Part shown: positions 1 to 43,649 of the stretch, one piece after another | Layout: every line of letters starts with the position of its first letter | Numbering within the stretch: the stretch's first letter is position 1 | Source of the DNA: Treponema sp. | GTDB taxonomy: Bacteria > Spirochaetota > Spirochaetia > Treponematales > Breznakiellaceae | Length of the DNA stretch: 43,649 nt | Assembly (NCBI GenBank): GCA_009784775.1 | Contig: WQXQ01000006.1 | Coordinates: forward strand, 1 to 43,649 | Direction: 5' to 3' | Program-made: the position numbers and the translations under genes | Notes under the pieces: generated by a model | Database searches by the model: none | What the model was told of the DNA's origin: nothing | What the model saw: the letters and a program-made list of their open reading frames with translations, nothing else

Positions 1-410
1 GCATTCGCATTATGGGCAAGGGCGCAAAGGAACGTATATTACAGATTGGAAACCCGGAAGTTCTTTCGATTTTACGGCGCCATGCCGATGAAAACGCGGC
101 GCAGATACATAAGACCGGTTATTTCTTTGTTAATCGGTTATCATCCCGCATTTCCGAACAATCTGTCCGTTTCCTGATAAAACGGCTTTGCGCCAAGGCT
201 CATATTAACCAAAACATAACGCCGCACATGTTCAGGCACTCTTTTGCGACACTCTTGCTTGAGGAAGACGTGGATATCCGCTATATCCAGCGTATGCTTG
301 GTCACAGTTCCATATTAACAACGCAGATTTACACGCAGGTTTCCATGGCAAAACAACGCCAAATTCTGACCGTAAAACACCCGAGGAATAAAATTTCTGT
401 TGAAAGATGA
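1..410 (+). CDS. Tyrosine recombinase/phage integrase family, C-terminal part (5' end lies outside the window)
   Basis: Frame stays open to the window edge (IRIMGKGAKERILQIG...). Typical catalytic C-terminus HMFRHSFATLLLEEDVDIRYIQRMLGHSSILTTQIYT (HxxR...H...Y). Confidence 0.93.
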   Translation, partial: IRIMGKGAKERILQIGNPEVLSILRRHADENAAQIHKTGYFFVNRLSSRISEQSVRFLIKRLCAKAHINQNITPHMFRHSFATLLLEEDVDIRYIQRMLGHSSILTTQIYTQVSMAKQRQILTVKHPRNKISVER

Positions 411-418
411 ATATTTTG

Positions 419-447
419 TTGACTATTTTGGGAATTGGGGGTATTAT
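419..447 (+). promoter_or_regulatory. Predicted sigma70-type promoter TTGACT-N17-TATTAT upstream of the STAND-nuclease gene
   Basis: TTGACT at 419-424, 17-nt spacer, TATTAT at 442-447. Lies outside the left inverted repeat. Confidence 0.65.
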
Positions 448-459
448 TAAGATAGCAAG

Positions 460-507
460 TGTAGGATAACTATTTATTATCTAAAGTATAGATGGTGGTT
501 ACATGAA
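460..507 (+). repeat. 48-bp inverted repeat, left copy (IR-L): leader, RBS-like GGTGG, ATG and the next 2 nt of the STAND-nuclease gene
   Basis: TGTAGGATAACTATTTATTATCTAAAGTATAGATGGTGGTTACATGAA; exact reverse complement at 5430-5477 (48/48 by eye). Confidence 0.97.
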
Positions 508-3500
508 TAATATTTGCGAATACGAGATATTTGAATGGCAATTAAACGACCCCTCAGGTAACATATTTGAAAGAGGGATTTTTCAACTTATCAACAAACA
601 ACTTGCGGAAAAATTTGATGCTGGTGTTAGAATCCATCAAACCCCAAGGGGACCAGATGGTGGTAAAGACATAATCATTCACTCTCCTGTATCACTTTGC
701 ATTTTTAATCAAAAATTTGACTTAGGTAATAAGAATGAAATTATAATTTACGTAGAGTGTAAAACTTCTGATGAAAAACGAATTGAGCTTTCTAAGGTTG
801 CAGGATCTGTTATGAGATCTAAGCAAGATAGAATAGATTACTTCATGTTAGTTTCAAATTCAACATTTGCTCCACAGACTCTTTTTATTTTAAAAACTAA
901 TTGTGAAACTGTAGGTATTAAATTTAAGATTGTTGATCAACAATTACTATTAAAAGCCATTGGAAATAAAACAATTTTCAATAATGTGCCAAACAAATTA
1001 GATTCTAATTTGTATTATGAATATCAAGTTAGCGGAACGCAACTTGAAAACAAAAATGCCTATGAAATATTTTTTTCGTACCGGAATCTTGGAAATGAAG
1101 AACAATTAATAACTCAAAAACTTCTAACTGACAATAACTGGAGAGCCAACGAAATTGAACGTAAATTTTTTGTCAATGTTAACGATATTTATATCAATAA
1201 AACTACTATTATACGCGATTTTACAGATGGCATAGAGGATCTTATTTTTTCTGTAGAAAACTATGGAATCAATGAAAAGCAGGTTGAGATTAAGGGTGTT
1301 AAGGGCGCAGGCACAAGACCTGTATTTGAGCCGCCTTTCTGGGGGACTGATCACAAAAACTGCGAAGATTTTTTAATCGCAAGATTCAAAAACTCAATTG
1401 GCTTTGATTTATGTTGTATTTGGGGTGAAGCTGGCATAGGTAAGACACGGATATTCAATGAAGTTTCTAAAAAACTCAGTGGTCAAAATTTTTATTTTTT
1501 GAATGTGTCAGTTAGATCTAACAATAAGTTTTTAAAAGACATAAAAAAGTTTTTAATTAGCAAAAGTTATTTAACAGAAGATAACAAAAGTGAAACTATA
1601 AATAACATGTTGCTTTCTAGTAAAAATGATTTTATGCGTGCAATAATATTAATAGACGATTGTCATAATATTTTAGACAACACGTTAAACGAATTAAAAT
1701 CCTTGAGCGATACAAACATCCCTGTAACTATTGTTTTGTGTGGTAGAACCGACTATAGTGTAGGAACAACCGACTACTATAGCTTTGTGCAGTATACAGA
1801 AAAAGACGAAAATATAGGATGCTGGCATCTCTCTTCTTTCTCTGACGATGATACTAGAAATTTTATACGCGAGATTATTAAACGCATACCAGAAGTAGCC
1901 CTTGATAGAATATGTAAGATGAGCAACAATAACCCCCTGTTTATTATTCATTTTATAGAGTATCTTTTAGAGTTAAACATGGTTGAGATATACAATAGAA
2001 GTTCCGTTGGCGTTACTAATATAAATGCTTTTAATTCACGTTTATATATTCCTCAAAAATTGGAAGAAATATACAAAAAGCGCATAGAATATTTAAATAA
2101 GAATGAATATGATGCTGAAAATCTATTAAAATATCTATACATTCTATCCATTCTTCAAGATAGGCAAACGAAAGAAATGGCACTAACTTGTCTTGCAGAA
2201 GAAAAATTGAATTTTTTAATGCAAAGAAGATTTCTTAATTTTTCAGAAAATGGGGAAATTGTATTTTCACATGAAAGTTTTGCCGTATATATACGGCAGG
2301 CATTGGAAAATAATGCGATATTAAAAAAGAATTTAGCAAATGATTTTTTTTCTAATTTGAGTTATTTACTAGAACACGTGACTATATCAGAAAGAGGTGT
2401 TCTGGCCCTTTGGGCAGAAAAAAAAGAATTCGCAAAAGAATGTTTTATTAATATAGTAAAACTTATTGAACAAACAACAAATCATTCGGCTTTTAACGTA
2501 GATCATAGCTCGAATAAATATCTTGCGCATATTATGGAATTATATGCTAACGACAAGAATAGTAAAGATTTTTTAATTAAAGTAATTAAGACAAAGATAT
2601 ATACTTCAATACATCACTTTAGTCCAACAATAGCTATTAATGATTGTGATGATATATTAAAATATTTGAAAAAAAACAATATGCTAAAAAATGATAAACG
2701 CTTGAACAATTCTGTAAAACAACAGAAAGCACACGCTATGATAATTGCTGGTTATATGTATAATGCCGAGATTTTGATGAAAGAACTTCTTTCTGAGTGG
2801 TTAGTGGATAAAGGCTCACTTGATAAAGATACTCTTTTTGATTTGTTTGATAGATTTTGCGGTTTATATATAAATTTTAATTGTAAAAATCTTGCCATGA
2901 ATTTTAATGAGATGTCTAAAAAAGAAAAAGTTACTGTAGACAACCGATTAATGGCACTTGTCCATCTTAATCACGCAAAAATTTACTTTCTTAGTGATTT
3001 TGAACGTGCATCTAAAAGTCTTTTAAAAATACAAGAGCTGCTTAAAAACGGCAATTCAAAACGTATTTTATGTTCTAGTAAAATATCTTACTTAGTAATT
3101 GAACTACTTCATAAAAAACGTTGCGATTATGACAATATGATAAAAGAGATTCTTGTGCTTTTAAAAGAAGCGTTCGATGGTAATTATGCACACTCCATCG
3201 CAAGAATATATTTAATTTTGGCGGTATTGCATCTTGTTGCCGAAGAACATATCACAAATTTCAATAAAATAATAGACCTTATTGATAAAGGAATTAACTA
3301 TAGCATAAAGTTCGGTTTTGTACGAGAAATGTGGGAGTTTTATAATCTATTAGCGATTATTCAACTTCGTCAAGGAGTCGATTCAGAAGAAATTAGACAA
3401 ACTTTTGCAACGGCGTATACGTTGCTACAAAACCATGATTACCTAAACTTAGGCATGAGAGATTTGTGTTGTGATAATATTTTGCTGCTTAGTAACATTG

Positions 3501-3730
3501 GATTTTTCTATCAATCAAAAAAAACAGAGAAGGAATTTTATGAATATATGTCAAAAATAACTTTCTTCGAAGGTGTTGTTAATCATAAAAAAAGCGATGA
3601 CTCTCTTCTAAAAAAGTTCTTGAAAGAAGAATATTCAAAAGCAAGGAAAAAACAGCTTCTTTTTACACATAGCCCAAACAATGATTTGCTAAGAGACAGT
3701 GTTACCGGATATTTTATAGCTCTTTCTTAA
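503..3730 (+). CDS. Mrr-like restriction-endonuclease domain + STAND/AAA NTPase + TPR-like C-terminus (Avs-like anti-phage candidate)
   Basis: N-terminus FERGIFQLINKQL...GPDGGKDI...IIYVECK matches the Mrr/PD-(D/E)XK pattern. Walker A GEAGIGKT, Walker B AIILIDD, then NNNPLFI. Long helical-repeat C-terminus. AT-rich relative to flanking genes. Confidence 0.85.
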   Translation: MNNICEYEIFEWQLNDPSGNIFERGIFQLINKQLAEKFDAGVRIHQTPRGPDGGKDIIIHSPVSLCIFNQKFDLGNKNEIIIYVECKTSDEKRIELSKVAGSVMRSKQDRIDYFMLVSNSTFAPQTLFILKTNCETVGIKFKIVDQQLLLKAIGNKTIFNNVPNKLDSNLYYEYQVSGTQLENKNAYEIFFSYRNLGNEEQLITQKLLTDNNWRANEIERKFFVNVNDIYINKTTIIRDFTDGIEDLIFSVENYGINEKQVEIKGVKGAGTRPVFEPPFWGTDHKNCEDFLIARFKNSIGFDLCCIWGEAGIGKTRIFNEVSKKLSGQNFYFLNVSVRSNNKFLKDIKKFLISKSYLTEDNKSETINNMLLSSKNDFMRAIILIDDCHNILDNTLNELKSLSDTNIPVTIVLCGRTDYSVGTTDYYSFVQYTEKDENIGCWHLSSFSDDDTRNFIREIIKRIPEVALDRICKMSNNNPLFIIHFIEYLLELNMVEIYNRSSVGVTNINAFNSRLYIPQKLEEIYKKRIEYLNKNEYDAENLLKYLYILSILQDRQTKEMALTCLAEEKLNFLMQRRFLNFSENGEIVFSHESFAVYIRQALENNAILKKNLANDFFSNLSYLLEHVTISERGVLALWAEKKEFAKECFINIVKLIEQTTNHSAFNVDHSSNKYLAHIMELYANDKNSKDFLIKVIKTKIYTSIHHFSPTIAINDCDDILKYLKKNNMLKNDKRLNNSVKQQKAHAMIIAGYMYNAEILMKELLSEWLVDKGSLDKDTLFDLFDRFCGLYINFNCKNLAMNFNEMSKKEKVTVDNRLMALVHLNHAKIYFLSDFERASKSLLKIQELLKNGNSKRILCSSKISYLVIELLHKKRCDYDNMIKEILVLLKEAFDGNYAHSIARIYLILAVLHLVAEEHITNFNKIIDLIDKGINYSIKFGFVREMWEFYNLLAIIQLRQGVDSEEIRQTFATAYTLLQNHDYLNLGMRDLCCDNILLLSNIGFFYQSKKTEKEFYEYMSKITFFEGVVNHKKSDDSLLKKFLKEEYSKARKKQLLFTHSPNNDLLRDSVTGYFIALS

Positions 3731-3757
3731 GTTGAAAATATAAATAAGGATGAAAAT

Positions 3758-5434
3758 CTAAGTGATGAAATCTTTATCTACAATACAATTTCCTATTATT
3801 AAAGCATCTATTTGTGTTTTTAAAAAAGTTTCTATTGCATCAAAGGGCGACTCAACAATTGGCTCGCCATCTACGTTAAACGATGTATTTACAACAATCG
3901 GAAATCCTATTTTCTCTTCTACTGCTAGAAGAATTTTATGAACGAAAGGTTCTGATTTTACAGACACTGCTTGCACTCGTGCGGTACCGTCAATATGAGT
4001 AATTCCCGGCAACTGACTTTTGAATTCTTCTTTAACCATAGCGGCTACAATCATAAAATTAGACTCAAACTTTAAATCAAAATATTTAAACTGTTCTTCT
4101 GCAATAACTGTGGGTGCAAACGGTCTAAAAGGCTCACGATGTTTAACCTTATAATTTAAAATGTCTTTAATATTTGGATTTTTGGGATTTGCCAGAATAC
4201 TACGATGACATAAAGCACGTGGTCCAATTTCAGTTCGCCCTCTATGCAAAGCTACAATTTTATTTTCAGATATGTATTTTGCTATTTCTTCTGCTAAATG
4301 ATCATCGTGTAATTCCCTGTAATTTAAATTTGCATCTTCTAATGCATTTTTTATTTCTTTATCATTATAAGAAATACCCAAATATGGAAGGTTTATTTTA
4401 AATTTATCTTGTGCTCCAAAATGCTTCCTGTATGCATAATATGCCGAACCTAATGCCTGTCCATCATCTCCAGCAGCTGGAAAAACAAAAAAATTATCTA
4501 AATCAAACTTTTTAATAATTTTAAGATTTAACAAGCAATTCAAAAAAACTCCACCTGATAAAACAAGGTTTTTACATTGGTACAAACATAAAATATCGCA
4601 AATTAGATCTAATATAGTATTTTCAAGCATTAGCTGAATAGTACTAGCTATATTTGCACTATCTTCTCGTATAAATTCTTTATATGTCTTTCCAGACAAT
4701 GTCATTATTGCAAAAATCTCTTCAATTATATCTTTATATTTAAGCGAAAAATCAAGGAAATCGTTCTTCTTATATGCATTGAAATTAAAAAGAGGTTTTC
4801 CGTATCCTGCTAATCCCATAGTTTTTCCTGAACCGCTTCCGCCAAGCCCTAAAAGATTAGTTATTTGACTGAACTTTTTGCCTAAACTCATTTCGAAATT
4901 CTGAACAAATGATGGCATATATGGCAATATATAGTTATGTTCGTCGTTTGCTCTTCCAACGGATGGGTTTTGCAAACGCCTACTTACTACCTCTACTTTA
5001 TTATTTTTGGCAACAAAAAGTGATTCCGCTTCTTGCATACCATTAATATAATCCCCCGCTCCATCGGCCACAAAAACAAGCGCATTGTTAAACCCAGAAG
5101 AGAAAAAAGCAGAATATGCGTGTGCGGTATGATGGTTTGTAAAAAATACAGGTACGTGAATACAATCATAAAACCTTTCAAGCTCTTCTTGATAAAATAT
5201 TTCAATGGAAAACTCTTCTATAGCATGATATGATATTCCAACACAAGAAATATCTTTAAAAGAAAGCTCGAAGTGCTTCAGCAAAGTATTAATGGATTCA
5301 AAAGGGATATTAGAAGAACGTGAATATTTGATTCTATCTAAGCGCTCTTGAGATATTGCACCAATAACAACTCCATCTTTTATTAATGCCGCTCCTCTAT
5401 CATGTCCTATGTGTATACCGAGTGCTATTTTCAT
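3758..5434 (-). CDS. Carbamoyltransferase, NodU/CmcH/TobZ family
   Basis: MKIALGIHIGHDRGAALI...NHHTAHAYSAFFSSGFNNALVFVADGAGD...LSGGVFLNCLLN...GRTEIGPRALCHRSILANP...REPFRPFAPTV...NTSFNVDGEPIVESPFDAI. Confidence 0.93.
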   Translation of the reverse strand: MKIALGIHIGHDRGAALIKDGVVIGAISQERLDRIKYSRSSNIPFESINTLLKHFELSFKDISCVGISYHAIEEFSIEIFYQEELERFYDCIHVPVFFTNHHTAHAYSAFFSSGFNNALVFVADGAGDYINGMQEAESLFVAKNNKVEVVSRRLQNPSVGRANDEHNYILPYMPSFVQNFEMSLGKKFSQITNLLGLGGSGSGKTMGLAGYGKPLFNFNAYKKNDFLDFSLKYKDIIEEIFAIMTLSGKTYKEFIREDSANIASTIQLMLENTILDLICDILCLYQCKNLVLSGGVFLNCLLNLKIIKKFDLDNFFVFPAAGDDGQALGSAYYAYRKHFGAQDKFKINLPYLGISYNDKEIKNALEDANLNYRELHDDHLAEEIAKYISENKIVALHRGRTEIGPRALCHRSILANPKNPNIKDILNYKVKHREPFRPFAPTVIAEEQFKYFDLKFESNFMIVAAMVKEEFKSQLPGITHIDGTARVQAVSVKSEPFVHKILLAVEEKIGFPIVVNTSFNVDGEPIVESPFDAIETFLKTQIDALIIGNCIVDKDFIT

Positions 5435-5477
5435 GTAACCACCATCTATACTTTAGATAATAAATAGTTATCCTACA
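5430..5477 (-). repeat. 48-bp inverted repeat, right copy (IR-R): leader, RBS-like sequence and ATG of the carbamoyltransferase gene
   Basis: Exact reverse complement of 460-507. Confidence 0.97.
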
Positions 5478-5672
5478 TCTATCCTGGACGAAAAATCCAG
5501 TTCAGGTCTTTTTGTTGTGTTCCGAATGAAAGTGGTATTGACTATACGATTGACGGAATGGTTGATGCGAAAATTTTGGTGGTTGTAGCTATTAAGACGA
5601 TGTATGGTAAGCTACAAGCAAGAGTTACAAAATGATTGATCATACAGAGTTAGAAACGAACTGTATCCCTCC

Positions 5673-5780
5673 GGTATTAGCGGAAGTGAGACGATTTCCT
5701 ATCAGTGGAAGCGTGACGGGGCTGTCAATATTGGAACTAACAGTAATATATATAAGGAAGAAATGAAATTAAGGGAGTAA
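5673..5780 (+). pseudogene. Remnant of a bacterial Ig-like/surface-protein repeat domain
   Basis: Frame reads GISGSETISYQWKRDGAVNIGTNSNIYKEEMKLRE*, resembling the TYEWRRWNMARTNFTTAILGTDPTYTV segment of the large lipoprotein at 26.3-31.9 kb. No intact ORF. Confidence 0.45.
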
Positions 5781-6247
5781 AGATTTCAATACCTGATAAC
5801 GCGAAAAAGACAGACACAAATTATACAAAGCTTTTTACGCGTATTTTTTTCCGCCCGTTTTTTCTCGGTTTTCCCGTCTTTTGGCCGTTTAATGTAGTTC
5901 GTAAGGAGCGACTGTTTGCTATAGCCAATATCTAACGATAAATAAATTGAAGGTATTTGTAAAATGTCAAATTATTCATCTTTTATCAGGTACGATTCTG
6001 CATGGTCAGACAAACAGTGAAATATTTTATTGCTGAAAACAAATGATAGTATAAATAAAAAAGTACAAAAAATAATTATAATTAATGAAAGAGCATTAAA
6101 ATTTTTGAAAAAGTTCCATGATTTTACCTGATAAATATCCTTCTACATATTAACCGTTTTCCGGTTCTATTGCACAATTCTGCATTCAGGATAAAAGCCC
6201 GTCTATTTTCGCCAAATACTAGAACCTGCGATTTCACCTAAACCGGG

Positions 6248-6817
6248 TCATATTGCAAGTGCCTTTTTCTGTTTTTCAATATAACCTTTTTGAGCAGTAG
6301 AAAGATTAGCGAGCCGTTGTTTCAATAAGGCTTTTTCTATAGGGTCAATGCCTGGGGAACGGAGTATATTCCGCAGCCTTGTCTTGTGTGCATTACAAGC
6401 GATATGAAATGAATCCTTAGGGAAAAGGCTTACTCTGTATTTACTATCTTGTGGGTAAGATTGATCTACGATTTTATAACTATCTTTATCGTCAGCTATT
6501 TTTAAAACAAGGAAAGCGTCATCAAAACTTTCTATAGCTTTTTTTAGACTGCTTAAACTGTCTGTATCAGTTTCATCGCAAAATTGTAGTTCCTGATTTA
6601 GGAAGGTATACTCAATAAGGATTATTGCTTGAGGGTCAATTGTTGATGCGAACCGAAAGTTCGATGCGTCTTTGAAAACGGATAATGCCCAGTCAATACC
6701 TGTTTCGTAGGAAATTCGCCCTTCTTCAGCTTTTCCTCTGGTGGCAAAACCTTTTCTGCCATAATCAATGGCTGCCGATGCATTAAGTATTTTAAGCGTT
6801 AAGCCAGCTAGATCCAA
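6248..6817 (-). CDS. Hypothetical protein, second gene of an overlapping two-gene unit
   Basis: 189-aa ORF overlapping the upstream small ORF by 26 nt. No recognised domain. Confidence 0.6.
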   Translation of the reverse strand: MDLAGLTLKILNASAAIDYGRKGFATRGKAEEGRISYETGIDWALSVFKDASNFRFASTIDPQAIILIEYTFLNQELQFCDETDTDSLSSLKKAIESFDDAFLVLKIADDKDSYKIVDQSYPQDSKYRVSLFPKDSFHIACNAHKTRLRNILRSPGIDPIEKALLKQRLANLSTAQKGYIEKQKKALAI

Positions 6818-7022
6818 ATTCAGCCTCTACTTCCGATAAATTCCATCCGCTCTCTAAAAGTGGTTTTATACCTAATTTATCCTTAAAAACTTTTGCCAAA
6901 TACGGAGGCAAGGGGGCTGTCCGAATTACACGGCTTGCACCATCTTCATCTCCTGCTTGATACAAAGCGCAAGCCTTCATTGATATTGCAAGTTTCTCGT
7001 CTAAAGTCATGGTCTGTGGCAT
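6792..7022 (-). CDS. Small hypothetical protein (MPQTMTLDEKLAISMKACALYQAGDEDGAS...)
   Basis: The ORF is open from 7160, but the start at 7022 has a good RBS (AAGGAGAAACTTATG). Confidence 0.6.
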   Translation of the reverse strand: MPQTMTLDEKLAISMKACALYQAGDEDGASRVIRTAPLPPYLAKVFKDKLGIKPLLESGWNLSEVEAEFGSSWLNA

Positions 7023-7138
7023 AAGTTTCTCCTTAACCCAGATTATACATTTTCTGGAGAACATAATGCAAGAGGAAAAAATCAATAATTCTTTTACCGT
7101 CCTGTTCTTTTTTCTTTTGCATAATGGTATGATACCCC

Positions 7139-7567
7139 ATGCTGCTGCATACGCCGACACTGGTAATGGTTATTCCCTGCTATAATGAAGAAGCGGTTTT
7201 GCCGGAGACCGTGCGCTGTTTGTCGGCAAAAGTGGAGCAGCTTGTTTCGGCGCGGCGGATATCCGAAAAATCGGCGCTGCTGCGCGGATTGCTTGCCGCA
7301 AAAAGTGACGCGGATATTATCATATCAATCGATGCCGATTTCCGCCTGATGAGCAGGGACGCCGTTGACGCGCTGGCGGAATATGCCCGGCCCAATATTT
7401 TTTTGCGGGGCGTCATTCCTTTGCTGCAATGCACCAGCGGCATTGTGTACTATCACCGCAAAAAACGGTTCGCGGGAAAAAGCAAATACACGATGCGTAA
7501 AATGTGCAGGCTTGCCCTTGACGGCATCGCAATGATCAGGCTTATGCGATCGGATCGATCTAACTAA
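7139..7567 (+). pseudogene. Internally deleted GT2 (GtrB/DPM1-like) glycosyltransferase
   Basis: VMVIPCYNEEAVLPETV...RISEKS / LLRGLLAAKSDADIIISIDAD / FRLMSRDAVDALAEY...IFLRGVIPL...KRFAGKSKYTMRKM. Segments expected in full-length GtrB-like enzymes (DDGS, HQNAL, between DAD and FRLMS, and the membrane C-terminus) are missing. Confidence 0.7.
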
Positions 7568-8583
7568 CGGCTGAGTAATGCGGAAACGGTACTGAATGTA
7601 TAACCCTGAGCAATAAGGTTTTCGTACAGGCTGGTCAGCAGCGGGGCCAATTCCGGCGACCAGGCATGGCCAATCATTACCGCGCTGCCATTTCGGACTG
7701 CCAGCGCAAGGCCGTCTTTGATGGCACGATCCATCGCGGAACGGCTTTGTTCATTATCAATAAAAATATTACGTTCGCCTATTTTCATGCCCAGACGCTG
7801 CGCTATGGCAGGGGCTGTGGTGTGGGCAGTTGTTCTGGAATCCATAAAATGAATTCCCTGCTCGCGGCAAAAGCGGAGTACCGTTTCCATCATTTGCTGA
7901 TCCGCAGTGATCTTTGAGCCCTGATGGTTATTCATGCCGGCCACCGGGCCAATCTCCGCGATATTTTTGTTGAGTATTGCCAAAATCGCATGGGCGTTCA
8001 TCCCCGCGTAGAGGGCTCCCGGCCCCGGCGCCGGTCCGTTGACTGCCTCCATTGGCTGATGCAGCAGCACTTCTTTTCCGGCCGCGCGGATGCGCCGGGC
8101 AGATTCCACCGAGTGGGGAAGGCCGGGCAAAACGGCAATGGTTAAAGGGCCGGGGAAACGGAGAAAAGGTTCCAGTTCCTGCAGGCTGTTGCCTGCGTCA
8201 TCAATGATAAAAACCAATGTCCCGCGATGCGGTGGCGGCAATTCCGGCGGAGCCTTTGGAGCCGGCGTTACTTTCGGAGCCGGCGTTGTTTTTGGTGGCG
8301 GTGTTTTGGTAGCTGCTACCTCTGGTGCCTTCGGAGCCGGTGTTGTTTTTGCCTCGGTGGTAGCTGCTACCTCCGGCGGCGGAGCCGGGGTCTCGGTGAT
8401 GGTAGCTGGCGCCTCGGTAGTGGTAGCTGCTACCCTCAGTATCACGATTGCAATAATAACAGAAACGGCAATAATGGCAGCGGTAAGCAATAGCGCCTGC
8501 CCCATTTCGGCTGACGACCATTTTTTTGTTTTTCTGGTTTTTTTAGAGGATGCGTTTTTGCGTTTTTTACCTGTTTTTGGCAC
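7564..8583 (-). CDS. Divergent polysaccharide deacetylase (YibQ-like) with N-terminal TM and Ala/Pro/Thr-rich linker
   Basis: GTLVFIIDDAGNSLQELEPFLRFPGPLTIAVLPGLPHS...EVLLHQPMEA...GMNNHQGSKIT...FMDSRTTA...; TM LLLTAAIIAVSVIIAIVIL. Confidence 0.85.
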   Translation of the reverse strand: MPKTGKKRKNASSKKTRKTKKWSSAEMGQALLLTAAIIAVSVIIAIVILRVAATTTEAPATITETPAPPPEVAATTEAKTTPAPKAPEVAATKTPPPKTTPAPKVTPAPKAPPELPPPHRGTLVFIIDDAGNSLQELEPFLRFPGPLTIAVLPGLPHSVESARRIRAAGKEVLLHQPMEAVNGPAPGPGALYAGMNAHAILAILNKNIAEIGPVAGMNNHQGSKITADQQMMETVLRFCREQGIHFMDSRTTAHTTAPAIAQRLGMKIGERNIFIDNEQSRSAMDRAIKDGLALAVRNGSAVMIGHAWSPELAPLLTSLYENLIAQGYTFSTVSALLSR

Positions 8584-8603
8584 TATACTACCTTATCGGT
8601 AGA

Positions 8604-9476
8604 TTACATAGCCTCCAAAAGACCGTAGCCTTTGAGATCGTCTGCCGCGTGCCGGCGGATTTTTGCCAGCGCTTTCATTTCTATCTGGCGGACCGTTTCC
8701 GGAGATATGGCCAGTTTTTCACCAATTTCTTTAAGGGTGTACGGCTGACCATTATCAAGCTGATAGCGGTAGGTAAGCACTTGCTTTTCGCGGTCTTTGA
8801 GCCCGTTCAGGGAACGGCGCGCTCCGTCACGATAATATTGCCGAAGCAGGTTTCGTTCCGGGCTGTAGGTGTAGTCTTCATGCAGTTCCATCACCGTTGC
8901 GCTTTCGCCTTTGCCGGTATCAAATTCAAGCGAGATGGGACCGGCAGTCATGTTGACGATAAAGTCAATGTCCTGGACCGAAATGCCCAATTCGTCCGCA
9001 ATGTCCTCGGTGCGGGGCTGGTGCATAAGGGTTTGGCTCAGGGTATGGTAGGTGCGTTGAATCTTGCGAAGAATTTCTTCTTTCCGATGAGGCAGTCGGA
9101 CAATACGGCGCTTGTTGGTCAGATAACGGATGATAAACTGGCGAATCCACCAACTGGCATAAGTGCAAAAGCGGACTTTTTTCGCATAATCGTATTTTTC
9201 TGCGGCATGCATCAGCCCCATGTTTCCTTCCTGCACCAAATCCATGAAAGGAACGTCCGGCGCTGCATAAGGGCGGGCAATTTTAATGACCAGCCGTAAA
9301 TTGGCCTTAATTAACGTACTCAACGCCTCCTGATTCCCCTGTTGAATAAGCCGGGAAAGCTCCAGTTCCTCTTCAAAGTCCAAAAGTCGATATGTTTTTA
9401 TCTGGTTGAAATATATGTGGATAATATCGTCGTCTGCGGCGGCTTTGTGTTCGTTGTTTTTTGCGGTTCTTTTCAT
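8604..9476 (-). CDS. RNA polymerase sigma-70 family factor (RpoD/RpoS-type)
   Basis: Region 2 ANLRLVIKIARPY...FMDLVQEGNMGLMHAAEKYDYAKKVRFCTYASWWIRQFIIRYL; region 4 YTLKEIGEKLAISPETVRQIEMKALAKIR. Start chosen at MKRTAKNNEH. Confidence 0.9.
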   Translation of the reverse strand: MKRTAKNNEHKAAADDDIIHIYFNQIKTYRLLDFEEELELSRLIQQGNQEALSTLIKANLRLVIKIARPYAAPDVPFMDLVQEGNMGLMHAAEKYDYAKKVRFCTYASWWIRQFIIRYLTNKRRIVRLPHRKEEILRKIQRTYHTLSQTLMHQPRTEDIADELGISVQDIDFIVNMTAGPISLEFDTGKGESATVMELHEDYTYSPERNLLRQYYRDGARRSLNGLKDREKQVLTYRYQLDNGQPYTLKEIGEKLAISPETVRQIEMKALAKIRRHAADDLKGYGLLEAM

Positions 9477-9667
9477 ATCATCTATGTAGCAATTTCCGTG
9501 CCAAGTTTTTTGTTTTTGCAAACAATTTCGTAATTCCTTACTGGATAACGAATTAACTTTACGCGATTACGGGGGTTTTGCCCTGAACAATGGGGAGTGT
9601 ATACATTTTCATACAATTTTTTTAATATTCCTTATAGAAATTATAATGATTACACGATAGTATAAAG

Positions 9668-10336
9668 GTGATGATAGAGTACGTTATACCCTCGAATATA
9701 GACGACCGAATTGTGGCAAAGGCGGCGCGGATACTGGATAATGGAGGGCTTGTTGCGCTGCCCACCGATACCAGTTGGAGTTTGGTCTGCTCGCTCAAGT
9801 CTCCGGCCGGTATCAAGCGGCTGCGAAAACTTTCCGGCGAGCGGGATGAACGGCATTTTACCCTGTTGTGTTCGGATATTTCTCAGTTTGGGGAATTGTG
9901 CAGTCTGGACAACAGCCGGTTCCGCCTGATTAAGCGTCTTTCACCGGGGCCGTATGTATTTATTTTGAAGACTCTATTGGGTACCGAAAAGGCCCTTGAT
10001 ATACGCCGCCGTGAAACCGGTGTCAGGATTCCCGACCATCCCATTCCGCTTGCCCTGATCGAAACCCTGCAGCACCCTCTCTACTCGATAACCGCCAAAA
10101 GAACCATGCTGGAAGACGATGCTGATGAAGATGCTGTCCACGGGGATGCAGCTGAACTGCCCCCCATTCCCGAAGATGATCTGTTCGAGGGAGGCTGGGA
10201 GCTTGATGACATAAACGGCGTAGACCTGGTGCTGGACGACAGCGAAGAACGCGAGCGTATTTTTTCTACCATTTTGGACATATCCGGCGAAGAGATTACT
10301 TTGCTTCGTCAGGGCGCCGGTTTGTGGCCGGTGTAG
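9668..10336 (+). CDS. YciO/Sua5/YrdC-family protein (threonylcarbamoyl-AMP synthase-like)
   Basis: ILDNGGLVALPTDTSWSLVCSLKSPAGIKRLRKLSGERDERHFTLLC...LSPGPYVFILK...TGVRIPDHPIPLALIE. Confidence 0.88.
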   Translation: MMIEYVIPSNIDDRIVAKAARILDNGGLVALPTDTSWSLVCSLKSPAGIKRLRKLSGERDERHFTLLCSDISQFGELCSLDNSRFRLIKRLSPGPYVFILKTLLGTEKALDIRRRETGVRIPDHPIPLALIETLQHPLYSITAKRTMLEDDADEDAVHGDAAELPPIPEDDLFEGGWELDDINGVDLVLDDSEERERIFSTILDISGEEITLLRQGAGLWPV

Positions 10337-11264
10337 AATGCAGGCTTTTTTCGCACAGGCCAAAACCTTCGTTTTCCAGATTTCCTGCCGGTTCAACGTG
10401 AATCATAATATCATAAATATTTTCGATTCGTTCTTTTATGGCGGATTCAACTTTGCGGGCGATCCAGTGCGCTTCGGTAATGGTTTTGTGGGGCGGCACT
10501 TCAATGTCTATATCAATGTCCCATAATCCGGCAATGCGCCGCATTCGTACACGGTGGGGGCGTCCCGCTTCGTCAACCGAGTTGACTGCGTCAAATACGG
10601 TCTGGTAAAAAACCTTGTCCGAACCGCCGTCCATCAATTCCGAATTGGCCTCGATAAAAATGCCGATAGCCGATTTCATAACCCACAGGCCAACCAGAAG
10701 CGCCGCCCATGAATCGATGACGCCAATGTTGAAGAACATGGAAAGCCCCAGTCCGAGTAAAACCCCTGCCGAAAGCAATACGTCGGCGGTCATGTTTTTT
10801 GCATTGGCTTTAAGCATGGGGGAATGGGCTTTTTTGCCGAACATATATTGTGACCAGGCCAGCAGTAATTTTCCCGCGATTGAAACAAGCGTTGCAATCA
10901 GCGCCGGCAATGAGGGAACTTCCCGCTCCGCGCCAAAAATAATATCCCTGCCGGAATTCAGGATAAGCTGCGCCCCTGCAAAAAACAATATAAAAGAGAG
11001 CAGGGCTGTCGCGACCGTTTCTGCTCTGCCATGCCCCCAGGGGTGGCTTGCGTCAGCCGGGCGCGCAATGATCCGCGCGACAACCAGACTCATAATCGCG
11101 ATAAGCACATCCATCGAAGAATCAATCCCATCGCCAATAACCGCAAGGCTTCCCGCATAAATACCCGCCCCAATTTTGACAACGGCCAACACCGTATTGC
11201 CAAACAGCGCAGTCAGCGAAGCAATTTTGATGATACGAGCCTTCTGGTCCAGATTGTGTTTCAT
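10296..11264 (-). CDS. Cation diffusion facilitator (CDF) family transporter
   Basis: GDGIDSSMDVLIAIMSLVVARIIARPADASHPWGHGRAETVATALLSFILF; CDF C-terminal domain. Confidence 0.92.
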   Translation of the reverse strand: MKHNLDQKARIIKIASLTALFGNTVLAVVKIGAGIYAGSLAVIGDGIDSSMDVLIAIMSLVVARIIARPADASHPWGHGRAETVATALLSFILFFAGAQLILNSGRDIIFGAEREVPSLPALIATLVSIAGKLLLAWSQYMFGKKAHSPMLKANAKNMTADVLLSAGVLLGLGLSMFFNIGVIDSWAALLVGLWVMKSAIGIFIEANSELMDGGSDKVFYQTVFDAVNSVDEAGRPHRVRMRRIAGLWDIDIDIEVPPHKTITEAHWIARKVESAIKERIENIYDIMIHVEPAGNLENEGFGLCEKSLHSTPATNRRPDEAK

Positions 11265-11348
11265 GCCTGGTATTGTAGTACGGTATTGGAATTATATCAA
11301 CGCGGGTTACGTGTTGTTTTAATTTCCAATCGGCATTATACTTAAACC

Positions 11349-12761
11349 ATGAAAGTTTCTTTTTATTCCCTTGGCGCTGCCGAAGAAGTAACCGGTTCAA
11401 AACACGTTATCGAAATTGACGGGGAAAGCTACCTTATTGACTGCGGGGCTTTTCAGGGTTCACGGGCCGAGTCCGACCGGAAAAACCGTGACTTTGGCAT
11501 AGAGGTTGACCGCATTGCGGGAACCGTTTTGACCCACGGCCACTATGACCACTGCGGTCTTTTGCCGCTGTTGGTTAAGCGGGGTTATAAAGAGAATATC
11601 TATGCAACTCCGGCAAGCAGGGATATTGCCAGCCTTATCATGATGGATTCCGCCCACATACAGGCGCGTGACGCCGAGTACTTGCGCAAGCAGGCAAAGA
11701 AAAAAGGCGAAAAATTTGACTGGACACCGCTGTACACCGAACAGGACGCCATTGCGGCAGTTAGTCAGACCATTGGGGTATCGTATAACAGACCCATGTT
11801 TATTGGCGATGGGGTAAAACTGGAATTTTACGATGCGGGACACATACTTGGTTCGGCAATGGCGTATCTCACCGTAAAACGAAACGGCAAAGAATTGCGT
11901 ATTCTGGCGACCGGCGATCTTGGCCGCAAAGGCAAGCCCATCATCCGCAATCCGGCAATTCCCGAACTTGCCCCGGACTATATCGTGCTTGAAAGCACCT
12001 ACGGCGACCGCCTGCACGGCAGCACCGATGATGCCATTGCAAAACTGGCGGCATTGGCAAAACGCACCGTTGAAAACAGGGGCAGAATAATTATTCCCGC
12101 TTTTGCCATTGAACGCACCCAGGAACTGGTATATTATTTTCACCTGCTGGTTGACGATGGCATTATTCCCGAAATTCCCATCTATGTGGATTCACCCATG
12201 GCAACAAACGCAACCACGATTTTTCAGGTACATCCCGAATGTTACAGCGAAGAAACAAAAAAAGCCTTTATTCATCATCACAAAAATCCCTTTGGTTTTA
12301 ATAGCCTGCACTTTACTTCCAGCGTTCAGGAATCCAAGGCCCTGAACGATCATAAAGGCCCTGTTATTATCATTTCTGCCGATGGAATGTGCGAAGCCGG
12401 CCGTATTCAACATCATTTGATCCACAGTATTCAGGACCCCAACACCACCATTCTGACCGTGGGCTATATGGCAAAAGATACGCTGGGCCGCCGCATCCGC
12501 AACCGCGAAAGCGATGTAAAAATTCACGGAATGTGGTTTAAGGTAAAAGCCGCTGTCGAGGAAATAAACGCCTTTAGCGCCCATGCCGATTATGCCGAAA
12601 CGCTGGAGTGGCTCAACGCGCTGGACACATCCCGCTTAAAAGGAATTCTTATGGTACACGGCGAAAAGAAAGGTCAGGCAGCCCTTAAGAAATACCTGAA
12701 CGATAATGGTTATCCCAATGTGCAAATAGTTCAGTACGGCAAAACCTACGATTTAGATTAA
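11349..12761 (+). CDS. MBL-fold beta-CASP RNA-processing exonuclease-like hydrolase
   Basis: LTHGHYDHCGLLPLL, YDAGHILGSAMAYL, VLESTYGDR, ISADGMCEAGRIQHHL, INAFSAHADY. Confidence 0.92.
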   Translation: MKVSFYSLGAAEEVTGSKHVIEIDGESYLIDCGAFQGSRAESDRKNRDFGIEVDRIAGTVLTHGHYDHCGLLPLLVKRGYKENIYATPASRDIASLIMMDSAHIQARDAEYLRKQAKKKGEKFDWTPLYTEQDAIAAVSQTIGVSYNRPMFIGDGVKLEFYDAGHILGSAMAYLTVKRNGKELRILATGDLGRKGKPIIRNPAIPELAPDYIVLESTYGDRLHGSTDDAIAKLAALAKRTVENRGRIIIPAFAIERTQELVYYFHLLVDDGIIPEIPIYVDSPMATNATTIFQVHPECYSEETKKAFIHHHKNPFGFNSLHFTSSVQESKALNDHKGPVIIISADGMCEAGRIQHHLIHSIQDPNTTILTVGYMAKDTLGRRIRNRESDVKIHGMWFKVKAAVEEINAFSAHADYAETLEWLNALDTSRLKGILMVHGEKKGQAALKKYLNDNGYPNVQIVQYGKTYDLD

Positions 12762-15700
12762 TTAGTTCTGCCGTAATCCAGGCGCGCAAGCGGGGCCAGT
12801 GTTTCCCAGGGCGATGATTCCGATGCTTCCCGATCGATGCGGATGAATATTTGCGGCTCATAGTTTGCCTGCGGGTACAGGGCATTGCGCGCGTTGAGAT
12901 GGGGCAGGGGAGTGCTGCCGGAACGGAGCATGGAGCGGGGATCGCGGGTGCGGGCATCCCAGGCGCGTTCTGCTTCGGCGTAAAAGGCCAGTGCGCGGGT
13001 TTGGTAGCTGCGGTCTCCGGTTTGGGCGGCGAGCATTTCGCAGGCAACGCCGGCATTGTTCCGGGCCATCATCAGGCGTTCGGCAAGTTCAAGGTATTCG
13101 GGACGATCATTGGGCAGCAATACCGGCAGACGGGATCGCTGGCTTTCAAGTATATCAAGCAGACGGTTGTAATAACCCAGAGCGGCAAAGTAATTGCCCC
13201 GTTTAAGCGCGGCATTTCCCATTGCAAATAAAACACGGCGGTTCAGAGGCAGGCTTGATGAAGCGGTAAATAAGTATTCCAGCGCGTTTCTCCATTCTCC
13301 AAGCTGATAATAAGCCGAACCCATGCGATATTGCATTTCCGGCGGCACCCAGCCATTTTGTTCCGAACGGTGATAGTAACGCAGGGCAGCGCTCATATCG
13401 CCGGTTTTGGTAAAGTATTCAAGGTCGCCCAGCCCGGCATACAGTCTGCCGTATTGAGGCGAACGGGAAATGAGCCGCCGTGAAACCGCGTCTTCGTACA
13501 GATTAATGCCGCGTACCAACTGCTCTTCGGCAGGCAGGAATTCCCTTGCGTTGATTAAAGCATCCGCATAGCGCTGGTGGGTATCAATACGGTAATGGAG
13601 GCGGCGTATCGATTCTTCACTGGCATTGTCAAAGGCGTTAACCGCAATGCGCAGGGTGACCCGCTCTTCATGAGCGTTGCCAAGGTTGTTATAATACCGG
13701 GCAAGGTGATAATGAGGTTCCGGCAGTGAAGGATCGGTGTACACTGCTTCGAGCAGCAGATCGCGGACCCCGTGAATATGCTCAACATATTCGTTGGGAA
13801 CGCCCCGGACTTCTTCAAGTTTTTTGTCCAGCAGATAGCCGCCCAATTCTCCAAGGGATGCAGCCGAAAGTTTCCATTTGGGATGATTATCAAACCAATT
13901 TTTAAGATAGAGCGTTTCTTTGAGATTGTCCGTGCGGATAAAGTACCGCATCATCCGTTCTACAACCGGCGCTTTCCAGCCGTATTTTTCCAGCAGCCGG
14001 GCATAATGAAAACGCGCCTCTTCATATTTGGACGGATCGATTTCGCCCCACATAAGGTGATTGTCGCCTGCCGCAAGTAAACCTTCTTTGTCATTGGGGG
14101 CATAATCCAAAAGCTGATGCCGCAGGATAGTGTCCGCTTTGGCATAATTGCGCAGATAATATGTTTGCAGTTCAGCGTAATCCAATACGCCCTTTTTGTC
14201 GCGGGTATAATACCGGAGTAATTCATCGTATTTTTGTTCAGCGTATATATACTGGCGCTCATCGCGGAAAGCTTCGGCGTATTTGTAAAACCAGTCTTTT
14301 TTGCGATGGGTATTAAAGGCTTCGGTAAAACGCTGATTTGCCCGCTGGTATTCTCCGGCGAATATGCGTTCATAGCCGATTTTGTAAATCGATTCGGCTT
14401 TTAATGGAATATATATAAATTTATATATAAGATACAGGGACGAGGCTGCCACAACGGCAATGAACATAAAAAGCCGCAGCATTGGCAGGAAATTGTGCAC
14501 AAAAATATACGCAAAACTTGCCTGTTCTGCTTCCAGCTCCGCGCCGGAGCTTTTTTCAAACGCCTTTGGTACAAAAATTGTTTTGCCCAGTATCTTGCTT
14601 GCCAGCAGAGCGGTTTCTTTTGCCGATGCGCCCCAGACAAGATGTTCAATCAAGTCCGACATTTGCTTCGGATTAACGACATGCTCGGCGATTATTTCTT
14701 CGCAGGCCATGCGTAAATTGAGCGGATACCGGGACAGTGTTTCCTGTAAATTTTCAACTTCATCATCAGTGAGCTGTATTTCTTCCACATCATCAGATGC
14801 GGTTGGTATTATCCGTTGTGGTTTTTTTGCCTTCTTGTCTGCTGCTTTTTTCGCCGCGTCAGTTTTCTTCTGTGATCTTTCCAGTATATGGTCCAGACCG
14901 TCGAAAGAGAACTCTTCATGAGCACCGCGGACACTGCCTGAATCAAAATCCTCTTGCAATTCATCGGGAGAAACAAAGTCATCAAACTCGCCCAAATCAG
15001 CAATTGCGCCTGTCGGGGCTGGTTCATCGGGGAAGCCAAAGCCGTCTATACTGTCGGTGTCAAAACTTGTATCGTCCGCGGGGAACGATTCATCGGAGAA
15101 CGATTCGGCGGAGAACGATTCAGCGGGAAGGTCAAAACGGTCTGTGCTGTCGGTGTCAAAGTTTGTATCGTCTGCGGGGAACGATTCGGCGGAGAACGAT
15201 TCATCAGAGAGCGATTCAACGGAGAACGATTCATCGGGAAGGTCAAAACTGTCTGCGCTGTCGGTGTCAAAGTTTGTATCGTCTGCGGGGAATGATTCGG
15301 CAGTGAATGATTCAGCAGGGAACGATTCATCGGAGAACGATTCATCGGAAAGGTCAAAACGGTCTGCGCTGTCGGTGTCAAAACTTGTATCGTCTGCGGG
15401 GAATGATTCCACGGTGAATGATTCGGCAGGGAACGATTCATCGGAGAACGATTCAACGGGAAGGTCAAAACTGTCTGTATTGTCGTCGTCAAAGCGTATA
15501 TCAGTGTCTGCCGGGGTTGGTGCATCTGCCAGGATTGGCTGGTCGGGAACAGGGCTGCTGTCCGCCGCTTCTTCGGGAAGATCAACGCGGTCAGCGCTGT
15601 CAAGGTCGCTGGTTTTACTGTATATTTCCGGAATTGATTCTTCAGGGAAGTCAAAATTGTCCAGGCTGTCAAGGTCAAGGGGTTTGCTGGGGAACGGTTC

Positions 15701-16111
15701 ATCGTCAAAACTGGTGTCGCTGGCTGCTGCTGCGACAGGCTCATCTGCCGGCAGCGCATCAAGTTCTTTGGAAAGGTTGGACAAAAGTTCTTCAGGAGAA
15801 TAGAACGATTCTTCCGGCTGGGCGCTGGTAAACGCGCTGAAATCTATTTCATCGCCTATAGGGTCGGTATCGTCAGAATCGGCGTCATCAGGATCGGTAT
15901 CATCAATATAGAGTTCATTGGTGCCATAGTCAAAGCCCAGGTCGTCTTCCTGTCCGCTTTCTGCCCTGAGATTTTGTACCATTGGCTCCGGTTCAAAATC
16001 GGGAAGTTCCATATCATCGAAAGGAATGCCCTTGGCCTTAAGATCGACCAGCTGCCCTCCGATGTCGGCAAGAGAGTTTTTAAATCTTTTAATAGCACTT
16101 CGTGACGGCAT
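12758..16111 (-). CDS. TPR-repeat protein with N-terminal acidic repeat region and one TM segment
   Basis: Repeated DESFSDESFPAESFTAESFPADDTNFDTDSADSFDLP; TM MLRLFMFIAVVAASSLYLIYKFIYIPL; C-terminal TPR-like helices. Confidence 0.85.
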   Translation of the reverse strand: MPSRSAIKRFKNSLADIGGQLVDLKAKGIPFDDMELPDFEPEPMVQNLRAESGQEDDLGFDYGTNELYIDDTDPDDADSDDTDPIGDEIDFSAFTSAQPEESFYSPEELLSNLSKELDALPADEPVAAAASDTSFDDEPFPSKPLDLDSLDNFDFPEESIPEIYSKTSDLDSADRVDLPEEAADSSPVPDQPILADAPTPADTDIRFDDDNTDSFDLPVESFSDESFPAESFTVESFPADDTSFDTDSADRFDLSDESFSDESFPAESFTAESFPADDTNFDTDSADSFDLPDESFSVESLSDESFSAESFPADDTNFDTDSTDRFDLPAESFSAESFSDESFPADDTSFDTDSIDGFGFPDEPAPTGAIADLGEFDDFVSPDELQEDFDSGSVRGAHEEFSFDGLDHILERSQKKTDAAKKAADKKAKKPQRIIPTASDDVEEIQLTDDEVENLQETLSRYPLNLRMACEEIIAEHVVNPKQMSDLIEHLVWGASAKETALLASKILGKTIFVPKAFEKSSGAELEAEQASFAYIFVHNFLPMLRLFMFIAVVAASSLYLIYKFIYIPLKAESIYKIGYERIFAGEYQRANQRFTEAFNTHRKKDWFYKYAEAFRDERQYIYAEQKYDELLRYYTRDKKGVLDYAELQTYYLRNYAKADTILRHQLLDYAPNDKEGLLAAGDNHLMWGEIDPSKYEEARFHYARLLEKYGWKAPVVERMMRYFIRTDNLKETLYLKNWFDNHPKWKLSAASLGELGGYLLDKKLEEVRGVPNEYVEHIHGVRDLLLEAVYTDPSLPEPHYHLARYYNNLGNAHEERVTLRIAVNAFDNASEESIRRLHYRIDTHQRYADALINAREFLPAEEQLVRGINLYEDAVSRRLISRSPQYGRLYAGLGDLEYFTKTGDMSAALRYYHRSEQNGWVPPEMQYRMGSAYYQLGEWRNALEYLFTASSSLPLNRRVLFAMGNAALKRGNYFAALGYYNRLLDILESQRSRLPVLLPNDRPEYLELAERLMMARNNAGVACEMLAAQTGDRSYQTRALAFYAEAERAWDARTRDPRSMLRSGSTPLPHLNARNALYPQANYEPQIFIRIDREASESSPWETLAPLARLDYGRTN
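15053..15480 (-). repeat. Nested tandem repeat (~111/96-bp units built from 15-bp sub-repeats) inside the TPR-protein CDS
   Basis: The landmark gtcggtgtca recurs at 15053, 15149, 15260 and 15371 (spacing 96, 111, 111). Between landmarks are 15-bp units of type GAGAACGATTCATCG. Confidence 0.9.
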
Positions 16112-16123
16112 ATTAAGATATAT

Positions 16124-16141
16124 AATTATCGGCCGATAATT
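16124..16141. promoter_or_regulatory. Perfect 18-bp palindrome AATTATCGGCCGATAATT in a 41-bp divergent intergenic space
   Basis: Self-reverse-complementary; overlaps TATAAT at 16121-16126. Confidence 0.55.
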
Positions 16142-16152
16142 GGATAGTATAC

Positions 16153-16908
16153 ATGAAAACGATCAAAATTGTAACAGTTTTAGTATTTTTTCTTTTTACA
16201 GCCGGTTTTTCCCAGGCTGTAGAGATAGAATCGCTTGAATCGCTGTATCTTATAGACCGTTTATTGAGCCTTTCGGGGCCGGGCGCGCCGGAAATAGTTG
16301 ACGATTTGGTGATTTTTACCGCCTCATCCGCTTTGCGCCGGGTGGGTATTGCCTTTGCCGATGAGGGCTTTGGCAAAGTCTATTGGTTCAGGCAATTGCT
16401 GGTTTCCCGTGATCCTTTGGATATTTCCCCACACGAAAAAAATCCCAATCTGCACAGAGATTCCGGTATTGTGTTTCATGTCTATCAAATTCCCGAAGAA
16501 GCCACAGAAATTGGGTATAGGCTGATAATTGACGGCCTGTGGACAAGCGATCCCGCCAATCCCCATAGCCGGCGGAACAATGCCGGGCTTTCCTGGTCTG
16601 TTCTTACTGTTCCGCCCAGAGAAACGGTGCACAGCCCCCTTAAAGGACCCCCCGGCAGCCTGAGTTTTGTTTTTAAGGGACCGCCCGGCGAAACGGTTTC
16701 GGTGGCGGGTGATTTTAACGGCTGGGATCCTTTCATGTATGAGCTTAAAGAAGGCCCCGCCGGAAATTACAGTATCAATATCCCGCTTCCGCCGGGAACC
16801 TATCAATATGTGTTCTTCCACAGGGGTCAGCGCTATCTGGACCCCTATAACGGAAGGCGCATCTACTCAAAAGACGGAAAATCCGCTTCAGAAATTGTAA
16901 TTCAGTAA
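16153..16908 (+). CDS. Exported protein with C-terminal glycogen-binding/CBM48-like domain
   Basis: Signal peptide MKTIKIVTVLVFFLFTAGFSQA; SFVFKGPPGETVSVAGDFNGWDPFMYELKEGPAGNYSINIPLPPGTYQYVFFHRG. Confidence 0.85.
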   Translation: MKTIKIVTVLVFFLFTAGFSQAVEIESLESLYLIDRLLSLSGPGAPEIVDDLVIFTASSALRRVGIAFADEGFGKVYWFRQLLVSRDPLDISPHEKNPNLHRDSGIVFHVYQIPEEATEIGYRLIIDGLWTSDPANPHSRRNNAGLSWSVLTVPPRETVHSPLKGPPGSLSFVFKGPPGETVSVAGDFNGWDPFMYELKEGPAGNYSINIPLPPGTYQYVFFHRGQRYLDPYNGRRIYSKDGKSASEIVIQ

Positions 16909-18315
16909 TTCCAGAAAACCCGGATAGGTAACATCGGCGCTTTCCGCCCCGTCAATGTCGATGGGGGCTTGCGCGGCTAATGCGGCGGCGGCAAAGGCCA
17001 TGACGATGCGATGGTCGCCGTGGCCGTCAATGACACCGCCGGAAATGGCGGCCTTGCCGTTGCCGGCGGCGTTGCCGTGGACGATGAGGCCGTCGGGCAA
17101 TTCTGTGCAGCGGACGCCCAGTTTGGCCAGTTCCGCCGCCATAACCGCAATGCGATCGGTTTCCTTAATGCGGGCATGAGCGACATTGACCAGGGCGGTA
17201 TCGCCTTCGGCAAAGGCGGCGGTTACCGCGATAACGGGAAGCAGATCCGGCGTGTCATTCAGGTCAAAGGTATTGCCCCCGCGCAAAGGCCCTGCACGGG
17301 AAACCGTCAGCCTATGTCCAACAGTACTATTACTCATTTGCGACTCTTCTCCCCCCACTCCCCAACTAACCGAACAACCCATGCGGGTCAGTATTTCAAG
17401 AAAAAATTTGTCGCCCTGTGTGTCGTTTGGATCAAGGCCCAAAATGGTAACCGAACCGCCGGAAATTACCGCAGCGCAAGCGGGAAATGCGGCGGAGGAA
17501 AAGTCCCCCGGCACGGCCGCTGAAAAAGGCTTCCATGCAGCGCCGCCCGGAATAACAAAATAGGAATAAAACGGTTTCTGTGACGCCGCCGCCGGCTTCG
17601 CAGAAGACGCAGCTTCCCAGGGTATGCCGTGCGCATCCAGATAGGAAAGGGTCATCTCGATATAGGGACGCTCGTTCAGCAGAGGAACGGTAATTTCGGT
17701 AATGGTACCGGCGGGAGCCAGCGGCGCAGTAAGCAACAGCGCGGAAAGGTACTGGCTGGTGGGGCAGGGGAGATTGACTTTGCCGCTATCCCAGGGGCCC
17801 TGGATAACAATGGGTGCGCAGCCATTGCCTTGTACCGATTCAGCGCGGATACCCAGGCCGGAAAGCGCTTCCAGCAGCGGGGCTGCGCTGCGCCGCTGAA
17901 TTTGCGCATCCCCGGTAAAGGTATACGGCTTATCGTCCAGCCCCGCCGCCGCCATGGCAAGATACAAGGTTGTCCCCGAATTCCCCACGTCGATTTCAAA
18001 AAGGTGACTGACACCTTTTTGGCTGCCGTCTTCAAAAAGGTGACTGACACCTTTTTGGACACCTTTCTTGAAGCGGTTGTTGCCATGGACGGTGAACGAA
18101 ACAAGTTTGCCGTCATTGCGGTGCTCCGTGATTACCGCGCCAAAGGCACGGCAGGCGGTGATACAGGCCTGGGTATCCAGCGAATCAAGGGGGTGCATTA
18201 TTTCGGAAACACCATCGGCAAGGGAGGCAATTAACAACTGCCGGATAGTATGGGATTTTGACCCGGGAATCCGTATAGTGCCGGAAAAAACATGGGGGCT
18301 AATGCGGGCGCGCAT
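16888..18315 (-). CDS. aroA: 3-phosphoshikimate 1-carboxyvinyltransferase (EPSP synthase)
   Basis: FSGTIRIPGSKSHTIRQLLIASLADG...DVGNSGTTLYL...DGHGDHRIVMAFAAAAL. Confidence 0.93.
   Translation of the reverse strand: MRARISPHVFSGTIRIPGSKSHTIRQLLIASLADGVSEIMHPLDSLDTQACITACRAFGAVITEHRNDGKLVSFTVHGNNRFKKGVQKGVSHLFEDGSQKGVSHLFEIDVGNSGTTLYLAMAAAGLDDKPYTFTGDAQIQRRSAAPLLEALSGLGIRAESVQGNGCAPIVIQGPWDSGKVNLPCPTSQYLSALLLTAPLAPAGTITEITVPLLNERPYIEMTLSYLDAHGIPWEAASSAKPAAASQKPFYSYFVIPGGAAWKPFSAAVPGDFSSAAFPACAAVISGGSVTILGLDPNDTQGDKFFLEILTRMGCSVSWGVGGEESQMSNSTVGHRLTVSRAGPLRGGNTFDLNDTPDLLPVIAVTAAFAEGDTALVNVAHARIKETDRIAVMAAELAKLGVRCTELPDGLIVHGNAAGNGKAAISGGVIDGHGDHRIVMAFAAAALAAQAPIDIDGAESADVTYPGFLELLNYNF
17997..18057. 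repeat. Two tandem copies (36-bp period) of palindrome CAAAAAGGTG-ACTGA-CACCTTTTTG inside aroA
   Basis: Copies at 17997-18021 and 18033-18057, each with perfect 10-bp arms; encode QKGVSHLFE twice in frame. Confidence 0.9.
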
Positions 18316-18358
18316 ATCAGTAGATTATCCGTTATCGTAAAAAAGGTCAATTTTACTA

Positions 18359-19210
18359 TTGCATCCAGTCCCGCCGGGTACTAGAATTAATTATGTGGAA
18401 GGAATAATTGCCCTTGAGCGCCAAGTCCGCCCTCCAGTGGTAGATGGACTGTTTTACCCGGAAAATGCAGCAAGTGTTCTGGCATATATGCAGGATATTG
18501 GGCTTGAGCGGGGAAAAGGCGGGCGGGCACAGGCGATTATTGCGCCGCATGGGGCGTGGGAGCTTTCCGGCAGTCTGGCCGGGGCGGCTTTTGCCTCGGC
18601 GGGGGGAAGAACCGGCAGAAAAAGCCCTTCAAGAGTGGTTATTATGGGGCCAATCCACGATAGCCGGGCAGAAGGCCTATTCCTGACCCATTCCCATTCC
18701 TTTCAAACCCCCCTGGGAGACATTCCGGTTGACCACATCGCGTCAGGATGGCTTGAATCGTACAGTTCCCTTTTTCAGGTCGATGATATTCCTCATTTAT
18801 ATGAACATTCTATCGAAGTATTACTGCCGTTTGTCAAATACTATTTCCCCCAGGCCGCCATTGTCCCTGTTTTGATGGGACGGCCGCAAAAAGGTTCGGT
18901 TGCAGTGCTTGCCCAGGCCTTACGCGCGATTTTTGAACCCATTATGGCCAATACCCTGCTGGTTGTTTCCGTTAATTTTGCCACGCACCCCGAAGAATGC
19001 CTGCGGCTTTTTGAAGATGGCGAATACGCCGCATTGTCCCAGGCCCTGCAGGATGGGCGGATTGCAAGCTGCGGCGGCTCCTTGTTTGCCGCCCTATTGC
19101 AAAGCGGTTTGATGCATACCGCGCGCCCCTGTATCGCCTCCGATTCGTTGTTAAGCGCCTGGGGTGAACAGGAAAGAACCGTCTATTACAGCGCTCTGGC
19201 TTTTGAGTAA
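18359..19210 (+). CDS. MEMO1/AmmeMemoRadiSam system protein B family
   Basis: RPPVVDGLFYPENAASVLAYM...AIIAPHGAWELSGSLAGAAF...VVIMGPIH...HSIEVLLPFVKYYFPQAAIVPVLMG. Confidence 0.88.
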   Translation: MHPVPPGTRINYVEGIIALERQVRPPVVDGLFYPENAASVLAYMQDIGLERGKGGRAQAIIAPHGAWELSGSLAGAAFASAGGRTGRKSPSRVVIMGPIHDSRAEGLFLTHSHSFQTPLGDIPVDHIASGWLESYSSLFQVDDIPHLYEHSIEVLLPFVKYYFPQAAIVPVLMGRPQKGSVAVLAQALRAIFEPIMANTLLVVSVNFATHPEECLRLFEDGEYAALSQALQDGRIASCGGSLFAALLQSGLMHTARPCIASDSLLSAWGEQERTVYYSALAFE

Positions 19211-19291
19211 TTGTATCTTTTCTTAAATGTTCGTGTTGGTTTGTGTTGGTTCGTGGTAGAAAAAATGAAGGATACATTCTAAAATACATAA

Positions 19292-20239
19292 ATGTTGTTT
19301 ACTGTCTTGCTATTGATACTGTTCCTGGGTACACCGGTGTTTGCGCAGCATAATCCGGGCGGCAGAAATGTCAATGGCGAATTGGTACTTCGCGCACTCC
19401 AAAAAAGTTTTCCGCATAAAATAGACGCAGTTTCCTTTATTGATAACGATTGGACCATCAGCGCAGGGGGCGAAACTTTTTTTTGGGCAGGAGGCCGGCT
19501 GCTCCCCAAAGCCGAAAAAGACAATGTCGATTCCTATAGCCCTCATATGTTTTACATGATCGCTCCCAAGCTAGCATCGCCGGACACTTTCCCGCCCCAG
19601 TATATTGAAACAATACGTCAGCGAGGCAACAGCGAGGCCCGGCGTGAACGCAGAGACAGTCACCGGGCATTTCAGGGCATTTTGTACGGCGGCCTTAAGC
19701 GTACCGAAATTGAAGCACTCATCGATCAGGTTGATTTTTTGGGTACAAAAATCAGCGTTCACCATGAAATTGTCGAAGCGCTCAGGCGTGTTGAAGCTGC
19801 AATAAAAAAAATGGATGACGCGCAGGCCTTTATTGATTCAATCGGCAGTATTGGCGGATACAGCTGGCGGGAAATTGCGGGAACGCAGCGGATGAGTTAC
19901 CACAGTTGGGGACTGGCAATCGACATTCAGCCGAAACGGCTGGGCGGCAAGGCAATCTACTGGCTGTGGGAGCAGCAGCGTAACAAAGATAATTGGATGC
20001 TTGTCCCTCTGAAAGATCGCTGGATTCCGCCCCTGCCGGTCATTGAGGCATTTGAAAAAGAAGGTTTTGTCTGGGGCGGCAAGTGGCCGTTTTACGACAA
20101 TATGCACTTTGAATACCGCCCTGAACTGCACGAGTTTACCCGCCTTATGGCTGCCGATCCCATTGTAAGCGGCAACGGCCGGGATTTACATCATGTGCAT
20201 CCTACCGCAATGCCGCTACTGCCGCGCCAAAGAGACTAG
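19292..20239 (+). CDS. M15-family (D-Ala-D-Ala carboxypeptidase-like) peptidase, exported
   Basis: SYHSWGLAIDIQP...EAFEKEGFVWGGKWPFYDNMHFEYRPEL. Confidence 0.85.
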   Translation: MLFTVLLLILFLGTPVFAQHNPGGRNVNGELVLRALQKSFPHKIDAVSFIDNDWTISAGGETFFWAGGRLLPKAEKDNVDSYSPHMFYMIAPKLASPDTFPPQYIETIRQRGNSEARRERRDSHRAFQGILYGGLKRTEIEALIDQVDFLGTKISVHHEIVEALRRVEAAIKKMDDAQAFIDSIGSIGGYSWREIAGTQRMSYHSWGLAIDIQPKRLGGKAIYWLWEQQRNKDNWMLVPLKDRWIPPLPVIEAFEKEGFVWGGKWPFYDNMHFEYRPELHEFTRLMAADPIVSGNGRDLHHVHPTAMPLLPRQRD

Positions 20240-21566
20240 CCTGTTCAACCGGGGTAATCACATATGCCCGCGGCCGTTCCTTGACTAACATCATGTGCAG
20301 CCAGGATTCCAGCGCACGGCGCATTCCCTTGTACAATACATAGGTAGTTCCTTCCACGGCAATGCGCACCGGAGCATACGGCTCGCAATCTGCCTGCATA
20401 CGCTCCACAAGGGCGGCCAGTACCGCGGCGGCAAACAGCGCCCCCCGCTCGGTAACAATGGAAATAAGGTACTGTATGGCAGCTAGCGCGTCACCCTCAT
20501 TCGGACCGAATAAGGAGCCGAGCGGGCCTTCTCCGGTAAGCGGGGTGCGGCAAAATTCATTGAGTGTTTTTGTCTCGATTTGGGTCAGTGCAAGGAATTC
20601 TTCGGATTTTTTGAATCGAATGACCTTGTCTTTGACCGCCTGCTTGAGTATGTGCAGATTCAGCGGGCCAAGGTATGCGCCCGATGTGGCTTTTTCCAGC
20701 GCGTAGGTGCCGGGGTTTTTGGTGCCTTGGTCAAATCCCCGATCCAGCGGCCCCTGATACCGCAGATTGAAGGTGCCGGTTTCGCAGACCACAATTTGCG
20801 GGGCAGTTTTTGACTCAAAGCCGATTTTGGGAATGCTTGTTTCGGGGTAAGCGGTATTAAAGCCGGTTCCCAGAATAAAGCCGATTACCGGCCCGCCATC
20901 AACGCCATAGATATTTTTGGAAGGTTCCGTACTGCCGTGTATCGGTATTGCCGCAAGGCCGGAAAGCAAGGTAGCCACCGTATCGTTCAATAGTACGATG
21001 GGGCCATCGTAGGTATACCCTTTGCGGGCTAACGCTTCACGCAGCCCGGCGCCAATCGCCTTTCCAACCACGTCAGGAGCGTCAACTTCCTTGCTGAAAG
21101 AGGTCAGAATGCCATCGGCATTGCTTTGAATTTCCATGGGATACGAAAAAGTAAAGCCAATTCCTTCGATATTGGATGTTGCAGAATTCAAATCAAGCGC
21201 CGGGAGCGCCGCCTCGGCAATGTGGTCAAAAAACTGTTCGGCGTTTACCCTGCCTTTGGTGCCCGGCATGGAGTGTTTTGCCGTTCCTTGCGTTACCGCC
21301 TTGCCGTCCTCGTCAAAATGCACCCGGCTGGCCCGCAAATTGGTTCCCCCCGCATCCAGCGCCAGTACGGCCTTTCCCGGCGGTACTTTTGACACAGGCG
21401 TTATATACGACGGTATCATGGGCAGGCTGGAACTCAGGCCGGCGAGCCCCCGTTCCATATCAACAAGCACTTCTTTTACCAGCGCCATTGGATCCAGACT
21501 GTCGTAATGGAACCCGTAATACCGTGCAAAATCGGAAAGTTCCCGTGGGTTAAAACATGAACGCAT
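20202..21566 (-). CDS. Hexokinase family protein
   Basis: AVLALDAGGTNLRASRVHFDEDG...IGFTFSYPMEIQSNADGILTSFSKEVDAPDVVGKAIGAGLREAL...VLLNDTVATLLSGLA...GFILGTGFNTAYPE. Confidence 0.9.
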   Translation of the reverse strand: MRSCFNPRELSDFARYYGFHYDSLDPMALVKEVLVDMERGLAGLSSSLPMIPSYITPVSKVPPGKAVLALDAGGTNLRASRVHFDEDGKAVTQGTAKHSMPGTKGRVNAEQFFDHIAEAALPALDLNSATSNIEGIGFTFSYPMEIQSNADGILTSFSKEVDAPDVVGKAIGAGLREALARKGYTYDGPIVLLNDTVATLLSGLAAIPIHGSTEPSKNIYGVDGGPVIGFILGTGFNTAYPETSIPKIGFESKTAPQIVVCETGTFNLRYQGPLDRGFDQGTKNPGTYALEKATSGAYLGPLNLHILKQAVKDKVIRFKKSEEFLALTQIETKTLNEFCRTPLTGEGPLGSLFGPNEGDALAAIQYLISIVTERGALFAAAVLAALVERMQADCEPYAPVRIAVEGTTYVLYKGMRRALESWLHMMLVKERPRAYVITPVEQASLFGAAVAALR

Positions 21567-21687
21567 TGCAAGCCTCCTGTGTCATTGTATGCATGGTACC
21601 ATTATTATCAGCAATGTACAACAAGTTTTGGGTTATTGACCTTTTTATTGAAAAATGGCACCATTGTGACCTAGGGAGGAAGAACTC

Positions 21688-22182
21688 ATGTCATCAACAA
21701 AAGTCAAAGTGGCTATCCTGTTTGGATCAAAATCCGATATGCCCACCATGCAAAAGGCCGCCGCCGTTTTTAAGGAATTTGGCGTGTCCTATGCTGCTTT
21801 CGCGGTTTCCGCGCACCGTTCACCGGAACTACTTGCGGAAATTCTCAAAAATCTGGAAGCCGGCGGCACCGATGTGATCATTGCCGGAGCAGGGCTTGCC
21901 GCTCATCTTCCCGGTGTTGTTGCCAGCCAAACGCTGCTTCCGGTAATAGGCGTACCTATTGGTTCCGGCGGTCTGGGCGGATTGGATGCCCTGCTTTCCA
22001 TTGTTCAAATGCCAAAACCGGTTCCGGTTGCGACAGTCGGCGTTGACAATGCGGGCAATGCCGCATACCTTGCCTGCGAGATACTTGCCATTAAGTATCC
22101 CGAAATCAAAGAGACGCTTATCAATTTCAGGAAGAAAACAAAAGAAGAACTTGCAAAAGACGGCGGAGCAGTTGCACTGTAG
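21688..22182 (+). CDS. purE: N5-carboxyaminoimidazole ribonucleotide mutase (PurE)
   Basis: AILFGSKSDMPTMQKAA...SAHRSPELL...GAGLAAHLPGVVASQTLLPVIGVPIGSGGLGGLDALLSIVQMPKPVPVATVG. Confidence 0.95.
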   Translation: MSSTKVKVAILFGSKSDMPTMQKAAAVFKEFGVSYAAFAVSAHRSPELLAEILKNLEAGGTDVIIAGAGLAAHLPGVVASQTLLPVIGVPIGSGGLGGLDALLSIVQMPKPVPVATVGVDNAGNAAYLACEILAIKYPEIKETLINFRKKTKEELAKDGGAVAL

Positions 22183-22189
22183 CGCCAAT

Positions 22190-23617
22190 ATGGATTTTTG
22201 CATAGACTCCGATGATACGCTGCATGAAGAATGCGGCGTTTTTGGGATATTTTGTAATGATGCAGAACAGGATGTCGCCCCGCTGGTCTATTACGGGCTT
22301 TTCTCCCTGCAGCATCGCGGGCAGGAAAGCGCCGGTATAGCGGCAGCAAAAGACAAACATATTGAAATACATAAGGGCATTGGTTTGGTGGGTGAAATAT
22401 TCACTGCAGAAACCTTATCCCACATTAAAGGTTCTGCCGCGGTTGGTCATGTGCGTTATTCGACTAACGACGCCACCAGCCCGGAAAACGCCCAGCCTTT
22501 TGTCAGCCGGTTTAAACTGGGATCCATTGCTGTTGCGCATAACGGAAAACTCACCAATGCCGATGTTGTACGGGAATTGCTGGAAGATGCCGGCATTGGT
22601 TTTGTTTCCTCCAGCGACAGTGAAGTTATCATTAACTTAATTGCAAAAAACTACAAAAAGGGGCTGGAAAAAGCCCTTACCGACACCATTAAATTCATTA
22701 AAGGCTCGTATGCGCTGGTGGTGCTGACCGATGATGCCCTGGTTGGCGCGCGTGATCCAAACGGCATACGTCCCCTGTGCCTTGGCCAGATTGACAATAA
22801 AAACAGCAAGTACAACGGCTGGATTCTTGCAAGCGAATCCTGCGCGATTGAGGCGGCCGGCGGAAAATTGGTCCGTGACATAGAGCCGGGCGAAGTGGTC
22901 ATCATCAACCGTGATCAGGTGCTTTCGTTCAGTTTTAGCGAAAAAACCAGACGGGCGGTTTGCTCTTTTGAATATGTGTATTTTGCCCGCCCCGACAGCG
23001 TTATTGACGGCATTGATGTATACAATTCCCGCATCCGCGCGGGGGAAACCCTGGGCAGGGAATCCGGCGTGGCGGCGGATCTGGTAATTGGGGTTCCCGA
23101 TTCAGGCGTTCCGGCAGCCATGGGGTACGGCAGGGCAACCGGCACCCCCTTTGGCATGGGTATTGTCAAAAACAAGTATATTGGCCGTACCTTTATTGCG
23201 TCCGGGCAGTCGGAGCGGGAAAAGGCTGTTTCACTGAAACATTTTATTATTCGCAGCGAGGTCAGCGGCAAACGGATTGTGCTTATTGATGATTCGATTG
23301 TCCGGGGCACTACCAGCCGGCGTCTGGTTTCGCTGCTGAAAGACGCGGGGGCAAAAGAAGTCCATATTCGCGTCTGTTCGCCGCCGGTGCGGTTCCCCTG
23401 TTATTTTGGCATTGACACCCCGCACCGCAAAGACCTTATCAGCAATGCCGCAAACCCCAATGAGCTTTGTAAATCCCTGGGCGCAGACAGCCTTGCCTTT
23501 ATCAGCGTCAAAGGCCTCCTTGAATCCATTGACGCACACTGCGCCTCAGACACTCCCGGCAGTTGTGGATTCTGTTTGGGCTGCTTTACCGGCGAATATC
23601 CCATTTCCGTCAGCTAA
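22190..23617 (+). CDS. purF: Amidophosphoribosyltransferase
   Basis: ECGVFGIF...YYGLFSLQHRGQESAGIA; PRTase motif RIVLIDDSIVRGTTSRRLV. Start chosen at 22190 because the ORF track extends upstream into purE. Confidence 0.95.
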   Translation: MDFCIDSDDTLHEECGVFGIFCNDAEQDVAPLVYYGLFSLQHRGQESAGIAAAKDKHIEIHKGIGLVGEIFTAETLSHIKGSAAVGHVRYSTNDATSPENAQPFVSRFKLGSIAVAHNGKLTNADVVRELLEDAGIGFVSSSDSEVIINLIAKNYKKGLEKALTDTIKFIKGSYALVVLTDDALVGARDPNGIRPLCLGQIDNKNSKYNGWILASESCAIEAAGGKLVRDIEPGEVVIINRDQVLSFSFSEKTRRAVCSFEYVYFARPDSVIDGIDVYNSRIRAGETLGRESGVAADLVIGVPDSGVPAAMGYGRATGTPFGMGIVKNKYIGRTFIASGQSEREKAVSLKHFIIRSEVSGKRIVLIDDSIVRGTTSRRLVSLLKDAGAKEVHIRVCSPPVRFPCYFGIDTPHRKDLISNAANPNELCKSLGADSLAFISVKGLLESIDAHCASDTPGSCGFCLGCFTGEYPISVS

Positions 23618-23723
23618 AAAGCTGCAAATTTACCGAATTTTTCCGAAATTGTCCCGGTTTTTCTCCTAAATGGTGCAAAATTTCAAATTCTTTCATATGA
23701 AAGTGAAAAAAAGTCAAAAAAAC

Positions 23724-23752
23724 CTGAAAATAAAGAGCATTTGTACTATAAT
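23724..23752 (+). promoter_or_regulatory. Predicted promoter CTGAAA-N17-TATAAT upstream of the lipoprotein operon
   Basis: TATAAT at 23747-23752; -35 at 23724-23729; 17-nt spacing. Confidence 0.4.
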
Positions 23753-23849
23753 GTATGTATATAGTTATAATGGGGAGTTTCCGCCCTTGGGGTGGAATTT
23801 TTCCTCTCTGTGTTTTAGTATGATAAATATAAAGGAAAGTAGGAGCACC

Positions 23850-24323
23850 ATGAAACAGAAGATTTTTATTGCAGTAGTACTATGCTGTGTGGCTGTCAGC
23901 CTTCCTGCAATGGACAACTTATTTATTGGCTTTAGTCCGGAATTAAGCGCCCATACCCGGAGTGGCTTCGCAGTTGGCGGCGGCCTGTTAATCGGCCTTG
24001 ACCTTAGTTCGCAATTTGCGGCAGGCGTTAAACTTGCGTATTTCAGTGATATGGATACCGTAACCTCGCTGGATACCCAGGCTTTTTTCCGGTATAACCT
24101 GCCGTTGCCTGTTAACGGTTTTTTTGCACAGGCAGAGGCCGGCTTGGTGATTTATACCGAGTTTGAAGAAACCTTTCCCGCCGTTGCGGGCGGCCTGGCA
24201 GCTGGTTATCACTTTGATTTTAACGACAAATTGTTTATGGAGGCGGCAGGGCGCTTTGGCTATCCCTATATGTGGGGGGCAGGACTGCTGATAGGGATAC
24301 GAATAGCAGGAGATGAAAAATGA
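23850..24323 (+). CDS. Small exported protein, probable outer-membrane beta-barrel
   Basis: Signal peptide MKQKIFIAVVLCCVAVSLPA; alternating Gly/aromatic strands; RBS aaaggaaagtaggag. Confidence 0.6.
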   Translation: MKQKIFIAVVLCCVAVSLPAMDNLFIGFSPELSAHTRSGFAVGGGLLIGLDLSSQFAAGVKLAYFSDMDTVTSLDTQAFFRYNLPLPVNGFFAQAEAGLVIYTEFEETFPAVAGGLAAGYHFDFNDKLFMEAAGRFGYPYMWGAGLLIGIRIAGDEK

Positions 24324-26311
24324 AAACGATCAAAATAATACTTTTTTCCGCTTTGATTTCCGTTTTTTGTTTGGCGAGTTGTCAAAACCCTTGGGTCACG
24401 TCAATTTTGCCGGACAGGGATGAGAACAAACCAGTACCGGAATTCCCTGTCCTTACACTGTCACCGGCGGTGACCGTTATCGGCCCGGAGGTTGTTGGTT
24501 ACGATGAGGATGATGAGGATCTGGAAAAAACGATAACGATTACCAATAGCGGCAACAGCGCGGCAACGGTAACGGACATTTCGCTTGACGGCGATGATCC
24601 CCATGCATTCGAGCTGGTATTCGACCTGAATGACATAAATCCCATTGCGGCGGCAGGCGGTACCGCAGAATTTACGATAAAACCGGCAGCAGGGCTTGAT
24701 GCCGACACATACACCGCCGTTGTCACCGTAACGTATGATGATGACCGGGAAGCGCACGCCGCTGTAACATTTACCGTGTTACCCGAAACTGTTTTCCCTG
24801 TTACCATACAAATCGACGGCAATGGCACCGTAACCGTAAACTCGGAGCCTGTTGCGCATAGCGAATCCGTCCCCATCGAAATGGAAGCGCAAGTAACCAT
24901 CGAAGCGGCACCCGCCAATGCCGGGCACCAGTTTAAGGAATGGCAGATCATTGATGGCGATGTAATACTTGCAGATCTAACCGAAAACCCCGCGGTATTT
25001 GCAATGCCGGGTGAAGCGGTAACCATTAAGGCAGTGTTTGAAGCGTTAATCCCGAATCTCTCGCTGTCGCCGTCATCAATAGCATTTGGTACCATTTTAT
25101 TCGGCGAAGAGCTGCCTGCGGCAAGAACCATAACGGTTACCAATGACGGCAACGGCGCGGCAACGATAACAAACATTATACTTGGCGGTACTCATTCCGC
25201 CGCATTCGCAGTAAGCGCTGCAGGGACTCCTATTGTTGTTGCGGCGGACGGCGGCACCGAACCCTTTACGGTACGGCCGACAGCGACAGGGGTTGGCTCC
25301 TATAGCGCCACTGTTATCGTGGAATATGATGGCGGCGCGGAAACCAATGCCGTTACGCTTACCTTTACAATCAACGAAATGCCTGTTCCGGAATTGATTC
25401 TGTCACTGGATCCGGAAAACAGCCAAGTAGTGGCATACAACTATGCCGATACCGATATTGAGCCGGTAATCGTAACCATTACCAATGACGGTAACGGCGC
25501 GGCAGCAATTTCCGGCATTGCCATTACCGGCGATACCGCCGCATTTAGCTGGACGCAGGGCGAAGTAGACGCCATTACTGCCATTGCGGCAGGCGGCAGC
25601 GCGGACTTTACGGTACAGCCGGAATTGGGACTTCCTGTCGGCACGTACACCCTCGCCATTACGGTAGACTATGATGATGACGCAGAGGCAGACATAACGA
25701 TTTCCTTTGAAGTAACGTCGGCCGTCCCGAATATTAATTGGTCATTGCTTGATGGCCTGGAAGCGTTCTGCGGACAATTCCTGTCAGATGTAAACCTGCC
25801 GGAAAGAAACAGTACGGGCAGCCCATGGACTCCGGGCGGCTTTAGCTGGATGGTCCTGGATCCGGACGAAATCGAATTCGATGCGGCTGGCGATTTATCG
25901 TTCGGGGTGTTATTTACGCCGGATGATGTAAACTACAATTCTGCGCAAAGAACGGTAACCGTCACCGTTAAGGCGCCGGTAACCGTAACCATAACGTTTG
26001 ATCCCATTGAAGATGTTTTGAAAGACTGGTCGCCGGGATTAACCTATGATGATGAGACAAAAACAATTGCCATTCATCGCAGTACCGGTATAACCATTAA
26101 TCTGACTGATAATAATTACACGGACATACACTGGTCTTTAAGCCCGGGTGATTTTGGCAGTGTGGAAAATGACGGTACGTCTTTTGTGCTTGCTTTTGAC
26201 GATGACTATGATGAGGAAGAGACGTATATCCTGACACTCAGCTTGAAAAGCGGCGGCGTGCCGTATAATCGCACAATTAGAATTTGGGTAACGCCGGAGG
26301 AGACACCATGA
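24320..26311 (+). CDS. Lipoprotein with choice-of-anchor-D-like repeat domains
   Basis: Lipobox FCLASC; repeated TITNSGNSAATVTDISLDGDDPHAFEL..., ITVTNDGNGAATITNIILGGTHSAAFAV..., VTITNDGNGAAAISGIAITGDTAAFSW. Confidence 0.85.
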   Translation: MKTIKIILFSALISVFCLASCQNPWVTSILPDRDENKPVPEFPVLTLSPAVTVIGPEVVGYDEDDEDLEKTITITNSGNSAATVTDISLDGDDPHAFELVFDLNDINPIAAAGGTAEFTIKPAAGLDADTYTAVVTVTYDDDREAHAAVTFTVLPETVFPVTIQIDGNGTVTVNSEPVAHSESVPIEMEAQVTIEAAPANAGHQFKEWQIIDGDVILADLTENPAVFAMPGEAVTIKAVFEALIPNLSLSPSSIAFGTILFGEELPAARTITVTNDGNGAATITNIILGGTHSAAFAVSAAGTPIVVAADGGTEPFTVRPTATGVGSYSATVIVEYDGGAETNAVTLTFTINEMPVPELILSLDPENSQVVAYNYADTDIEPVIVTITNDGNGAAAISGIAITGDTAAFSWTQGEVDAITAIAAGGSADFTVQPELGLPVGTYTLAITVDYDDDAEADITISFEVTSAVPNINWSLLDGLEAFCGQFLSDVNLPERNSTGSPWTPGGFSWMVLDPDEIEFDAAGDLSFGVLFTPDDVNYNSAQRTVTVTVKAPVTVTITFDPIEDVLKDWSPGLTYDDETKTIAIHRSTGITINLTDNNYTDIHWSLSPGDFGSVENDGTSFVLAFDDDYDEEETYILTLSLKSGGVPYNRTIRIWVTPEETP

Positions 26312-29300
26312 GGAGATTAAAAATGAGAAAACCAGCTTTATTCGTTGTTCTTTGTTCTTTGTTCTTTGTCATTGCTTGTCAAAATCCTTTTACCGGCGTG
26401 CCGCAGCAAAAGCAGCAGGCAATACCGGCAGGCATGGGAGCTTTGTCTGTGCAGATTGATACTGCGCGGACTATTGTACCCAATGCGGCATTAGGCAACT
26501 TTAAATTCAAACTTATTTTAGACGAAGAAGAAATATTTGATGATTACTATGCGGTGTTGGAGCGCGAAACTTTTTATCTGGCAGCAGGAGAACAAGATTA
26601 CGAGCTTGTAGTGATTGCATATCTGCCGGTAGCAGGTTTGGGCAGCAGCAGGCCTGTGGCAACAGTGACACGGGAAATAACCATTATTGCAGGCGAAACA
26701 ACCTACATTGCTATCACCATTCCTCTGGTGGCAAATAATACTGCCGGCAAAGGCTTGTTTACGTTTGGCATAACGTTCAATGACCCTTTACCCAGTGCGC
26801 TGCATAATGCCAGTATGACCGTTGAACCCCTGCCCGGTACCGTTGAAGATACGCACACAGTGCATTTTTATCAGAACGGAGCAGAGGTATTGGAGCGTGT
26901 TGCGCTGCTTGATCTTGAATCAGGGTATTATCAGGTAACGTTTAATCTGGAAAAAACCGGACACTTTGAGCCTCTTGTCTGGCAGGAAATATTGCATATC
27001 TATGAAAACATGGTAAGCGATTTTGAGCATTCCTTTTTTGATTCGGATTTTAACGTCACCAAGTACACCATAACATTTTACCGTAATGATGGAACGAACG
27101 GGTGGTATGCGAGACAAACTCGCGCTCATGGCGAAGAGGCAGTCAATATTGCCGTTCCGCCCAGGCCCGGTTATAACTTTGTTGAGGGCAACTGGTTCGA
27201 AAAGGAAGGCGAAAATCTTAAACCTGCACGTTATAATTTTGACGAGCCGGTTGAAAGTAATATTGCCCTATATGCCAAATGGACGCCGATACTTGACGAA
27301 GGTACGGCAGGCATTTCTGTAGGCGGCGATGGAATCCTTAAAATTGGCGCCGTGTTAAACGCGGTGACCAGCACCATTACCGCTGGTGAGGGGGATGTTA
27401 CCAACCTTCCTGGAGCTGGTTTTACGTATGAATGGCGGCGATGGAATATGGCCCGCACCAATTTTACTACAGCTATTCTTGGTACCGATCCAACTTATAC
27501 GGTGACTGGCGCGGATGCAGGCCGGATGATTTCCTGTGTAATCACCCATACAGGTACAGGTGTCATCGTTTACGCAGGTATAGATGGCGATGTTACCGCA
27601 ACAACGGCAATAGTGCCGTATACCATTGTGATTGATCCGATCGTTATCATTAAAGATGAGTTGACCGGGGTTGAAGCAAATGCGCTTGCTGCAGACAAAT
27701 CTTTAGGTCTGGTTGGTGAGATCATAACCTTAACCTATACACTTGCCCGTCCCTCTTTTTACAACGAGATTACCTTTGAATTTGACAATATTGAGTATGT
27801 TGACGAGCTTGGTCCCGGTGTTCCTTTGACTGATGAATTGGAATATACCGTCAGAGCGCTTGATGCTGATCAAAACGGTGAAATTATCATTGTTGCTACA
27901 TTTACCCATACGGATTTGGACATAATACACATTCATTTTGAAAAACCGCAAAGTGAAATTGAACCAATTACTTACGGTGATAATGTGTATACCAATGCGA
28001 TTGTACCTGGTCATCCAGGTTCCGGCACGCTTACGTATTCCAGTAGTAATACCGAAGTTGCTACGGTAAATTCCAGCGGCGTGGTGAGTATATTGAGGGC
28101 AGGTACGGTACACATAAGCGCCGTAAAAGCGGCGGATGCAGTGTACGCACGGGTAAGCGCCTCCTACTCATTAACGATTGATCGCAAGACACTTGCGTGG
28201 GACAATACCGGCACAGTGGCCGATAAAGACTATGATCGCACGACCACTGTTACCGCGGTTACCAAACAGCCGGGTTTGACTGGATTTGTGAACGCCGAAA
28301 CCGTTGATCCGGTTTACGGCACCGTACGATTTGCCGACGCAAATGCGGGAACGAGTGTTGCGGTGATAGCTCAAAGTTACAGTATTGCAAGTGCAGGTCC
28401 TTACGCAGGCAACTATGACCCGCCGGAGAATCCGCCGGTATTTGCCCCTGCAGCAATAAGACCGCTGAGACTTACCTGGAACGCTAACGGTGTAGTAAAC
28501 GATAAAGAATATGACGGCACTGGAAGCGCAAGCGTTCTTACGCAACCAACGCTTGCTGGTATTCTAAGTCCTGATAGTGTTACCAGAGTATACGGCACCG
28601 TAAGCTTTGACGATTCGAATGTTGGCCCAACGGTTGGAATAACCGCGAGCGGCTATGGTATTAACGATGCTTCCGGCAACTATGCTCCGCCGCTCGATCA
28701 GCCGGTATTTGCCGCTGCGCAAATCACGCCCAAGCCGTTAACCATTATCAACGTGGCGCATACCAAAGTGTACGATGGTGATGCAACCATACCCGAAGGT
28801 GTAACCGTTACCCTTATCGGCAACATGGGTACTGACGACATAGATGTAGAATATGATAATATTCCGGCGGCCTATACCGGTAATACAGCGGGAACAAGCA
28901 CCGTTACCGTGAATGCTGCCGATGTAATTCCGCTCCTGAGCGGCGATGATGCCGGTAACTATACGGTAGCGCAGCCCGCTGAGCCTGTTGAAAATACTTT
29001 GGCTGGTATCAGGAGACGGCCGTTGGGAATTACCCCCCCAACCGCGCCTGCCGCATGGACTAAAGTCTATGATGGAAATACCGTATACTCAGGCACTATA
29101 ACAGAAGGTGACTTAACCAACAACACAGTAGCAGGTGACACGATTACCGTCACTGTTGCCAGCGCGAATTTTAATAATGCCAATGTCACGGAAGCAAACG
29201 CTATCACGATTGTATACGCCATTGACAGCGCTTCCGAGGTTAATTACATCAGGCCTGGTAACACTTCCATTAATTCTGGCGTGAGTATTACCCCGGCTGC

Positions 29301-31896
29301 CGGGTGGGCAGTTGGTATACCCAATGCCGCAATGGAAGGCATAACAGATACCTCCATTACGATTGTCGCAGTGAATAAAATAACACCCTCACCCGATGCG
29401 CCCAACACGCAAACCGTAGAATACGCTCGCAGCACTACCGCTGGTTTGACTGGAGCGCCGTTGAATGCCCTTGCATGGCAGTCCGGTCTGACATTTACCG
29501 GCCTGACACCAAACACCGACTACTATGTGTATGCCCGTTCTGCGGCAGATGATGACAACTACACAGTGGGCCCGGCAAGTCAGAGTGCGGCCATTAGAAC
29601 AAACGCCCTGTCTCTTACCGGCGCGAATTTTACGGCAAGTAACCTTTCCTGGATTTACGGCGACCCGGATAAAGCAGTAACGGCTGGTTACACCACCGGC
29701 GTTGTTGATGGCCATGCGGTGAACCAAGCCAATGCCGGAACGATTACTGTCCATTATATAAGTACAGACGGCGGTGTAGCGTATTCTCTGAATGACGCAG
29801 TGCCCACCAATGCGGGAACATACTATATTCGGGTAACCACCAGCGGCGGCGCTATTTTTGCCGCTATCACCACGCCGATACCGCTAATTCCGTCTGTTGC
29901 GCTCACCATTGAGCCCAAGCCCATTACGGTTACTCCCACTGCGGGGCAAACGAAAGTATACGGCAATCCTGATCCTGTAGATGGATTTGCCTACACCATA
30001 ACTGCCGGGGCACTGGTTCCCGGAGACATTTTCTCCGGCGCTTTGTCCCGCGTTACTCCGAGTAACCACAATGTCGGATCATACAACATAACGCAGGGCA
30101 CGTTTACCATAGTGCGGGCAGCAGGCGGAGCTCCTGCGGTAAGTAACTATGACTTGACCGTTACTGCGGGCGTTCCATTTGGCATTACCGCGCGGTCGGT
30201 TACCATTACGCCGAATCCGGGACAATCCAAAACGTACAATCCTCCCGATTATGCGGATCCGCCGCTTTCGTATACGCCAAGCGAAGAGAGATTGTCCGGC
30301 AATGCTGAATCCGGCGCGTTAGATCGTGCATCGGGTAACAACGTTGGTTCCTACGCCATAGGACCCGGCGATTTGAGTTGGGGCAGCAATTACACGCTGA
30401 TATTGAATGCAACAACCGTGTCCTTTACCATTAACCCCGCAGAAATCACCACTGCCGCCATCACGGTAAGCACTCCGGCAACAGCCGCACCGGTGAGTAC
30501 CACGGCAACCGGCACGGGTAATTTCACGCTCAGCGCCGTGACATGGGCTCCGTCGGGCCATGCCGTGTTCCAGGGTTCCACCGTCTATACGGCGACCGTG
30601 ACACTAACGGCAGCAGCCAACTATGTGTTTGCGGGAACCCTGACAACCCCAACCATAAGCGGGGGAGCGGCAACCGTTCCAAATAACACCGGATCAACCG
30701 TAACCCTTTCTCGTGTATTCTCGATAACAGGAGCCAAAACAGTAACCGGTATCGCGGTAATCGCAGAACCAACGCTGGTATCATACATCCACGGTGATAC
30801 ACCAAACCTTGCCGGGCTGCAGGTAAGACTTACCTACAGTGACTCCAGCACCGAAGTGGTAGCGTTTGCCGATTTTGAGGATCACAATATAGAAACCAAT
30901 CCGTCAAGCACGACGGTACTGTCACGGGCAACGCATCATGGCCAGCCCATTGCGGTCAGCTGCGGCGATCCATCAGCAAACACCAGCCGTACGTTAACCG
31001 TTGGCCAAAAAACGCTTACGATTACCGGCGTGAACGCAACAAACCGCGCGTATAGTACTGCTGCTCCGCCTGCCAATACCACCGTTGCACTGACTGGCGG
31101 GACACTGGTTGGCGTTATAGCCGATGATGCCGATAATGTCGGCTTTACCCGGGGCAGCGGCACCATCACCACGCCTAATGCAGGCGGGCCTTATCCCGTT
31201 ACCACGGACATTACCCTGTCCGGTACTGCCGCGTCGAACTACACGCTGACACAGCCCACCTATGTAACGGTGACTATCACCAAGGCTGCCGGCGGAGCGG
31301 TTAGCGCGCCGACACGGGCATCGGGAACAACGACCAGCATTACCATTAACGCAGTACCGCGTACAACGGCAAATGCCGAGCAAGCGGGTGTTGAGTACGC
31401 TATCAGCACCGCTACTCCCTTTGATGCTTCACAATTGATTGGTGCATGGCAGACTGGTTTGACATTCAGCGGTTTAACTGCAAATACCAACTACTATGTG
31501 TATGCCCGTTCGCAGGAAAGCGACAACTACTCCAGCGGTACCCCAACCAGCAGTTTGGCAATAAATACCGGCCTCAGTTTTAGCATTGTCTATGAGAACG
31601 ATACTAATCAGCTGATGAAGCCGCCGGCATGGAATAACATTGTCATAGACCTTCGTCTTCCTGCCGATCCTAGAGAGCTGACACTGCCTGCCGGGTTTAG
31701 CTCCCCTGAGTGGTATCTGAGCGGTAGACCAGGTTCAGACCCCATAAGCACTGCCGCAACGATTGATCTGAGAAGTCTTTTACGAACAACCGATGGCGCG
31801 CCTGCTCCAGGGCAGCTCAATACCTTATTTTTAATAGCGGTACGTGCTGGTGTGCCGTATCAATTAGAAATAGATTTCACGGTAATAAGGCCTTAA
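26308..31896 (+). CDS. Giant lipoprotein with InlB-type repeat, YDG/MBG-type repeats and Fn3-like segments
   Basis: Lipobox FVIACQ; ITFYRNDGTNGWYARQTRAHGEEAVNIAVPPRPGYNFVEGNW...ALYAKWTP; repeated AWDNTGTVADKDYDRTT..., KVYDGDATIPEGVTV..., YVYARS. Confidence 0.85.
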   Translation: MRRLKMRKPALFVVLCSLFFVIACQNPFTGVPQQKQQAIPAGMGALSVQIDTARTIVPNAALGNFKFKLILDEEEIFDDYYAVLERETFYLAAGEQDYELVVIAYLPVAGLGSSRPVATVTREITIIAGETTYIAITIPLVANNTAGKGLFTFGITFNDPLPSALHNASMTVEPLPGTVEDTHTVHFYQNGAEVLERVALLDLESGYYQVTFNLEKTGHFEPLVWQEILHIYENMVSDFEHSFFDSDFNVTKYTITFYRNDGTNGWYARQTRAHGEEAVNIAVPPRPGYNFVEGNWFEKEGENLKPARYNFDEPVESNIALYAKWTPILDEGTAGISVGGDGILKIGAVLNAVTSTITAGEGDVTNLPGAGFTYEWRRWNMARTNFTTAILGTDPTYTVTGADAGRMISCVITHTGTGVIVYAGIDGDVTATTAIVPYTIVIDPIVIIKDELTGVEANALAADKSLGLVGEIITLTYTLARPSFYNEITFEFDNIEYVDELGPGVPLTDELEYTVRALDADQNGEIIIVATFTHTDLDIIHIHFEKPQSEIEPITYGDNVYTNAIVPGHPGSGTLTYSSSNTEVATVNSSGVVSILRAGTVHISAVKAADAVYARVSASYSLTIDRKTLAWDNTGTVADKDYDRTTTVTAVTKQPGLTGFVNAETVDPVYGTVRFADANAGTSVAVIAQSYSIASAGPYAGNYDPPENPPVFAPAAIRPLRLTWNANGVVNDKEYDGTGSASVLTQPTLAGILSPDSVTRVYGTVSFDDSNVGPTVGITASGYGINDASGNYAPPLDQPVFAAAQITPKPLTIINVAHTKVYDGDATIPEGVTVTLIGNMGTDDIDVEYDNIPAAYTGNTAGTSTVTVNAADVIPLLSGDDAGNYTVAQPAEPVENTLAGIRRRPLGITPPTAPAAWTKVYDGNTVYSGTITEGDLTNNTVAGDTITVTVASANFNNANVTEANAITIVYAIDSASEVNYIRPGNTSINSGVSITPAAGWAVGIPNAAMEGITDTSITIVAVNKITPSPDAPNTQTVEYARSTTAGLTGAPLNALAWQSGLTFTGLTPNTDYYVYARSAADDDNYTVGPASQSAAIRTNALSLTGANFTASNLSWIYGDPDKAVTAGYTTGVVDGHAVNQANAGTITVHYISTDGGVAYSLNDAVPTNAGTYYIRVTTSGGAIFAAITTPIPLIPSVALTIEPKPITVTPTAGQTKVYGNPDPVDGFAYTITAGALVPGDIFSGALSRVTPSNHNVGSYNITQGTFTIVRAAGGAPAVSNYDLTVTAGVPFGITARSVTITPNPGQSKTYNPPDYADPPLSYTPSEERLSGNAESGALDRASGNNVGSYAIGPGDLSWGSNYTLILNATTVSFTINPAEITTAAITVSTPATAAPVSTTATGTGNFTLSAVTWAPSGHAVFQGSTVYTATVTLTAAANYVFAGTLTTPTISGGAATVPNNTGSTVTLSRVFSITGAKTVTGIAVIAEPTLVSYIHGDTPNLAGLQVRLTYSDSSTEVVAFADFEDHNIETNPSSTTVLSRATHHGQPIAVSCGDPSANTSRTLTVGQKTLTITGVNATNRAYSTAAPPANTTVALTGGTLVGVIADDADNVGFTRGSGTITTPNAGGPYPVTTDITLSGTAASNYTLTQPTYVTVTITKAAGGAVSAPTRASGTTTSITINAVPRTTANAEQAGVEYAISTATPFDASQLIGAWQTGLTFSGLTANTNYYVYARSQESDNYSSGTPTSSLAINTGLSFSIVYENDTNQLMKPPAWNNIVIDLRLPADPRELTLPAGFSSPEWYLSGRPGSDPISTAATIDLRSLLRTTDGAPAPGQLNTLFLIAVRAGVPYQLEIDFTVIRP
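26347..26369 (+). repeat. Heptanucleotide repeat (GTTCTTT)3 in the signal-peptide coding region
   Basis: GTTCTTT at 26347, 26354 and 26361, followed by GT. Confidence 0.85.
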
Positions 31897-31918
31897 GAAG
31901 GATATAAGGAGAAGTAAA

Positions 31919-34762
31919 ATGAAAACGAAACATTTTTTGTTCTTTGTTCTTTGTTCCTTGTTCTGTGTGTTGGGCTGCAACAATCTCTTTGAGCCGCCCA
32001 ATCAGCGCAAAGCGCAAACCGGCGCGCAAGAAACAGGGATGGGCACGTTTACCCTGTATGTTGCCGATGCAGAACCGCAGGGCAGAACCATTATGCCTTA
32101 TATTGAGAACGAAAAATTTGACTGGTATAAGCTGGAATTTTCCCAAAGTGGAGTCCTAAAAGAGACAGAAGGCCGTACCTTTGCGGAACTAACATCAGAT
32201 CCCATCGAGCTGCCTGCGGGAAGGTATGATTTAACGGTATATGCATACATCGACAGAAACTACGATATAGAGATCAATGAGGAGAATGACAGGCCTGCGG
32301 CGTGGGGGGAGGTCATCGGCATACCGATTGAGGCAGGACAAAATGTGATTGGTAGTGTTGCTTTGACCGCATATAGAGTTGGCACTGATGTTGGCGGAAA
32401 CGGCAGTTTCAGCTGGGACATTAGTTTTCCCGCAGGCGGTGCAATGGAAATACGTATAACTCCATTTGATACCAATCTTGCTTCCTTTGGCCCCTTTAGC
32501 CTTGCGGATAATACGGCTGATCCGTTACCCCTTCCTGCCGGCTACTACCGCGTTGTAATTACCCTGACACAACCCAACAAGCGGGCTGTTGTCTGGCGTG
32601 AAACGCTCCATGTGTATCAAAACATGAACAGTCACTATGAGCAAATATTTGGCGAAGCGTATTTTGCCAAGGCAAGTTTTGACGTTACGTTTAATCTTAA
32701 TTTCCCCGGAGCGCCAGCCGCTATCCCAGTCAGTTACTTTTCTGAGCATTTCAAGGAACCTGGTAACAGGCCAAGGCCAACACACACTAACAGATTCATG
32801 GCATTTGGCAGTTGGCATACCCCTGAAAACCTCACAAGCGGAGACGCATGGGATTTTGAAACACCGCTTACCGGACCTCTGGAATTATATGCCAGGTGGA
32901 ACCCGGTGTTTGCCGGCGAGGGTGCATCGAATCCCAATGCGGTGAACAGTACCTATTTGATAGACCTTCCTGGCGTGCCAAGAGGGTGGTGGCTGCAGCC
33001 GCCCATCCAGGGCCGGTGGCAGGAAGGTTATATGATCGAAACTGAAGAAGGAGTGCCCATTGAAGTACCCGTGTTTTCTCGGGAATACACTTACACGCAG
33101 CTAAGCGCTTCCTTTACTAATCAACATTTGCCGGGAGGAATAGGGACTTGGTCAGCTACACGTACAACTGGTGCTACAAACACTCCTGGTTCAGTGGAGT
33201 TTATTGATGTTCTCGCTACTGAAGATGCCGGTACAACAGTGTATCGCAGTAATTTTGATATAGAAACTTATGGCGGATCTCAACCTTCTAATATAAGCGC
33301 AACCGCAAACGCGTTTCTTTTCAGCGTCAATATGAGTATACCGATTAAAACATGGAGAGCATATATTCAAGCTGCCCTTCCGGTGGCAGATGCTCCAAGT
33401 ATTAATACTTTTACTACCGCAGGGCAAAGAGCGAATCGGCATCGTGATATAGGAAAGGTCTATATGGTTGATTATCCGAATCCCGCTACTTTGCCAACGG
33501 TTATCTTACATGAAGATTTTGAAAGAAGTAACGGCGCGATTTCTCACTTTAATAATACGAGCCATAACGCTCATGTTGGATGGTTTACGCACGTAAACAA
33601 CACCGGTATGACCGCTTCCGGCGTGTTTGACAATACAAACAATACCAATTCTGCCGGCACACGGAGCTTAAGACTAACATGGTCAACAAATAATACTGCA
33701 AGCAGAACTGTCAGAATTGGGCAAAGGGCCAATTTTCAGGCAAAAAATTTAACGAACTATACCCATATTCGTTTTTGGGCAAGAACCAACGCCGCCGGTG
33801 CCGGTGACTTTTCTGTGATAATGAGAAATGATAACACCACTGATCTTCCTTCAAATGCGAATATTGCGAGAACCAGATTTACTGCAAATCAGACATGGCA
33901 GGAGTTTCAGATCCCAATTCAAGACCGCGGGAGTACTATTAACTATCTTGCATTTCAGGCGGTACGCACTGCAAATATTACAAATGCACAGCTTTGGATT
34001 GACGATATATCGTTTGTAAATACGGGAAATCCTGTTGCCGTTGCCGCCAATATGCAAAATCGGGTGGTTATGAGTGTGCATGATACGGTGTATCCGAACA
34101 GGATTTTTACGATTGAATTTGAAGCGGATACGACGCATTATTTTGCGACAGAATCAGAATATGTTCCATATCCGTACCCTGTTTTTGAAAGCGGAGTTAT
34201 GAACGGAGGTACATGGGAAACCGGAGGTGTGTGTTATTGGCGGGAGCGCGGAGATTCTTGTACACATGATGCTACCTGTGTTTTAGCAGGATGTATGGAT
34301 GACTACTGGAATCTTGACAGCACCACAATGGTCAATTTTTATAATTTTACTCCACTAGCCCACGGTGCAACTGGTACCATAAGCGTTCGTGCACATGATT
34401 CTACGGCATCCGGGGTTACATGGCTGCAAGATGATAATGGTCCTGACCAACAGATACCGACCATTACCAGTAATGATTATGATGAGAACGGTATTACGCA
34501 GAATCTGTATGTCGGCAGCCACAGAGTCGGCACTATTAATGCGAAAATGAGCGGCCACGTGCAAAGCGGCGCAACGCTGAGCAGCGTGAATATGCTGATT
34601 ACCTATGTCCTGGACGAAGCATTTATACCCTTTATAGCAAGTATGACCTGTAATGGCGTGGCAGTAACTGGAACCGGCGGCAGCAGAACCGTAACACTTA
34701 CGGGGCTGAGCCATGGTACAACTGGACTGACAACAGCGTTTGTATTCCAGGCGGAAAATTAA
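31919..34762 (+). CDS. Lipoprotein: family N-terminal module, InlB-like repeat, CBM-like insertion, Cys-containing C-terminal module
   Basis: Lipobox FCVLGCNN; EPPNQRKAQTGAQETGMGTFTLYVADAEPQGRTIMP; YRVVITLTQPNKRAVVWRETLHVYQNM. Confidence 0.85.
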   Translation: MKTKHFLFFVLCSLFCVLGCNNLFEPPNQRKAQTGAQETGMGTFTLYVADAEPQGRTIMPYIENEKFDWYKLEFSQSGVLKETEGRTFAELTSDPIELPAGRYDLTVYAYIDRNYDIEINEENDRPAAWGEVIGIPIEAGQNVIGSVALTAYRVGTDVGGNGSFSWDISFPAGGAMEIRITPFDTNLASFGPFSLADNTADPLPLPAGYYRVVITLTQPNKRAVVWRETLHVYQNMNSHYEQIFGEAYFAKASFDVTFNLNFPGAPAAIPVSYFSEHFKEPGNRPRPTHTNRFMAFGSWHTPENLTSGDAWDFETPLTGPLELYARWNPVFAGEGASNPNAVNSTYLIDLPGVPRGWWLQPPIQGRWQEGYMIETEEGVPIEVPVFSREYTYTQLSASFTNQHLPGGIGTWSATRTTGATNTPGSVEFIDVLATEDAGTTVYRSNFDIETYGGSQPSNISATANAFLFSVNMSIPIKTWRAYIQAALPVADAPSINTFTTAGQRANRHRDIGKVYMVDYPNPATLPTVILHEDFERSNGAISHFNNTSHNAHVGWFTHVNNTGMTASGVFDNTNNTNSAGTRSLRLTWSTNNTASRTVRIGQRANFQAKNLTNYTHIRFWARTNAAGAGDFSVIMRNDNTTDLPSNANIARTRFTANQTWQEFQIPIQDRGSTINYLAFQAVRTANITNAQLWIDDISFVNTGNPVAVAANMQNRVVMSVHDTVYPNRIFTIEFEADTTHYFATESEYVPYPYPVFESGVMNGGTWETGGVCYWRERGDSCTHDATCVLAGCMDDYWNLDSTTMVNFYNFTPLAHGATGTISVRAHDSTASGVTWLQDDNGPDQQIPTITSNDYDENGITQNLYVGSHRVGTINAKMSGHVQSGATLSSVNMLITYVLDEAFIPFIASMTCNGVAVTGTGGSRTVTLTGLSHGTTGLTTAFVFQAEN
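31939..31966 (+). repeat. Heptanucleotide repeat GTTCTTT x2 + GTTCCTT + GTTCTGT in the signal-peptide coding region
   Basis: Direct reading at 31939, 31946, 31953 and 31960. Confidence 0.8.
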
Positions 34763-34777
34763 CGGAGGAGAAGTAAA

Positions 34778-37700
34778 ATGAAAACGAAAAAAACAGGAAC
34801 GAAACAAGCCGGCTTTTTTGTACTGCTTGGTATATGGGCTATGCTGTGTGCATTTGCTTGTGACAATCTGCTTGAGCCGCCCAATCAGCGCAAGGCGCAA
34901 ACCGGCGCGCAAGAAACAGGGATGGGCACGTTTACCCTGAATGTTGCCGATACAGCACCGCAGGGTAGAACCATTATACCTCAGATTACAAACGGTCAGT
35001 TTGCAGAGTATAGACTGATATTTACCGGCGGCCCTGAAGTCATAACAGAATTCCGAACCTTTGCGGGGCTAACCAGTAATCCCATCGAATTGCCCGCGAT
35101 ATCCTATGCACTGGAAGTATTTGCCTATACCTCTGTCTCTCCTGCAAACAGGGATGTGTCGCACAAGCCTGCGGCACGAGGGACAAGCAGTGTAACGGTT
35201 GTGGCAGGACAAAATATAAGCGGCGACATTACTTTAACCGCGTATAGAGTTACCACCGATTTTGGCGGAGAAGGGACCTTCAACTGGAACATTAGCTGCC
35301 CCACAGCCAACACCGTGAGCATGAGTATTACTCCGTTTGATACAAATAATACGAATACCTACAACCCCAGTGTTGCGAATAATATTGACGGCTCGGTAAC
35401 GCTTCCGGTTGGCTACTACCGCGTTACCATTACCCTGACACAAACCGGCAAGCGGACTGTTGTCTGGCGTGAAACACTGCATATCTATCAAAACATGACC
35501 AGCCATTATACAAAGACCTTTGGCGAGGAGTATTTTGCCAAAGCAAGTTTTGTCATAACCTTTATGGCCGATGGAATGGTGTATGCAGATCCCAGTTACT
35601 TCTATGATGATAATAGTGTAGCGGCCCCTGCGGTTAATCCTTCGAAAGCAGGCCATATTTTCCGCGGCTGGTACTCCGATAATGATACCTTTGCCAATCC
35701 CTGGACCTTTGGTGTGGCGCTTCCCGGCGATACCACCGTGTATGCCTGGTTCCAGCTTCCCTACGTCGTAAGCTATAGGCATGGCGCAAATACTCTTTTT
35801 ACGGAAAACTATTTTTACGATCAAAGCGTTGTAAGACCTTCTGACCCAGCGCCTCTCACTGGCCCTGCCCGCACATTCCGTAACTGGTATACCGATGATA
35901 CCCTTGCAACTCTGTACAGTTTTGGCAGTACTTTGACCGGCGACATTTCGGTGTATGCATGGTTCCAGGAAAACCTTACCGGTACGGTGGAGATTGAGAT
36001 TGATGATGAAGATGGTGCGTTCGGAACGGTAAAAATTAAGTCATTAACTGGTCTTAATGCCGGTATAAATGCAGAGGATCCATCAAAATTAGTATACCGA
36101 TGGTTATGGAATACGGTTGAGCAAACAGTAGGTCCTAGTGATGTTTATGTCATACCATCAAACCAGACAGGAGGCAATTTCCGTCTGGAAATAAGCCACC
36201 CGGATTATTTTGGATTTATTTTTGATCAAAAAGGTATGCCGCTCCGGGGCGAAACCGAAGACAATCCCTTATTGGTAAACAGTCTCGCTGCCCTCAGACT
36301 GGTTGGCAGCGGTGATTTTGCGGCTGGAGGTTTCTGGACCAAAAACGCATTCTATCGGCAAACAGCCAATATTACCGTTACCGGAACGGCATGGACTCCG
36401 GTATCCCAACGCGGCGGCAATACAAACCCGTTTGTGGGTAATTATAATGGCGATGGATTTTTAATCATCAATATCAACTGGACATCAGATTCAAGTCTTA
36501 ATGATTTGAGCTTGTTTGGTACCATTGGAACAGCCGGTGTTGTGACAAATATTATCGCAGATAGTCCGCGCATTACCGGCAGGGACAGGCTGGGCGTTAT
36601 TGCATCGGTCAATAATGGTACAATCAGAAGAAGCGTTGCGAACAACAGCAATGTGAATGGCGGAAACAGCATAGGCGGTATTGCCGGAGAGAATGCTGGC
36701 TTAATCGAAAATTGTTACACCACCGGTGTTGTGTTTGGCCATGGCGCTGCTGCTGAAGGCATGAGAGTGGGCGGTATTGTTGGATTGAACACAGGTGAGG
36801 TGCGCTCCTGTTATTCCACCAGCACCATTACCGGTGACAGTTTTGTAGGTGGTATAGTAGGACAAAATAACACGGGCGCTACGGTCATCAATTGTGTTGC
36901 GCTGAACCCGAATATTACCTCGCGAACGGTTGACGCAGGGCGTATAGGAGCAGGCAGCGGCACCTTTACCAATAATCGAACCCGAGGTGATGATCTTACT
37001 ACTAACCCTGCCACAACGTATTCAATAAGAATAACAGGAGGAGGAAACCGTACCGGTAATGATGGAACTTCCACAGCGCTAAATACAAATCAGACAACAC
37101 TATTTATCACCAACAGTGCCTGGACAACAGCAAACTGGATTATACCAACCAATACTTTAACGGTAGGCTCAGCATTGCCATCACTCGTTATGCCGTCACC
37201 GCGGCTAAGTCCGGTGCCGACATTGCCTGCCGTAAGGCGAAGGACCACACCCAATAACGCAACCTTTAATGTTGACGTCCGTAACTTTATCACCTTTGAC
37301 CGGGTTGGCAGGGAAGGCTGGTGGGCAAAACCGGTGGAAGGCGAATGGGTGGTAGGCGAAATGCTGGAAGGCAGACCCAGCGGGCCGGTTACTGTTCCGC
37401 AAAACGTAATTAATCAGATTAATTCTACCCCAGCTCACACAGTTGCAGGCTCTACCACGATTCGTTCTTATAATATACCTGATGGTACGCCTGGTGTACC
37501 TAATGTAGGAAGGATACGAATGTGGGGTATGACGCCTACTAGTGGTGATGGACGGATAGAGTTTGAATTTGAGTTAAATTTTCCGGTTATAAGAGCTGAA
37601 ATTGTATTTAGAGTTTTGGTGGGAGGAGCGCTTTATAATCCCACTCATCAAGTATACTTTTGTACTCGGGATAACATCATGAAAACCGGATGGCCTTATT

Positions 37701-38647
37701 CGGTAGAAAATGGAAGTATAATAACCGGTATTCTTTATGGGGCAGCGTATGCCTCGCAAAATAATGGTATAACTCAATTTAATAATGCTGGCGGAAATTT
37801 CACCATGCAAGTTGATATATTCGTCGAAACCTACGGAGACTGGACCTATCTTCCCGATAATGATGTAAATATCTCAGATCCCTTCGTCATTTTTAGAGTA
37901 GATGACAGTGAAGGAGATGACAATGACTATTATTGGTTTGATGCGGAGACACAGCAAGGTCAGTCAAGCGCTACCGGAGCCACCGATATCTTTTCCGGTT
38001 TTGAAGAGATTGAGGTTAATGTAAAGTATGTTCCCTATTTTAATCCGCCGCCTCTGTCAGAATTTCAGAAAACGGGCGGTAGCGCTTCCCAGCCCATACG
38101 TGATACTTTATGGGTTCGTACAACAATGGACGATCCCAAGAGCGTCTTCATGCCAAACGTAGAAGGTCCTGACAGGGATTCGGATGGCATTAACTATGCC
38201 GGTCCCCGTACACAAGATCGTGTGGGTGTTGCCAATGCCAACAGAATAACGCCTAATATTGTACTGGTGGAATCTGGCGAAATAGTGGGAAGAGCGGAAA
38301 TTATTCTGATTGCAGCGACTACTACTGACAACACTGCAGTTACTGGAGGCACGTATCTGTTTGATCTCGTCACTTCACCGAGACCACCGGTAGTCATCGA
38401 CATTGTATTGCATCTGAACGAAAACTATGCCAGTGATGTTACTTCTATACAATTGCGGGGCATTTCCAATCTTAACATAACTCCAGTGGGATTTACGGTA
38501 GATAGAAACGCCAATAATTATACGACCATTACTGGTACCACGGTTAGATTAAGTAATACTACGAACGACCAAACACATATTGCCAGGTTTAACAGAATTA
38601 CCGGTAGTCCGGCTACCGGCGGTCTTGAATTCAGGTTCAATTACTAA
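34778..38647 (+). CDS. Lipoprotein paralogue with InlB-like repeats and GLUG-type motifs
   Basis: EPPNQRKAQTGAQETGMGTFTLNVADTAPQGRTIIP; GVIASVNNGTIRRSVANNS...IGGIAGENAGLIENCYTTG...VGGIVGLNTGEVRSCYSTSTITG. Confidence 0.85.
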   Translation: MKTKKTGTKQAGFFVLLGIWAMLCAFACDNLLEPPNQRKAQTGAQETGMGTFTLNVADTAPQGRTIIPQITNGQFAEYRLIFTGGPEVITEFRTFAGLTSNPIELPAISYALEVFAYTSVSPANRDVSHKPAARGTSSVTVVAGQNISGDITLTAYRVTTDFGGEGTFNWNISCPTANTVSMSITPFDTNNTNTYNPSVANNIDGSVTLPVGYYRVTITLTQTGKRTVVWRETLHIYQNMTSHYTKTFGEEYFAKASFVITFMADGMVYADPSYFYDDNSVAAPAVNPSKAGHIFRGWYSDNDTFANPWTFGVALPGDTTVYAWFQLPYVVSYRHGANTLFTENYFYDQSVVRPSDPAPLTGPARTFRNWYTDDTLATLYSFGSTLTGDISVYAWFQENLTGTVEIEIDDEDGAFGTVKIKSLTGLNAGINAEDPSKLVYRWLWNTVEQTVGPSDVYVIPSNQTGGNFRLEISHPDYFGFIFDQKGMPLRGETEDNPLLVNSLAALRLVGSGDFAAGGFWTKNAFYRQTANITVTGTAWTPVSQRGGNTNPFVGNYNGDGFLIININWTSDSSLNDLSLFGTIGTAGVVTNIIADSPRITGRDRLGVIASVNNGTIRRSVANNSNVNGGNSIGGIAGENAGLIENCYTTGVVFGHGAAAEGMRVGGIVGLNTGEVRSCYSTSTITGDSFVGGIVGQNNTGATVINCVALNPNITSRTVDAGRIGAGSGTFTNNRTRGDDLTTNPATTYSIRITGGGNRTGNDGTSTALNTNQTTLFITNSAWTTANWIIPTNTLTVGSALPSLVMPSPRLSPVPTLPAVRRRTTPNNATFNVDVRNFITFDRVGREGWWAKPVEGEWVVGEMLEGRPSGPVTVPQNVINQINSTPAHTVAGSTTIRSYNIPDGTPGVPNVGRIRMWGMTPTSGDGRIEFEFELNFPVIRAEIVFRVLVGGALYNPTHQVYFCTRDNIMKTGWPYSVENGSIITGILYGAAYASQNNGITQFNNAGGNFTMQVDIFVETYGDWTYLPDNDVNISDPFVIFRVDDSEGDDNDYYWFDAETQQGQSSATGATDIFSGFEEIEVNVKYVPYFNPPPLSEFQKTGGSASQPIRDTLWVRTTMDDPKSVFMPNVEGPDRDSDGINYAGPRTQDRVGVANANRITPNIVLVESGEIVGRAEIILIAATTTDNTAVTGGTYLFDLVTSPRPPVVIDIVLHLNENYASDVTSIQLRGISNLNITPVGFTVDRNANNYTTITGTTVRLSNTTNDQTHIARFNRITGSPATGGLEFRFNY

Positions 38648-38677
38648 CGCAGTAAAAGCATTGTATGTAAAAACAAG

Positions 38678-38701
38678 CCGCCCCTCCGGGGGCGGTTTTT
38701 T
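38678..38701 (+). terminator. Rho-independent terminator CCGCCCC-TCCG-GGGGCGG-TTTTTT
   Basis: Perfect 7-bp GC-rich stem, 4-nt loop and T tract, 31 nt after the 1289-aa ORF. Confidence 0.95.
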
Positions 38702-38726
38702 ATTGGGGTGGTGGTTGAAAAGCTAA

Positions 38727-38755
38727 TTGACAAAATAATAATAGTCAAATATAAT
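38727..38755 (+). promoter_or_regulatory. Consensus sigma70 promoter TTGACA-N17-TATAAT, predicted TSS at or near the mntA ATG (leaderless)
   Basis: TTGACA 38727-38732; TATAAT 38750-38755; ATG at 38762; no RBS between. Confidence 0.8.
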
Positions 38756-38761
38756 ATAATT

Positions 38762-39055
38762 ATGGAACTTAATATACCACAGGAATACCAAAAAGATATA
38801 GAAATTGCAACAAACTTACTCAAAAATGAAGGTTGTCAGTCTATTTATTTATTTGGCTCTATGGTTACAGGTAAAATCCATCAAAATTCTGATATAGACA
38901 TAGGAATAAAAGGACTTCCGCCAGAAAAATATTTCCGTGTATATGCACAATTAGATAATAGCGTATCCAATGAAGTAGATTTGGTTGATTTTGATGAAAA
39001 TAGCAAATTTTATAATCTTTTGGATTCTCTTGGTGAGGTTGTAGAAATTGGATAA
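38762..39055 (+). CDS. mntA: MNT-type nucleotidyltransferase antitoxin
   Basis: IYLFGSMVTGKIHQNSDIDIGI (GSx10DxD). Start at 38762 preferred over 38708. Confidence 0.88.
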   Translation: MELNIPQEYQKDIEIATNLLKNEGCQSIYLFGSMVTGKIHQNSDIDIGIKGLPPEKYFRVYAQLDNSVSNEVDLVDFDENSKFYNLLDSLGEVVEIG

Positions 39056-39500
39056 CTCAACTACTCAAAAGATATTATTTGAGATTGAACAAATAGATCA
39101 ACTTATGTATGATTCAAGTCCATTGTTTGATCTATGCAAAATGAGAGAGCCTGATTTTGTGGAAAGATGTGGAATAGCTTTAATTTTACATTCTTTTTAT
39201 AATGGGATTGAAAATATAATATTATTAATAGTAAAAAACAAAGATTTGGATTTGCCTAATGGAACGAAATGGCACAGGGAATTATTGGCTAAAACTTTTG
39301 AAAAAACGGAAAATAGGCTGCAAATATTTAAAGAAGAATTAAAAGTACCATTGAATGATTACTTGCAATTTAGACATTTTGTAAGACATACTTACGGGTT
39401 TCAATTAAAATGGGAAAAAATGAAGGATATATTAATTGATATGAACATAGTATGGGAAAAAGTAAAAGAAGATTTAAATATATTTATGCAAAATAATTAA
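39048..39500 (+). CDS. hepT: HepT-like HEPN ribonuclease toxin
   Basis: Rx4HxY motif in QFRHFVRHTYGF; overlaps mntA by 8 nt. Confidence 0.85.
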   Translation: MDNSTTQKILFEIEQIDQLMYDSSPLFDLCKMREPDFVERCGIALILHSFYNGIENIILLIVKNKDLDLPNGTKWHRELLAKTFEKTENRLQIFKEELKVPLNDYLQFRHFVRHTYGFQLKWEKMKDILIDMNIVWEKVKEDLNIFMQNN

Positions 39501-39597
39501 AATACGCGAAGCATGGTGATTACACAACATATCGAAGTGTAGAGAATGATAGTGTAATTCCTCATTCCTAAATACTATTAAATTTTTAGAAAATTGA

Positions 39598-39730
39598 TGT
39601 GGTGTCCTGAAAAGGGTCTTTTTAGCAGTAGTTATGGAAAGAAGATGTGCTAAAATGGGTGTGGTGTCCCTATAAGGTTGTTTTACAGTTGGGATATTAG
39701 AAAAAATGTGGGAAAATGGGTGTGGTGTAT
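39598..39730 (+). repeat. Degenerate ~61-bp direct repeats (two units plus a partial third)
   Basis: Units begin tgtggtgt at 39598, 39660 and 39721; shared AAAATGGG/TGTGGTGT junctions. Confidence 0.6.
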
Positions 39731-39811
39731 AATGGCTGTAATGAAGCGAGAAGGCCCCGCCATTGTATTTTTGAGCCCATAATTTTTAAATTATTTAAAG
39801 GCAAAAACAAC

Positions 39812-39836
39812 CCGCCCCTCCGGGGGCGGTTTTTTT
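39812..39836 (+). terminator. Rho-independent terminator with a stem-loop identical to that at 38678
   Basis: CCGCCCC-TCCG-GGGGCGG-TTTTTTT. Confidence 0.95.
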
Positions 39837-39888
39837 GGTGGTGGTGGCGTGGTGACAGTGGGGTGATGACGGAGGTGCGTGGTGGTGG

Positions 39889-39917
39889 TTGACAACAGTA
39901 CCAACTTATAGTACTAT
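39889..39917 (+). promoter_or_regulatory. Predicted promoter TTGACA-N17-TACTAT with overlapping AGTAC-N9-GTACT dyad (candidate HicB operator)
   Basis: TTGACA 39889-39894; TACTAT 39912-39917; dyad arms 39897-39901 / 39911-39915. Confidence 0.7.
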
Positions 39918-39923
39918 TAATGA

Positions 39924-40178
39924 ATGAATTCCAAGCAGAAAAAGACACTGGAATTGGTCTTTATGAACCCTATACAAGCCAGTATTCTATGGTCAGATAT
40001 AGAAGGGCTTTTTACTGCTTTGGGAGCCGAACTGTCCAAAGGCTCAGGATCGCGAGTACGAGTTAAACTTAATGGAGTGAGAGCAGTTTTTCATCGTCCT
40101 CATCCACAAAAAACCACTGATAAAGGGGCAGTAAATTCAGTTCGAAGATTTCTTGAAAATGCGGGGGTGCGAATATGA
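39924..40178 (+). CDS. hicA: HicA mRNA interferase toxin
   Basis: WSDIEGLFTALGAELSKGSGSRVRVKLNGVRAVFHRPHPQKTTDKGAVNSVRRFLENAGV. Confidence 0.93.
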   Translation: MNSKQKKTLELVFMNPIQASILWSDIEGLFTALGAELSKGSGSRVRVKLNGVRAVFHRPHPQKTTDKGAVNSVRRFLENAGVRI

Positions 40179-40516
40179 TGGAATACAAAGGGTACTTGGG
40201 TACAGTCGAATATGATGCGCAAGCGAAAATATTTCATGGAGATATTGTCAACACCAGAGATGTTATTACTTTCCAGGGCACAACAGTCAAAGAGATAGAG
40301 CGGGCTTTTAAGGAATCCATCGACGATTATGTAGCTTGGTGTATGGAAGAAGGAGTCGAGCCTGAAAAACCATATTCTGGCAAATTCAATGTTCGGTTAT
40401 CCCCGGAACTTCACCGGCAAGTTGCAATTATTGCCAAGAAAAAAAATGTGTCACTAAATAATTTTGTGGAAAGGGCACTCATAGACGAAATAGCGTTATT
40501 ACGCGAAGCATTATGA
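40175..40516 (+). CDS. hicB: HicB antitoxin
   Basis: MEYKGYLGTVEYDAQAKIFHGDIVNTRDVITFQGTTVKEIERAFKESIDDYVAWC plus C-terminal RHH-like segment; 4-nt ATGA overlap with hicA. Confidence 0.93.
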   Translation: MMEYKGYLGTVEYDAQAKIFHGDIVNTRDVITFQGTTVKEIERAFKESIDDYVAWCMEEGVEPEKPYSGKFNVRLSPELHRQVAIIAKKKNVSLNNFVERALIDEIALLREAL

Positions 40517-40525
40517 TTACTAATG

Positions 40526-40545
40526 AAATGAAGTTTGTTTCATTT
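40526..40545. other. Small stem-loop AAATGAA-N6-TTCATTT downstream of hicB
   Basis: Perfect 7-bp AT-rich arms, no clear T tract. Confidence 0.3.
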
Positions 40546-40663
40546 GAAAATATGAACATTTGAAAATACGAATAATCGTTAAATACTGCTATTTTTTTCT
40601 GGATTCCCGTCCAATATTGATTATATTTTATAATAGGGGAATTAATGGGAAAGGAGAAGCAGT

Positions 40664-42757
40664 ATGAGAACAAACACATTAAGAATGAGACAAGCCGGTA
40701 TTTCGTTGTTAGTGGCGGCATTGTTCATAATATTTGTATACAGTTGTAACAATTTTTTTGCTCCGCCCATTCAGCGTAAGGCGCCAAAAGACGCAGCAGC
40801 AATGGGTTCTTTTACCCTGTATGTTGCAAACGCAGGAATGTCGGACAGAACCATTATGCCCGATATTGTGAATGGCGAATTTGTGCAGTATAAACTGATA
40901 TTTACCGGCCCCGAAAACAAGGAAGTATTCCGAAGTTATGCGGGGTTGAGCAATGAGCCTATTGATCTGCTTGTGGGAACGTATGCGCTGGAGGTATTTG
41001 CCTATACTTCTATCGAAAATAGAGACGCTGTGCCGCACAGGCCTGCGGCGCAGGGGACACACAACCATATAGTGGTTGTGGCAGGGCAAACTGTTGCCGG
41101 CAGCGTTAATTTGGAAGCGTATAAAGTGGGCATTACGGCCGGCGGAGAGGGAACTTTCAGCTGGAGTATTGGCTTTCCCGCAGCCAGTGCGGCGCGCATA
41201 GATATTATGCCATTTGATACCAATCTTGCTGCCTACGGCCCTTACAGCTATGCAGATTATTCGGTAAACCTTCCCGCCGGTTATTACCGTGTCATTATTA
41301 CCCTGACGCAAGCCAATATGCGGTCGGTTGTCTGGCGTGAAACGCTCCATGTCTATCAAAATATGACCAGCCATTATTCCCATACTTTTACCGATGAACA
41401 TTTTGTCAAGGCAAGTTTTGATGTTACGTTTGATCATAACTTCTCCGGGGCAGCTTCTGTTTTCCCGGTAAGCTATTTCTATGATCATTTCGACGGTATT
41501 GGTAACAGGCCTGTTCCGAAAAGGCCGGGTTATAGTTTCAGGGGCTGGTATACGAATGCAGACTGGAAACGGGGAGCCTTATGGACTTTTCCGCAGCTTG
41601 CCAAAAATGAAGTATTGTATGCCAGATGGACTGAATCGAACGCAGATATGTCCTTTAACAGCAATAATTTAATAAATGTACCTGAAGCAGAGCGGGGGTG
41701 GTATGCCAAAACGATAACAGGCCAGTGGCTCAGGCAGGGCGTTATGGAAGTGGAAGGCGAATATGCAGAAATTAAAATTCCAATGACCACGCAAACTTTT
41801 TCGCATAGCAGTTACGCTAATGGTACGTGGTATAATTTCCCTCATTCAAATGGCGTTTATGCGCCGCTGATTGGAGGAGTGGGGATATGGCGGATGAACT
41901 ATATGCGTCACGGCAACAGTACGCAAGGCACTATATGGGTAGAAGTTTTTATACCGAACGATGGTTTTGATGTATGGTTTAGTCAAAATGCAAATTCCGA
42001 AGACAAAAATGACAGAGCGGATAATATTATTGTAAATATAGTTAATAATACCGGAACCTATGTGTGGAGCGGGGGCGGCTTGAATTATAAACTCTTTATT
42101 AAAATACATGCAAAGGCAATCTATAAATATGAAGAGGATCTTGAGCCGTATCAATTCCCGTACCCCGTTTTTCATCAGGGACATTTTTTGTACTACTGGC
42201 GTACGTGCGATTGCTATCTTGAAGAATCTAAAGAGAACGAATTTTGCACCATAACAGACAGAAGCCATTTTACCGATAACTGGAGCGCTCCTGGAAATAT
42301 AACCATTGTTACTTTTGTGCCGGGGGATCATTTTGCAGCTGCTCCCGGTATAAAAATTCGCGCATATGATCCCGGTGATCCTGCTGTTATATTTGAACCG
42401 GATCCCAGTGGCCTGGACGTAAATTATCCCGCCATTATACCTGGCGGGCCTCCTGCCGGGCATTATGTTACTGATTATTCATTGCCCCTTTTCATTGACG
42501 GGGAGCCAGCGGGAAATGCCGCGCTTGTACTTGTTGGCGGCGTTACGCAAATTGCAGGTAATATCGTTACCAGAGTTAATATACAGGTTACCTATAACCT
42601 TGCTCCCGAATTCAATTCCTCTGTAGCGGGTATCAGGGCAGCTCTGGGGGGCAGCGAGTTTATTGATGTAACGGCAGGCGAGGGCAGGCAAATAACGTTT
42701 AACAACGTTACTCATGGTTCTTTGGCACTGCGTACGGAGTTTATTTTTTATTTTTAA
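40664..42757 (+). CDS. Fourth lipoprotein of the EPP(N/I)QRKA family
   Basis: Lipobox FVYSCNNFF; APPIQRKAPKDAAAMGSFTLYVANAGMSDRTIMP; YRVIITLTQANMRSVVWRETLHVYQNMTSHYSHTF; RBS aaaggagaagcag. Confidence 0.85.
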   Translation: MRTNTLRMRQAGISLLVAALFIIFVYSCNNFFAPPIQRKAPKDAAAMGSFTLYVANAGMSDRTIMPDIVNGEFVQYKLIFTGPENKEVFRSYAGLSNEPIDLLVGTYALEVFAYTSIENRDAVPHRPAAQGTHNHIVVVAGQTVAGSVNLEAYKVGITAGGEGTFSWSIGFPAASAARIDIMPFDTNLAAYGPYSYADYSVNLPAGYYRVIITLTQANMRSVVWRETLHVYQNMTSHYSHTFTDEHFVKASFDVTFDHNFSGAASVFPVSYFYDHFDGIGNRPVPKRPGYSFRGWYTNADWKRGALWTFPQLAKNEVLYARWTESNADMSFNSNNLINVPEAERGWYAKTITGQWLRQGVMEVEGEYAEIKIPMTTQTFSHSSYANGTWYNFPHSNGVYAPLIGGVGIWRMNYMRHGNSTQGTIWVEVFIPNDGFDVWFSQNANSEDKNDRADNIIVNIVNNTGTYVWSGGGLNYKLFIKIHAKAIYKYEEDLEPYQFPYPVFHQGHFLYYWRTCDCYLEESKENEFCTITDRSHFTDNWSAPGNITIVTFVPGDHFAAAPGIKIRAYDPGDPAVIFEPDPSGLDVNYPAIIPGGPPAGHYVTDYSLPLFIDGEPAGNAALVLVGGVTQIAGNIVTRVNIQVTYNLAPEFNSSVAGIRAALGGSEFIDVTAGEGRQITFNNVTHGSLALRTEFIFYF

Positions 42758-43517
42758 TGGCGGCTGTCAGTTTGTATAGTAACAGTACAATATTGTAATA
42801 CATAAAGGGAAAAATACGCAGTAACTTGAAGGGGTTTTGAAGGTAATAACCTATCCATTCAAAGCCCAGTTCAAAACTTGTTTGCGATGGATGCCGTTTG
42901 CGCTCGGCAAAAACATCAAAAAGATCGCTGCACCACAGCCGCAGGCCTTTTCCCAGTCGTTCGTTGTTCCGCGTAATCCAGCATTCGCCGCCCCGCACTC
43001 CTTTGCTGACAAGCAGCAGCGATGGTGAAGCCTTGCGGATTGCCTCAATGATGGTTGGCTCGTCTTTCCGGCTGAACGACGCAGAGTAACGTCCCACAAT
43101 GCGAAGAGCGGAAAACGTTTCGCGGATGTTTTTTTCGGCTTTTGTCAAAATATGTTTTTTGCTGCCCAGAAAATAAGTTGAAAATTCATAGTTTTCCAGC
43201 ATTGTCAGCAGGTTGATCACAAAATCGAACGGCATATAACGGACAACCTGTTTTTTCAGCAGAAACCGCACGCCGCTGACAATACTTTTGGAAATGGGAA
43301 TAACCAGCGCCGCATTTTTTACATAGTTCTGATATTCCGCATTCCGCCGGGCGCGCAAAAGGTCCCACAGGGAAAGCAGAATAATATTCTGTTCCTTTCC
43401 TTCGGCCAGCAGTTGAAATGCCACTTGACCCAGTTGACCTGGCTCGACTATATCGATAGGAACTTTGAGAAAATGCACTCGTTCCCTGTTTATTTCGTTG
43501 ATTATTTCATCTGCCAC
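42741..43517 (-). CDS. WecG/TagA/CpsF (GT26) family glycosyltransferase
   Basis: NAALVIPISKSIVSGVRFLLKK...YFLGSKKHILTKAEKNI...IVGRYSASFSRKDEPTIIEAIRKASPSLLLVSKGVRGGECWI. GTG start. Confidence 0.8.
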   Translation of the reverse strand: MADEIINEINRERVHFLKVPIDIVEPGQLGQVAFQLLAEGKEQNIILLSLWDLLRARRNAEYQNYVKNAALVIPISKSIVSGVRFLLKKQVVRYMPFDFVINLLTMLENYEFSTYFLGSKKHILTKAEKNIRETFSALRIVGRYSASFSRKDEPTIIEAIRKASPSLLLVSKGVRGGECWITRNNERLGKGLRLWCSDLFDVFAERKRHPSQTSFELGFEWIGYYLQNPFKLLRIFPFMYYNIVLLLYKLTAAIKNKK

Positions 43518-43649
43518 GAATTTTTCTCCAATAAAAGTACTCGTACAGCCGCCGCCATATACAGGGCTGCTGTTTCCGTGCGTAATATCGTATCCCCAAT
43601 GGTAAAGGATTTAAAGCCGGCACTCACAAACCGTTGTGCCTCGCCGGAA
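43502..43649 (-). CDS. rsmE: 16S rRNA m3U1498 methyltransferase RsmE, C-terminal fragment (continues past the window edge)
   Basis: Minus-strand frame SGEAQRFVSAGFKSFTIGDTILRTETAALYMAAAVRVLLLEKNSWQMK*; GDTILRTETAAL is characteristic of RsmE. Confidence 0.75.
   Translation of the reverse strand, partial: SGEAQRFVSAGFKSFTIGDTILRTETAALYMAAAVRVLLLEKNSWQMK

What the first reader, a model, noticed from the sequence alone, without database searches (positions are those of the whole stretch)
460..5477. Perfect 48-bp inverted repeat bounding two convergent genes and carrying the start codon of each: candidate nuclease/carbamoyltransferase DNA-inversion switch
TGTAGGATAACTATTTATTATCTAAAGTATAGATGGTGGTTACATGAA (460-507) recurs as an exact reverse complement at 5430-5477. 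Identity ends a few bases into each ORF (ATGAAT vs ATGAAA). The intervening ~5 kb is AT-rich and holds only a STAND-nuclease gene and a convergent carbamoyltransferase gene (3' ends 27 nt apart). A tyrosine recombinase gene ends 50 bp outside the left repeat. Inversion at the repeats would exchange the two ORFs exactly, keeping leader, RBS and ATG intact and placing whichever ORF is on the left behind the external promoter. The geometry resembles invertible hsdS/shufflon-type switches, but the exchanged products are a putative abortive-infection nuclease and a small-group transferase. I know of no described system with this pairing. Inversion itself is not shown by the sequence.
Basis: partly seen in the sequence, partly recalled or inferred. 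Interest (0 to 1): 0.92.

Follow-up and report, generated by a model that had tools for sequence, protein, structure and literature searches.

The report
DNA flip-switch swapping two genes
A gut bacterium carries a recombinase next to an invertible DNA segment whose flipping should put either an immune-type nuclease gene or a chemical-modification enzyme gene behind the same promoter, and the same device recurs in other bacteria with other gene pairs, which suggests a general way of keeping two alternative genes on offer in one population.

Summary
It is one member of a wider family. Homologous recombinases (45-86% identity) in termite-gut Treponema, Clostridia, Paenibacillus and on an Aliarcobacter plasmid flank segments bounded by inverted copies of a site with core GATAA-N7-TTATC. 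The 7-bp spacer is the same in both arms of a locus but varies between loci. In the window a good sigma-70 promoter (419-447) lies outside the left arm and none outside the right; across 27 loci only one side carries promoter signal. Inversion is supported by comparison: two Eubacterium-type genomes carry one segment in opposite orientations with breakpoints at the sites; four other homologous cassettes occur both ways; contigs break at the sites far more than expected. Reads were not available, so inversion in this strain is inferred. Cargo is often a STAND ATPase facing a group-transfer enzyme (carbamoyltransferase, ATP-grasp, glycosyltransferase, radical SAM), or a ThsA/ThsB-like pair. The inversion reading is well supported; the biological purpose is open.

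The parts
3..410 (+). tyrosine recombinase, C-terminal 135 aa (cut by contig start); H-x-x-R, H and Tyr catalytic residues present, first Arg outside the window
   Evidence: Pfam PF00589 E 9e-28; alignment with full-length homologues, 84% identity to G025
419..447 (+). sigma-70-like promoter TTGACT-17-TATTAT reading towards the left repeat
   Evidence: the same position in three related Treponema loci; expression not tested
460..507 (+). left arm of the inverted repeat; core site 465-481 GATAA-CTATTTA-TTATC, with leader and ATG
503..3730 (+). STAND NTPase with PD-(D/E)XK-like N-terminus (1075 aa), promoter-side gene in the assembled orientation
3758..5434 (-). O-carbamoyltransferase (558 aa), distal gene in the assembled orientation
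   Evidence: resembles TobZ and GdmN
5430..5477 (-). right arm of the inverted repeat; core site 5456-5472 on the minus strand
   Evidence: no promoter-like sequence just outside it

Best explanation
It is a two-state, site-specific DNA inversion switch. The adjacent tyrosine recombinase, Xer-like but of a distinct clade, recombines two inverted GATAA-N7-TTATC sites and flips the ~5-kb segment. A fixed promoter between the recombinase gene and the left site then drives whichever gene lies on the left: in the assembled state the STAND nuclease-like protein, in the flipped state the carbamoyltransferase. Because leader and ATG lie inside the repeat, both states keep an intact start. Most likely purpose (inferred): a clonal population is split between cells ready with a costly immune-type sensor and cells making an alternative enzyme, perhaps one that modifies a surface or a small molecule. 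Shown: gene content, sites, promoter-like sequence, both orientations among homologous loci, contig breaks at sites. Inferred: that this recombinase acts on these sites, that only the left gene is expressed, the anti-phage role, and inversion in this strain.
For: Perfect repeat far beyond chance. Recombinase homologues flank inverted GATAA-N7-TTATC pairs in many loci, spacer identical within each locus. L095 versus L099: recombinase and flank collinear, site-to-site segment inverted at 83-88% identity. Homologous cassettes in both orientations in four more sets, including this gene pair. Contigs of at least 20 kb end within 300 bp of the recombinase in 14 of 44 cases versus 0.44 expected. In relative G021 two flanking contigs end in the same 29-bp site, and the homologue of this segment is a contig with an identical 34-bp repeat at both ends. 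Promoter signal on one side only.
Against: No reads and no second orientation seen in this genome; the recombinase is truncated in the window, so its N-terminal half is unseen. Contig breaks could also come from strains with different cassettes. In L090 the promoter-like sequence is on the far side, so that locus may express STAND as the window does. The one-side promoter test was reformulated after a first version was not significant. An anti-phage role rests on domain content only; no PADLOC model matches the window proteins.
Confidence: 0.85

Rival explanations
1. Cassette exchange rather than switching: the paired sites mainly let whole two-gene cassettes be replaced at a fixed locus, by the recombinase or by homologous recombination in the flanks, and inversion is a by-product.
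For: L117 and L126 (Ruminococcus) are 93% identical from the site outward but hold different cassettes; near-identical cassettes occur in Treponema and Clostridia (L046, L075, L080).
Against: The sites are in inverted, not direct, orientation; the single external promoter and start-codon placement fit switching; L095/L099 differ by inversion of the same cassette.
Confidence: 0.1
2. A relic: the locus once inverted but is now fixed in the window's strain, since the recombinase may be broken upstream of the contig start.
For: Only one orientation is assembled and the recombinase start is unseen.
Against: The two arms are identical over 48 bp while they differ from those of related genomes, and the visible catalytic half is intact.
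Confidence: 0.12
3. Chance repeat or assembly artefact.
For: None found beyond the absence of reads.
Against: Chance about 6e-20; the same architecture in many independent assemblies, including isolate genomes and a complete chromosome.
Confidence: 0.01

Closest known systems
hsdS inversion systems with a tyrosine recombinase (PsrA, S. pneumoniae cod locus; PMC12324116)
   Same: Adjacent tyrosine recombinase, inverted repeats, one expressed gene selected by inversion
   Different: There, parts of homologous hsdS genes are shuffled inside coding regions; here two unrelated whole genes are exchanged behind one leader
Phage Mu G segment and similar invertible tail-fibre segments (introduction of PMC12529663)
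   Same: An invertible segment whose orientation selects between alternative products
   Different: Serine recombinase and phage tail genes; here a tyrosine recombinase and chromosomal cargo
E. coli e14 P segment inverted by PinQ (PMC12529663)
   Same: DNA inversion linked to phage resistance
   Different: Serine recombinase; inversion makes chimeric genes within coding regions
Invertible promoters of gut bacteria, C. difficile RecV switches (PMC5903667, PMC11892184)
   Same: Tyrosine recombinases and inverted repeats giving phase variation
   Different: There the promoter or leader flips and the genes stay; here the promoter stays and the genes flip. A Clostridia inverton group (139) tied to a tyrosine recombinase is reported in PMC11892184; its motif is not in the text I could read, so overlap is possible
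Known anti-phage STAND (Avs) and Thoeris systems
   Same: Cargo includes STAND NTPases with nuclease-like or SIR2 N-termini, and ThsA/ThsB-like pairs
   Different: The window STAND matches no PADLOC model and no solved chain by sequence; the inversion control is additional

Membership tests
Site-specific DNA inversion switch (inverton) | Pair of identical inverted repeats with a recombinase-type site | tested here: met
Site-specific DNA inversion switch (inverton) | Recombinase gene nearby | tested here: met
   3-410, Pfam PF00589
Site-specific DNA inversion switch (inverton) | Both orientations exist | tested here: inconclusive
   Met among homologous loci; not seen in this genome, no reads available
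Site-specific DNA inversion switch (inverton) | Orientation changes which gene is expressed | not testable with these tools
   Only a promoter-like sequence on one side
XerC/XerD chromosome dimer resolvases | Score above the NCBIfam equivalog cut-offs | tested here: not met
   Homologue L042 scores 237 against 330 for XerD and 236 against 335 for XerC; separate clade 99/100
hsdS / shufflon systems | Repeats within homologous coding regions that are recombined into variant alleles | tested here: not met
   The two ORFs are unrelated and the repeat ends a few bases past the ATG
Avs / STAND anti-phage proteins | STAND NTPase with effector domain, matching known defence models | tested here: inconclusive
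   NTPase met, PD-(D/E)XK-like motif seen, no PADLOC match
O-carbamoyltransferase (TobZ/NodU) superfamily | N- and C-terminal carbamoyltransferase domains | tested here: met

The most novel reading that the evidence does not exclude
A cross-phylum family of recombinase-run gene-swap switches whose typical job is to make a STAND, SIR2 or TIR immune protein and a tailoring enzyme (carbamoyltransferase, ATP-grasp, glycosyltransferase, radical SAM) mutually exclusive, so that a clone hedges between internal immunity and a chemically altered state.
Probability: 0.45. Interest if true: 0.9.

Novelty: new variant of a known kind. Interest (0 to 1): 0.8.

Why it matters
It would mean that immune-type sensors are kept under reversible, heritable genetic exclusion with metabolic or surface-modifying enzymes, by one recombinase and site family spread over several phyla. 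That makes it directly testable whether bacteria hedge the cost of immunity by DNA inversion, and it gives a sequence signature (recombinase plus GATAA-N7-TTATC pair) with which to find uncharacterised defence-type genes and their partners.

Tried and rejected
The 46-bp repeat in 100 relatives: nothing; sites diverge, so the recombinase was used as query instead. Rfam and tRNA scans of the window: nothing. A first test assuming that the promoter always lies on the recombinase side was not significant (p 0.15); some loci have it on the far side, so the test was redone for one side versus the other. That choice was made after seeing the data and should be rechecked on new loci. Phage and viral collections: a few hits in unannotated metagenome scaffolds and two viral contigs, little support for phage carriage. 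The STAND structure prediction was queued and had not finished when this was written. Considered and rejected: chance repeat, assembly artefact, hsdS shufflon. Literature: ten searches found no description of this pairing in the held library; Milman et al. 2023 (gene-altering inversions), a likely place, is not held, and Chanin et al. 2024 was not looked up.

Full report
Observation. The repeat, its coordinates, the start codons inside it, the two convergent ORFs and the recombinase are all as described. The window begins at the start of a contig of a fragmented genome (2.4 Mb, 153 contigs), so only the last 135 aa of the recombinase are seen. The same-genus relatives that could be named are Treponema MAGs, several from termite-gut series, so the window most likely comes from that group (inference).

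The parts. Pfam gives a tyrosine recombinase, a STAND-type NTPase and a carbamoyltransferase. The STAND N-terminus shows GPDGGKD...YVECK, a PD-(D/E)XK-like pattern that aligns with an Mrr-type relative. It matches no PADLOC model and no solved structure by sequence. The transferase resembles TobZ and GdmN. No terminator-like site lies between 300 and 6300.

A family of loci. Using a full-length homologue of the recombinase as query, 80 named loci were fetched. Many carry GATAA-N7-TTATC sites as an inverted pair beside the recombinase, bounding 1.7-6.9 kb. In 28 such loci (window included) the outer arm tends to AATAAAGGATAA, and the 7-bp spacer is the same in both arms but varies between loci. 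Part of this is built in, since loci were found by their repeats; but in many the identity extends hardly beyond the core (16-27 bp), as expected for a recombination site. Inverted repeats near the recombinase occur in 23 of 63 loci versus 5.7% of control windows, and 22 of the 23 contain the motif. The recombinases form a clade apart from the Xer-like controls (99/100; some control rows are long-branched) and a representative falls below the XerC/XerD cut-offs. In about 24 of the 28 loci the first gene on each side reads inward from its site; L083, L105 and L111 are exceptions and L093 is unclear.

Evidence that segments invert. (a) L095 and L099 are collinear through recombinase and flank, while the whole site-to-site segment is inverted at 83-88% identity. 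(b) Homologous pairs occur in opposite orientation relative to the recombinase in four further sets, including this one: STAND is proximal in the window, the transferase is proximal in L082 and L090. In L090 the promoter-like sequence lies on the far side, so there too STAND may be the expressed gene. (c) Contigs end next to the recombinase far more often than expected: 29 of 80 against 6.4, and 14 of 44 against 0.44 for contigs of at least 20 kb. In relative G021, contigs C183 and C41 end in the same 29-bp site; contig C141 stops at a repeat end although it overlaps C199 perfectly for 123 bp; and contig C147, this same gene pair, has an identical 34-bp repeat at each end. Such breaks are expected if reads support two continuations; mixed strains with different cassettes would also give them. 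(d) Repeat arms are identical within each genome but differ between genomes, which points to continuing exchange.

Promoter. In the window TTGACT-17-TATTAT ends 15 nt before the site, and nothing similar lies outside the right arm. Over 27 loci the better side exceeds shuffles (7.39 against 4.96) and the other side equals them (2.67 against 2.55). The better side is the recombinase side in the Treponema loci and the far side in several Clostridia. The one-versus-other form of the test was chosen after a first version, which assumed the recombinase side, was not significant; shuffles there keep base composition only.

Cargo. A STAND NTPase faces a group-transfer enzyme in the window, G021:C147, L068, L082, L089, L090, L093, L104, L105, L107, L112 and L136. 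ThsA/ThsB-like pairs occur in L117 and L145 and, pieced together from two bins of one sample, in a Treponema (G022:C29 with G021:C199). Other loci hold TIR/AAA, pentapeptide/aminotransferase, methyltransferase or radical-SAM genes. An Aliarcobacter plasmid has an 803-aa protein facing ATP-grasp plus YbaK, between 19-bp inverted sites. So the STAND/enzyme pairing is recurrent but not universal.

Judgement. That this is a gene-swap inversion locus is well supported; activity in this strain and its biological role are inferred. Programmed inversion is a known kind; the fixed-promoter exchange of two unrelated whole genes, with this cargo, site and recombinase family, is described in nothing I could read, but key catalogues of inversions were not available.

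Noticed in passing
L117 7433-9565; L145 6554-8715; L162 (G021:C199) with the end of L041: ThsA/ThsB-like (SIR2-STALD / TIR) pairs sit convergently in the same kind of inverted-site segment, although Thoeris is thought to need both proteins; a one-promoter swap would express only one at a time.
   Followed up: partly
L117 and L126 from about 9548 onward: Two Ruminococcus genomes are 93% identical from the site outward but hold entirely different cassettes inside, so cassettes are replaced at a fixed locus.
   Followed up: partly
L046 6418-8163, L075 9398-11061, L080 2332-4057: The same 256-aa/methyltransferase cassette, 76-81% protein identity, in Treponema and in Clostridia, which suggests transfer between phyla.
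   Followed up: partly
L143 9937-13777 (Aliarcobacter cryaerophilus plasmid pACRY43158): Recombinase next to an inverted-site segment with an 803-aa unknown protein facing ATP-grasp plus a YbaK-type protein.
   Followed up: partly
L064 13672-16062 and L063 4055-7135: An Eco57I-type restriction-modification gene starts just outside the distal site in two Treponema loci (Pfam run on L064 only; the two regions are 77% identical in DNA).
   Followed up: no
L039 1-200; L090 4442-7715: In G021 the transferase has ATT where the window has its ATG; in L090 the STAND homologue is split into two overlapping ORFs. Either may be decay or assembly error.
   Followed up: no
window 5478-6240: No ORF of 60 aa or more starts in the stretch right of the distal repeat, which looks like intergenic or degraded sequence.
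   Followed up: no

Follow-up and report, generated by a model that had tools for sequence, protein, structure and literature searches.

Rickettsia palindromic elements (RPEs) are palindromic repeats that are kept in frame within genes and translated, and those of the RPE-1 type are about 100 to 150 bp long. The shorter RPEs carry a CGTC tag, and CGTC repeats have no known RAYT partner (PMC3733652). GTAG REPs are short multicopy hairpins, mostly intergenic, that surround an HUH/Y1 RAYT gene (Nunvar 2010, PMC2817692; Quentin 2018, PMC6006769). Class 2 RAYTs have an HUH motif and a Y---NP signature, and in E. coli TnpA_REP residues Q95, E100, and R104 contact the GTAG guide (PMC6006769). REPs of the GTAG and CGTC types have also been described in frame, as single, paired, or clustered copies, in genes for known proteins, and these intragenic REPs have been proposed to lie in loops and linkers (Di Nocera 2013, PMC3733652). 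In that work, GTAG repeats were listed in Proteobacteria, Cyanobacteria, Chloroflexi, and PVC, and CGTC repeats were listed in five phyla, including Spirochaetes, without a transposase; its main text mentions neither aroA nor Lon protease nor Treponema. Since in-frame REPs are already known, the insertion described here is of a known kind. What is new is an untagged, RAYT-linked family in spirochaetes and the recurrent use of the same enzyme loops by repeats of different families. The locus is of interest because noncoding, probably mobile hairpins have become stable parts of essential enzymes, which was undescribed for this lineage in the literature searched, and because a putative partner transposase is supplied by the same genome.

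The window is the whole stretch of DNA that was analyzed, 43,649 nucleotides from a Treponema genome (G000). Its aroA gene contains the palindrome CAAAAAGGTGACTGACACCTTTTTG as two exact copies with start positions 36 bp apart (Table 1), as stated in the original prediction. In 100 dinucleotide shuffles of the window, there were zero matches to the palindrome with up to 3 mismatches allowed. As single-stranded DNA, each copy folds into a 10-bp stem with a 5-nt loop (dG of about -9 kcal/mol; z of about -5 to -6). A decayed third copy had also been proposed; a partial copy is indeed present and is better described as a left half-copy. Both full copies and the half-copy are translated in frame within aroA, directly before the DVGNSGTT motif, where the insert had been placed. 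The insert had been credited with adding roughly 25 residues. There are 25 residues between F82 and I108, but orthologs have 8 to 9 residues in that stretch, so the net extension of AroA is about 16 to 17 residues and not 25.

Table 1. Features of aroA and its palindromic insert (positions in the window)
Feature	Position	Strand	Remarks
aroA, EPSP synthase, 475 aa, uninterrupted	16888..18315	-	PF00275, E=2.9e-87; TIGR01356; EPSP-synthase fold
Conserved EPSP synthase motif DVGNSGTT, residues 109-116	17968..17991	-	Alignment of 40 AroA proteins; directly after the insert
Whole REP-derived loop, residues 83-107 (KKGVQKGVSHLFEDGSQKGVSHLFE)	17995..18069	-	Low-confidence coil between two strands (AlphaFold)
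REP copy A	17997..18021, core 18003-18015	.	Exact palindrome; 3'-most of the aroA copies; read as QKGVSHLF from the aroA strand
Spacer between copies A and B, 11 bp	18022..18032	.	Encodes most of EDGS
REP copy B	18033..18057, core 18039-18051	.	Same sequence as copy A; offset by 36 bp (12 codons)
REP half-copy (left half)	18058..18070	.	Read as KKGV (coding strand, AAGAAAGGTGTCC); alignable to the one REP of aroA in the closest relative, G037

By equivalog model, fold, and conserved residues, the protein is an EPSP synthase. The match to TIGR01356, the aroA equivalog, is full length and scores 356 bits against a cutoff of 287. Comparison with relatives gave a pN/pS of 0.29 to 0.35, and aroA is under purifying selection. 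An AlphaFold2 model built with 40 homologs had a mean pLDDT of 91, and its best PDB match is EPSP synthase (TM, 0.82 to 0.84). Within this model the insert is coil with a block-mean pLDDT of 53 to 73, located between strands 70-77 and 106-109. The prediction is thus of an intact EPSP synthase with the insert as a flexible loop, and the earlier views that the enzyme otherwise looks intact and that the insert is probably tolerated as a surface loop agree with the scores and with this model.

The palindrome belongs to a family with the consensus A5-N-GGTGAYTGACACC-N-T4 (AAAAA-N-GGTGAYTGACACC-N-TTTT). Searches of the G000 genome, a 2.40-Mb draft in 153 contigs, returned 19 places with 2 or fewer mismatches to the palindrome, compared with 0 for a reversed-pattern control. 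There were 44 exact GGTGNYTGNCACC cores, 37 of which share the A5...T4 context, giving a family of about 37 copies; the palindrome is therefore not confined to aroA. The majority lie between genes, and many form arrays in which the copies are spaced, for example, at 37, 41, and 39 bp. Gene bodies hold at most 6 of the 37 copies, whereas about 90% of the sampled DNA lies in long ORFs, and the intragenic depletion has a p value of about 1e-16 when tested conservatively at 80% coding. Being short, hairpin forming, multicopy, mainly extragenic, and clustered, the family consists of REPs in the wide sense. In a sample of the phylum, only 8 of 296 genomes had any match to the palindrome, and most copies were within the window's own taxonomic family. 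The literature was searched for the core sequence and for REPs of termite-gut treponemes, which we take the organisms studied here to be, and nothing relevant came up.

The elements differ from both described tagged types. Unlike GTAG REPs, they have an A-tract/T-tract stem and a GGTG/CACC center, and none of the 37 aligned copies has a GTAG or GTGG tetranucleotide at the foot of the hairpin. The family consensus likewise contains neither an unpaired CGTC (or TGTC/CCTC) tag nor a CCA tail; because the tag is missing when the consensus is compared with the published description (PMC3733652), membership in the RPEs or CGTC repeats is ruled out. In its main points the original reading is supported. 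The original comparison with RPEs is correct in that a palindrome persists in frame within a gene, but the element is shorter, lacks the CGTC tag, and is linked to a RAYT. This linkage also sets the untagged spirochaete family apart from those surveyed previously (PMC3733652).

The largest array in G000, comprising 15 palindromes, surrounds a gene for a 192-aa Y1 transposase on contig C22, and a search for a linked REP-type transposase thus found one. The protein matches Y1_Tnp (PF01797) and NF047646 (REP_Tyr_transpos; 95 bits against a cutoff of 80), and among PDB entries it is closest to E. coli TnpA_REP (4er8; E=1.4e-5). The alignment contains the class 2 signature, with HIH as the HUH motif and YIDQNP as Y---NP. 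The gene is flanked by multicopy palindromes that are also present elsewhere in the genome, as is characteristic of a RAYT. A second Y1 gene of G000, on C65, had no palindrome nearby. Most of the residues with which E. coli TnpA_REP contacts the tag are missing from the C22 RAYT: three of them, Q95, E100, and R104, are replaced by G, A, and K (WGSRFFARPAK versus WQPRFWEHAIR), in line with the missing GTAG tag. Together, the lack of the tag in 37 copies and the loss of these residues rule out a canonical GTAG REP. Judged by likeness to the published description, the RAYT-hairpin pair is closest to the "atypical structures" of subclass 2.6 (PMC6006769). This untagged pair offers a system for asking how RAYTs recognize DNA without GTAG.

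Sixteen RAYT homologs of the genus, with at least about 58% identity, were compared. The palindrome flanks the RAYT at 8 of the 16 loci, in 7 genomes, and the other half have no palindrome nearby. RAYT loci contained 36 palindromes in 51 kb, compared with 4 in 216 kb of aroA and dus control loci, an enrichment of about 40-fold. These data identify the palindrome as a RAYT-linked, atypical REP. As with GTAG REPs and their RAYTs, the loop variant changes from genome to genome, and the copies beside the RAYT change with it. At RAYT loci the variants are mostly genome specific (ATTGA in G000, ACTGT in G024, CCTGG in G035, and ACTGA in G034 and G011), with mixtures in G037 (CCTGA and ACTGT) and G022 (CCTGG and ACTGA). 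The in-gene REP variant matches that of the resident RAYT strictly in G022 and G037 but not in G000, where the C22 array is of the ATTGA type and the aroA and dus copies are of the ACTGA type. The aroA copies therefore do not have to stem from recent activity of the RAYT now present.

We consider it highly probable that the palindrome is a RAYT-partnered, nonautonomous REP-like element that landed in a tolerant loop of EPSP synthase, was later duplicated, and is now near-neutral. The small element would have as its partner the C22 RAYT, an HUH/Y1 transposase of the same genome, which is proposed to cut and rejoin single-stranded hairpins and so to spread them through the genome. It is unlikely that the repeats instead multiplied through replication slippage and through recombination or gene conversion among existing copies, with the RAYT being incidental and merely carrying repeats in its flanks. 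Such a process would fit the clean 36-bp unit of the aroA duplication, the arrays of about 37 bp, and the difference in loop type between the G000 aroA copies and the RAYT-side array; it would also fit G025, which has 31 copies and no RAYT found, although that genome is only 83% complete. The scattered single copies at unrelated sites argue against it. So does the concentration of palindromes near RAYT genes, which is seen in several genomes and involves a different loop variant from one genome to another.

Across the AroA orthologs of the genus, the residues that lead up to DVGNSGTT form a hypervariable stretch. A check of aroA in close relatives for absence of the element had been suggested. 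The closest ortholog, that of G037 (76% identity), is the exception: the other orthologs compared have no palindrome at that site, and distant AroA proteins lack the segment as well, but the G037 gene has one sister-type palindrome, AAAGGTGTCAGGCACCGTTT, at the same site, read as PKGVRHRL. Because the closest relative already has one palindrome at this spot, the insertion probably predates the split and was duplicated later in the window's lineage. Since the G037 palindrome aligns with the half-copy of the window's aroA, the simplest history would be one ancestral insertion followed by a 36-bp duplication. In terms of the RAYT-partnered element, one copy would have landed in frame in an insertion-tolerant loop at the surface of EPSP synthase before this lineage and its closest relative diverged, and a 36-bp (12-codon) unit would then have been duplicated in tandem in this lineage, perhaps by slippage. 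In G021 the REP of aroA lies in the second of two AroA loops (MVSVTH, codon 226), and a different repeat (CCTCTGTGTCCTCCGTG...) occupies the first. AroA carries REPs in three species.

A hairpin kept at one site could have been adopted for a function, acting either in the mRNA, by slowing translation or stabilizing the message, or in the protein, as a loop with a binding role. The stems are perfect in both aroA copies, and the sister species, too, has kept a palindrome at this site. We nevertheless find adoption very doubtful, as the loop is short or replaced by unrelated sequence in most relatives and its predicted order is low.

Within G000 and the related genomes, the surviving in-gene copies are in frame and, where their position can be judged, lie in loops or linkers. 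In this they resemble the intragenic GTAG and CGTC REPs. In Dus, one and the same loop is occupied in G000, by the ACTGA type, and in G022, by the CCTGG type. G022 also has a pair of REPs in Lon, spaced 48 bp (16 codons), in the stretch that separates the lid domain (to residue 569) from the protease domain (from residue 611). Further in-frame REPs are present in NrdD of G022, MutS of G028, and PheS and a GH95 glycosidase of G002, with a possible one in MetH of G000. G250, a single-contig genome from another genus of the same family, has 49 copies. Some of these are in frame within PurD and TrmD, and others form a cluster, spaced at 51 bp (17 codons), that precedes a UDG domain. The tandem spacings within genes, 36, 48, and 51 bp, are all multiples of three. 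Selection would have purged out-of-frame or misplaced copies, and the loop that remains on the functional enzyme would therefore be translated and disordered, and neutral or nearly so.

Because in-frame REPs occur in the single-contig G250, draft assembly does not explain the pattern. An assembly artifact or a decaying pseudogene in the 153-contig genome is accordingly most improbable, given also the intact frame, the full-length model match, and the purifying selection on aroA. A chance palindrome, or a native AroA loop conserved by descent as PKGVRHRL at the same place in the closest relative might suggest, is ruled out by the empty shuffles and the genome-wide count, with the same 13-bp core recurring across the genome and beside RAYTs and missing from other AroA proteins at that site.

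Several candidate in-gene sites were rejected. The recurrent LARMDM..DIEKVPDTA site, present in G000 C111 and in five relatives, belongs to a conserved segment of a gene and is not an insert, and the 841-aa ORF of L266 runs antisense to Lon. A nagB-like site of L187 (KVPDTALTVGVGT), presumably native to that family, was dropped as an in-gene insert, and several other apparent matches were dropped as chance or false ORFs. Separately, five contigs of G025 (C60, C128, C143, C170, and C186) have inverted palindrome pairs 54 bp apart that resemble REPIN-type doublets.

Other repeat families occupy enzyme loops as well. The Dus loop that holds REPs is filled by CACGGAG.../CTCCGTG... repeats in G002, G004, G008, G012, G028, and G037. 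GGGACTG-armed elements are abundant in G000 (179 and 192 half-sites; control, 4 and 7). Of 32 clusters sampled, 20 lie within ORFs of at least 150 aa, and elements are in frame within PrmC, TruB, ValRS, HydF, RNase II, a helicase (twice), and others. These findings show that the in-frame repeats of aroA exemplify a widespread habit. Depending on the species, the AroA or Dus loop is short, REP filled, or filled by another repeat, and the group is therefore a natural experiment on selfish DNA creating protein loops. More tentatively, unrelated hairpin families (RAYT-linked GGTG REPs, GGGACTG-armed elements, and CACGGAG/CTCCGTG repeats) may independently and repeatedly colonize the same insertion-tolerant loops of essential enzymes in this spirochaete family. 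Across much of the proteome, mobile DNA might then be the main factor that sets how long loops are and what sequence they have, with in-gene REPs sometimes being replaced by the variant of the resident RAYT.

The GGGACTG elements have heptad arms and inverted AGTCCCC arms and span about 95 to 185 bp (G000 loci L052, L062, L063, L070, and L362-L374). In housekeeping genes they are nearly always read as GTGDWGLGTRD...PQSPVPSPQS, and we presume that they may be akin to cyanobacterial heptamer repeats. Repeats of the form CACGGAGACACGGAG / CTCCGTGTCTCTGTG are translated within enzyme loops of several species (Dus of L319, L320, L326, L327, and L329; AroA of L162).

Elsewhere in the window, a 1117-aa TPR protein gene (12758-16111, minus strand) contains a 111-bp tandem repeat (15023-15502). 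Large paralogous lipoprotein-like genes (starts at 26284, 31919, 34778, and 40664) occupy 26284-42757 and have repeated N-terminal segments that are 62 to 79% alike. By eye, 38708-39500 and 40175-40516 encode a putative nucleotidyltransferase/HEPN-like pair and a HicB-like antitoxin, near which lie two nearly identical terminator-like hairpins (38669 and 39803). A perfect 48-bp inverted repeat (460-507 and 5430-5477) has arms that end in the start codons of two convergent genes, encoding an AAA/NTPase (503-3730) and a carbamoyltransferase (3758-5434). Just outside it are a tyrosine recombinase fragment (12-410) and a promoter-like site (419-447), and the locus looks like an invertible, phase-variable gene switch.
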